64,000 bases of DNA from Antedon mediterranea. Its lineage: Eukaryota > Echinodermata > Crinoidea > Comatulida > Antedonidae. A program made the position numbers and the translations under genes. The stretch lies in the NCBI RefSeq assembly GCF_964355755.1, contig NC_092671.1, positions 19,494,001-19,558,000 on the forward strand, in the 5' to 3' direction. Under the pieces are notes generated by a model, which saw only the letters and a program-made list of their open reading frames with translations, was not told the origin of the DNA and ran no database searches. The stretch's first letter is position 1; each line of letters begins with the position of its first letter. Below are positions 1 through 64,000 of the stretch, piece after piece.

Positions 1-3000
1 ACTCACAATATCATAAAACTCAATCCAGACAATTTACCTTCTATTGCAGCACATGATGCCCAAGGGAGTTTGTTTATTTGTACAATGATTATTAGCTATT
101 ATTAACTTACGTCATCTTTGATCTAAAGGCTAAAGTTGCCGTTACTTTATTTTGTAACACGAAATACGAAATGTAATTCTTATTTTAACAGAGCATTATT
201 CTGATAATATTATGTATCAACTCCTATAAAAGTATATGGGACATTCCAGCTAGAATTTGTATAGTCTTATAATTTTAATTTTCCTTTGTAGGATTATTTC
301 AAGTAGACATTGCATTTTACATTACATTTTAAATGTTGGTGCGTTTATGCCTCTTATGAACAAGACCATTTATTATGGAAGTTAACTATTTCAAATTGTA
401 TGACAGTGCGAACCACAATTAGGTGTCCTCCAAAAACATGAACAATGAAGATTAATAACAAAACATGCCATTTCGCTGTTTTAATAAAAGTCAATCACTT
501 CCATAGACAAAAACATGTTTTCAATTATAAAAAGACAACATAAATGGTTAATCTTTTGCTTAAATTACAGGGGTTTTTTTCTTCAGGTAAATAAATGTTT
601 AAAAAAAATTAAAATCGCATATTCAACAAAAACATTTAGGCCTAAACAACTTTATTTTTTCAGGTGCACAATATATCTTAAATGATAATAATTTTTAGTT
701 AATTAGTGCATTATGCAATTTTTTATTTAGTTAATAATGAACCATAGACCTAATATAGTAAAAACATAGGAACAAACCGTAGAAATTGACACTTACATTT
801 ATTAAACTGATATAGGCCTATAATAATAATATCTGAACATTCGGAGTGTTTAGTGTAGAGTTGCTGGCTGATATATAACCATATATGTCAAAATTAATTT
901 ATTGTTTTAATTTTGAATTTGAGTCGTTGTTGACTGAACGGGAATGAATGTTACTTTGTCTATGTTAACTATACCAAAGACGTTCAACGTTCCGACAATA
1001 ATGTAAAGGCGACATAGGCCTATATAAACGGTACATCGATCAATCATAAGTTATTTTATGGTAAAACGCTTGGCTATAAAGAATCATAATGCTTAACCAT
1101 GATAAGCAGTAACGACATTCACCATTATAAGTTGACGACATCAGCAATAATTACCTACTCAGCAGCAACAGTAAATAGTTCAATACAGTAATAAATGCTA
1201 TTTTAACTGGGGTTTAATGCGCTTGGTTCATTATCTATCGTATCGAACATAGTGCTTTTAGTTGATCAACGATAATATTTTAGACTAATTATTGACTAGG
1301 CATAATGTATAAATGAGAATTGGTGGGAACCAAAGTCGGTCTATTACTTGCATCGTCGGTTGAGAAGGCAACAACCGACCCTAATAAAATGTAGGCTATA
1401 CACATGATGTGTTATTTACGATACAAAGCTTTATTCAGCAGGCAACGCATAATGATATTTAATTTAATATTTACTAATTGTATTAGTTCAAATGTTTAAA
1501 ATCAGTAGGCCTACAGTAACTAAGATATAGACACTTTGAATTGCAATTTACAATTATATTATACGGCTGTCCCGTAGGTAACAGTATACAATCACTGCGA
1601 AAAGACTGTTATTGTCTACAGAAGAAAATCCCTATTTTTACCTCCGAATGCAAAGTGTTGAAAATAGAGAATTCGAAGAGCGCGGCGCGGTTGAGAACCC
1701 ATCAGATATTCTATGAATTGCATGCACATTTTAGGGATCAAGCGCGTAACGGGGTTCTGAATCATTACCCGAGAGACATTTTTTCTAGCATAAGTAAATT
1801 CAGAATTCTAAACTAGACAGGTGAAGTCATCATAAGTCTATCGATTTATTTAATTCAGTGACAGTGAATGTTTTAACGCTTCATCTTCTTCCCATAATAT
1901 TGCTGTCTAAGGAGCCTAAGGAGCATCTTGGTTGAAAGTTCAGTTTGTTGGCCTAAAAAAATTAGTGCGGTACATTATTACTCAATCATTCAAATTATAA
2001 GCCTACATAATTTTCTGTAAATAATGCATAAACATTTTATATCAGTCTTCTTCATTTAGTCCCACTGTCAAAAACTTAGGGCCTGCAAAGAACCTTAATT
2101 TTTAATTTATGACACGGTTTTAAAGAAATTGTTATTAAGTAATTCAAAATACATAAATTAACATTCTTTTGTGGAAGACCCTGTAACCCAATGTTGTCTA
2201 GGTTTTTCTCTAAAATCTCGAGTATTTATCGCTTAGGCCCTACTGGTAGTTAAGTTGTTAATCGGCCCAATTCCAATATTTTAATTTATATATCGTAATT
2301 AAAGCCCCGCCACATGCACACACACAGTATTGTATTAAAACACATTTATATTTGTAGTAGAATCCATTGACTTCCATGATCTATAATTGACCAAGTACTT
2401 TGATAAAATTTTTACTATATTTTATCACTTCTTGATATAATTGTGTTGTATTTTTTCATATTTAGGGAGAATTTATTTGATTATACATGCTACCATATTA
2501 CACCCACAAAATTAAACGCCTTGTTTGGATAAACGCCTCCCTCGCGAATAAACGTCCCTCTAAAACTCCTCCTGAACAATAAACGCCCCGGGTCGTTTAT
2601 TCGAATAAATACGGTTTTATTATAAATTAAAATTATAATGAAAGTAGGTCTAACTGTAAGGTTGAGATTTAATAACGTCGAGAAAATCGGCTCCCATCGC
2701 GACAACAAAAGGACCATGGCGCCCGTACAAAAATACGGGCGCCAAGTACGAAGACACGACACCCATGGCGAAGAATCACTCCGATGTGGAGACAACAAAA
2801 TAGACCTCATGGCAAAATGGTGACAACGACGACGCCGATGAAGGATGAAGGCGAGAAAGATTACGATGAGGACTCTATTTAACAAAGCAACGACCAACAG
2901 TTTTTATAATAGTTCATGATATTAAACAACTTAAGCAGACATATTGTAACTGGGGGTGAAATCAGTTAATACATTTTAATTATAATGATAGGCCTATACA

Positions 3001-5400
3001 ATAAAACAATGCTTTATATAAACGTAATTTGCCGGAGTTAAGAATAGACATAACTAATTTAATATTAAATAGTAAACTCATTGTCAAGGACATTTTTCGA
3101 TTGTTTATTACGACTTAATATCTGCTTAATTATCCATTGTTCAAAACAATCCAAATGCAAATAAATAAATAAATATGTAAATTAAACATTATTAACTCTC
3201 CAACATTAAAAAGATTTTTTGGCAGATTTTAATATTTTCACAATTTCTACTGATCAACATTCATTTAATTTATTCTAATATCCTTTGCAATGAACCCCGT
3301 TGCAAATTGTATCACTCTGTAGACAATCATTGTAATCGATATTTTATTTTACTATTTTGTGTTGTTTAATTGTAGTTGGAAACCTTACATAATGTGGCAT
3401 TCAATTGGTTTACATCACGTACACATTTATTGACAATTACATTTACAATATTTAGTAGTATACTAAAAGAAGCGAGTGCTTGTCAGTTTGCTAACTATTT
3501 AAATGCATTTAAATGTACAACATTCAACACAAATGATGTACAAAAAAACATCATGGGTCGCCCACGACCGGTCAGCACCTTCGGTTTACGAACAGTTGTT
3601 TTCGTAAAACTTAAAAGACTCAATAGATTTTATTGAGTTTATGACTACTTGGTTTATGTTCCTAAATATTCCTGTTCCTAAGTGGTGGTCGTCAGCGACT
3701 AATTATTATACCTTTGGGTGCAAGTTGCTTGTGTGATAGTATAAACTGTAAACAAGGAGAGAGAAACAGTTACTATATTCACACTCTTCATTCAACTCAT
3801 CAATAGAGTTTATAGTTCATTAACATTTATAATGACTTTCCACATGAATTCTTTACGGGGTTGTACAAATTAAATCGCTAATTATATCAAGGCACACGTA
3901 CTTAATTTCAAATGAATCATAGTGTATACAATATTTAACTTAACTTAAATAAAAATAAAGTGAAATGGGGGCGTTAAGATTATTCAGAATACAGTAATAT
4001 TGAAGACTCCAACAGAAATAAACCTGAGCAAAAGTGTTTTTTTGGAATTATTACAATACGCCATTAACGATAGACCGCTGTATACAGCATATCAACTTCT
4101 TTATAATTGATTTTAATATCAGTTTAAACGTCACTTTAAAGTGCAGTTCAATGTTGGGCTATACTAAAGAAACACTAAGGTGACTGTTTGGCCTATATTG
4201 TCACACCATGCTGAGGTAACTGGCACAATTAAAATAACATTTGCACAGAAATACTGCCAATTTTTAATATATTATGCCTATAAATTTAAAGGTAGGTTGT
4301 AATAATACCTACGTAACCAGAAGACAAGTTCAACTTTATTTACCTTCTCTTTAAAAGAATACCAATTTCCAATGCATTATTTCCTTACCAGCAGAAAATA
4401 ATATTTGTTTCATCTAATGTAGTTATCAAATTGCAGTCAAGTTTAGGTTGTTCCCATTTAGGTAGAGTGACAGCTAATAAATTGGATTTTTTCTAGACAA
4501 TCTGGAAAACAAAAAAGGACAAAGCTCTGATTCGGGTTATTTTATGACGGTAGCACGAATTATTTTACGGGCAACACGAACCATCAGGCGTCGACCCACT
4601 TCTATGTATTAAAATCTTATTAAACATATTGGTATTAATTTTACTTGTTATTTTAATTGATACCATTTCGTTTTCTCTTATCTCTTCTAGGCCTATAACA
4701 TTTTAAAAATTCGTCATAAATGTAGGCTTTATTGCCATCCAACATACCATCGCTAACATACAGCAGGTCCTTCGTAATTTAGTTTTTTTTACTTAAAAAA
4801 TTCAAGTAAAATTCACCCTTGACATTTTGGAATCATGGCATTTTCACCATCACTCGACACAGCCAACAGACTTGTTGTCATCAACCGACTTGTTTCTAAC
4901 GAATGTTGTCTTTCGACCACACTATCAGCTGACTAAGTGACCTTTAAACGGTGTTCTGCCGCTTAAACAGCCAACCAACATTTGTTGTCACCAACTTGTT
5001 GTCATCCGACGTGTTGCCACCACCTTTCAGCAACATAATCAACGTGACCCCTCAAAATGATATCGTCACAATTAAGACCAACATGAATCTAATCATTGCC
5101 GACAAACAACCTATGTTCATTTGTTTTTATAAAATAGGCCTTTGCCAGCATAAATATTGTTGCTTAACCTATGCACATACACTCTCACGTACATTAAGTC
5201 CGTGTAAACATACATTTCATCCCAAACTGTGTCCAGGCATTGGCGCTGTATGGCTTAAGGCCTTGCCAACATAGGACTTACTGCGGCCGTCCAACTAGCT
5301 GTGTTCATCGGAAATTGACTCTGTCCTTTCCAACATAAATTTTGCAGCCAAAACTGCAGTGCTTATCATACCTTGTCGCCTCAAGTCTTTGCCAACATAT
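1..5400. other. Upstream region with no recognised gene
   Basis: AT-rich DNA with no exon I can support on either strand. The signal-peptide exon and the first EMI exons of the MEGF-like gene should lie here or further left, but I could not identify them. Visible items are scattered TAGGCCTA palindromes, a patch at about 2510-2620 with repeated AAACGCC-like words (probably a decayed short transposon), and a perfect hairpin at 2718-2743. The stretch from 4840 to 5450 looks like worn copies of the minisatellite that follows. Confidence 0.5.
2718..2743. repeat. Perfect GC-rich hairpin
   Basis: Ten-base arms GGCGCCCGTA and TACGGGCGCC enclose a six-base loop, CAAAAA. It sits in a more GC-rich patch of about 250 bases that differs from the surrounding AT-rich DNA. 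It may be part of an old DNA element. Confidence 0.6.
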
Positions 5401-5456
5401 GACGTCCAACCTGTAGCTGAAAATAACTTTGTCTTCTTAGGACCCTACGAAAATAC

Positions 5457-6105
5457 CTTGCAGCCCAACCGTGTTCACCAGACTTTGTCTCTTTAGGACC
5501 CTACGAAATTACCCTTTAGCCCAACCGTGTTCACCAGACTTTCTCTCCCTAGGACCCAACCAAAATACCTTGTAGCCCAACCTTGTTCACCAGACTTTGT
5601 CTCCTTAGGACCCAACCAAAATACCTTGTAGCCCAACCTTGTTCACCAGACTTTGTCTCCTTAGGATCTACGAAAATACCTTGTAGCTCAACCGTGTTCA
5701 CCAGACTTTGTCTCCTTAGGACCCAACCAAAATACCTTGTAGCCCAACCTTGTTCACCAGACTTTGTCTCCTTAGGATCTACGAAAATACCTTGTAGCTC
5801 AACCGTGTTCACCAGACTTTGTCTCCTTAGGACCCTACGAAAATACCTTGTAGCCCAACCATGTTCACCAGGCTTTGTCTCCTTAGGATCTACGAAAATA
5901 CCTTGTAGCTCAACCGTGTTCACCAGACTTTGTCTCCTTAGGACCCTACCAAAATACCTTGTAGCCCAACCGTGTTCACCAGACTTAGTCTCTTTAGGAC
6001 CCTACGAACATACCTTATCGTCCAACCGTGTTCACCCGACTTGGTCTTCCTAGGACCTACGAAATACCTTGTAGCCCAACCGTGTTCACCAGACCTTGTC
6101 TCCGT
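5457..6105. repeat. 58-bp minisatellite, about 11 copies
   Basis: Tandem units of about 57-59 bp contain GTTCACCAGACTTTGTCTCC followed by TTAGGA. Two unit types, differing at the stretch after TTAGGA (a short form with TCTACG and a longer form with CCCAACC or CCCTACG), tend to alternate, so the array grew partly by copying dimers. Long open frames on both strands are by-products of the repeat. Degenerate copies extend to the left. Confidence 0.9.
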
Positions 6106-6774
6106 TTTCCTTGCTAACCGATATGAATGTTGTTATTACAAAATAGAAAAACATAAAATAATGATTACTCTATTAGAAAATTATTGTACGTAAATAATTT
6201 GTCGTCATTGTTACCCATTTAAAATATTTAAACACAATTCGATTACTATGTTGCTTTGATCTATTGTAACTTAGTATTAGTAAAATTACAATATTCTACC
6301 ATATATTTTTTGAATTTGGATAATGTAAACGAATTTATCAACATCGACAGAAATTATTATGTTTTTTTCTTAAGCCCATGTCCGGTCTTCACTTCACCGT
6401 TTCTTGATTTGTCTGTTTTAATTTATTTTTTAACAGCTTAAAAACTGTAGAAAAAAAGAGGTGTAACTAATATTTAAACACATTTGTTTTAAATATGCAA
6501 TATCTAATAGCAGTTACAAATTCAAATCATATCTTGTATGGTAATGTATTATTGTCGAGGTTCATAAACACAAAAACGTATAGGAGGCAAGAATACGGTC
6601 TGAGAGATATTGAAAAGGGATCTCAATAGCATCGATTATTATAAAAACAGACAAATTCTAAATGTAGAATTATAAATTGCCTTTTTTTTTCTGGATTCTA
6701 CGGGAGGCCCTCCTCTTTATCCAAATTCTAAGCCTCATTAATATGTTTAATCATATTGTTTTTTTTAAATGTAG

Positions 6775-6857
6775 GTTTGTAGATGCCGGTGGTATTGAGC
6801 ATACACGTTTTGTCTGTTGTGGTGGTTGGTTACAGCAAGGAAACGATTGCACAAGGC
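6775..6857 (+). CDS. MEGF-like exon: end of EMI domain
   Basis: An 83-nt exon between tgtag and GTAAGT, entering in phase 2 and leaving in phase 1. It reads RFVDAGGIEHTRFVCCGGW and then LQQGNDCTRR. The CCxGW followed by a spaced glycine and cysteine is the usual end of an EMI domain (CCPGW in most relatives). The codon completed with the next exon gives proline, leading directly into the first EGF repeat. Confidence 0.75.
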
Positions 6858-9800
6858 GTAAGTAAAACTAAGATTAGTTTTTATAACTTTATTTTTACTT
6901 CAAATCATATGTAAATATATAGAACATAAAACTCTTACTTTGAGCTTAAGTTCATACGGGTGGAATTCAAGTAAATTGTTAGTTTGTTGTTGCGGGTATT
7001 CGTTCGATAGTATTCTTATACTTATTAATGAGAAGGTGATTATAATGCATGATGTGATAATATAATTTTAATTATAATTTGATAATGATGATAATGAAAA
7101 AGGGATAATGCGAGGATACATCAGATGCAAATGTGTGTATTGATGGAAATATAATATTACTATGAAGAAACGACATATAGACAAAATAAGATGATGTTGA
7201 AGTGTGTTTATTGACCTTGAATAGCAAAAGGTTGGTGCACTGTATAATCACAATAGTTACTAGTATCCAAAATTGAACACTCTTTTATGTATATGTATTA
7301 AAAATTGATCAAATAAAGATGCCATCCTTTTAAGAAATCAATAGAATTCTAAACGCGTATACAGATAAATTCTCAAGATGATTGTGAGAATAATACATGA
7401 TGAACAGTGCGTTACCAATGCTTTGAGTTATCTATTTCTATTTACCATATGGTCATTTATTTGTCATTCGGTCTATTGGGACTTACTTACTGGATTTAAG
7501 AATTCGAAGGAAGTTTCGAGCTTGTTTTGGTATATAACGTTATCAATTATTAAATACATAATTATATATTATACATAACAATAATTGATCTATTTGACCA
7601 AACCCGTTTATGCTATATCGATCACTTTCAAGGACATTCAGGTTATCTAAATGAAATAAAGTACTTTCATATCATATACAGTATGCAAACGCCTACTGTA
7701 TTTCTTTGTAATATTCTATCACTATTTCTGTCGATTAACGTAGATGTGGAAGTAGAAGTTTGTTTCCAGTTAGGATTACGTATAATAAACGATATACGCC
7801 ATAGAACAATACAATACGTGCACTTTATTTGCAGAAACATATCCGGTAATTGATACACAGACTGTTTAGATATCAGTTAGGCCTATTTGTGATCGAAAAT
7901 ATTAGTAGGTCCATGATGAGACCAACGTTGACGAACCATAGTTACCTGTATATAAAATGATAATAATTAGTACGGCCCTACCCATCACAAAGATTTCGCT
8001 GGTGCCGGACTCACGCCAGGCAGCAGGCCTACATAAGAAAGACCTTACCACGATCATCACATTGAACACTGATTGTCCTCTTGTGTATGTGCATTGAATC
8101 AATGACTTAATGGGCTTAAGTTAGGAGAAACTAAAACTATTTTCCAAGACACGCAGAAGTACTGTGTATATATTTATAAAGCCATACATATTATAATCAA
8201 GTGAACGACGGCGAGTTGGAACTATAGATGTATATTATGACAACATTCATCACATTTCATTAAAACATTAGAATTCATGACTTTTTGTGTATTGCGCAGA
8301 AAAAAAGATGATAATAGCTTACAAGGATAAATTTAACTAACCAGTATAACTTCTTATGTGTCTCTCATCAACTTTCAATTAGTAAATACTCTATAATAAT
8401 AAAATACTGTGAAATTTAAATTATACGTTCGGGAAATTAATTTATTCAATAAGTTATGTTAATTATATTTCTTTATTTGCCAGCGTGTCCACCTAGAACA
8501 TGGGGCGAAGATTGCGGTGGGCAGTGCCATTGCCTGCAAGGGTCTACTTGTGATCACGTGACGGGTGTTTGTAAGTGTATGGTTGGCTGGGCAGGTGAAA
8601 CGTGTGATCAGAGATGTGCACCAAACACATATGGAGAAAATTGCAGTCAAAAGTGCACGTGCGAAAACGGCGCAACGTGTGACCTGGGTACAGGACAATG
8701 TAAGTGTCCACCTGGAGTATACGGACGTAACTGTGAACTTCTTTGTCCACCTGGATTTTATGGTGTTGGGTGTACGAAAAGGTAACCTTTGATTCCCATT
8801 TTAGCCAACTATGAAATTATTATCTATTTATAATAATATAATATAAAAATGATATAACAAGTTTGTTTCTGTAATCTAATTTGTTCATGCGAAAATAGGT
8901 AATGCATAATACAATGTATATATTTTATGCCTACTTAATTTCCTTCTAACTTCAATTTTTAAACTGTTATTATGTTTGGCAGTTCATATTTCCTCTACAT
9001 CTAAACTAATTCACGTGTTTATTTAATTTAACTTGACTCTTTAAATTTTTAAAAACATGATTCATTTTCCAGATGTGGATGTCAAAATAATGGATTGTGC
9101 GACCATGTGGACGGAACCTGTACGTGTCCGTCTGGGTACATTGGTAACAAATGTGAACGTACTTGCCCCAGCGGATTTTACAGCGTAGGATGTACAAGTC
9201 AATGTAGTTGCCATGCTAATTCAACGTGTAACCACGTAGATGGCTCGTGTAAATGTGCAGCTGGATACACAGGGACAACATGCCATGAGACTTGTTCACC
9301 TGGTACATGGGGTGTAGATTGTCTGCAAATTTGCAGGTGTCAAAATGGTGGAAAATGCGATATGCTCACAGGGGATTGCACATGCGCACCTGGTTGGAAA
9401 GGTAGACGTTGTAACAAGATGTGTGATTGGTCTAAATACGGACAGGATTGCGCTTCAACGTGCGCATGCCAGAATGAGGCTGGTTGTAGCAATGTGGACG
9501 GTACTTGTTTCTGTACACCCGGATGGGTCGGTGAAAATTGTGAAAGAATGTGTAATCGAGGATGGTATGGGTTAGGATGTAGAAAAAGATGTGACTGTCC
9601 ATTGTCCGGGCAATGTGACCATATTACCGGTAAATGTTTCTGCCCAATCGGATTTCAAGGACGTGCTTGCAATGAAACTTGCACAGATGGATTTTTTGGT
9701 CTTGGATGTCGAAGGAAATGTCACTGCGCTAATAACGCTAAATGTGACAACATAAAGGGAAACTGTATCTGCAAACCTGGATGGAAAGGCAAGTACTGTG

Positions 9801-12800
9801 AATTACCTTGTGATGAAGGCTTTTATGGACTGGGATGCAACAGCACGTGTCCATGTGAAAATAGTGCAAGTTGTGATCACATATCAGGTTCTTGTCTTTG
9901 TCTACGAGGATGGTCGGGTGACAGATGTCAGGAAAAATGCCCCGCTGGTACTTTCGGACTTCATTGTGCAATGAAATGTGGATGCAACAATGGAGCAAGG
10001 TGCCATCACATTACAGGGAAATGCACTTGTACTGAGGGATGGCAAGGTACGATGTGTAATAGGCCATGTAATACTGGATATTACGGTCAAGGCTGCAATC
10101 AGGTATGTTCATGTCGAAATGGTGCCGAATGTAATAATGTTAATGGTTCTTGTACGTGCCAACCCGGTTGGCAAGGTGCTATTTGCTCGCGTGAATGTGA
10201 TAAAGGTTTCTATGGTTTACGATGCAATGAAACATGTCAATGTGAAAATGGGGGTCAATGTAATCATGTGACAGGAACCTGTACTTGTCAATCTGGCTGG
10301 CTCGGACCAACTTGTAACGGAACGTGTCCTCAAGGAAGATATGGAAACAAGTGTTCGCGTTTTTGCAATTGTCTAAATAACGCCCAATGTGATCCAGGAA
10401 CAGGTGCCTGCTCCTGTTCAGCTGGTTGGAAAGGAACCACATGTAGTGTCCCTTGTACTGGAACAGAATATGGTCCAGATTGTGCTTTAAGATGCCAATG
10501 TAAAAATGGAGCAACGTGTAATAGATTCGACGGCTCTTGTACGTGTACTATCGGATGGGATGGAAAATATTGTCATGAACATTGTTTGAATAACACATTT
10601 GGTGAGGGATGTAGAACAAAATGCCTGTGCAAAAACAACGCCTCGTGTCATCATATAACTGGTGAATGCACTTGTAAGGCTGGGTGGATGGGCAACCATT
10701 GCGGATTTACTTGCATCCAAGGATTGTATGGTCCAGGATGCCATCAACGTTGTCAATGCCCACGAGGTCTTACGTGTTCCCCAATTGATGGGTCATGTAT
10801 CTGCGAGCCTGGATGGACTGGTAGGCTATGTGATACGCCTTGTCGAGAAGGAAATTTTGGTCAGGCATGTGCTTATAAATGTCAACCATGTGGCCATGGA
10901 GCTAGATGTGACCATGTCAATGGAAACTGCTTGTGTTCTCCAGGATGGACCGGGCCTTCTTGTATAACAAAATGTCCTACCGGATTTTACGGACCGTATT
11001 GTAGGAACGCATGTTCTTGTGAGAACGGAGCACTCTGTGACCCAGTCTATGGAACATGTATATGTCCACCGGGGTGGATAGGAGACACGTGTTCTGAAAC
11101 ATGTCCTCCAGCTACGTACGGCCTAAATTGCAAACATATTTGCCGATGCGAAAACCTCGGTGTATGCAACAGTGAAAATGGATCTTGTGATTGTACAGAG
11201 GGTTGGACAGGTGAACGTTGTCACATATCTTGTCCATCTAAGACATTCGGAACTAATTGTGAACAGTCATGTAAATGTCAGAATAACGCCACATGTGACA
11301 GATTCACTGGCCAATGTATGTGTGCATCAGGCTGGAAGGGACCTGCTTGTATGGTAACATGTCCTTCTGGCACATGGGGTCCACAGTGCACAGACAAGTG
11401 TAACTGTCAAAATAATGCAACTTGTGACCCCACTGTAGGGTGTAAGTGTACGCCTGGATGGAAGGGAGTCTATTGCACAGTGCCATGCGACTATGGCACG
11501 TATGGAGATAACTGCAAGTTCAATTGTTTGTGCGAGAATGGAGGCGTGTGTAACCATATTACTGGTTGTATATGTGAACCAGGGTGGAGAGGCAAACGGT
11601 GTTCTAGAACATGTCCATCTGGATACTATGGACATAATTGTACTTCGAGGTGTTCATGCAGCAGCAACGGCGTCTGCCATCATGTTGATGGATGCGTTTG
11701 TGCACCTGGATTTATTGGTGATAACTGTGAAAATGCATGTCCTATTGGTTGGTATGGTGACAGATGTACGAAGCTCTGTGAATGTCAGAATGGAGCGACA
11801 TGTGATGCTACTCACGGCTGTATGTGTCGGTCTGGTTGGACTGGCGAAAAATGTACCAAATTATGTCCACTTGGCACATTTGGTGAAAATTGTAGCAGAC
11901 AATGTGATTGTCAGAATGGCGCAGATTGTGACCCTGTACGTGGATGTGTCTGTGCCCCTGGATGGCGGGGCAGTCGTTGCACGCGGCCGTGTTCGAGTGG
12001 CACATATGGATCGGAGTGTAAATATAGATGTGAGTGCCACAATGGAGCAACATGTAGTTCCCAATTGGGATGTGTTTGTACAAATGGTTGGCAAGGAGGA
12101 TTTTGTAATGTCACTTGTCCATCAGGTTATTACGGCAGCGGATGTCTACAAAAATGTTCTGACAAATGTCCAAGTGGATATACATGCAATGCTTTTAGTG
12201 GAATATGTGAATGCCCATCAGGATATAAAGGCCCAAGGTGAGTTTATCATACTTGTGGACATCTATCATAGAAGTGTATTCATCAAATCAGATTGTAAAT
12301 GTGGAAGTACATACAAACCATTATAATGTATTTCCTCGAAAACAAATAATGGTTTTATAATGTTTTAATTGAATTATATCATGTCATATTACCATTATTT
12401 ATTTAATAATAATGTTCTTGAAATTAAAATTTAATGGATGGAAACGATGAGATGAGGAGGTGGTTCCAATACTGTTGATGTAATCTAATTCCATCTTCTT
12501 TAATTTATTTTAATTTATAGTTGTTTACATCGATGTGAGCCAGGGTTTTATGGAGCTGGATGTCAAATGATATGTAATTGTGCCGAGAATTTGGTATGTG
12601 AATCGGTAACTGGTATTTGCATCGGTGAGTAGTCCTATCACAACTCTCGTTTAATTTTAGAAGTAAACTATATTAAATTGAATGGTTTATGCAGGTTGCA
12701 ATATTACATGGCATTAAATACGTCCTTGTGGCTTTAGCTAAATATAATATTTAAAGTACAGTAATGAGGAATAAATATTGCAACTTTTAAGCATGTATTT

Positions 12801-15800
12801 ATATCGATACACGTAGGCCTATATACTGTTGCTAATCTTTGATTTGTAAGATTAAGACATCATCATTATGTTCACTAATTCGAGTAAATCGGTTATCATC
12901 GAATGTAATTCTTTGTGTTTGATGCGATTAAGTACAAGTACATTCAGATGTACAGGCTGTACATCTGAATGTGCTTGTACTTAATCGCAGGTATTTCTTT
13001 TGTTTCATATATTTCAATTAAAAAACCAAACAAAAAATTCCTCGGAATTTATTACGTTTACGATTAAGTTCCCTCAGCCCCGTGTGTTTATCTGTAACAG
13101 TAGGTCTACTTGCATGTGTCCTCCAATATGCCTATATTAGACATTTGTTTTCCTAAATTATGCTAAAACACGTCTCAAGACACAGCAATAGGTTCATCAA
13201 ACTTCTTTTACATTTAGCTTAATTTAGTTTGCTTATCATGCAATTACGAAGTAATAATCATTTAAGTCAATCCCTAACGTATTTCTTTTCATCATGAAAA
13301 AATAATATATTAGGATTCAGAATTGAAATTTAATTTATACAATTTCTTGTCTTTTCGCTTCATTAGATTTTATTATTATTCAACGACAATGACTGACGCT
13401 TGTCGTCACAGTTAGAAGTCAACGAGTAGGCAGGATTAGTACATTGTATAGGCCTACAATAGTAAAAATTACCAATTAATTGTCTTCTTGTCTAAGTATG
13501 CTAGTGTTGCCAGCCAACTATACGGGTTATCTTAGTATGCTAGTGCTGCCAGCCAGCTACACGGGTTATCTAAGTATGCTAGTGTTGCCAGCCAGCTACA
13601 CGGGTTATCTAAGTATGCTAGTGCTGCCAGCCAGCTACACGGGTTATCTAAGTATGCTAGTGCTGCCAGCCAGCTACACGGGTTATCTAAGTATGCTAGT
13701 GTTGCCAGCCAGCTACACGGGTTATCTAAGTATGCTAGTGTTGCCAGCCAGCTACACGGGTTATCTAAGTATGCTAGTGCTGCCAGCCAGCTACACGGGT
13801 TATCTAAGTATGCTAGTGTTGCCAGCCAGCTACATGGGTTATCTAAGTGTGCTAGTGTTGCCAGCCAGCTACACGGGTTATCTAAGTATGCTAGTGTTGC
13901 CAGCCAGCTACACGGGTTATCTAAGTATGCTAGTGTTGCCAGCCAGCTACACGGGTTATCTAAGTATGCTAGGTTTGCTGTTGACAGTATATCATTTTAT
14001 CTTTGCAAATTTAAAGATCTTTGAAAAGATAATTCTAAATAATTGTGGGTTACACTTTAGGGACTGAGAAATAAGAAAGTTTATTAGTTTAAGTATTGTA
14101 TTGATTTCCACTATAATTAAACATTAAGTATATGCATTTTTGTGGAACGGGTTGAAATTTGCTTGTTAACAGTTTTGAGTATAGTCCTCAGTAATTTAGT
14201 TCTAGGTCCATTTCCTTCACAACTCGTGTCACTACCTACGTGATTAATCCCGGATGGATGTATGAGTCAAATATTGGTATCGTCAACTAGAATCAAACAA
14301 GCAAACTAAATTGTTGTGATGGGTCTACGAGATAATTTAAACCTATGTGTGATTAAAATAGATAATAAATTGTAGGACTTGGCTGACCCTTTCGGTAAAC
14401 GGTTATTACATTATCTTCAAACCTAGCTTTTTAATCCACGCATATGTTTTAATTAGATTACTATTTATTTCACATCACAGCACGAATAATCAATTTATGT
14501 ATAGAATAAATTAAGATAAATGACAACATTGCAACATATATGTTGTAATAATGTAGATTATGCACGAAGGGATAATATTAAGCGTAGGTCTGGGAATATA
14601 CAGTTGCATGAACTTTTGAGTTCCTATCGGGACCAAGTCTGATTAGTTACAACGCATGCGCATCGCGTACACATCCGATTAGTGGGTGAACTCAGGGGAA
14701 TGTCATTATTCGATACTGCTTTTAAAAACACAAGAGTGTACCAGCTTTCCTATGACAAATAATCTCATTATTCTGGTTTATTTACACGCATCTAGAAATA
14801 ACCGTAAATGATCTTGGCCTGTGGCAGGATTTGTCACATAAGTAACCTTGTCACTAGGAGGGCCATCTGTGCGGAAAAAGGGGATCGAAGCATTTAAGTG
14901 TGAATCGATCGGCAGCAAGTACTTCGCATTACTTCAATTATGTGAAAACAATATCGCTCCATATCAAATCCATGTCAATACAGTACATATTCTCACCTAC
15001 ATATTTAGTTTCGCCAATAAGATAGTTTGGTATTAAAATGTAATGTTATTTCAGTGCAATATGTAGTTATATGTTGAATATGTTTTATCCTCTTTACAGA
15101 ATGGGCATTATATACAACTCCTTTCTACAATGACAGTACATCACGTGATCCAATGTTGATTCGGTATGTTCCGAATGAAATACCCGAGTCACCTGCTAAT
15201 AGGAAGGGTACTCATGTCCTAGCGTCACCTGTTCTTATGTACGTCATCATTGGAGGAGCTGCAGTAGTATCATTAATCTTCATTGTTATTGTAATCTTCG
15301 TTTTACAAAACTTCAAATGCGGTGCATACGGCTCTTACAGGTGAGGATAGGACTAGTATTAGGAGAATTGCTGGCTTCTTTTACCCATGTAATTTGGGAC
15401 ACGCGCTAGAAGACGGTTAATTTCGATGGAAGCTTAAGCTCTATTTACACTATCAAACTAGTTTGACAAAAATATGTGATGTGTTCAAATATGGTAGTGA
15501 TATGCCCACACATAGTAGTGATATGACATCATCATGTCCATATATGGGCACATCACATTTTTTTGGTCATATATAGTTTGATAGTGTAGACAAGGCTTAG
15601 GTCGAGTATAATGGTCTGGATCTGTCAAATCCACAACACTTTAATGCCATATCCATTTGGAGTCTCTCAGATCTGGCTTGGTAATCCCTTAAAAAATGCG
15701 GGAGGGATTTCTTCAATCCACAACACTAATGTCTATGCCCTCTTTAAATAAATGAGAGTCTCAAAGGTCAGGGTTTCAACAGAAAGCGTTTAAAATAAAA

Positions 15801-18800
15801 ACTTGTTTTTTAATTTTGAAACGAAAATAATCAAGGTAGATATTGAACTCATGCTTTCGACTTCTACGTGTAAAATTCTGACTGACCAGATTTTGTAGTG
15901 ATACAAACGAGATGGCTACCTTACCTTTTCTTCCTTTATTTTTCAATCGCGTAATCCATTCCACATCCTTCACTTGTTGTACTGTCGCTACTTTCTTCTG
16001 TTGTTTGTTAACTCGCTTTATGTTTTCCTTTTTATCTTAATACGTGCAATTTTGACGGATTATATGCCTTCTTGGCTTCACCATTGATTGCTTCTGCTCC
16101 ATCATAGTTTATTCATGTATTTTCAATTAAGCCTTATACTTACCCACTTGGACACTAGTTCAACTTTGAGTTCTTCTTGTAATCTCAGGAACATCCCTTT
16201 TCGTCTCATCCGTGTCTCTGAGTCTTGGTTTATCCACCTTCTCCATTTCATATTGCCACAATTTGTTGAAAATCGGATACGTGGTGATTCGAATAATCAT
16301 TGGTGATAATGTTAACTCTTAGCCGGCTGGGAGGGGTCATATGGATGTATAAACAATTTGCAATCATTAGCATTTTTAAACGCATTTTTAAACGCATTTT
16401 AATTATATTTGTGTAACCGGTATTGAAGAGGATGAGTAAGAGGATGAGAAGGAGAAAGATGAGGATGAGTAAGAGGATGGATGGATGAGTAGGAGGAGAA
16501 GGGGAAGATGAGAGGATGAAAATGAATAGAATGAAGAGGATGAGAAAGAAAATGAGTAGAAAGATGAGTTGGGGAATGAGTAGGATGAGGATGAGAAGGA
16601 GAAAGAGGATGAATAGTACGAAGATGAAAAGAAGGCGGTGAGTATAAGAGGATGAGTAGGAGAATGATGAGTAGTTGAAAGACGATGAATACTAGGAAAG
16701 GAAACGTGTAGAAGGAAAAGTATGAGGAGGACAATGAAGAGGATGTTGATATACAATGAAAATGACAAGTAATTGCCTGCGATACATGTCAATATGAATG
16801 ATTGCAAATGGATGAGATATTGATGAATGTCAATGAATGTGTGGCAGAATGATGATCATGTTACAATTATAAAAGCTGTTGTCAAATGTTGTGAAATACA
16901 TACCACAGTGTTGTGCTGCCATAGGCATTATATTCGGAAACATACTGATATAATAATATCAGTATCGTTGAGCTAAAAGCAAGTTTGTATAATGGCGCTT
17001 TCAGTCTAAAATATCTTGTTTTATTTAAATCAACCGGGATTTGAACCAAGTCTAGTTTAATTGTTCCGCCTCCGGAAACAGGGACGTAGTTCGCTTGTTG
17101 AACACCATCACTATTGCTAGACCATGATATTGTTGCTATCGTATTCAAAGGTTAAGGGTTACTACGTTACAATGTTCATAAACTATATTATACAATAATA
17201 TGTATTCTAAAAAGTAATTTCATGTAAGAATGTTTGAAACAGTACCGCATAATATCATTTAATATATTTTTTCTAAAGGAACTAATGCAATAACATAAAT
17301 AGGTCACTGGTCTCTGTTATCTTATAACTATTTATTTTACCTTTTTACAAGTTACTAAAGTTTTGAAATCTCAAAACTAAATATAGTGAAACTCCGGAAG
17401 ATGACGGATTTCAGAGTGTAGTAATACACACTTGATCGTTTTTACTTTCACATTCCCGGTTGCATTATGATATTTTATTATTGCTATGTGATGTGATTTG
17501 AATCAACTGAGTTTCAGAATAAGCAGCATTTGCAATTTAAAAAACTTATTTATTTTGTAATACGTTTTGACTTAGAGCGTTGAAAACAGGCGGCCACTAC
17601 AGTAATAGACAAAATAAACAAGCATACAAGTTCACTCAGCAGGGAGATTAAAATTCTGTTAATTTTAAGTATGTAAAATGTTTTTTTTGTCAGGGTATAA
17701 TATAATATTTTAGAATACCATACCGGTACAGAAAATTACCTCACATGGTGCATAATATAAGGTAAATGTAGAGACATTTGATAGTTTCATAGTCCAATGC
17801 ATCGACCAGTGGATAGGTTTCAGGTTCATACGAAATCTAATCGAACAATTGTGTTTTCACGTCACAGATATAATTGCATAAAAGCTTTTAACAGTTTAAA
17901 AACAAACACCGCCACTATGAGAGATTTGTTGAAAAAAATACCACTTTAACTTTGTCTAGTTAGAAAGCTGTTAGGATGGAAGATCCCCTGAGGGTTGTTG
18001 TTTGCAATCATTTTACGTATAGAGCGTGTGCCCGATATTTGTTGACATTTTCGGTTAATTAGAAAGTTATTTACTGAATAAAATGTATGCACACAAAAAC
18101 ATACTATAGCTTATACATCTGTGTTTTCTATACGTAGTTTGTGAACTGCATGTTACGTTACTTCTAAAATTACGTTAGGTACTTAATACTCATGTATGTG
18201 ATTACCTTAATGTATTTTATGATACGTTTAGTCTACCTGAGTGTCGATCCTCCCACTTCTGGAATGTGATTGCCAATCCGTAATTCTAATATGCATATAC
18301 CTTCTGTCAAAGCATGTAGTGAAAAAAGTGTTATATTTTATGTATTCTTCACTTGCTTGAATTTCACAGCACGATGGAAAGACCTGATAATATGGGTATG
18401 GTTGACAGGTCCGAGTTTTACAAATACAATGGGCAGTTTACTGGAGCTAGTTCTGAAGGGCCTACATACAACGAAATGAGTGGTACGTGTATATAGAATA
18501 CCAGCAGCATGTTTGTGAACAAAATACTGAGATTGACTACTACAATGTGCTACTATGTACTATTGCATGTGGCTTGCTTCAACATCCGGACATAATATTC
18601 TGATAGAGATCTTCAATTTTCTCTTGTGTGTGAAACTCTCAATTTGACGTCATATATATTAACCAAAAAGGGCGGGACTGAGGAAGCTGATTTTCTAAAC
18701 TATACCTTATGAACCCAATAAGTACCGTACCTTTATTTTCACATACCGAAAGAATCAAAGACTAAATTGAACAAATTCAGCCTGTATTTGATTTTAATCC

Positions 18801-19979
18801 GGCTCGCCCAAAACAGGAAATTTAATTCGACAAGACGGATAATAAATACTTTAATTTTTAAAATTACAATACCATATTGCTATGCAACGAGGCGTGTATC
18901 GGAACTATTAACAATTTGGATTAAGTTATTTTATAAAACTATATCTGCTATCCAAATTTATTAGGTGTGTTGATAGAACAGCGTTTGTTTGAGATGATTA
19001 CGATCTTTGGAAAATGTCTACTGTTTTTATGGTACTTATAGAAGAGGATATTCTTTTTTTTTGGTTGGAGAGTTTTAACAAATGAATCATTCATTTCCCG
19101 TCGCGAGTGACACCACGATGAAGCATGGCACAGGAAAGTACAGTCAGGAACACACAATAATATAAATTGCGTTGTGCTCCGTCAATTCACATTATGATTC
19201 GACAAATTTAAAACATCTTATTCTCTATTTTTATTAATGAGCTGCCGGGGAAGAAACAAAACAGAACTATGGGCACATCAGAATGTGTATATCAATTAGA
19301 CAATCACTTTAAACTACACGATTATACATTACTATGAACATAATCATGAAAAAAAATATCATCAGAAAGTTGGAATATAAATGTTAACATTATTCAGATG
19401 TGATTGCGGTGTGTGACGATTTGATTAATAACCGTAAACCAATTCTTGACTATTGTGAATATAGGTACGGATTTATTTCTCTAATTTCGAATGGTTTATT
19501 GTACATGTTTCTACTCTGCAAACAATGTTTATGTCGATGCTATGAGAATACTGATTTGCATGGAAGAAGAATGCGGCATGATGGATACTACTTGTTTTTA
19601 ATTAATGTTTTTGTTTTTTTATTTTACAGTTGAGCAACAAAATGCGGAAAATCGTAATAGTGTTTACTTCCACAATGATAAAGTTGATTTCGTGGTCACA
19701 AAAACGTACAAACCTGTTAAATTAACAGGACTTGAAGAGGTAAAGGATAGGCTGAAACCAAGGGACGAGGGCGCTATATGTGAGGAAAATGACAAAAATG
19801 AAGATAGGATATGCGAACATGCGTTTGTGGAAACGATACCTAAAATAACTAATATACCGCCATTTATGCTACCTGATGAACCGACCGCCGTTGTTGTAAA
19901 TGACAATATTCAACAAATAACCCAAGTTAAATCTCCTCGTAAAACACCTCCGCCAGTACCCCCAAGAAGGGTACGATAG
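6775..19979 (+). CDS. MEGF10/11: MEGF10/11-like (Draper/CED-1 family) scavenger receptor, 5' end missing
   Basis: Exons 6775-6857, 8484-8781, 9073-12237, 12521-12624, 15100-15340, 18370-18482 and 19630-19979 join in phase with consensus splice sites. They encode about 1450 residues: the end of an EMI domain (CCGGW), about 28 eight-cysteine laminin-type EGF repeats of about 43 residues, a stalk, one membrane helix and a tail of about 160 residues ending in a proline-rich PPPVPPRR. Family members (MEGF10/11, PEAR1, Draper, CED-1) are phagocyte and glial receptors for dying cells and for cell-cell recognition. Vertebrate and fly members carry about 15-17 repeats, so this ectodomain is much longer. 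The tail shows no NPxY motif. Signal peptide and most EMI exons were not found. Family assignment is firm; the exact orthologue is not. Confidence 0.88.
8484..8781 (+). CDS. MEGF-like exon: EGF repeats 1-2 and start of 3
   Basis: A 298-nt exon, phase 1 in and phase 2 out, with donor AAAAG|GTAACC. It holds two full laminin-type EGF units, each with the pattern C-x-GxxGxxC-C-C-x-C-GxCxC-GxxGxxC, and the first half of a third (CPPGFYGVGC) that continues in the next exon. Confidence 0.92.
9073..12237 (+). CDS. MEGF-like giant exon: 24 EGF repeats in one exon
   Basis: A 3165-nt exon, acceptor TTTTCCAG and donor CAAG|GTGAGT, encoding 1054 codons of uninterrupted laminin-type EGF repeats. After the second half of repeat 3 there are 24 further units of 41-44 residues with constant cysteine spacing. 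The last unit has an odd cysteine spacing (CSDKCPSGYTC). Six consecutive units near the end (about 11379-12116) are shorter by one residue between their fifth and sixth cysteines, having G-C-x-C where the others have G-x-C-x-C. No frameshift or stop interrupts the array, so it is under selection. Confidence 0.96.
12521..12624 (+). CDS. MEGF-like exon: last EGF unit
   Basis: A 104-nt exon, acceptor ATTTATAG and donor ATCG|GTGAGT, phase 2 in and phase 1 out. It encodes a final partial EGF-like unit (CEPGFYGAGC, then CNCAENLVC and GIC). Joined to the membrane exon the phase closes as a glutamate codon. Confidence 0.88.
12923..12989. repeat. Near-perfect 32-bp inverted repeat (hairpin)
   Basis: Two 32-base arms with one mismatch flank a three-base GGC centre. 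The outer ends read TGCGATTAAG and CTTAATCGCA. It lies in the intron before the membrane exon. It could be a very short foldback element or a cruciform-forming site; no function is evident. Confidence 0.9.
13492..13973. repeat. 39-bp minisatellite, 12 copies
   Basis: Twelve units of 39 bp plus a partial one, nearly identical, each with GCTAGTGTTGCCAGCCAGCT followed by ACACGGGTTAT. Because 39 is a multiple of three, the array is an open frame of 13-residue repeats, but it lies inside an intron with no splice sites keeping that frame, so I treat it as noncoding. The near identity of units indicates recent expansion. Confidence 0.95.
15100..15340 (+). CDS. MEGF-like exon: stalk and transmembrane helix
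   Basis: A 241-nt exon, acceptor CTTTACAG and donor TTACAG|GTGAGG, phase 1 in and phase 2 out. It encodes a stalk of about 45 residues, then a strong membrane helix (VLMYVIIGGAAVVSLIFIVI and on to VIFVL) followed by NFKCGAYGSY. The cysteine just inside the membrane could be acylated. Confidence 0.92.
15437..15597. mobile_element. Short TIR element (MITE), copy A
   Basis: Terminal inverted repeats of about 23 bp: the left end begins AGCTCTATTTACACTATCAA and the right end mirrors it. The interior holds GTAGTGATATG repeats. A related copy in the opposite gene's intron lies at 52591-52772. No coding capacity. Confidence 0.75.
16425..16740. repeat. Polypurine tract rich in GAGGATGAG
   Basis: About 300 bases consisting almost only of A and G plus scattered T, built from degenerate AGGATGAGTAGGAG-like words. 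The complementary strand gives long serine-rich open frames that are artefacts. It lies in the intron between the membrane exon and the next tail exon of the MEGF-like gene. Confidence 0.85.
16915..17140 (-). pseudogene. Possible orphan coding fragment
   Basis: On the - strand this stretch reads like ordinary protein (TISWSSNSDGV, then YVPVSGGGTIKLDLVQIPVD and KTRYFRLKAP) after a possible acceptor (ACGATAG). I see no matching neighbour exon and do not recognise a family. It may be an old gene fragment or chance; it lies in an intron of the + strand gene. Confidence 0.25.
18370..18482 (+). CDS. MEGF-like exon: cytoplasmic, with YNEM motif
   Basis: A 113-nt exon, acceptor TTTCACAG and donor GAGTG|GTACGT, phase 2 in and phase 1 out. 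It reads TMERPDNMGMVDRSEFYKYN and ends GPTYNEMS. YNEM fits the YxxM consensus bound by PI3-kinase p85 SH2 domains. Joined to 19630 the split codon is GTT (valine) and the frame stays open. Confidence 0.85.
19399..19466 (+). other. Possible optional exon, not phase-compatible
   Basis: A stretch between ATTCAG and TATAG|GTACGG reads DVIAVCDDLINNRKPILDYC when entered from the exon at 18370. However, leaving at that donor gives a stop at the start of the final exon. It could be a cryptic exon making a shorter tail, or nothing. The direct join 18482 to 19630 is phase-correct without it. Confidence 0.25.
19630..19979 (+). CDS. MEGF-like final coding exon with SH3-binding end
   Basis: A 350-nt coding part, acceptor TTTTACAG, phase 1 in, stop TAG at 19977-19979. 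It encodes an acidic tail containing NSVYFHND and KLTGLEEVKDRLKPRDE and ends KTPPPVPPRRVR. PPPVPPRR matches the PxxPxR class of SH3 ligands. I see no NPxY and no paired YxxL (ITAM-like) motif, both of which are used by some relatives. Confidence 0.88.
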
Positions 19980-22900
19980 GTACTGTACATATGTGCCCTA
20001 AATGTACTCACTTAAATAATAATTAAAAATAATATATTGATTAATATTGTTGATTTATAGTCTAAATGTAAACGGTACATATTATTGTAAGTCTGTGTAA
20101 TTATACTTAACTCTAGTCCCCTATCGTAAATTGGAATCTAATATACCAAATACTGTATGATTTAGGCTACTAATGTTACTAAAGAAATCAAAGAGAATCA
20201 CGAAAAAAAACTTACTGTTACTCGACTATCCATAAAGCACATCACAAGGTGACAGTTTGACTACTTTTGCTTTTTCGCTAGACCCTTATTATTGAAAATA
20301 AATTAACAAAAAGCTGGGGCTGTCGGTGACAACACAATTGGCCAACAAACATTTTCGATCGTTAACTTTAGTAACTTAAAGAGTAACTCCGCTTTAAAAT
20401 GTCTTGATTATTATAAAATATAAACCTTTGCAGCAACATCAATTAACCAACAGAACGGGCATCGTGAAAAAGCGGTGCTACATGATTATTATTATAAGTG
20501 TAAAAAATGCACCAAAAGCCTTTTATTTATGAACATTTTGCAGAAGGGAAAAGTAAATAAATAGAAATAATAATAAATTTTACATAGGAAAATCATATAA
20601 TATTACAAATAGTTACTCGGTTAACGGTTGTAAATCGTTGTAAAGTTCATCAGTACAATTAATATTTTACAACATTACGGCAATATTCATAGTAGGCTAC
20701 CACTTTTTTAATGACTTGCTACACAACGCTCGATCTGCTTTATACCGTTTTCGGAAAGTAAGTATAGTTACTCTCAATGTTGTTGCAAAGGTTCATATTT
20801 TATAATAAACGATAGACATTTTAAACCCAGAGGTACCCTAAATCTGAACAAAGGGTGGTTGAATCCTCGACACGTATTTGTGGTAGACCACCATACTCTT
20901 AAGAAAGTTTAAGGGTAATTATTACTATTGAAACAAATGGCAATGTCACCTGTGCCTACGTCACATGGTTTGTCATATTATTTTTTTCAGAATTGTAATT
21001 CCGTTTCTAAAATCTATGCCAACATTATGATTCCATGTCAGTCTTTCATCTAATGTCTTCCTATAACGTAAACAGTGTGAAATATGTACAGAAGTTCAAT
21101 TTTGTGTAAGAAATATAATATTAATAGATTATATCAGTGCATTATGTGGGAGTGAATCCACGTGCACTGACGTGGAGCGGGAACTCTGCAACTTTATAGC
21201 ATAATGTTGGATTTCAAAATGTGTTACGCTATTATTAACTTTTTTTGGCAACTTTAATTGCATGTTTTACGGGTGCTGTCGTTGAACTAATAATTCAATA
21301 TTATGAGCATATAAATATTTCTTTGGAATTTTATTTATGAATTAAACAATACGTACCATTAATGGCAGTTTTAATAAATTGAAATCAATGGATGGTACGT
21401 CAATATATTTATTCATTATTAAATTAAATAAGTCAGGTTCACACGAGAGCAATGTGCTATGCTTTACGTGGAAACTAAGCCTGTGTATACATAGTGGCGT
21501 ATATCAAGCTAAAGAATAATGGACTTTCTCCTGCCGCAAACTCTCATTAAGGAGGAATGAGTATGCTAAGCGATATGTACAGCCGGAACAAGTTTTTTCA
21601 CTCACATACATTTTCTAGCGTTTAAAATGCACCATGAATCCATTTAACGTTGTAATACTGCTTACTCTCAATGGAAACATGTTGTACGATGTTATAAATA
21701 ACTTTTACAAATATCATAAATATTGAACATTTTAGCAGTTCATAATATGTTTATAATTAGTTGGTGTTTTATATTCAGTTTCTAATCGGATATGTGAATA
21801 GAATGAGTCTACATACCTTTGTAAATAATTTCGGTAAATCTAGTATTTTTCTAAACAATATTGTAGTTGTAAATAAAATCTTTGATGAATGTGTACAGCA
21901 AGTAAATTGGATAGCTAATTGTATGTAACAAAGAAAACATATCGTTTTGTAATTAAATTTAAATGAAAGAATTGTGATTCGTGTTATAGTACTTATTTGT
22001 TGAATAGATAGCAATATGTTTAATGTTTTAGATAAAAGCAAACATAAACGTTTATTTATAGGCCTAAATACTTGGCTTCGAAGAACCAACTTGATAGAAA
22101 TACAGTATATATAAGAAGGACGAAAAGGATCGTAGAATTATCATATCATATGAATTTTTAAGAATTCAATTTTATGAGATAATATTTAAATAAGTATAAT
22201 ATTGCTCATGATGATCATGACCTGCATTTTATGTATACTGTATATACAATTTGTGTCCGTATTAACTTTTGAAATAATTCAAAATAGGAATATTGACCAG
22301 TTTCAAATTTAATTTTTATTAACATTGCTATATCCTTACTTTATATTTAACGATTTTTTAAGAATACAATTTTAGAATACAATTATCAAGAAATGTGCTA
22401 ATATCATCACATTATTATTATTATATTATTATATTCTCAAAATAACACGTCATCAACAAATAGAAAATCTTCCAATTATATTCTATGTTGAGAAGATTGA
22501 TAGATCTCAGCCTTTATAATTAATGTAATTTTTCACATTGAAATCTCTAAAACTCAGCCTCATCATTGAAACAGAGCATGCGCAAAGACATTATTCACTA
22601 ACCCAAATGCGTCCCTTGCTACCGTTTCTATAGCAACTAATGACATTTGCACAGGGACACATTACTTTCAGGTGATTTTTCCCAAACCTCCAAAAATTAA
22701 TGGTACGACAGAGACTGAATTTTGTTGTCAGAATTATGAATTAACGGGTAAAGATTTATTATTTCTGAAATGTTGTTTTTGAAATAAGAAATATATATAT
22801 ATTGACAGAAATTGCATTGACAGCCAACTGAATCAAGGGCGTCAATTCTAAGGGCAATCACAAACTTTGTTGGTAGATAGTAGCTTCAAACGACATTTTA

Positions 22901-24400
22901 ATGTGATGGAGCCAGATATGGAGATATATAATAATATAATACATAAATGTCACGACAACTTAAGAAGATAGGCCTATATCAACCCTAACCTTTGGAAGTA
23001 TACCTATTATGTTACAACTGGTTAATGTGCTTGCGTTGGGACAACCAAGTAAATAACGACATGTCAAGCTGCTTCACTTGAGCAGCTAAACTGTCTAGTA
23101 ATCAACACAAATTAAAGTTGTCTACTACACTCCAGGCTAGTAGGCTTTATAAAAACATGGATGTTTTTCATAATTCTAAAAGCATGGACCAATTATACCA
23201 ACAACAATATTATGATTTAATTATAACTAATTGAGTAATAATGGTATCTTTAAGGAAGATTGATGCTAGCTTGGTTTTTTTCTCTCAAAATGAGTTGCAC
23301 CACAAACAATTGCACCACGCAGTCTGTTAAAACGTCTCATCTTACTACATTGACAAAATAGAATGCCAAAATTCTCAATGCATAATGCCTAATTTAATTT
23401 TGACCTACAACATAAAAGTATACTTTCTTAAAAATATACTGGTTAACTGCATGAGAAAGACAGCCAAAATGACCAACGTATGCTGTAGCGATTCAGAATC
23501 TAAAAATATAAAGGAATGGCAGAGGCTTGAGGAGGGCTATAAATCCGACAGGGAATGATGGAGCCGAGGAAGGTAAGTTAAATGAATGTATAAAATGCAG
23601 TAGCCATCAATAGTGACTGGATCAGTAAATGTCAGCGACACAATGAATGTGTCCTTATTTTATCACTTTTCCGTTCTAAGCGAATGTTATTAGTTAGTTC
23701 TGGCAGCATCTGTAGGAATTCCATTTTCAAGGTCTGTAAAAAGTTTTAATAATAAAATGATATTAATCGGACTTTTATACTTATCTCATAAATCTATCAA
23801 CCTATTTTACATTATAAACATCTAATAACATGTAAACTGGTACCAAGTGATTTAATGCAAATGGAATTTTTATTAGATACTTATTTTTTTGGAATACTAT
23901 TGGAATATTACAAATACATAGAAGACAGAAACATTAGTCTACTATAATTATAAATTTGTACTCAGCAAGAAAATAAAACCGTTTGCCGTCGTATAGTTTC
24001 TTAGACTAGAACAAAAGATAATCTATAACAACTAAACAGTTAAATTTTGAATTACAACACAATAAAAAAAGAAATGTTTTCTTCTTTTATTGTGTTATGG
24101 TCAAAAGTTTAACTATGTATTTGTCTTCACGCTATAATTATCTTTGACGTTTAAATGTTTAAAAGATATTGTATAAGTATTTATCTCTTACGAGATGGAC
24201 GCTTTAAAGAGGAAGGAAGGTAGTTGCTTGCAAGAAGTGGACACTGATAGTAGTGAATAAAAAAAAATATCAACAGATCCATCAACTTTATAACAGTGAG
24301 TGGTATAACTTAGGCAAACGATTAACAAAACCATTTTTAGTCATATTTACCCTCCCTGTTGATATAGAAAATAAAGTAGGATTACGCAATTGATATTTCA
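19980..24400. other. 3' UTR and intergenic DNA, no gene seen
   Basis: The first AATAAA after the MEGF-like stop codon is at about 20297-20302 and is a candidate polyadenylation signal. Beyond it the DNA is AT-rich with no exon-like open frame, no RNA gene and no clear repeat array. TAGGCCTA-type words recur. Confidence 0.5.
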
Positions 24401-25865
24401 AAACAAAATTACCCTGAAAAATTGAGTTCATAGCCTTAAAAAGAAAAATTAAATATACGCCTATCCGCTAAATTTATTAGAACGTCTTTGCTAATAGAAC
24501 CAAATTTACGCACGTAAAATCGACAAAACTTGTTCTGTACACTTTGTAATCTAGAAGACTGAGAAATAAAGTTGAAAATAACACTGCAGAAATTAAGATT
24601 CGACCTAACTAAAGATTTGTATAAAATAACTAATGCCTTTTTATCGTTAATATGTCTGCAATGTCTCCAAAGAAAACCCCAAAGTCTATTGCATTTAGAG
24701 ACTATAAAATCAATATGTTTACAAAAGGTTAATGAACTATCTAAAAAATACCAAGGTCTTTGTGAACAGACACTCTTTCAAATAAGATATTCTTAATATA
24801 AAAGTCAAAATAGATGGGTCTTAAGAGTAAAAAACATTGATTTGCATTTAGAGGCATTGACTGACATATTCCAAGTGAATGAGTCTGTCAACCTCTTCTT
24901 GTAACAACAACATATCATTTAAGGTTTGTATAGACTTAAATAATTTAATATCGTCAGCAAACATAAGAACATTAGAATGACGAGGAACAAAGGAAAAATC
25001 GTTAATAAACATAATAAAAAAAAGAGGCTCCAAAATAGACCCCTGAGGTACGCCAGATAAAACTGGAAGCCATTCAGACGCGTTATACCAAAAGTGATTC
25101 TATGAACCCTGTCCGATAAATAACTTGTAAAAATCAAATTAAATCGTGATTTAGACCAAATTGTTGAAGTTTGAACAAGAGCAACTTATGGGAGACCCTG
25201 TCAAAGGCTTTAGCCATATCTGTATATACAACTTCGCATTTACCTTTTGCATTTATTGCATCATACAGAATACAGAAATGTATTGGTTCAAAAGGAAATT
25301 CGTTTCGTTGACAAGCTCTCAAATAATTAATTATAAATATATAAAAAGTCATGAATACAAAAATACAAGATCTTATCAAAATACGCATGTGACAACAGAA
25401 CAGACAAATTGATTTCACAAGACCACCCTGGGTAAAATCCGTGCTGATGGTCACTAATAACTGGTGATATATGTTTAAACATTTGGTCGTGAAATTTTTT
25501 TTTTCAAATACTTTAGAAATAGTTGGCAACAATGAAACCGGTCTATAATTGCGTACATCAGATTTAGAACCAGCTTTAAAGATAGGGCACACGCTAGCTT
25601 GCTTCCATTTTATCGGAAAACGTTTCTCAGAAATACATCTTTCAAATAAAATTTTACAAGGGAAAGAAAGAGGTTTGGCAGCTAAAGACAAAACAATATT
25701 ACTCAGACCATCAATACGACTAAGTTTTAAAATGGGTTGCTTATTTTTAAGATTTTGTCTTTTTATGTCTCGTGGCAACAATTTCGTACTGCGCGCATGT
25801 CTCCTGCTGTTTCACCTCCTCCTCGTTCACCAGAAAACTCCAATAGCACGACATTCAGTTTAATA
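24400..25865 (-). mobile_element. Decayed LINE reverse transcriptase (non-LTR retrotransposon)
   Basis: On the - strand the frames read as pieces of a reverse transcriptase in order: PIFKAGSKSDVRNYRPVSLL, then VYTDMAKAFDRVSHKLL (first catalytic Asp block), then FADDIKLF (a variant of the YADD box), and at about 24580-24720 a piece resembling the region after the RT (RRHINDKKALVILYKSLVRS-like). Several frameshifts and stops separate the pieces, so it is inactive. The order and motifs fit the jockey/CR1-like group of non-LTR elements. The endonuclease domain is not visible, so the copy is 5'-truncated. Only a description is given; no reconstruction was attempted. Confidence 0.88.
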
Positions 25866-25927
25866 ACATGCCTCAATAATTGATTACAATATTAATATTT
25901 ACTAGAAATAAAGAAATGAGTTATACT

Positions 25928-25955
25928 AATATATATATATATATATATATATACT
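25928..25955. repeat. TA dinucleotide microsatellite
   Basis: An uninterrupted run of TA repeats of about 28 bases between the LINE remnant and the next promoter. Confidence 0.9.
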
Positions 25956-26091
25956 AATACTAGAGAATCTGTTGAATTAATTGATTAATAAGAATCAATA
26001 TAGTTTTTTAAAGTGTAACAATGACTTTATGACGTTGCCTGCAGCGCGTATTTTAGAACATAAAAATTCCGGACACGCGATATTGTTATTA

Positions 26092-26155
26092 TGACGTAAA
26101 GTGTGGCACGCACACTAAAATGTATAAAAGGCACCGAAACGAAGCTCCTCATCAT
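26092..26155 (+). promoter_or_regulatory. CRE-like site and TATA box of the coiled-coil kinase gene
   Basis: TGACGTAA (26092-26099) fits a CREB/ATF site. TATAAAAG (26123-26130) is a consensus TATA box. Transcription would then begin near 26150-26155, and the first ATG downstream of that point is the one at 26268, which opens the reading frame of exon 1. A second TGACG occurs near 26031. Confidence 0.65.
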
Positions 26156-26267
26156 CAGCAGAGTACGTGTCGTCAGAATTGGGTTTTTTTTCCTGGTTCA
26201 AATACGACGCAGAATTCACCTTCACGTATCAATATTTTGTATTTATACGTTGTCTAAAGATTGCATT

Positions 26268-26317
26268 ATGAGTTATACTAGCATCAATCTACTACCCTTT
26301 TTGCGCCGTTCACGACG
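26268..26317 (+). CDS. Kinase gene exon 1 (start codon)
   Basis: First ATG after the TATA-defined start. It encodes MSYTSINLLPFLRRSR and leaves in phase 2 at CACGACG|GTAAGT. The split codon with exon 2 gives arginine, producing a basic RRSRRFDP stretch. Confidence 0.7.
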
Positions 26318-29300
26318 GTAAGTTTTTCTTTTAAAGTAAGAGGCTGAGAGAGAGGGTGAACCGGCCCTCTCTCCGGACCCCTCTGTTCTGATCCTCCCCT
26401 CCTAGCCTGTCCTGTCTCTTCCTATCTAGCCTATACCTAGGCCTATGGCTAGTTATGGTTAGGCCCAGTAGACTTTGTAAAAATGTAGGCCAACGTAGGC
26501 CCAGGCTAGGGCCTAGAGGTAGGCCTACCTAAAAGTAGCAATTATGCCCTTCCTCACCCACATGCCTTTCTTGACCCAGTTTGCAGTAGGCCTAGCTAGG
26601 CTATAGGCCCTAGGCCTAGGTCCAATTAAAGGGTTAGGCCTAGGCCTACTTAATTTCGTTAGCTGTAGATACATCTAGCCTAGGCCACTTACTTTACTAC
26701 GTAGTACTAGGCCTAGCCTAGTAATAGAAGCCCATGTAATTTAAAATAAAACAAAGTCTGGATTCATTCTATTTGTTACTGTAGCTTTGATCCGCAACTG
26801 AATACAACAGGAATGAATTTGTTGAGGAAGAAGCCAGTAACAGGATCTTTCCAACCAGATGCCGATCCACTTTCGGCATCAAAAAGAAATATTGTTGATC
26901 CGGGTGATTTGGTATTTATGCGGACAATGAAAGGCAACAAGGTGGGCAAAAACTCCTAAAGTTTCACATTATTGTCATCAATATATTATCCTATACCTAT
27001 TAACTTTGTTTCGACAACATTTCATTTTATCTTTGAAATATTAATTCAATTTCAGATTATGGGTACATTCCTTTGTCAAGTTGAAGCTACTTTGGATCAT
27101 GAGAGAAATGATAAGGAAGCTATTGAAGAGGAAGCAAAGATGTTGAAAGAAAAGTATGAAAAAGATAAAAACAGAAAGGAACAAACAATTATAATTTATA
27201 TACAATGTTGTGTTCTTATTTTATATACAGTATCATCAAATTGTAATTGTTATGCACTTGTCAATTGTATGACCCACTATACGACCCCCGGGAGAGGTGC
27301 GTCATTTGTCCGATGTGCGTCATACCTTTGAATACCATGACGCACCGGTGCGTCAAAAATGTGACTTACCTTTAGGTGACCATGACGCACCCATTTTGAC
27401 GCACTGTGACCATGTTGTTTATGATATGATGGGTGGTAAAGTGACGGACATTTACACACCTTGTTCATTGATGTGACGTACCATCTAGGTTTTTTGACGC
27501 ACCCCTGCGACAGTAATTATTTGTAAATGACGCACCCATGACGCACCTCTCCCGGGGGTCGTATAGTGGGTCATACAATTGACAAGTGCATTATATACAT
27601 GATTTTTTTATATTATTATTATTATTACTTTTATAGAAAAAAAGCAAGTGAAAGGCTATTAAAAGAATTTAAGAAAAGAAATGGAGAGCTGAAGAAAGTA
27701 TTGAATGAGAAGAAGGCATCAATCTATGCTACAAACAAACAGTAAGTTTTGTTTTTAACTTTATTTAATGGATTCTTACCATTTAAAAAAAATATTTTAA
27801 CAATATCCAACACTTTTATCTTAATTTGTTAATTTCAGAATGATGAACGCACTTACAAACAAAGATAAGGAAATAAAGAAAGTGTGTAATGAAAAGATAC
27901 ATTTACAGAAAGAGTTAAAAGCTGTAAATGCCAAGTAAATATTATTGACATGTTTATTTTTGTAACTATGTAATTCTAATGGAGCTACAGTAACCATTTA
28001 TTAAGATCACCTTATTTATTTTGATAATATAACAACATAACAAAATTGTTATTATAATTTCAGAATGATGGAACATTCTACAAACAAAGATGATGAAATA
28101 AAGAAAGTGTCAAGTGCAAAGAAAGAAGTACAGAAAGAGTTAGATGCTGTAAATGCCAAGTAAGTATTGGACATTTTATATAGTAAAAACTTTTACAGTT
28201 ATTTATTGGGCTAACCCTATTTGTTATTAATTGATAATTTTTCAACACATTTAAACATTTTTATTATAATTTCAGAATGATGGAAGAGTTTAAAAACAAA
28301 GATGATGAAATAAAGAAAGTTTCTAATGAAAAGAAAGATTTACAGAAAGAGTTGGAAGCTGTAAATGTCAAGTAAATATTATTGACATGTTTATTTTTGT
28401 AACTATGTAATTCTAATGTAGTTACAATAACCATTTATTAAGCTAAGATAATATGGCAACACATCCAAAATTGTTATTTTAATTTCAGAATGATGGAACA
28501 TTCTACAAACAAAGATGATGAAATAAAGAAAGTGTCTAACGAAAAGATAGATTTACAGAAAGAGTTAAAAGCTGTAAATGCCAAGTAAGTATTGAACATT
28601 TTATATAGTAACAACTTTTACAGTTATTTATTGGGCTAACCCTATTTGTTATTGTATAACAACACATTTAAGCATTTTTATTATAATTTCAGAATGATGG
28701 AAGAGTTTAAAAATAAAGATGATGAAATAAAGAAAGTTTCAAGTGAAAAGAAAGAAGTACAGAAAGAGTTAGAAGCTGTAAATGCCAAGTAAGTATGGAC
28801 AAGTTTATTTTTGTAACAAATTTGAATAGTAATACAGCTACACTGTTATTTATCAATTTAACCCTATATTTTTGATTTGGTAATTTTTCAACACTTCAAA
28901 CATTTTTATTTTTTAGAATGACGGAAAAGTTCAAAAACAAAGATGAGGAAATAAAAAAGATGTCAAATGAAAAGAAAAAACTACAGAAAGAGTTGGAAGC
29001 TGTAAATGTCAAGTAAGTTGTAAAACATTTGAATAGCAATGTAGTTACAATAACCATTTATTAAGCTAAGATAATGTGGCAACACATCCAAAATTGTTAT
29101 TATAATTTCAGAATGATGGAACATTCTACAAACAAAGATGATGAAATAAAGAAAGTGTCAAGTGCAAAGAAAGAAGTACAGAAAGAGTTAGATGCTGTAA
29201 ATGCCAAGTAAGTATTGAACATTTTATATAGTAACAACTTTTACAGTTATTTATTGGGCTAACCCTATTTGTTATTTTATAATTTTTCAACACATTTAAA

Positions 29301-32300
29301 CATTTTTATTATAATTTCAGAATGATGGAAGAGTTTAAAAACAAAGATGATGAAATAAAGAAAGTTTCAAGTGAAAAGAAAGAAGTACAGAAAGAGTTAG
29401 AAGCTGTAAATGCCAAGTAAGTATGGACAAGTTTATTTTTGTAACAAATTTGAATAGTAATAGAGCTACACTGTTATTTATCAACTTAACCCTATATTTT
29501 TGATTTGGTAATTGTTCAACACTTCAAAGATTTTTATTTTTTAGAATGACGGAAAAGTTTAAAAACAAAGATGAGGAAATAAAAAAGATGTCAAATGAAA
29601 AGAAAAAACTACAGAAAGAGTTGGAAGCTGTAAATGTCAAGTAAGTTGTAAAACATTTTAATAACTAGAAAGCCACTCCGAGAGGGCATACCTCCGCCTA
29701 CTGTAAAATTCTCCTACATAAGATTTCTCCGGTAAAAAAAAATATATATATATATTTGTGTGTGTCTTAATGCTATTTGTGATTTAGGCTAATTTCATTA
29801 CAAGCATGTGTATGCGCGAGTTTGGTGTAATGGTTATGTAACAAGCCTTTCAAATAACAATAGCTTCAGTCGACTAACAATAGAACAGCAACGCGAAAAT
29901 CAAACGAGTGAATTTGAAAAGAAATAGGTTTTTTAAACTACTCGCATCAAAAAACGTGCACATTGAATCAAATTATGTTTTAAAATTACAAATCACAAAT
30001 TATAACTCTTGCCTCTTGTTCAAAAATGAAGTTTTTTGGACAAGTAGTTCTTGAGAAAATGCAATTTCAGTTTACTTGTTACTTTAAGACTGCTCGCCGG
30101 CTTTTGAAAAATTCTGTCCTATCTTTTAACACTAGTAGGTCTAAAAAAGTATACTAAAAAGTGGTCCAGAATTGGGACTGTGGTCCCAAATGGTCCCAAA
30201 ATTTAATGGAATGGTCCTTGACCACATATCTATATGTCTATTCATTTTGGTAAAGATCTTGTAATTACTTTTTGAGTAATCCTGCTAACAAACAAACAAA
30301 CAAACAAACAAACACACGCTACCGATTACATATACCTCCTTGGCGGAGGTAAATAATGTAGTTACAATAACCATTTATTAAGCTAAGATAATATGGCAAC
30401 ACATCCAAAATTGTTATTATAATTTCAGAATGATGGAACATTCTACAAACAAAGATGATGAAATAAAGAAAGTGTCAAGTGCAAAGAAAGAAGTACAGAA
30501 AGAGTTAGATGCTGTAAATGCCAAGTAAGTATTGGAAATTTTATATAGTAAAAACTTTTACAGTTATTTATTAGGTTAACCCTTTTTGTTATTTGATACA
30601 TTTCTAACACATTTAAACATATTTATTATAATTCCAGAATGATGGAAAAAGATGAAGAAGTAAAGAAACTGTCCAGTGAAAAGAAAGATTTACAAAAAGA
30701 GTTGGAATGTCTAGAAGCTGTAAATGCTAAGTAAATATTGAAAAGTGTATAACTTTTAATACTAGGAGCTACAGTAACTATCTACTATGCTAATGCAATT
30801 TTCAACACATCTAACATTATGCTAACTTGCCAATTCAGTCTGAATGAGAAATATTGCCAACAGAGCAAAGAGAAGAAAGAAATTGAAGAGCTTGTAGAAG
30901 AGTTAAATAAAAAAAATGAGCAGTTGAAGAAAGTTTTGAAAAAAAGAACAGAATTACTTAATGCTACAAACACTAAGTAAGTATAATGTTTATATTGACA
31001 AAGTTAACCCCATGTTGTGATAATTCACCACATTCAGCATGAAAATAATTTGTTAGCTAAATCAATTGATACCATTCAATCAAAGGTATTTATTGATCAT
31101 ATCATTATTATAACTTTATTGTCCCTATTTATCGTCATGATTATCTTCAACACCAACAATTTCATTATTTTTTTTTTATCACAGTCATTATCAACAACAT
31201 TCAATAATAATCATTATAATATACAAAAATGTGCTTGACACCTTTTTCTCAAAATACTTTGAAATTACAATTACATGTTGTTACATGCACATTTTTTCTT
31301 CAAGTAAAAATCTTATAACTTATTAAAATGTAATTCCAACAGATATGAAAGTAAATATAAGGAAGCAAAAGAGCAACTCAATGAAGCTAAAAAGATGTTG
31401 AAAAGTAACCAACGCACAAATAGTGCAAGAAAACAAAGGTAAGTGTAGGTCCTCACAATGATAATCAAGGTAGTTATGTTTGTCCAATATTGAATTTAAA
31501 AATTATATTTATGATAACTAATTTTGAAAAAAAAAATATATAGATAACATGCAAAGGAAACTAGAATAAAAATAATTTCTCAATAATTTCAAGCTACTGT
31601 AATTCAAATTAATTATTCAGATATTATCAATTTTTTAGATGTCTTGATTGCAATCAAAAAGAAAGAGAATTAGAAAATCTGAACAAACTTTTAAAGAATA
31701 AAGAGAATAAGGTTATGGAATTGGTTCAAAGGTAGGAGTATCTTATATCACTAAAATTAAACCCATGGGATTCTTTTTAAGACTGATGAGAATGCTATTG
31801 CATGGCTCAAGTGTTATAAATAAAAGAGTCTCCTCATTAACAGATAGTTTTATATTGTAATAACTTAGATAAGCAGGCAATATATTAACTGAAATTTCTG
31901 TAAACACAATAGTAAATTATTTAATTCTTTACACAAAAAAATATAGAATTCAGCTACCCGCCCAAGCAGATTCAAATCAAGGAAAAAACAAGACAGATGT
32001 ATTGCTGAGTCTTCTGCCAACCGTAAACTTGATAAACCAGAAGGATCTAAAACCAGTCAACGAAACGAAAACACCAGTGGTCATTGGTCAAGGCGCTTTT
32101 GGAGAAGTGTCTCTAATGAGATACAATCTGACCAACTCATTGGTTGCTGTCAAAACCATCTTAGATGGCAGTGCAGATAGCATAAACCTAGAGGCTCGCA
32201 CAATGCAACTATGTTCGGCTCACCCATCATTTCCGTTCATGTTTGGCGTAGTAAGAGATGATAATAACACCATATCAAAAATTGTCTCTTCATTTATTGG

Positions 32301-32715
32301 AGTTGACAGTTTATCTCTTACGCTTAGAACAGCTATAAGCAAAAAATTCGCTAACATGGACAAGAGGTCAATTCTTAACATCTTATTGACTGTCTCAGAT
32401 GGTGTGAAATTCCTCCACCAGAACAACATAGTACATAACGATATAAAAGCAGAAAACATTCTACTTTCACATGAAAGTGAAGAATGGATGGGCAAGATTA
32501 TTGACATGGGTGGAATAACATCACCACTTGTGGAACCAACTGCTGCTGAAGTAACATCAAGCGACATCTTCGCCCTCTGCTTTGTTATGTGTGAAGTAGC
32601 TGAGGCATGCCACTGGCAGCAACTAAACGAGTTGGCCGTGAGATGCAAGAAAACTCGACCACCGATTGGTGATCTCATCTCTCTTCTATCCAACCTTATT
32701 TCTGATAGAATTTAA
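26268..32715 (+). CDS. Coiled-coil protein with C-terminal kinase-like domain, tandem-duplicated exons
   Basis: Nineteen exons: 26268-26317, 26785-26941, 27056-27153 (donor uncertain), 27637-27741, 27839-27934, 28064-28159, 28276-28371, 28489-28584, 28693-28788, 28917-29012, 29112-29207, 29321-29416, 29545-29640, 30429-30524, 30638-30730, 30839-30976, 31343-31438, 31639-31731 and 31947-32715. All joints are in phase, mostly phase 2. The product is about 852 residues: a unique N-terminus (1-69), a Lys/Glu-rich coiled coil (about 70-596) of which eleven units of 31-32 residues (137-487) are near copies, then a kinase-like domain (about 640-852). I do not recognise an orthologue. The coiled coil should oligomerise; the kinase may signal or act as a pseudokinase. 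No signal peptide or membrane segment is seen, so it is probably intracellular. Confidence 0.85.
26330..26740. repeat. Dense cluster of AGGCCTA words in intron 1
   Basis: About 400 bases in which AGGCCTA, TAGGCCTAGG and close variants recur more than ten times on both strands. The same palindromic word is scattered over the whole window, but this is by far its densest occurrence. Confidence 0.7.
26785..26941 (+). CDS. Kinase gene exon 2 (unique N-terminal region)
   Basis: A 157-nt exon, acceptor ACTGTAG and donor AACAAG|GTGGGC, phase 2 in and phase 0 out. It includes FDPQLNTTGMNLLRKKP and NIVDPGDLVFMRTMKGNK. I recognise no domain. Confidence 0.75.
27056..27153 (+). CDS. Kinase gene exon 3 (start of coiled coil; 3' end uncertain)
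   Basis: Acceptor AATTTCAG, phase 0 in. It reads IMGTFLCQVEATLDHERNDK and on into a Glu/Lys-rich helix. The phase-correct donor available is GAAAA|GTATGA at 27153. The sequence stays coding-like for about 33 nt more (YEKDKNRKEQT) but has no GT donor there, so the true end may differ. Confidence 0.6.
27253..27590. mobile_element. Harbinger-like MITE with perfect 52-bp inverted ends
   Basis: A 338-bp element with perfect terminal inverted repeats of about 52 bp beginning TGCACTTGTCAATTG, flanked on both sides by TTA. A three-base TTA duplication is typical of PIF/Harbinger elements. The interior carries about eight TGACGCAC words in both orientations. It sits in intron 3 of the kinase gene. 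Perfect ends indicate a recent insertion. It has no transposase. Confidence 0.88.
27637..27741 (+). CDS. Kinase gene exon 4 (coiled coil)
   Basis: A 105-nt exon, acceptor TTTATAG and donor AACA|GTAAGT, phase 2 to phase 2. It reads KASERLLKEFKKRNGELKKV and ends ATNKQ. It precedes the repeated exon block and ends with a motif like the repeats (ATNK against AVNAK), so it may be a diverged ancestor of the unit. Confidence 0.82.
27839..30730 (+). CDS. Eleven tandem phase-2 exons encoding a 32-residue coiled-coil unit
   Basis: Eleven exons (ten of 96 nt, the last of 93 nt), all entering and leaving in phase 2, so any number can be added or skipped without breaking the frame. The unit is like MMEEFKNKDDEIKKVS followed by SEKKEVQKELEAVNAK. 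Three sub-types recur by their first residues: MMEHS (exons at 28064, 28489, 29112, 30429), MMEEF (28276, 28693, 29321) and MTEKF (28917, 29545). The introns are also copies: they share stretches such as ACAGTTATTTATTGGGCTAA, so whole exon-intron units were duplicated. Exons 28693 and 28917 are almost identical to 29321 and 29545, showing block duplication. The last unit (30638) has lost the middle of the motif and gained ECLEAV. Confidence 0.9.
29660..30353. mobile_element. Inserted dispersed repeat in one duplicated intron
   Basis: About 690 bases absent from the sister introns lie between TAATAACTAGAAAGCCACTC and TTGGCGGAGGTAAATAAT. It contains a short TA run, a CAAA repeat tract and inverted end words (ACCTCCGCC near the left, GGCGGAGGT at the right). 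The sister intron after 29012 continues straight through the insertion point. Class uncertain; no coding sequence. Confidence 0.75.
30839..31731 (+). CDS. Kinase gene exons 16-18 (non-repeated coiled coil)
   Basis: Exons 30839-30976, 31343-31438 and 31639-31731, all phase 2 to phase 2. They encode Lys/Glu-rich helix (EKKEIEELVEELNKKNEQLK; KYKEAKEQLNEAKKMLK; ELENLNKLLKNKENKVMELV). The third begins CLDCNQKE, the only CxxC of the coiled coil. They link the repeated block to the kinase domain. Confidence 0.85.
31947..32715 (+). CDS. Kinase gene final exon: compact kinase-like domain
   Basis: Acceptor AATATAG, phase 2 in, stop TAA at 32713-32715. Motifs in order, in the 852-residue numbering: glycine loop GQGAFGEV (about 644-651), AVK with the beta-3 lysine (about 666), an alpha-C glutamate in NLEART, HNDIKAENIL with catalytic Asp about 762 in place of HRD, DMG in place of DFG (Asp about 783), and SDIFALCFVMCEV, equivalent to the alpha-F helix. 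All residues for ATP and metal binding are present, so it may be active. The activation segment is short and without APE, and the C-lobe is clipped between alpha-F and the final helix. HND-type kinases occur as lineage-specific TKL-like families in marine invertebrates; that placement is inference. Confidence 0.88.
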
Positions 32716-32887
32716 TCCAGTATATAATGCATTATGTTCAATACAATAATCAATATTATTATTTTACACTGACTGAATATCTTTTAATTAACTCAATTCA
32801 AAATGTGCAATATTTGGATAATAATTATTTATAGATTTTTTACAAAAAAATGTATTAAAACAATACTGTACATTTATTTTTATGGCA

Positions 32888-32893
32888 AATAAA
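32888..32893 (+). terminator. Polyadenylation signal of the kinase gene
   Basis: AATAAA about 170 bases after the stop codon, followed 12 bases later by an A-run. Best candidate for the 3' end of the transcript. Confidence 0.6.
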
Positions 32894-32899
32894 TATTTT

Positions 32900-35800
32900 G
32901 GTAAAAAAAAAAAGTGTTTGTTGTTAGTTTACCTACAGTATCCCTGAATGTATTGAGGAGTGCAATTTGTAGCACACCTATAATTTTCAAAAGGCCTGAA
33001 TATTTATATAAACTTAATCAATTGAAGGATGGATGGGCAGACAGACCAAAGTATACAGGAAATCTTTAAAAAAAGTTTAAAACCCTTAAGTAACAATGAT
33101 TATTTTAAGAATGGAATTTGAAAAATAGAGAATTGAAGGATGACAAACAAAGGAAAATAATGGAGAAGTTTAACAAATAAAAGTCGAAAGTTTCCACAAA
33201 AATGATGGAAAGTCAAAATTAACATTTTTTATTAGTAGTTGAATGTGTTTACTGGTTAATGAATTGTTATGTCAGTTTGTGTTTGTTTGGTAGTGTAGAC
33301 ATGATAATAACTACGACAACTAATGCTTTAGTATTCTGTATCAAAATTGTTTTATTTTACCCATCTTTTAAAATATACATAACAGATTTTGGATAGCGAC
33401 CATTAAGAAGACATTGATAAACAACACATAGACAAAGCAAGTAGCAATCATTAACGGGGTGCAAGAAGAACAACTGTGTTTTGACCAATATACTAATACG
33501 AAAATCTATTTACACCATAATAATTATTTGAATATCGCAAAAATTTATTATAGCATTGCTTACATTTTTTTTCATTATAAAACCTAGAAAGCCCCTGGTA
33601 TAATTATGCGTTTTATAATTTGGAATTTAAAAAATTGGAACATAGGCCTATGTTTAACACATGAAAGAGTGATATAGTAATTAAGTAATTAATTAAATCT
33701 AAACACATGGAAATATTACTAAGTACATCTAAATTCTTTTAGTGATTGAGATACTTTTGGTCTCCCTTTTATTTGTATATGATGATTGAAACATTTGAAT
33801 TATATTAGTGCCCCTTACCTAATATCTACACCTATATGACAAATAATTCCAATTTTGCTGGGCCATATTTAAAATGGTCCATAAAGCTAGTTTAAATCAA
33901 ATTGAAATATGAAAAGGCGGTCGTACGGTAATTAACGATAGGTTGCTCTGAATTTAATTAATTATAAAAATCTATCTGTAATCACGATTAATTATATTAA
34001 GTATGTTTTATTTTATACCAACAAAATATTTAGATTATATATCTGAAAAAGTATGAAATAACATTGTAAACAGTTAAAAAACAAATATAAATGTTTTAAA
34101 TTTACAGTCAAATTAAAATTCTAGAAAACCCATAATTTTTTAACGTAAAATAGTTGGTTCATATACAAAATTTAAAAATGAAATATCATTCATATTGATT
34201 GTTAGTTGACATAGCAAATGTAATAGCAATACCATTATAATACAATTTTTTCTTTTTTTAGCTATTTTAAAATTATAACAATTAGAAAATGTTTGCAATT
34301 ATTTGTCTTATATAAAAATTACATATATACATACAGTATCTTAAATTGTATATATCTTTTTTACCAAGGTGGGTGGAATTTGATTTTAATGTATAATTCA
34401 ATTCATTTTTATTTTAATATTCAAGTTTCCTTCCCCAGTACTGTTAAATTCCAAATTTTATTATATCAATGAATGTTTATAAATTGTTCACTGACAAAAA
34501 TTGTTGGCGGACAGAAAAACTTGTTTGTAATCGTAACAAAAATACTAAAGTGATATTGGAAAGGATTGATCTAATTTTAACAAATTATTAAAAATTGTTT
34601 GCATTATAAAGTTTCTTTTTATGACTTTTCTGTTATAAATATATTTTTAGTAAATTTTGGTAAATAATGTTACTGTGACCTTCTATTAACCATTACAACA
34701 ATAACCAAAGCTCTGTAGTTTAGGAAGTCATTCATTAATTCTAGGCTTTAGTATATATTTTTTGGCAAATTCACCATTTCCTCCAATTGACAGCACTTTA
34801 CTGTCATTAAGAGAAAAATGTCTAAATTAATTCCGGCTGACAATTGACATATTTTGGCGGGTAATAAAGAACAGCTAAAATTAATTTTAAATCACCTCTT
34901 AATCTACCTAATATATGAATATTTACATTATAATATTTTATTTCATATCTACATGTTATTTGTCATTTCACCAAACAGTCAACCTCTTAAAAATAATGAA
35001 AATAAATATTGTTTACAGATTTCTAATCATTTTTGGTTCCTATAATGTATAAAACGTAAAGATATGATAAAATGTATATAAAATAAATGTGTGTGTGTGT
35101 ATTAATGTACACACATCAAATATACAAACACAACATAATAAATATTTTTAAAATGTAACGACAATACAGTGTTTGAAGTATATACCCAAAAATTCATATA
35201 CACAGCATACACATTTTGATTCAGAAAAATTAATTTGCATGAGAAAATTAACCAAATCTAATTAATTATCAATAACTTTTTAATCAGCTTTTTGAAATGT
35301 CTATATAAAGTGGGCTAGAAAACTGGGCCCACTGGCGGCATATCTGTAGGCCTAGGCCCACTGGCATATCTGTAGGCCTAGGCCCACTGGCATATCTGTA
35401 GGCCTAGGCCCACTGGCATATCTGTAGGCCTAGTTTGTGAAACTGAAGACTGTCACTGTTTGCATCAATTTACTAGGATACCTCAAAAATAAATTCTTCA
35501 AAGGTTATCTACAAGTAACTGTCATGGTATGATGCATTTCGTTAATTGATTTGTTATTTACCTTTTCTGTGCTGATTTTGGTATTTGATATCTTCACCTC
35601 GAACACTGTAGCCAATTTATATTTTATTTCCAGCACAAGGTACTACTTATATTAGCCTACTAGCTGGGCTTATTTATGTGTATCAAAATGTGTACATTTG
35701 AGAGTTTTCACATTGGAAAGACAATGGCCATGGAACCACATTGGCAGATAAGCCGCCTTCCAACACTGTTATAATTAATTGATACACTTTCAAATGAAAC

Positions 35801-36081
35801 CTCTATTCTTCTTACAGTGGAATCTGATTAAATAAATTCACAATATAAATTGAAAATATTAATAAACAATAACAACAATGCCTTGCACCATTCCAACCAT
35901 GAGAGGCATCAACTCTCCTCTTGTTTTTGGAAGCAATAGCACATGTTTCAATAAGCCAGTTGTGCATTTTCAGCAGGCCTACTTTATGTATCTCATAAGC
36001 TGATTGACATTTACAGCGTGCTGCTTTTATTAATGTGTTTCACTTCCTTTCAGATACAATGTACAGTATGTAGAGGGCTCA
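32900..36081. other. Intergenic DNA between convergent genes
   Basis: Very AT-rich, no exon on either strand. It separates the ends of the kinase gene (+) and the neogenin-like gene (-) and must contain the 3' UTR of the latter. TTTATT at 36026 and 35623 (AATAAA on the - strand) are candidate polyadenylation signals. A small TAGGCCTA tandem lies at 35336-35435. Confidence 0.5.
35336..35435. repeat. 26-bp tandem repeat, four copies
   Basis: Four copies of CATATCTGTAGGCCTAGGCC followed by CACTGG, nearly identical. The unit contains the TAGGCCTA palindrome seen throughout the window. Confidence 0.9.
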
Positions 36082-36195
36082 CTAACAATCAATATCGTCA
36101 GACTGTGTAATGGCATTCAAGTCTTTCATGAGTCCTTCAAGATTCAACATTTCAGCATTCAAATCTTCTGTGCTAAATGTTCTTGCTGTCCCCGA
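36082..36195 (-). CDS. Neogenin-like final exon with P3 motif
   Basis: The 114-nt coding part ends in TAG (36082-36084). It contains LNAEMLNLEGLMKDLNAIT. LEGLMKDLNAIT is identical to the P3 helix at the C-terminus of vertebrate neogenin, which in DCC drives receptor self-association and binds FAK. This motif gives the family identity. The vertebrate proteins end right after it; this one adds QSDDIDC. Confidence 0.95.
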   Translation of the reverse strand, partial: SGTARTFSTEDLNAEMLNLEGLMKDLNAITQSDDIDC

Positions 36196-39100
36196 CTAAA
36201 ACAGAACAAAAATATTATAAAATCATATAGACCTACTGATTACTAATATTGGTCTACTTCTGCTCTAGAACCCTTCTTTGGACACTATTCAAGGTATGGG
36301 ACACTATAAGGGGAAACTTTCCTGTAAAATGAATGAGGGGAAATATGTTTACTTAACCCATATTTAAGGAACACCACTTAAGTGTAAGAAATAATGTGGT
36401 TTAAAACTGATGATTAAATAACATGCTACTTTTGTCCAAAGATTTACCTCAGGGCTAGTAGCTTCTGCAGATCTATATGTAACATCAGGAGCTCTAGGTG
36501 TAACAACTGGAAGTGGATGTGATCTATTACGATTTACAGCAGGTTGTTGCCGTTTCAATAAGCTATAGCTTGGTGCACTTATTTTTACTGTAAAAAAAAA
36601 GTATCATATTATTTCACTTTTTTTTATATCGTACATAAAAGTAAAAAAATAGAAAATAGTGAAACATTTATTGTTAACTGGACCAGTGTAGTATAACCAA
36701 ATTGTATATTATATATCTGGCTAATATATACATTTATTTTTTTTTTTTCCATTTTGAATATATAATTTTATTTTTTAAAATTTTTTACTACTCTGGTTTA
36801 TTAAAAAAAAGAAATGACAGTACAAAATTGAATAATTTAAAATACATCAAGGAGAAAAATGCAAAAATTTAAAATAATAATAAAACTTTGAGGCTCTGTG
36901 TTTGCAAAGGTTTATGATATTGCTTTGTAATTATTACATTAACATTGTTGAGCAGTTTAAGTCAGCTGCTGCTTTTACAGATTTTTTTTCAAACTTTTCA
37001 TAAGTCTTTGATTGACACAGAAATGTTGCCAAACATTGTACCTGCATTGCAACAACGAAAACTACTATTACTACTACTACTACTATTTTGTCGAAAGTTC
37101 GGAAACATTATTCACAACATCACCGTAAACACTGTCATTCAAGGACTTAAGAAAGTTGGAGAAACTTTTAGAAAAATCCATAAAAGCAGCAGCTGAAACT
37201 ACTTTTAAACATTTTAAAACGTTCAGCATTTTTATGAAATGTATAATTACATTAATACGGAATACCCTTTTATACACAATGAATATAAAAAACACATGGT
37301 TCATGACACACAGAAATTCACTGGGGTGAACAATGCAAAGGAAGCAGTGTATATGCAAGTAATTATACAAGGTGAGTTACCTCTAGGCTGGGCAGGTGGT
37401 GATTTTGGCAGTGTACCATAGTGGGGTGGTGGACCGGGTACACTAAAACTAGAAAGTGGATGAGTTGAAACATGTGGAGTTGGAGGCTGGTGAATGTTGT
37501 TCTCATCTTGTGACAAATTTGATTCACTTTGATAACCTGAATATATTGAAGAAAAAAATCAATCAATCAATACTGTGTAAAATAAAAATTAAGTATTTAA
37601 AATTAAACAAAGATAACTGTTGGCATTGATCCATGCAACTGGTATTCTTTTTATCCTATCATAATAATCAGTTTCAATCAAGTATGCACAGTATTTTTCA
37701 AATATGAATGTTAAATGTTTTTTTTTTATGCAAACAATAATAAAGAATTATAGTACTAATGTATATGTAATTGGGCTGCCTAAAATGACTAGATTTGTTG
37801 GTTATGTCTAGTTTTGAGAATTCAATTTGAATAGCAAGAAAGAAGTTCAGACAAAATTGTTAAAAAATTAAGGGAGTCCAGTTTTTGAGAGAGTTTGATT
37901 GTATAACAAATTAGTTTTTATGTATATTATTATAACCGAAAAGCACGAAAGCTGTCATTATCCCCACAGAATCGCTACATTGTGTGGGGCATTGCCAATC
38001 CAATCGTATGTGAGACAATTCAATCTTTCAGATTTGTGTATTCTTGATTGACCCATAGAAATGTAGCAATACGAATAGCAACCAGTGAAATGATTATAAA
38101 AACCATCCAAAATAGTGATGAAAATGGAATGCTTTCAAAATTTATATATTTTAAGTACCTAGTGAGCATATATGTACTGCCTCATTACATTTATAAACAT
38201 AAACCAGCCTCTTAGAAAAATCATAGGAAGAACATGTATATCTGACTCGCTCACTTTAGGTCAATTTTAATATGTCAATAGTTCATTAAAAGACTGCAAC
38301 AAATAACATATTTTCCACTTATTATTATTTGATATATTGGTACATTAACTGTAATATTGTTGGCTTTTCAATTTGATTGATTTTATGTGTCTGTCGCATC
38401 CTGTCATAAATATTAATGTTAATACATGCAGTTACACTATGTGATCTAATGCAATTCGTTTACAGACAAGTAGCATAGATCAGTAATTCATTATATATTC
38501 TCATGATGAATTGCACTCAATTAGAAATTTGATTGAGTTAAAGTTCCTTTAGGATGTTTATACAGATGAATGTGCCACTTGGGCATCGCATTGAGTTAAC
38601 ATTAATTAAAATGGCAGACCAATGTGTTTTTAATTTAGATCAATGGGATAATCTAATAGCAAAAAAACAAATGCTTTCCCAATTCAAATATTCTATATTG
38701 AAATTGCTCATACCAACAACATGGCTTAGATTTCCTTTCCCCAAGTTGATATCTCATAATGCAAGAGCTTTCTCACAAAGTGTATACCCCATTAAAAAAA
38801 TCAGGAATGATGAAATTAGACGGCAACTTGGCATGACCAGCATCATAGTGCAATGTGTGTCCAAAAGGCAAATGGTTTCGCCAGTTTAGAATGCCAAGAC
38901 ACAGACTACCATACCAAGACTATAAACAGGATTTCAGCAAGCGTAGGCAGCCAGGCTAGATGGAAAGACCAGATCCCAAAGGATACAAGCTTGGTCATCC
39001 AGATAGAAGGGAATAGTGGATTATCTCCAGTGAGCATGCCAAGGGAACAACCAGTCTTTACGATTAGGGTTTATATTCCATATGCAAGAGCTTTTCCATC

Positions 39101-42100
39101 CTCTTTTTATCCGATTAAATGCAAGAACATTCTCATCAAGGGTAGGTATCGCATTCAATGCAAACTCATGTTTTTATCCCTTAATGCAAGAGCTTTTCCA
39201 TTCCTTTTATATCCTCTAATGTGACAACTTTCTCATCAAGCATATACAAGAACTCATCTTATAAATCGTAATGCAAGATCATTCCTACCAAGTTTATAAC
39301 CCACAAAGCAAGAACTCTTTTATCAAGTGTACTAATAAATGTCCCATCATGCAAAAAAAATCTTTTCTCAATTTGAGTTTATGTCACATCATGCAAAAGC
39401 TTTTCCCCTCATTCACTCCAATTGAAAATGTACCTATTTCATTATACTCATGTTCTATAAAGAAACTATGCTGATCCAGTGAAATTGACCGCCGTAAACG
39501 CCAGTCTTTTTTCCATCTGTGGGAATTTGATAAGGTACGTTTTCGAGGGACGATTTCTGTAGCTACAGTAAAAGTTGTAAAGGTTGGAATGCTTTCCAGC
39601 ACAGAGACTAAGAATAGAAAAAAACAGCAGTAGAAATAAAAAAAATAATGAAGAATGTTAAGAATTAAGATTGGAGAAAAAGATTGAATATTAGAAATGA
39701 AGCAGACATGTAGTAGAGTAGAATTGTTTACAATCTAACAATCACAAATCAAATCATTATTTAAATCACATCTTGTTTGTATTAGTAGGTGTGTTTCAGT
39801 AGTACTAACAGCAAGTATCTTTATTTTGGTACCAAGCTAAATTTAATTTTACTGTACATCACAACAACTTTTTAAAATCTTTCAAATGACCCACAACCGC
39901 CACCACTATCATTTGCAAATATGCAAATTTACCTGGCAGATCAACAGGCTCATCCAATAAATTAACTCCACATGAATTGTTATTATTTGATGAATATGAA
40001 AATCCTGTAGTAGGTTCATTACTCTCTGACCTCCGATAAGAACTCATAAAATGATCTCCGGAGTGACCTACGCCTTTAGTTAGAAAAATAAAAATACAAA
40101 TCATGCAAATATTACAAAGACATGCAAATATAATACTATACAATAAAAACATGCACACAATTACATGCAAATACATATAGGTATGCAAGTGTCACAATAT
40201 GCAAATAACAGACATATACAGTACATTATATATGCAAATAATGGTTATGAATAAATGATTAAATGAATGAATGGTTGATTAATTATATAAAAAAATGCAT
40301 TAAATATAATACATACTTTGTGAATGCAATGAATGATACCCAACTGGCATAGATTGACTATGTTCATAATCACTAGTCACGTGCCTTGCAGGGATTGGGA
40401 TAGGACCTGAGCGCTGAGCAGCAGGTATTCGATCATCAGCATACAGATGAGACGTCAAAGCATGCAGGCTTTCATGGATACCAGATAACGTGTCTGTCTG
40501 CGTGTCTCCTGTTTTTACATGTCCATTCCCATGGACGCTGCCATTTAGAGGGCTGTAAGGGGGATTTTGCGACACACGGCCAGCAGGCATTGTTGCAAAA
40601 CTTGAATTTCCAGAACGAATATCACTCAGTAACGTTGCTGTATTAGCATTGGTGAAATTGGAGCTTGCTACAGGACGATACCTTGAAGTAGGTCCGGCAA
40701 TATGAGCAAAACTTCTTGCTTTGCTCAGGTTCACTCTCCGTCCATCACGAAATGAGCTTCCATGAGATTTCATACTCAGATCTCCCATTGAACGGCCTAC
40801 TCCAAGCCGGCTATTGAGATGGGTGGTTTGTTGCCTGTCAGTTGTGCCAATATGAATGATTGGTACTGCAGTTATATTCGGTGGGTCCATTTGTCCAAGG
40901 GTGCTTGGGATATCTTGAATGGATTGAATAATTGTTGAGCCAGGAGCATTGCTTGTACTATCAATCGTGCCATATGATGGCGCTGTAATCAACAACCATC
41001 AGTATTTTTACATAATTAAACAAGTAGATTTTCTTCTTCAATTTATAGGCAGAATGTTTATCATCATGAAAATGTTACTATTATTGTCACATTTAGGTAG
41101 AAATTTGGCCAAAAATTATAATGTGTATCAATAAATTATTTGTGGATTACTATAGAAAAGATTACCAAATTACCACTGCATGAATTAAATCATACAATAT
41201 TTAAATTTAATCATACTATTTTGAATGTTGGACTCCTGTAAACACAAGCAATCAAATATGGTAATTGCATAAACTAAGGTTTGAAACACTTTCCTTCATT
41301 TAACTTGATAGTGAAACTGAATTAGTAGGCCTAACCATATACTTTTAGGTTAAGTGAAGGTTTACATTATTACACCTTTAATAACACTTTCTGATGAGTG
41401 TTTTTTAGAATATTGAGTAAGAAAGTCAATTTAATTTTGAATGTCCCAGATGTTGGAAGATGGAGGTAGGCCTAACATAGCCTGCAAAAGTAATCCTTTA
41501 TTTCTAATGCTATTGTTCGAATTGATAATTAATATTAATATTATTTGTATTATTAGTATGACTAAAAACATATTTCAAGCAATAATTAAAGTGATAATTT
41601 GAACCACTGCAAAGTAATTTTGCATTGGGAGCTAATTTAGTAATTTAGTCAGATGTGTGGTATTGATAATAATTAGAGTACCACTACATTTTGATTGGTT
41701 GAGCATTAGATGGATTTAAAGGCAATGTAATCCTTACTGAGTAATTTAGTTCATAATATTATACAGGTAGTTGTGTTGTGAAAGATATTCTGATTGATAG
41801 AGTTAGTAACCACTTTTAGTAGTAATGATTAGTCTTCCATTTTCCTGTTTCATATTTTACCTGGTAGAGCCAATTGAGGTGTAGCCAACCCAGGTGAGTT
41901 GGGAACCTCAATGGCAAGAGGCTGGTTGTTAAATCCACTTGCTATAATTGACTGAATGGTGTCGTCATTATTTCGATCAGATGTTGCGTATGACTTTTCA
42001 AACGACTTATGGCTGGAAGTGGTCTTCACATGGCTACCATCAGACATCGGAACTGTTCGTTCTACGGAATGATGAGTAGTGGATTCCTCATACGCGACAG

Positions 42101-45100
42101 TGAACGCACCATTTGCTGATTCAGATGTGGTGTATGAAGTAATACCTCCTAACGGCACTGAAACTGATTGATTGGTCGATTGTCCGTCAACCGATGTTTG
42201 ATTGGACAACTGATCACTCACGTCTATAATTGTACCACTCAAAGCTTGTAATGGTACAAACTCGGTTTTTGCTGACCCATTTGAAATATGCGATGAAGTG
42301 AATTGATTTGTGGTTGCTACATGCAAAATACAGAAAAAAATCACATACATGCAAGTAAGCAACATTAAAGAACATTTACCATCATGCAACAAATATTAAA
42401 TAAAAAATGTATCATGCAACAAAAATTTAATAAAACATAAATTATCATGCAACAAAAATTAAATATAGCATGTAACATCATGCAATAAGCATTAATAATT
42501 ATACATTTTGAACACTTTCAATAAAATGCTTCTTGCTGGGATCTCTGGAAGTCGTATGATATTGTATTCAAGGCCTGATACCAGGGGTTCACAGTTTTTT
42601 TTCAGAGAGCCTGACTGCAATTTACAATTCAGATAGAGTGTAGCATTACAGGTTGGGTCACGAGGGCTCTCAAACTTAGGGGACCATGAGGACTTTCAAA
42701 CTTAGGGGGTCATGAAGGGGGTGAAGACATTAACCTTTTTTAAGGGCCATATGAAATGCACTTTTGGGCCAAATTTGGTTTGCAGAAAGTCATTAATAGT
42801 ACTAGTGGAAACAAATGATCACCTATTTAGTTAGTTTGACCAATAAAGCAATAAGTTCAGTGTGTATAAGGCTTTACATTTAAATGAATAGATAAATATG
42901 TGCAAATATTGAAGCAACAAAAACACTAATATTCAGCAATAATATACAAGAATGTTTCTGAAATGTACTGGAAATTCAAAGCTTTATGTTACACAAAAAA
43001 AAGTATAAACCTAGTAAACTAAAACATATCCTTTGATTATTAATTCCAGTAAAATGATGGTCAAATTAGGTCAATTTATCCAATGATGATTGATCTCCCT
43101 TGAGAGAGTGCATCATTTAAAGCAGTATGGCATGCATATTTTGTTAATTTGTACTAAAAGCAAACACAACGGTTCCTAAACATATTAATTGAGAGTAATT
43201 ATGTAGAATTATAAACACTATTTAAACTAATCCAATATACTTGTGGTATTAACAAATATAGGGTATATCGTCAGTAGGGCACAGTATTGGTTAGGTTGCT
43301 CTCACATCAACATTCCATAATTGAATTAATTATTAATAATAATTTTCATTGAATTCACGAAAAAAACCTTTAATTTCATGTCCAAGAATTGTTCAATCCT
43401 GTTTATTTGGTATTTATGTATACTTATAGTCATCTGGATGTGGCCAAATAAATAAGTTATTATATAAAAAAAATCCTTCTTCCTTTTCATCTGTTTACCT
43501 TCACACTACACACAACATACGAAACATACACACACAACATAATTACAGCACACGCACCTCTCAATAACCTCCATTCAAAATGCTTATGTCAATATTTTCC
43601 AAGAATATGTATTATATGTTTTTTCACAAAAGGTGAAACAAGTGCCATCAGCTAAGCTAGGCGTATTTACTTTCGCTTCTAGTCTGAAAATGGAAAAAAA
43701 GGGGGAATTGTGCAAACTCGCAAATCTATATTGGAAATCGATCCATCAAAAAATAATATTAAATAAATGTAAAAATATGCTTTAAAATGTGCCAATATGT
43801 GTATTTGCAACAATTTGAAAAAAGTACACATTCCATTCCATAATTTCATTTTTTTTGTGTCAGTATTAGAACACATACTCAAACATATAATAACAAAGTC
43901 TGTGTGTTATACATACATACAATGTCGCATTTAAAGTTGTATAAAAATAAAAAAAGGTGTTTGTAAGTATGTTAGTAGGTGGATTAGTGTACCTGTTTCC
44001 ATGTCACCATGCTCCGAGCTAATCGAGTGAACTCTTGGTTCATTCAAACTACCGTAACCAGAAGAAGGGGGATAACACACAGGGTAGGGAGATGGAAAGC
44101 TAGGAGATGTGCACCGATAATTAGCAGTAGAGCGTGGGTATGCAGACCAGTAGCCTAAAGATGTGGAAAATTATCAAAGAAGAAAAGAAAAGCAAATTGT
44201 AACTATAGCTACTACAAACAAAACATGCATATCAACTCAGGATATAGCATAAATAGTTGACTACAAATTAAAATATTGAAGTTTCTATCAACATTTCTAA
44301 TAATCTATATACAATGCAATAAATCAATTAAATTCACACAGTTATTAATAAATATAAATAAAATTAAAAAATAAAAGTAGCTGGAAAACAGACAAACTAC
44401 TTATGGCATGCAACAAACAAAATCAATGAAACAGATGCCAAGCAACACTATAGCACTACTAATTGTATAAAATACTAACATCTCATTTTCTTATACACTA
44501 TTTTTTATTTAAAAAATACTAACTAACAATTCATATACATACAAAATTAGTTTAATTTTCTTTTAAAAAAGAAATGAAATTGTATTACTAAATTATGAGA
44601 AATAAAAATATAATAAAAAAATTTTACAAAATACTTTAAATTATACATGCTCTTTCCCAAAGTTTTTGAAAATAGATATTTACCATGAGAACTTGACCAT
44701 GTACCTGTATGGCCTGCACCACCTCTCATGTGACCATCTAAAATAGAAAAAGGAACAAATGAATGATGCGTTAATGAAAATTATCAACAGAAATAAATAA
44801 TGAACAACCTATATTAGTCTAAATTCACACTATTATACTAGATTCTGTATATTTTGTTTATGCTTAATAATGAAGTCATAAGCATTATTAGGACACTATG
44901 TTCCTCACTAAAAACAATGCCAACAAAGATCTTTACAATCTCTACTGATGATGGTCTAAACAAATCTAATTGACAATTTCTTATGTTAAAAGTATGTATT
45001 TTAGTGAATATCTCTAGTGAATTATATTTCTCTCAGTTTGTTTCTATATTCCTAAAAAATCTTTTGTACTAATTTTAAATAATAAATAAATAAAAACCAT

Positions 45101-48100
45101 GATATCCTGATTGGAGAAAAAAGATAAATGTTAGACAAAAATAAATTGAAAGAAAATAGGACTATAAAATATTCTGAATACAGTAAAAAAAAATCAATAA
45201 AGATGTAAACATGTCAGTAATAACATTTAACAGAGTATACATAAATCAAAATTCATTAGCAAAAAGGTATACAATAGAATTTTATGACTCTAATAGCATG
45301 CAAAATATAATGAACATACATATACTGGCACCAGCATTTAATTCTGTTAGATTACACATATAAATATCATTATAAACCTTCCTTTGGTCAACTTTAATAT
45401 TAAAATTGAGGCTAAATATGGTTAATAAATGAAATTGGAATCCTATATGGGCACTTGTTTTTGAGCAGAAAAAGGCAGATGAAACCATAAAGATAGCTAC
45501 AATACAAGTACTGTATTATTCTTTTAGGCAATTGGTCCCTGGGAAAGTATCTGAAATAGGTCTCTGGAAAATTTAGCTGCAAGTATGACCCTGGCAAAAT
45601 TAATGTGGGACCCTGGGAAAAGTAACTACTACAAGTCTCTGGAAAAAAGTACATGGAGTAGTTCCATGGGAAAATTTGCTGCAAGTATGGTCCTGGCCAA
45701 ATTAAAGTGGGTTCCTAGACAAAGTAACTACAAATATGTCCCTGTGAAAAGTATATGCAAGTAGGTCCTCTAAGATCAATAAGAATATCAAAATATGAAG
45801 TAAAATAATTGTGCAAAAGGTGTAGTTAGTAAACAACAACATTGTACACATTATTAGATGCAAACAATACATGCTGACAAGCGAAGGTCTATAAAGTTGA
45901 AATAATACAATGTATGCCAAAAGGTTTTAGTTGATAATAAAGTTGTTGTCAAAAGGCCTAAATTATACATCCATGAACTTATTATACACTTTACCTAGGT
46001 TAATTTTATTTTATTATTGCTGTTTTCAATTTTAGTATGTTTTAAGAAGAAACCTGCAAAAGAATTTAGGTTTTTTGTTTTTAGTTTTTTTAGTTTGTGG
46101 CATTGTACTTTAGATTACAATTAACCTATATTTTTTTAATTTTATTTAAACAAAAAAAGGGAGATTTGGATGTTTATGCTAAAGGAAGACATTTTATAGC
46201 TGTCTAAATCTGTCATGTCCTGCATTTCTTTTCTAGGGTAAAAAAACGTAATATCTTAAGACAAGAATTCATCTTAAAACTGTGTAGGTCTAAACATCTT
46301 GAAATAACTCCTCAGTATTTGTATATAATAGTCTAACCAGCCAATGGATTGGACCTACAAATCTAAAGGTTCCTCATTTTTTCTTGAAATAATTCATTTA
46401 GATCGAAAAAATTTAGGAGTAAAATGTCCTTTTTGTTGATCCCAGCAAGACTGTAACTAAGTCTGGTGAGAAAACACACTATTTGTTTCTTGATGCTACT
46501 GTGATTAAAATATTGTGTGGTAGCCCTAAAATTAAACTTTAAAATTTAGTTTTAAAATGCTCAATTGTTTAGTAACAGATATAACACATTTATTTATTGT
46601 TGAAATAATTATGCTTTTTTTCCTACATTATATACAATAACAATGGCAGCTCATACTATTTGCATAAATAAGATTTCAGGCTTAAAAAAAAACATAATGC
46701 AAAATTTTTTATAGAAACAAGAAGTGTCCAAAACATTGATTTATGGGATAGCAGATGATACATGATGAATACACTGATTATGGGCACTTTTTCCTTTATA
46801 CCTGAAATCTTGGTGCGTGCATCTTTGTCTTCTATTCTAAGTGTGCTTGCACAATGCACATCTGATTGATGAAATGAATAAAATGCTCAAATATCAAATA
46901 TGAATAAAATACTTTGAATGAATTCATATCAACATGATTTAAATACTGTACTGTAAAGCAAAAATGGCAAATGTACAATTCATGGAAGCAAAACATGCAC
47001 ATTTTGTCTCAATGATATATGCATTGACAATTTGATGTTATACTTTGGTTTTAAATGGAATATGTGTATAAGAACTTGACATTACTAAAAAAAACACTTT
47101 CTTTTTATTTATTTTTTATTTCTTAATTAAATAAAAACTGTATTATTAGTATATTATCTATATAATTAAATAATAAACGGTGAAAAAGTTAATAAAGCAA
47201 TTAAACACAGAATAATAACACAGGAATAATATTTTAGTTGATGTAAATCTAAGGTTCAACAGTTACGGTTATTGGTTTAATTTGCAGAATACCAACACAA
47301 AGCAAGGGGCACAGTTCACTTATGAAATAAATATTCATAACAGTGTAACAACATGAATATTCATGTTGCTTATGTTGTATTTGTGAATACCTGACTCCAT
47401 CGATGAACTGTAATATGATGATGATACATATGACGATGTTGATCCTGCATACTTATTACCTTTTTCTATCAACAATAGGTAAATAAATGAAATGACTAAT
47501 TATTAAATTTCATGAAAGCCGTGTCACTAATTATACAATACATGCAAAATTAAAGAAATAACATGACAGAAACTCATGACATAGTCTACATGCTTTTAAG
47601 AACTATTCAAAGATGTTTTTTATATTTTTTGGTTATGTATTATTTTTATTTATTAAATAAAAATTTATTTATGAAATAAAAAATAAAGCATGATTGAAAG
47701 ACCAGTCTGAAAAAAGTTGTAATCCGAGAACAGTATGACAAATTTTGATGAGGTTGTAATCAAAGACCACTGTTGGTAAAGATTATAAATCAAAGACTGG
47801 TATGAAAGATGTTGATGATTATTAGAAATCAAAGACTAGTATGAAAGATGTTGATGAGTATTAGAAATCAAAGACTGGTATGAAAGATGTTGATGAGTAT
47901 TAGAAATCAAAGATGAAATGTTGATGAGCTTCGAGTCAAAGACCAACATAAAAGATGTTGATGAGCTTAGAATCAAATACCAACATTAAAGATGTTGATG
48001 AGCTTAAGGATCAAAGAACTGTATGAAAGATGTTGATGAGCTTCGAGTCAAAGACCAACATTAAAGATGTTGATGAGCTTAGCAATCAAAGACCAACATT

Positions 48101-51100
48101 AAAGATGTTGATGAGCTTAAGGATCAAAGACTGTAAGAAAGATGTTGATGAGCTTAGAATCAAAGACCAACATTAAAGATGTTGATGAGCTTAAGGATCA
48201 AAGAACAACATTAAAGATGTTGATGAGCTTAGGAACAAAGGCCAACATGCAAGATGTTGATGAGCTTAGAATCAAAGACCAACATGAAAGTATTGATGAG
48301 CTTAGGAATCAAAGAACAACATGAAATATGTTGATGAGCTTAGGAATCAAAGACCAACATGAAAGATTTTGATGAGCTTAGAATCAAATACCAACATTAA
48401 AGATGTTGATGAGCTTAAGGATCATAGAACTGTATGAAAGATGTTGATAAGCTTGGATTCTAAGACCAACATTAAAGATGTTGATGAGCTTAGGAGTCAA
48501 AGACCAACAAGAAAGATTTTGATGAGCTTAGGAATCAAAGACCAACATTAAAGATGTTGATGAGCTTAAGGATCAAAGAACTGTGCGAAAGATATTGATG
48601 AGCTTAGGAATCAAAAACCAACATGAAAGATGATGATCAGCTTAGGAATCACAGACCAACATGAAAATGTCGATGAGTTAGGAATCAAAGACCAACATGA
48701 GCGATGTTGATGAGCATAGGAATTACAGACCAGTATGAAGATGTTGATGAGCTTAGTAACAAAGGCCAACATGAAAGATAATATAGGATCAGGTGGCCAT
48801 ATTGCTGAGGCAGGCTCACATACTTTTATTATTATTATTAAGTCACTTGCCCTTGACGAACTGTTTATTGTGAGCGTTTACCCCTGTACAAGCAAGACCA
48901 TGATTTAAGCAAGAGGCTTGCGTGCATGTTAATCCTACCTGAGCTTAATGTGGCTTGATCACTTGTAACACTGCTAGGTTTACTGCATTTAATACCTCCA
49001 TTTAGCAGCATACCACTGTAAGCAGACTCCAGTGCACCTGGTTAGGATATATTATTAGTTACCCATTTTTATCTAATTCACCCCTTAATATATATTTCTG
49101 TACCTCAGTGCAAATTATAATTCCAGTAATATTCCCATAATAATATTGTAAAATAATTTGTGCAGTTAGACAAATTCAATATTCACCACATTTTAAACCT
49201 AAACCTTTTAACTTATAATATATAAATTATGGTATGAAACAGAGTTGAATACTAATAATATGATCATATGTTAAAAGTGATCATGACTTTAACAGCCAAA
49301 TAAATTAAGAACTCATATTAAATGTCTCCCTCATACAATTTGTAAAAAAGCTATTTTTAACAAGCACTTGTTTTAATCTTAACATTTAAATTGTGAAACA
49401 AATCCTAAACTGTATCTCTAGGGAAAGTTTTATGATACATTTGAAAATGATAAGTCATCATATTTAATAGGAAATTTCCTATTAAAGTTATCATTAGTTT
49501 TCTAACATGCACAATGAAATCTACTAGAACAAAAATACATAGTTAACAAGAACTAGTAGGCTAACCTATCAACGAACAATATGCATGCAAGGACACATAA
49601 AACAATTGTACAAATCTTTGTTTTTACATGGTATAGTACTGTTCAAAGACATTTTTGGTTGTATACGTCAATGACTCAACTGAGCGTTTACCAGTGAAGC
49701 AAGCAGATCATATTTGACAACATTTTTAGTAAGGTGAATAAACTTGAAAGTAAATTTGATAGGATAACCAGGGACTCCGTGGTATATACCGATAACAGCA
49801 ACAAATATAATGCTAATACTATAGTGGTTGCAAAAGATCATGGCCACATTTGTATAAAAGTAAAAATTCAAATTGTTTACGTTATCTTCAGTTTGTCTAT
49901 ATTCTACCTGAACAGTACTATACACATTCTATTTTTAGAATGTTCGTAAAATACAAATACTGTTACAGTACCTTTAAAAATAGTGAAACAAATGATTGTG
50001 AAAAAAAAAGGGTCAAATATTTATATTTGACTTACCTTTAGTTTCAGATGCTATAAATGCAGATTCATCAATTTCTGATAGAAGAATTGAAGAAAAAAAT
50101 AATGTTGGATTTAGTTTATGATTACCTGAATAGAAGGTATTTAATAAATGAGCTGTATTTTACGATTATGATAGAGGATTGATAGAATGCTTTGATCTCC
50201 CGCAAAAGCACTTGAATATAACAAAACTTTAATTTCATATTTATTTGTAATATATCACGTTCATTTTACTGCGGATATTCTAAAAGCAAAAAAGTTTAAT
50301 TTATCGTCTTTGAAAAAAGTAATTTATATTCATTGTATACAATGGTCATTCAAAAAGTATTTTACATACAAGCTACAAATTGCAATATGTTCCTGTGAGG
50401 CTGAATAAGGGTTGTTTCTTTTTGGAAGTACTCAATTTTACAGGATTACAGGCAAAGTGTTAAAACATATACACACTAGAACCCCTCCTTTGGGACACTC
50501 CTATTAAGGAAATACTGTGAAATAAACGAGGAACAATATATGTTTTAACACTGTGGCCAACCACTATTTAGGGGAGACACCTAGGGGACACTTTTTTGGC
50601 ACCCAAAAGGTGTCCTTAATAGGGGTTATACTGTACTCATTCATTTCATAGGAAAGTGTCACCTTAAGGGTATCCCAAGAGATCTCATCTAATACATCTC
50701 TTTTAAATTAAAATTGTATTGAGTGTCCAGATCAAGTTTTGTTACAGTTCTGCTCAATTTTAAATAATTCATTTTTCAGTTCACATTGGTAAAATAATAT
50801 CTATATCTAATCATTATTAGTGACATTGCAATCAACTATGACATTAAAATACATACATCTATATTATAATAACATACTAACCCAGAATGTTTTACTCTAT
50901 CTCCTCTTAAACCACATCAACAAAATGTGCATATAGTTTGAGGTAAGACACCTTTTTATTTTCCTTTAGGTATTCAGTTTTTCAAAATATGAATGTTTCA
51001 CAATCAGGTTACAGAGAGGTCTACTAGTTAACTATAGAATGTTGACTTAAATTTTAGTATTACCTGTATCACCTCGTAATGGCAACATTTCTCCTAGAGG

Positions 51101-54100
51101 CTTGTTGCGGATGTTGAAGACAACGTCTGGACCATCACCTCCATTCGGCGGCTTATTGTACCTAATAAACAAAAATGTCATCAAAGTTTAAAAAACAAAT
51201 ATTGGCAATCATTGGCGAAGATACATAATTTATCAAAAATGTGTGTGTAATTTTGTAAGTAGGATTTTTTTTTCAGCATGCAGAAGGAATCTTGTTATCA
51301 TAACATTAGCCTTTTGTATCATAAATATACTGAATACTGAATTGCTTTATTTGTCAATATCATAATAAAATATAAAAATTCTAGATTGGCAAAAAATAAC
51401 TACTGTATATAAGTTTATATACATTCCTATTCACCATGAAAGTTCCATACAGTAAAACCCCTATGTTTGAATACCACTCATTATGGGGATATGTTATGAG
51501 TAGGTAGGTGTTTGGATACCACTCATTATGGGGATATGTTATGAGTAGGTAGGTGTTTGGATACCACTCATTATGGGGATATGTTATGAGTAGGTAGGTG
51601 TTTGGATACCACTCATTATGGGGATATGTTATGAGTAGGTAGGTGTTTGGATACCACTCATTATGGGGATATGTTATGAGTAGGTAGTGTTTGGATACCA
51701 CTCATTATGGGGATATGTTATGAGTAGGTAGTGTTTGGATACCACTCATTATGGGGATATGTTATGAGTAGGTAGGTGTTTGGATACCACTCATTATGGG
51801 GATATGTTATGAGTAGGTGGTGTTTGGATACCACTCATTATGGGGATATGTTATGAGTAGGTAGGTGTTTGGATACCACTCATTATGGGGATATGTTATG
51901 AGTAGGTAGGTGTTTGGATACCACTCATTATGGGGATATGTTATGAGTAGGTAGGTGTTTGGATACCACTCATTATGGGGATATGTTATGAGTAGGTGGT
52001 GTTTGGATACCACTCATTATGGGGATATGTTATGAGTAGGTAGTGTTTGGATACCACTCATTATGGGGATATGTTATGAGTAGGTAGGTGTTTGGATACC
52101 ACTCATATGGGGATATGTTATGAGTAGGTAGGTGTTTGGATACCACTCATTATGGGGATATGTTATGAGTAGGTGGTGTTTGGATACCACTCATTATGGG
52201 GATATGTTATGAGTAGGTAGGTGTTTGGATACCACTCATTATGGGGATATGTTATGAGTAGGTAGGTGTTTGGATACCACTCATTATGGGGATATGTTAT
52301 GAGTAGGTAGGTGTTTGGATACCACTCATTATGGGGATATGTTATGAGTAGGTAGGTGTTTGGATACCACTCATTATGGGGATATGTTATGAGTAGGTAG
52401 GTGTTTGGATACCACTCATTATGGGGATATGTTATGAGTAGGTAGGTGTTTGGATACCACTCATTATGGGGATATGTTATGAGTAGGTAGGTGTTTTAAG
52501 TATTTACAGTTGGTCTTGACGGTGTCCTATTTATATGGGCTCTACTGTCCCTGAAATCAAGCATTTGATAATTGTAAAATGTATTTCAAAAGCTCTGTCT
52601 ACGCTATCAAACTTTATGTGACAAAAAAATGTGATGTGCACATATATGGACACGATGTTGTCATTTCACTACCATATTTGGGCATATCACTACCATATTT
52701 GGGCATATCCCTGCCATATTTGGGCACATCATACTATTTTTGTCAAACTAGTTTGATGGTGTAGACAGAGCTCAAAATACTGCTGGTGCATAAAAGGGTA
52801 TTGGAAACTTTGTTATGTCATTGTAATTTCTAAATAGGGATTTAAGATACATGGTTTTACTTACATAACTTTTGTCATTCCTTTATCTTCTACAAAACAA
52901 CAACATGGACAACAAGCAGCCCAGCAAGATCGACATCCTGCGCCGCATGCTGCAAAGCACGGGCACAGATCAGCACAACACACGCAGCATCCACATGCAA
53001 TGCAGAGTATTAGGAGAATTGCCAATAGCAATATCAGGAAGGCTATGCCAATAATTAAGAACCATAACCAGCGTGGAATTGTTGCTTCTTCTACAATAGG
53101 CAATAAAGTTGCTTTGATAGCTACGGTCTCAGCTAAAAAATTGTAATAAAAAAAAAAAAAAATATGACATCCAGATTACCTGATTGCAATTAAATAAAAG
53201 ATTAGGTTACTATTACAATCAAATGTGAAGGCCACATAAATATAAAATTGATAGAATATACCTTAACTTAATTTTACTTGTTTGCTACCGATGAAACAAA
53301 AACTCACATATGCATGTATGTTATTATTTTTAGTAAATGTACTTCCTGATCTATCTTGTGCTATTTATTAAATAGAGGTGCTATTTATTAAATAGAGGTG
53401 GTAAGGTAATTTTTTAGAATAATGATCTTTAAACAAATTAAATAATACTTACCTCCAGTACCTGTTGATGGAATTGTTGTTTGTTTGTTAGTTGAAACAA
53501 ATATAACATCAGTCTTAGACGGCACATAGCAAGCTTAAAAAAAACCCAAATGAATTGCACAAAATATTATTAAATACAAAAAAAAAAAAAAAATAATGTT
53601 TGCATTAAAAATACATTTGTTATTTCATAATATAAAAACTCTTGTGATTAGAAATAGAAATGTTTAAAAAAGGGAGGTTTTACTAAAATGATTAATTCAC
53701 GTTAAAAAAAAGACAATTTTTTTATACCAAATGTCAGGCTATATTTATATTTGCTGTATTTGATTTATTATCAACAGCAGCAAGATATTTGTACTGAATC
53801 AATTTTAATTTACTTTAACTTTCATCTGGATTTTTTTTTCAGACTAAGCGAAAGAAAGGTAGGCCCGGACTGATTAACGTTATATTTCTTTTGTTATTGA
53901 TTTTTGGTGGAGTTGGTAGCGGTTGAGGTACATTGGATGAACTTGAATTTATCATATGAATCAGGTAGGTGAAAAGCAATGTTTTCAATATTTTTTTTAA
54001 AACAAAAAAATTTAAATGATTTAAAACATTTTAAATTACAAACCTGGGGTTGTTTCACTAATCTCAAGAGACAGTGGACCATCTCCTTTCCTATTTTCTG

Positions 54101-57100
54101 CTAGAATCATAAAGTAGTACTGAGTATTGCAGTCCAATCCACGGATTGAGGTGGTAATCTCATTGCCATCAACAGACATTTTTGTCCACCGACTTAGCCG
54201 TAATTCATTATTAGTAGAATAGTACACTTTATAGCCTAAAAAAATATACACTCACATATTTAATATGTTGTAAGCTTGAATCATGTCATGTAGGAAAGTG
54301 CTCGATGCTGAGCAAAGCAGAATAAAGATAAATAGTCAAAGACGCTAGTTACATAACTAGCGTCTTTGACTATATTTATAAGTATATACATATTTATATA
54401 TTAGTTTAATTTTTTTCTTCAAGCAGCTCGTCAATTACAGAATGGATAAACTATTTTATAATTATTTTATTTTTTTATTTTATTGTGCTTATAGTCTTAT
54501 TTGAGGCTTTTAAAGTGGAGTTGAAAGAGTCATAAGCTACAACCCTGGCACAGGTCAGGATTGAAACCATGGCCATTCACACATTACAGTATATTTATTA
54601 TGGCTAAACCTAAGCCTGGTTTTGTTTCCAAAGTTGGTGGTGTTTGAAAAAAAAGGTAAACATCAAAGTATTTTCTTTATTTAAATATACTTTGAACAAT
54701 ACATTATTTGGTTTTCTATCCAATTTTGGGTCAAAGTGAATGATTAATATGACATTAAAGTTACCTACAGTAAAGGAAAACAATGAAAAACAGTACCTGT
54801 TATATAGCCATTAGGTTCTGTAGGAGGCATCCAATTGAGGTAAACTATTGACGATGAATTGGCATCAAGCACAACTTTGATGTCTGTAGGCGGTGACGTT
54901 GGTACTAAAATAAAGAGCAAAAGTGATACCAACAGCCTTGTAGTAGAACCATATTATGCAATGGACTATCTACTTCAACACCATTTTAACATTAATACTT
55001 ATACAGCGCATATTTCTATAAGCTCAGCGGCACTTCACTTACTCTCATAACATTGAACACTACTACTGTATATTTGATAAACAGTGGTGGTTTCTGGATA
55101 GAAATTTACATTTTTAATATATTCTTGTGTGGATAGTAGATTTGATAGTGGATTTGTTCATAAACACTTAAAGTTAAACTAACACTGGTTGTTTTGTGAT
55201 GTGTGGTGTGTATATGTATTACAACAAACCTTTTAGTGTAATTTTATGAATATTTAGTCGATTTAATCTTGAATGAATTTACTTATAAGAAGGTTAAGGC
55301 ACATACTCAATATTGATTAATTAATTGAACTAGTTTAATAAATTGTTTTATCACCATTACAATTACTTTGCTATAGTAACACTTTAATGAATTAATATCA
55401 TTCACGCTGATTTCACATTAGCAACCATGCTATTACACTGTGCTTTAACAGTCACCTCAAATTATTTAACAGATAAACTGGTCTAGTTTGCCAACTTATC
55501 AAATTTAGTAAGTCAAATAATGTATCAACACATAAACTGAGAACCAATCATTTAGAACACTTGTCAATAATGTGAATTTTAACAGATAAATAATGCTAAT
55601 GCAATTCAATTTCCATTAAAACTTAAATTTTGAATATCTCAAGTTACATATAATACATCTGGCCTATATAAATGTTTTAACATCAATCAAACTTTAGGAC
55701 TTCTCAAAATGAGTCATAAAGCAACATTTAGGACTGGCTAACCTCAGCGACAACTAACCCCTTTTGAATATGTGTATTCGTCAGCAGGGGTGGCGCCAGG
55801 ATCTTCCCGACGCGGGGGCTACATTCCCCAACGAGGGGGCTATGCGAGCATCACAAGGCTGGGTGCCAGGGGGCCGCCAAGGGCCACCGGTGGGGGTCCA
55901 GGGGGCGAAGCCCCCGGAAGCAACGCGTTCTAGCGTCATTTGAGGTCATTTTAATCAGATTTAGGGTAGCCATTTTTTCCATTTTTTATAATGCATAATG
56001 CTCCCAAGTGTATGCCTGCGTACCATCTGGACTTCCGGGTGGTGAGAAATTCATGACATACACAGGACATTGAAAATGTAATAACTTAGCTATAATAAGA
56101 TGTTGGCTAAGCGAAAATGGCATGTTTTTTTGTTTAGTAATGGATGAAATATTTATTTTAGGTGCCCCACGGTACAGAAGGTTACTTGTAAATTAAAAAA
56201 TTGGTGAACATACGAACAATTAACATAATTCGTTTTTGCTGTAGTGTATAGCGTACGTCGACACAGTACACGACGTAACCGTCGGTAAACTTCGCCTGGA
56301 AAATAACTACAGTACACATTTTGGTCCCTGGATGGAACTTGATATCACGCGTCTCGACCCAACGTTGAACGATTCGTACAAAGAGATACCGCCAGACAAG
56401 TGCGTACCTAGCTAATGTTTAGTAGTAAGTTAGATCGCTGGCAATAATGAATGCATATAAATTGCATAATAGCACTCTGACGTACTCTCAATGTCAATGA
56501 AACGTCGCGGTTTTCTAGGCGCTGAAGCTACCAAGTGAACGCGAACGTTTTTTACTGTATATTATATTCCCCGACAAAAAGTACCCGTGTTCCCTTCGGT
56601 AACCGTCGGTAAACTTCGCCTGGAAAATAACTACATTACACATGTTGGTCCCTGGATGGAACATGATATCACGCGTCTCGACCCAACGGTGAACGATTCG
56701 TACAAAGGGATACCGCCAAACAAGTGCGTACTAGCTATTGTTTAGTAGTTAGATCTCTGGCAATAATGAATGCATAAAAGTGCATAATAGCCCTCTGACG
56801 TACTCTCACGGTCAATGGAACGTCGTGGTTTTCTAGGCGCTGAAGCTATATGAAGTGAACGCGAACGTTTTTTACTGTATATTATATTCCCCGACAAAAA
56901 GTACCCGTGTTCCCCGACGGAGGGGCTAGGCTCCCCGACGAGGGGGCTAGAGCCCCCGTAGCGCCCCCCGCTGGCGCCACCACTGTTCGTCAGCAGTTAT
57001 TTGACATTAAACGAGAATCAATAATGCTCCAACTTATCGTAAAACATATTCCAATCTTAAAAAATAAAAGGGTGGGCTTATGTTATTCTTGCGTGACATG

Positions 57101-60100
57101 AAGATGCTGTATAGAAATCTAGGAACATACAGTTTACCTAGCTGCACCAGTCAGTCGAAAATCATATAAAAAAAAAAGTCCAGTTTATGGAATACTGTAT
57201 TGGTTTGGCTGTTACTACTTCATAGAAGAACTTTTTATTAAAAGAGAAGAATTTACAAGTACAATAAACGTTTTTAGAGCCTAAAGAATAATTATACCCA
57301 TGATGAGTTTATGTCTAACTTTAACATTTCTACTTATTTAATTTTTTTTTCCAATTCGTATTTTACATCAAAAAAACCTCCTAATTTTACTTTAGATTTA
57401 AAATATAATTTCTTAGTCTTTCTGTTATGAAACATAGCTAACTGTGCCAATTGAGGAAATCATTTTCATTATTTGTCCTAGAAGTTTAAAAAAAATAAAT
57501 ATTACAGTTATTACAAAATAGACTACAAATCTTATACGTCGATATAAGACAGTAGGATATTTTAATAATTTCATGTCAAATATTGTAAAATTTATAGTGT
57601 CGTACATGTAGTCCCCTCCTCACACACAATTTGATTTACAATACAATTGGCACCAAAAGAAGCAGCTTGTTAAATAAATTTGGTTACCAATCGTAGTTTG
57701 CCAAAGCTGTAGTTGTCCTAAGGGGTAGTTGTAGGCCTACATGGGGCAGTTTTCCTAGGGGGTAGTTGTCCTAGTAGGTAGCTAGAGGGTAGTTGTCCTA
57801 GGGGGTAATTGTCCTAGGGAGCAGTTGTCCTAGGGGTTAGTTGTCCTAGAGGGTAGTTGTCTTTAGGGGGTAATTGCCCTAGCGGGTAGTTGTCCTAAGA
57901 GGGTAGTTGACCCCTGGCTAACATCAGTCATAGAAGACCCTTTAGGATTTTCTAACATGAGTCTTATAGAGCAACATTTAGGACTGGCTAACCTCAGCCT
58001 CCTGTGCTAACATCAGTCATAGAACACCCGTTTAGGATTTTACATATGCAAATACAGTATTCATCTTATGGTTTGTATTTTTTCTATTCTTCTACCAGAT
58101 GATTTAGTTACCAGAAATATAGGATTGGTAAGTACTACAAAGAAAGTGTAATGTAATGAAATGAAGCTAGATAGAATGAATGTACACTGTCACTCACCTT
58201 CCACAAACAAATGACATCAATTAATTTGTATGTACATTAGAAACTGACTTACATGCATCTTTGGTCTTGGCTGAAGTCTCTATACTAAATTCACTTGATA
58301 TCCTGCCATCACTTGCTTTCACATCGAATATATATGTAGTGAATGGTTTAAGATTAACAACTTGTTGAGAAAAGGATGATGTATTAATGAACATGTAACT
58401 AATAAAAGAAAACAAATGACAAATATCAAAATATGAATATCAAATATTAATGATGGCAATTATGAACATTTAATGATGATGATCACAATAATAGAAATGA
58501 CAAAAATAATGAGACGATGAAGGTAATGAGAATGCTTTGATGAAGGAGATAACAATGATGATATGATGAAAGTGATGACTATGATGATACGATGAAGGTG
58601 TAACAATAAGGATACAATGAAAGTGATGACAATGATGATACAATCAAGGTGATAACAATGATGATACAATAAAGGTATTGAAAATGATTATACGATGAAG
58701 GTGTAACAATGAGGATACAATGAAGGTGATGAAAAATATGATATGATGAAGGTGATGACAATGATGAAGATAATGACAATAATATGATGAAGGTGATGAC
58801 AATGATGAGATGATGAAGGTGATGACAATGATGAGGTGACGAAGGTGATGACAATGATGTGATGAAGGTGATGACAATGATATGATAAAGGTGATATAAT
58901 GTTGATACGATGAAGGTGATGACAATGATGATACAATAAAGGTGAGGATAATGATGATATGAAAGGTGATGACAATGATATGATAAAGGTGATGACAATG
59001 ATACGATGAAGGTGATAAAATGTTGATACGATGAAGATGATGACAATGATGATACGATGAAGGGGATGACAATGAGGATATGATGAAGGTAATAACAATG
59101 ATACAATAAAGGTGATGACATGACGAAGTTGATGACAATGATGATATGATAAATGGGATGACAATGATGATACAATGAAGGTGATGACAATGATGATATG
59201 ATGAAGTTGATTATAATGATGATACAATGAATTGAATGACAATGATATGATAAAGGTGTCAACAATGATGATACAATAAAGGTGATGACAATGATGATAA
59301 AATGAAGGTGATGACAATGAAGATACAATGAAGGTGATGACAATGATGATACAATGAAGGTGAAGACAGTGATGGTATGATTAAAGTGATGACAATGATG
59401 ATACAATGAAGGTGATGACATTAATGTTGATGTTTATTGTATAACTGTTATAGTTTTCAAATGTTGTTTATTCTTATTTTAACCTGACCATTCAAAACAT
59501 GCGCAAGTCCTGCAATTGGTAGCCAAGGATCTTAGGTTACAACTATATAACCCCACTCTATGCCATTGAACATGACCATTTGAAAACAGAAAGATATTAT
59601 CATACTTACCGTGAAGATGAGAAGTTTGCTTTATATCTGAGTGTGTACTTGTAGCTACTTTCACCATTCCATTTCACCATTATAATTGAATCTGAAATTG
59701 CTTGAGCCTCTACTTTTAGTGGAGGGGTCAATATAGGCGTATCTGTTGCTATAGTTACAGAATAATCATGATAAACGTTATTATCACATAAATTATACAA
59801 ATATCTAGTCAAGTTCTTTAGTATGGTATTTAAATTTGTGTGACAATATAAATAAATTTCATAAATCAATGTTTAAACAATGAAGTTAGAATCTAAATTT
59901 GTAATTGTTTTTGTTTCGCTCTACTATAATTACATGTAATTTATTAGAATGAAATAAATTAGTTATTAACATGCAGTTTACAAAAAAGGTTTATTATCAT
60001 TAAATGATATATAAAATAAGCAATGGCCTACTGGATGTAAAAACCCAAGTTGAAAAGTATGTAAAATCTTGATGTAAACATAATATAATACCAAACAAAA

Positions 60101-63100
60101 TAATGATAAAGCAATTTGAAATTACAACTGAAATTAATGCATTGTTTGGTAATGTGGTTTAGGTTAAATAAAATTGGGGGCAGCAAGTATTTTTAAAAGA
60201 ATAGAATACTGTATTCTGTCATTGATGTTTTTTGATATGCTGTAGAATGGTGAAGAAATATAAAAGACATAAATAGAATATTATTGGATACAATTTACAC
60301 ATACATGACAAACAATGATTTAAAATTGAAATAAGAAGAGACAAAACAACAAAATACAGTTACAATTACCTTACTTATCTAATACTGTAATATCAACAGA
60401 ATAAGCCAGTTAAAATAAGTAATAGAATCTAATATGTTGAAGGAAATATTGATTGAATGTCAACCCTCAGTATTATTGTTAGAACACCTGAAAATACCTG
60501 AAAATACTAATAACTAAAATTCCTAAAACTAGATTAAATACACAGATATACCTTGCTAAATTAATCTATTTTTCACACACAATAATCTTTAGGCAAGAGA
60601 ATAAAGGATTGTTGGCCGTTGAAAGTGTTAGCTTTTACTATATTTGCTTACTTATTGGAATCATGGGCAAACTCCAAGAGCATGTTTCTACTGAAAACTC
60701 CAAAAAGAGCAGGTTCCTTTTGAAAATCTGGTTCTGGTAGTAATGATGATCACTTTGCAGCTTAATTTTTAATTTTTAATAAAACAAAACGGATTGTCTC
60801 AGTGGTACCTTAATGGATGTTATAGTACCCATAAACACTGGAAGTGAAACCGAGTTAGGTAATGGTGTGTTGTGATCATGTGAATGTTTGAAACGGTAGC
60901 ATCCTGATGTTGCAGGGCCGGTGGAACGAGTTTGAAATATATAAATGTTTTTTTGGGAGTGTGTAATGTTTTTAATTAATCTACTCTCCACCAAAGCGCA
61001 ACCATGGTTTGGACTAAAATGAGAACATTTTAGGAATAGTAGACATGTAAATGACCTAAAATCGTACTTATTAAAAGTATTCCGACTGGTTGGGATAAAA
61101 TTGATAATTAAAAATAAGCATGCGGCACGCACTATGGTTGGGGCTGGGGTGTGTAAATTTTAGGAATATGGACATGTAAATGCTTTTTGGGAGTGTACCA
61201 TTAATTGTTTTAACCTAATCTATTTCCACCTCAGTCCCAACCATGGTTGGGGCCATCTGAATGAACACAGATTGGTGACGCTTAAAAAAGAATAATCATT
61301 TTTAATGTTGACGCATTAATTTTCAGCTGCCAGGGAAACTAACTAAATTTAACAATATTGTTGATTTACTCAGAAAATTACATTCCTAATATGGCGATTT
61401 AGGCTACCTTTCTTATTCTCAGGTCAGAAAAAATGTCTCTACTTTACCCTTTATATTTTCTAATATTTGTTTTCTTATCTTAAAAAAAATGTCCTTGTTT
61501 CTGCCAGCGTTGTGTTGGGTGTTTAATTTTACTTGGTCACTGAAAAATGCTAAATAATAATAACACTCTACCAGAAAAAAGGCTAATAGCATCTATTTGT
61601 GGTGGCATATACAATATGTATACGCCGTTGTAAGCCTATAGTATTCCAAATGAACAAAACTTATCTTATGACAAAGTAAAATATCAATATTCAACGTAGT
61701 ACAGTAAGACATGCAGTTCTAAAATCTAGGGATTTTGGTGTAAAAGATATAAAAAATGAATAAATACTAATAAAAGTGCACGTTTTGAAAAGTAAAATAA
61801 AAATTGAAAATGATTATTTAGTATTAAATGATTGGTGAACATTTAACTAAAACATGTTGTCAAACCTTCTAAAAAAATTTATTAAAAAAATAAAAAAAAT
61901 TGGGAAAGGTGCCTATAATCCATGCGTTAACGAAGAGAATGTGACAAAAACATGCGTCCTAGGGATATTTGGATGTGTATTTTAATAAAGATCAGAATTG
62001 TTACAGTTTCAATAAGTTAAAAAAATGTTTTTAAGAAATGATTTATATAATTGGGTTTCCTTTAATTTTATAAATGAAAGGGTTTTATGGGTAACTACAA
62101 ATATTTAAATACAGTAGAACACTTCCTGTGAGACATTTATATCTAGGGGACACTTTGTTGGGTCCTGAAGGACGTGTCACTTGCTGTGAGACATTTATAT
62201 CTAGGGGACACTTTGTTGGGTCCTGAAGGACGTGTCCCATTAATAAGGGTTCTACTGTAGGCTTAATAATAACACTAAAACAATCTAATCTACACAAATA
62301 AAAAATCTTCATCTATAATAATCAATAATAAAAAGTGTAAAATAAAGAACTTGAGCTAAAAAATGCATTAAAAAAATAAATAAAAAGAATTTCTCTAGGT
62401 TCAACATTTCAAGGCGTGCATTTTTGTTTCTGAGCTAGGCATTAAACAAGTATGCCGTAAACATTTACTCCATGCCCATTCTGATGAAAATGACTCACGT
62501 TTATTTGGAACACCACAATCTACAGTTCTGGATACAAGACAAGCTTCAGGTCTATTACAATCCTCCTCTGTTTTTGTCCACGAACCACGCGAGCCTGCAA
62601 CCTCCTTTCCTTTCGCATCGAAACACCAACAGTCATTTTGGTCATAGCATTGTAGAGCTTTAAAATCTCCATTGTCGCAGCAACGTGGAAAGAAGGTGGC
62701 ATTTTTGGGAAGGGACTGGAGCCAATTGTAACACATACAAGCTGATGAGAAGATACAGGAACAAGGAAAAGATAAAAACCACAATTGACTATGAAAAGCA
62801 TGTGAATGCTGCAAATCTCAGAGCCAAGAGATATGACAAGCAAGTTAGGAAATCCAAGCGGGACAGAGCTGTCGGATAAGTTCACACCAGTTATAGAACT
62901 ATGGATGAGGCAAAGCTATGGAAAAGAGTGATGGGATGATGTGCTGAACCTATTATAGCCCAATGGCTTGTACCATATTAGCTAAAATGTGCAAGATTAA
63001 GGGAGGTTATTAAAGATTATGTGCTCAAACAAGGAAAAATAAGTTATTAAAAACAAACCACCGCACTTAGTGTGTGTTAGAAACCAGAAAGAAAATTAAT

Positions 63101-63593
63101 TAAAAGAAATAGTAGATATAAAAACATCTTATCTAATATCAGCATTAAAAATCAAGAGTTACTTAAGATACTAAATGAATAAAAATAAAATTATTTATAG
63201 CTACTACCGATTTATTTAGATTTGTAACTAAAAGTTTCTTATTCAGAAAAACAAAAATAATCCTGAATGAACTAAATAATTAATACAAACACACTTTCGC
63301 AATGCTAACTAAACTACAAGCCTATTATAATATACACGTTACTCACGACAACATCACTATACAAATCACAAATAAATTAAAACAAAACAGATAAATCCAT
63401 ATAACACAAACAAGAGAATTAATGTTCCAATGAAGATAATAGTAAACAAAATATAATAATGTTCAACAGACTCCTCAAAACAATGAATAGTAAGGAATAA
63501 ACAAAAACAGGTAATACTTGGCAACATGCCAACCGGTCTTACATGTATCTGCAATGTCACTCGATTCTTGGACCCCAGAGGTACTGACTGTTG
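36082..63593 (-). CDS. NEO1: Neogenin/DCC-like netrin/RGM receptor, 5' part outside window
   Basis: Twenty-one exons on the - strand: 63543-63593, 62499-62741, 59610-59748, 58253-58398, 54797-54904, 54044-54235, 53453-53533, 52865-53132, 51064-51161, 50036-50074, 48939-49037, 47391-47465, 44684-44737, 43993-44154, 41861-42316, 40317-40982, 39933-40067, 39434-39607, 37381-37536, 36448-36587 and 36082-36195. Every junction is in phase. About 1198 residues: linker, thyroglobulin type-1 domain, two FN3 domains matching FN3-5 and FN3-6 of neogenin, stalk, membrane helix, cysteine-rich juxtamembrane segment, a tail of about 830 residues (vertebrate tails are about 330), and a conserved C-terminal P3 motif. 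DCC, neogenin, Frazzled and UNC-40 are guidance receptors for netrin and RGM. The four Ig and first four FN3 domains should lie to the right of the window. Confidence 0.9.
36448..36587 (-). CDS. Neogenin-like exon: proline segment before P3
   Basis: A 140-nt exon, phase 1 in and phase 0 out. It reads SYSLLKRQQPAVNRNRSHPL and PVVTPRAPDV. The PVV-P-AP-(D/E)V pattern matches the segment that precedes P3 in vertebrate neogenin. Confidence 0.9.
37381..37536 (-). CDS. Neogenin-like exon: P2-like proline-rich segment
   Basis: A 156-nt exon, phase 1 to phase 1. It contains THPLSSFSVPGPPPHYGTLP and SPPAQPR, which line up with the HPL-SFAVP-PPPGPP segment of neogenin. Proline-rich and likely to bind SH3 or related adaptors. 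Confidence 0.9.
38850..39045 (+). mobile_element. Possible non-LTR retrotransposon 3' fragment
   Basis: Short frames read RMPRHRLPYQDYKQDF and, in a neighbouring frame, RWKDQIPKDTSL. This resembles the conserved tail after the reverse transcriptase of many LINE elements (RM..RLP...GRP..RWKD.I). Frameshifted and short, so tentative. Confidence 0.4.
39072..39425. repeat. Degenerate ~39-bp tandem repeat built on ATGCAAGAGC
   Basis: Eight or so diverged units of about 36-42 bases, each starting with a version of ATGCAAGAGCTTTTCC and followed by a TCA-rich end. A single unit also occurs at about 38758. The array ends just before the exon at 39434. Confidence 0.75.
39434..39607 (-). CDS. Neogenin-like tail exon (basic/aromatic)
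   Basis: A 174-nt exon, phase 1 to phase 1, acceptor TTCTTAG and donor AATAG|GTACAT. It includes EIVPRKRTLSNSHRWKKDWR and ends FFIEHEYNEI. It has a basic RKRTLS phosphorylation-like site and a YNEI motif. No equivalent in vertebrate neogenin that I can name. Confidence 0.85.
39921..40239. promoter_or_regulatory. Cluster of six ATGCAAAT octamers
   Basis: Perfect POU/Oct octamers ATGCAAAT at 39921, 40103, 40122, 40165, 40199 and 40232. Five are in the 249-bp intron between tail exons 40317-40982 and 39933-40067; one lies a few bases beyond the left edge of the latter. It could be an intronic enhancer or a worn tandem repeat. Confidence 0.5.
39933..40067 (-). CDS. Neogenin-like tail exon
   Basis: A 135-nt exon, phase 1 to phase 1, donor CCAG|GTAAAT. 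It reads SHSGDHFMSSYRRSESNEPT and ends LLDEPVDLP. Polar and probably disordered. Confidence 0.85.
40317..40982 (-). CDS. Neogenin-like large tail exon
   Basis: A 666-nt exon, phase 1 to phase 1, acceptor GATTACAG and donor CAAA|GTATGT. It encodes 222 polar, Ser/Pro-rich residues with several basic-Ser sites (GRSMGDLSMKSHG; KARSFAHIAG). Low-complexity disordered tail; no domain recognised. Confidence 0.88.
41861..42316 (-). CDS. Neogenin-like tail exon, Ser/Thr-rich
   Basis: A 456-nt exon, phase 1 to phase 1. Serine/threonine-rich (TSSHISNGSAKTEFVPLQAL at the start, GLATPQLALPG at the end). No recognised domain. Confidence 0.88.
43993..44154 (-). CDS. Neogenin-like tail exon, Tyr/Pro-rich
   Basis: A 162-nt exon, phase 1 to phase 1. 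It contains PSFPSPYPVCYPPSSGYGSL, several tyrosines next to prolines, suited to SH2, SH3 or WW binding. Acceptor CTTTAG, donor ACAG|GTACAC. Confidence 0.85.
44684..44737 (-). CDS. Neogenin-like 54-nt micro-exon
   Basis: Phase 1 to phase 1, acceptor ATTTTAG and donor CATG|GTAAAT. It encodes DGHMRGGAGHTGTWSSSH. Support is the perfect phase and both splice sites. Confidence 0.75.
45530..45775. repeat. Degenerate tandem repeat with GGTCCCTGGGAAAGTA words
   Basis: Diverged units of about 26 bases (GGTCCCTGGGAAAGTA, GGTCTCTGGAAAATTT and similar) organised in a larger period of roughly 115-125 bases. Intronic. Confidence 0.75.
47391..47465 (-). CDS. Neogenin-like tail exon, Ser/Tyr-rich
   Basis: A 75-nt exon, phase 1 to phase 1. 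It reads EKGNKYAGSTSSYVSSSYYS and ends SSMES. Acceptor TTGATAG, donor TCAG|GTATTC. Confidence 0.78.
47690..48780. repeat. ~38-bp minisatellite, about 28 degenerate copies
   Basis: Units like AAAGATGTTGATGAGCTTAG followed by GAATCAAAGACCAACAT, with many indels and substitutions. It fills most of the intron between the exons at 48939 and 47391. Degeneracy shows it is older than the 45-bp array at 51.5 kb. Confidence 0.92.
48939..49037 (-). CDS. Neogenin-like tail exon
   Basis: A 99-nt exon, phase 1 to phase 1, acceptor AACCAG and donor TCAG|GTAGGA. It reads GALESAYSGMLLNGGIKCSK and ends SDQATLSS. Confidence 0.82.
49463..49486. repeat. Perfect 24-bp palindrome
   Basis: TTTAATAGGAAA followed directly by its reverse complement, in an intron of the neogenin-like gene. 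Confidence 0.85.
50036..50074 (-). CDS. Neogenin-like 39-nt micro-exon
   Basis: Phase 1 to phase 1, encoding EIDESAFIASETK between acceptor TATCAG and donor AAAG|GTAAGT. It is short, but both splice sites are good and the phase fits its neighbours. Confidence 0.72.
50461..50640. mobile_element. TIR element of the TAGAACCCCT family, copy 1
   Basis: Left end ACTAGAACCCCTCCTTTGGG, right end TAATAGGGGTTATACTGTAC; the ends are near inverted repeats. The interior contains GGGACAC and GTGTCC words. Related copies are at 62110-62262 and around the minisatellite at 51449-52549. Confidence 0.65.
51064..51161 (-). CDS. Neogenin-like exon: possible diverged P1 segment
   Basis: A 98-nt exon, phase 2 in and phase 1 out. 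It reads MYNKPPNGGDGPDVVFNIRN and then KPLGEMLPLRGDT. By position it is where neogenin has its P1 motif (PPDLWIHHERLELK); the shared spacing of PD-hydrophobic-I is suggestive but weak. P1 is the netrin-signalling contact in DCC. Confidence 0.85.
51449..52549. repeat. 45-bp minisatellite (about 23 copies) nested in a TIR element
   Basis: From 51464 to 52495, units of 44-45 bp with TTTGGATACCACTCATTATG followed by GGGATATGTTATGAGTA, almost identical, with short variants (GGTGGTGTTT or GGTAGTGTTT at the junction). Flanks are ACAGTAAAACCCCT on the left and GGGCTCTACTGT on the right, ends typical of the nearby TIR family. In the intron between the membrane exon and the exon at 51064. Confidence 0.95.
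52591..52772. mobile_element. Short TIR element (MITE), copy B
   Basis: Inverted ends AGCTCTGTCTACGCTATCAA (left) and a mirror with GTGTAGACAGAGCT (right). The interior has three ACCATATTTGGGCATAT-like repeats. Same family as 15437-15597. Confidence 0.78.
52865..53132 (-). CDS. Neogenin-like exon: membrane helix and cysteine-rich juxtamembrane segment
   Basis: A 268-nt exon, phase 1 in and phase 2 out, acceptor TTTTAG and donor TTAT|GTAAGT. IPRWLWFLIIGIAFLILLLA and on to ILLIL is a clear membrane helix. It is followed at once by a stretch of about 40 residues with some 17 cysteines (CIACGCCVCCADLCPCFAAC onward to CCPCCCF) and then VEDKGMTKV. Vertebrate DCC and neogenin have a basic segment here. 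Clustered juxtamembrane cysteines are usually palmitoylated, as in angulin/LSR tight-junction proteins. Confidence 0.93.
53453..53533 (-). CDS. Neogenin-like exon: extracellular stalk
   Basis: An 81-nt exon, phase 1 to phase 1, between FN3-6 and the membrane. It reads ACYVPSKTDVIFVSTNKQTT and ends IPSTGTG. Thr/Ser-rich linker with one cysteine. Confidence 0.85.
54044..54235 (-). CDS. Neogenin-like exon: second half of FN3-6
   Basis: A 192-nt exon, phase 1 to phase 1. GYKVYYSTNNE, then LDCNTQYYFMILAENRKGDGP, lines up with GYIIYYSTD and the YYFKIQARNSKGMGP segment of neogenin FN3-6. Together with 54797-54904 it makes a complete FN3 fold. Confidence 0.93.
54332..54373. repeat. Perfect 20-bp inverted repeat
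   Basis: Arms ATAGTCAAAGACGCTAGTTA and its exact reverse complement, separated by two bases (CA), in the intron splitting FN3-6. Confidence 0.93.
54797..54904 (-). CDS. Neogenin-like exon: first half of FN3-6
   Basis: A 108-nt exon, phase 1 to phase 1. It reads PTSPPTDIKVV, then IVYLNWMPPTEPNGYIT, matching PTSPPKDVTVV and VNWQPPSEANGKIT of neogenin FN3-6, with the core strand-B tryptophan. Confidence 0.93.
55785..56985. mobile_element. Non-autonomous hAT-type element with 8-bp target duplication
   Basis: A 1201-bp element with ends CAGGGGTGGCGCCAG and CTGGCGCCACCACTG, flanked on each side by the identical octamer TTCGTCAG (55777-55784 and 56986-56993). An 8-bp duplication and CAGGGG-type ends are the hAT signature. 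The interior holds two direct copies of about 320 bp starting ACCGTCGGTAAACTTCGCCT at about 56278 and 56600. Ends are GC-rich. No transposase frame. Confidence 0.9.
57712..57915. repeat. ~15-bp tandem repeat GGGTAGTTGTCCTAG
   Basis: About twelve imperfect copies of a 14-16 base unit. To its right, at about 57945-58010, a stretch containing AGGACTGGCTAACCTCAG repeats one at 55690-55755. Confidence 0.85.
58253..58398 (-). CDS. Neogenin-like exon: second half of FN3-5
   Basis: A 146-nt exon, phase 2 in and phase 1 out. VVNLKPFTTYIFDVKASDGR matches the tyrosine-corner segment (LVTGLKPNTLYEFSV) of neogenin FN3-5. With 59610-59748 it completes the domain. Confidence 0.92.
58470..59435. repeat. ~26-bp minisatellite GATGAAGGTGATGACAATGATGATAC
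   Basis: More than thirty degenerate copies of a 20-29 base unit (GATGAAGGTGATGACAATGA and similar), almost lacking cytosine outside the fixed ATGACAATG. The complementary strand gives long His/Ser/Ile frames that are artefacts. It lies in the intron splitting FN3-5. Confidence 0.93.
59610..59748 (-). CDS. Neogenin-like exon: first half of FN3-5
   Basis: A 139-nt exon, phase 1 in and phase 2 out, donor CACG|GTAAGT. TPPLKVEAQAISDSIIMVKW, then YKYTLRYKANFSSS, matches the start of neogenin FN3-5 (core Trp, then YTVRWKTN). Confidence 0.92.
60940..61260. repeat. Imperfect direct repeat around CAACCATGGTT
   Basis: Two related segments, roughly 60940-61060 and 61130-61260, share GGACATGTAAATG, TTTTTGGGAGTGT and the CAACCATGGTT palindrome. 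Probably a decayed dispersed repeat in the intron between the thyroglobulin and FN3-5 exons. Confidence 0.55.
62110..62262. mobile_element. TIR element of the TAGAACCCCT family, copy 2, with internal duplication
   Basis: Ends ACAGTAGAACACTTCC and GGGTTCTACTGTAG. Inside, a unit of about 57 bases (GTGAGACATTTATATCTAGG and following, to GGACGTGTC) is present twice in tandem, almost identical. Confidence 0.75.
62499..62741 (-). CDS. Neogenin-like exon: thyroglobulin type-1 domain
   Basis: A 243-nt exon (81 codons), phase 1 to phase 1, acceptor CATCAG and donor AAAC|GTGAGT. It has the thyroglobulin type-1 pattern: CYNWLQSLPKNATFFPRC, then GDFKALQCYDQNDCWCFDAK and GS-WTKTEEDC. The hallmark QC and CWC boxes are present. 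It then has EACLVSRTVDCGVPNK before FN3-5. In DCC/neogenin this place is the FN3-4/FN3-5 linker, which is alternatively spliced in vertebrates and changes netrin binding. Thyroglobulin type-1 domains often bind or inhibit cysteine proteases. Confidence 0.92.
62745..62945 (+). pseudogene. Coding-like remnant, unidentified
   Basis: On the + strand, a basic frame reads KTTIDYEKHVNAANLRAKRY and then DKQVRKSKRDRA, followed after stops by MDEAKLWKRVMG. Composition differs from the surrounding AT-rich intron. Probably a fragment of a mobile or processed sequence; I do not recognise it. Confidence 0.3.
63543..63593 (-). CDS. Neogenin-like 51-nt linker exon
   Basis: Phase 1 to phase 1, between acceptor TTGCTTAG and donor ACAT|GTAAGA. 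It reads TVSTSGVQESSDIADT and joins the thyroglobulin exon through a serine codon. It is probably part of the linker following FN3-4. First exon of the gene visible in the window. Confidence 0.72.
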
Positions 63594-64000
63594 CTAAGCA
63601 ACAAGAAAGAAGACAATATTACTGTAAGCTGTTTAGCTTCCAAAGAAACACAAATGAATAAAAAATAATTTCTTCACCAAATAGTTAATTTCCATTCATA
63701 TATGTGATTAAAACCACAAGGATAGGAAGCATCTCATTGGCAGGATTTCAATCCATTTTGTTGATCTCAGCAAAAAGATTAGGATCTTAAAGTGCTTTGT
63801 TAAAATAATACAGGATTGAAAAATTAAATAGGTTTATGTCATCAAATGCACTGCTCTTTTTTTTAGACACATTCCAAAATTTAGACAATTAAAAACATTA
63901 AACAAATTGTCACAGAAACACTACTAACACATTGAAAAATATCATTCAAAAAACATTCAAAATAAATAATAAATACTCATAAACAAATATATAGAACATC
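63594..64000. other. Intron at window edge, nothing recognised
   Basis: AT-rich DNA upstream (on the - strand) of the first visible neogenin-like exon. No exon or repeat seen. Confidence 0.5.

Follow-up and report, generated by a model that had tools for sequence, protein, structure and literature searches.

Receptors of the DCC/neogenin family, Frazzled and UNC-40 among them, carry Ig domains followed by six FN3 domains, one membrane span and a C-terminal P3 motif, and their length varies at the linker between FN3-4 and FN3-5. In the portions of PMC5563286 cited here, the linker of DCC is given as 8 or 28 residues through splicing, and the vertebrate DCC-netrin contacts are described as FN3-4 with the LN domain, FN3-5 with EGF3 and FN3-5/FN3-6 with EGF1-EGF2. 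The same portions report that deletion of the linker abolished cell binding of netrin, that about 19 residues restored it and that their sequence was irrelevant; in a second assay, DCC without residues 819-838 bound netrin less, yet still bound. According to the cited parts of PMC4930329, the long and short forms of mouse DCC arise from a 60-bp choice in exon 17, which is controlled by NOVA, and are functionally distinct, and human DCC is also spliced at this linker. An earlier structural study, as cited in these parts, found comparable affinities and different conformations for the long and short forms.

We analysed a window of 64,000 nucleotides from the crinoid Antedon mediterranea together with 50 kb of upstream DNA starting 1 kb inside the end of the window (49 kb beyond it), 113 kb in total. 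The gene described here shares with the DCC/neogenin family the domain order and the variable length at the FN3-4/FN3-5 linker, and with the long/short splicing of vertebrate DCC the placing of extra residues between FN3-4 and FN3-5. In vertebrate DCC, these are 60 bp (20 residues) within exon 17, whereas here they are whole symmetric exons, one of which encodes a predicted folded domain, thyroglobulin type-1 (Tg1).

Identification of the Receptor Gene

The gene is a DCC/neogenin (netrin/RGM) receptor gene. The upstream DNA contains, on the same (minus) strand as the Tg1 exon, Ig1, the second half of Ig2, Ig3, Ig4 and FN3-1 to FN3-4, in the order known from DCC. The Ig search detected Ig1, the second half of Ig2, Ig3 (as two halves) and Ig4, and the joined Ig pieces gave DCC chains 3laf and 5z5k as the best PDB matches, covering the region from the Ig2 half to Ig4. 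Neither splice scores nor an Ig pattern revealed an exon for the first half of Ig2. Between the Ig1 and Ig2 exons, beyond the window, there is a 597-residue reverse transcriptase-like frame (91259-93049, minus strand), which looks LINE-like by eye.

All six FN3 domains are present in order, as in DCC and neogenin. Based on Pfam annotation, fn3 was above the cut-off for FN3-2 and FN3-4, and the second halves of FN3-1 and FN3-3 were slightly below it (24.1 and 23.5 versus 25); the first half of FN3-1 had no Pfam match, and that of FN3-3 was recognised by eye only. The FN3-4 exon lies beyond the window (66547-66257, minus strand) and ends with a phase-1 donor, GTAAGTGT, at 66257. The remaining exons are on the minus strand of the window. 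FN3-5 is divided between an exon at 59610..59748, which enters in phase 1, leaves in phase 2 and has no Pfam match alone, and an exon at 58253..58398, whose fn3 match is under the cut-off on its own. The two halves of FN3-6 (54797..54904 and 54044..54235) were identified by Pfam, the join and the PDB search. In the spliced product, Pfam finds three fn3 stretches across FN3-4 to FN3-6. When FN3-4 to FN3-6 were joined without the two extra exons of the linker, the best PDB match was neogenin 7ndg (E 1.6e-53), followed by more neogenin chains and then by DCC. The earlier note on this DNA had assigned the Tg1 exon to the FN3-4/FN3-5 linker; this placement is right, since FN3-4 with its phase-1 donor and the other domains in DCC order lie upstream on the same strand.

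Further downstream, a hydrophobic stretch read by eye marks the exon for the membrane span and the Cys-rich juxtamembrane region (52865..53090, minus strand). The extent of this exon is somewhat doubtful, as there are acceptor-like sites inside it. Immediately past the membrane span, 16 of 42 residues in its open frame are Cys, which may form a palmitoylation cluster. The last exon (36082..36195, minus strand) carries the P3 motif and the stop codon. Its Neogenin_C match (42.2 bits against a cut-off of 25, E 1.2e-10) is the only one reported in the genome, and DCC P3 chains in PDB match it as well (3pzd, E 1e-4), so that the P3 motif named in the earlier note is confirmed by both profile and PDB sequence matches. 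The receptor gene is apparently single-copy in the genome.

The Thyroglobulin Type-1 Exon

A Tg1 domain is encoded in a phase 1-1 exon of 243 nt (81 codons) at 62499..62741 on the minus strand, as established by the profile search, the join and a search of the genome DNA. The acceptor TCTTCTCATCAG precedes 62741 and the donor GTGAGTCA follows 62499, both on the minus strand, and these signals are of ordinary strength, within the range of the other exons of the same gene. The coordinates, phase and splice sites agree with those previously proposed.

The Pfam Thyroglobulin_1 profile (PF00086) matches 62581..62715 of the minus strand, corresponding to profile positions 16-61 of 67. When all 354 Mb of the genome were searched, the exon scored 45.2 bits (E 2.1e-9) against the curated Pfam cut-off of 20.6 bits, which bears out the domain assignment of the earlier note. 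It ranks 28th among the 45 PF00086 matches listed genome-wide and is the sole one on its contig (C2) among the matches listed. Taken by itself, the open frame scored 42.7 bits, and within the spliced product the score was 39.7 bits. A phmmer search of PDB with the exon found 14 distinct sequences. At the top were thyroglobulin, saxiphilin and the p41 invariant-chain fragment, the last with E 3.2e-6.

The canonical Tg1 pattern consists of six core Cys with QC and CWC. Both motifs and all six Cys can be read from the translation (their disulfides are predicted), as can four Cys beyond the canonical six and an N-A-T glycosylation sequon in the loop ahead of the second core Cys. The exon thus shares the Pfam family and the CWC core with thyroglobulin, saxiphilin, p41 invariant chain and EpCAM, which, unlike the product of this gene, are not netrin receptors. 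A single-sequence AlphaFold model of the exon by itself was poor (mean pLDDT 47.7) and offers no fold evidence.

Reading Frame and Exon Joins

A second exon may be present in the linker. It is a candidate of 51 nt (63543..63593, minus strand; phase 1-1, 17 codons) rich in Ser, Thr, Asp and Glu, which was recognised by its splice signals and frame and could be due to chance. Once joined, the exons of FN3-4, the 51-nt candidate, Tg1, FN3-5, FN3-6 and the membrane span can be read through in a single open frame. Joins were built in full, without Tg1 and without both extra exons, and every one stays open; it follows from the phases that Tg1 without the 51-nt exon is also in frame. Both extra exons being symmetric, the skipped forms keep the frame. 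The two joins that had been predicted are therefore in frame, 62499-59748 leading from Tg1 to FN3-5 and 63543-62741 running through the 51-nt candidate, and in-frame skipping of Tg1, as had been supposed, is possible by phase.

In the 6.5-kb interval between FN3-4 and FN3-5, the 51-nt and Tg1 exons were the only open phase 1-1 cassettes on the gene strand that passed the thresholds, and the opposite strand had none. Over all 113 kb, there were 5 such cassettes on the gene strand (including these two) and 10 on the opposite one. It should be noted that the scan used home-made splice weights, and its thresholds were chosen with both exons already seen. At the antisense rate, chance alone would give about 0.6 phase 1-1 cassettes per 6.5 kb. 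The 51-nt exon on its own could thus be fortuitous, and it is the domain that makes chance an inadequate explanation for the Tg1 exon. Pfam matches above the cut-off were absent from nine further open frames of the interval, two of which had weak matches below it; on the plus strand, this check covered frames up to 64000. The 50 kb of upstream DNA contains zero N.

Comparison with the Vertebrate Linker

When both extra exons are omitted, the receptor can be aligned with DCC chain 4plo over the linker with a gap of a single residue. We take 4plo for the short DCC form because the 20 extra residues are absent from it. As the linker without the extra exons has the length found in 4plo, the insert lies at the site of vertebrate long/short DCC splicing, which supports what the earlier note had claimed. 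We infer that the intron holding the Tg1 exon is the exact homologue of the vertebrate intron. By analogy, the addition of 17 residues here would mimic the long DCC form. Among the DCC/neogenin chains aligned across the linker (7ndg, 4plo and 4pln) and the gene examined here, only the latter has the 81-codon Tg1 exon.

The introns were also searched for clusters of YCAY, the NOVA-type motif. Six YCAY occur within 45 nt at 62939 (minus strand), 198 nt upstream of the Tg1 exon, and another six within 45 nt at 64202 (minus strand, just past the window), in the intron preceding that of 62939. In mononucleotide shuffles, the P values of these clusters in the two introns before Tg1 were 0.005 (62939) and 0.010 (64202), with 17 introns tested. 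Comparable clusters number nine on the gene strand of the 113 kb. Given the number of introns tested and of clusters in the 113 kb, those ahead of the Tg1 exon are a lead, and they may at best be regarded as weak candidates for NOVA sites. In the FN3-5 intron, a region at 59418-58479 (minus strand) is, by eye, a simple tandem repeat with long overlapping frames and extreme YCAY density.

Age and Origin of the Exon

The DNA of the Tg1 exon matches the genome once, namely itself. Among the alignments of the exon with the 44 other Tg1 loci listed, the one with the highest score had 24 of 60 residues identical (40%, locus L024), and the top identity among the local alignments was 17 of 36 (47%, locus L015). 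Judged by its sequence, the exon is intact and is not a recent copy. It is divergent, yet its open frame, CWC core and splice signals have been kept, which is best explained, from this one genome, by selection following an old insertion.

The other Tg1 exons of the genome look like phase 1-1 cassettes too. The best donor was in phase 1 in 40 of the 43 loci having a donor and the best acceptor in 33 of 44, counts that come from home-made splice weights, include some weak scores and treat clustered copies, which are not independent. Phase 1-1 Tg1 exons would have what exon shuffling into a phase-1 intron requires. Clusters of Tg1 matches were seen at C10:5890920-5897414 (six), C11:2046375-2048449 (five) and C1:25265045-25277082 (ten), where multi-Tg1 proteins are possibly encoded.

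Ligand Binding

RGM binds DCC/neogenin receptors at FN3-5/FN3-6. An RGM_N match was found in the genome by profile search, which makes RGM a second possible ligand of this receptor. The Tg1 insertion would leave the RGM site on FN3-5/FN3-6 intact. For netrin, four of the DCC ladder residues of FN3-5 were placed by alignment spacing, with R865 left out and the numbering taken from the cited portions of PMC5563286. In this placement, R884 and Y895 are conserved, M921 is replaced by K and W931 by F. By this alignment, FN3-5 is diverged, and since two of the four placed ladder positions are altered, netrin binding by FN3-5 is not assured.

Other Genes

Two other coding regions were noted in the window. 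A MEGF/PEAR1-like gene lies at 8453-15341 on the plus strand and includes an uninterrupted EGF-repeat frame of 1062 residues (9053-12238; EGF_laminin E 3.1e-51); a hydrophobic stretch seen by eye at 15078-15341 (plus strand) may be its membrane span. A protein kinase domain (PF00069, E 1.3e-20) is encoded in a 280-residue open frame at 31873-32712 on the plus strand. Two tektin exons were also compared with PDB chains. One, tektin-4-like, had 8snb, a sea urchin structure, as by far its best match (290.6 bits, next chain 155.9), and the other scored lower with 8snb (121.1) than with tektin-3 of 7rro (207.7). Searches for mitochondrial COX1 and for GFP found no match, a result that is uninformative about the animal.

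Proposed Role of the Exon and Alternative Explanations

Based on the above results, we suggest with moderate confidence that the FN3-4/FN3-5 linker of a DCC/neogenin gene acquired a Tg1 exon of phase 1-1, which is probably an optional cassette and would shift the geometry of netrin binding. By analogy with vertebrate DCC, the exon would most likely act as an optional rigid spacer altering the co-binding of netrin by FN3-4 and FN3-5. The exon is presumably spliced into at least some of the receptor mRNAs. In the form with Tg1, a compact disulfide-bonded domain, plus at most 17 linker residues, would separate FN3-4 from FN3-5, so that FN3-4 would have a different reach and geometry with respect to FN3-5/FN3-6. 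Skipping of the exon would bring back the short linker. Consequently, the spacer may change the way in which FN3-4 and FN3-5/FN3-6 share one netrin, or cluster several. It is also possible, as a tentative extension, that the linker is a four-state selector of length and shape, in which the 17-residue and 81-codon Tg1 cassettes are used singly, together or not at all, Tg1 separating FN3-4 from FN3-5 or exposing a protease-controlled hinge; the netrin geometries of one gene would then replace the vertebrate DCC/neogenin paralogues.

The ordinary splice signals of the Tg1 exon, which resemble those of the gene's other exons, would also fit an exon that is always included, that is, a fixed extra domain of the receptor in this lineage, with constant spacing and no splicing switch. 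The YCAY clusters, being a lead and not an established regulatory element, leave room for this. However, the exon occupies the site of alternative splicing in vertebrates, and the symmetry of the two additional exons means that their skipping would preserve the frame; we therefore consider constant inclusion, the main rival of an optional spacer, rather unlikely. The 44 other Tg1 matches listed in the genome bring in another explanation, according to which the exon is outside the receptor, as an exon of a nested gene, a dead remnant or an assembly error. This is very improbable, since the exon is on the same strand as the receptor, its phase fits on both sides and no other listed Tg1 match is on the contig. 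In addition, the nine other frames of the interval have no Pfam match above the cut-off, the exon has kept its open frame and splice signals although it has diverged, and the upstream 50 kb is without any N.

The domain could also control shedding of the receptor, either by inhibiting extracellular cysteine proteases or metalloproteases in the manner of a thyropin or by serving as bait for them. To our knowledge, many Tg1 domains have no known inhibitor activity, and the N-A-T sequon before the second core Cys could block the inhibitory contact, which makes such a role improbable. It does find some basis in the match of the exon to the p41 invariant-chain fragment (E 3.2e-6, phmmer), which inhibits cathepsin L. 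A long bare linker is, moreover, thought to be prone to cleavage in the cited portions of PMC5563286. In our opinion, an optional spacer agrees best with the symmetric exon and with its position in the linker.

A DCC/neogenin or other netrin receptor with a Tg1 domain was not found in the literature, to which this search was confined, metazoan protein databases being outside its scope. DCC/neogenin is a highly conserved guidance receptor, and as far as we know, its domain order is the same from worms to people. If the proposed role as an optional spacer is true, a folded domain added to this linker, the only one with a known influence of length on netrin binding, would offer a natural experiment on how the geometry of the linker determines the netrin response. 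It would also mean that evolution tunes, by the gain of an exon, the very spot that vertebrates tune via alternative splicing.
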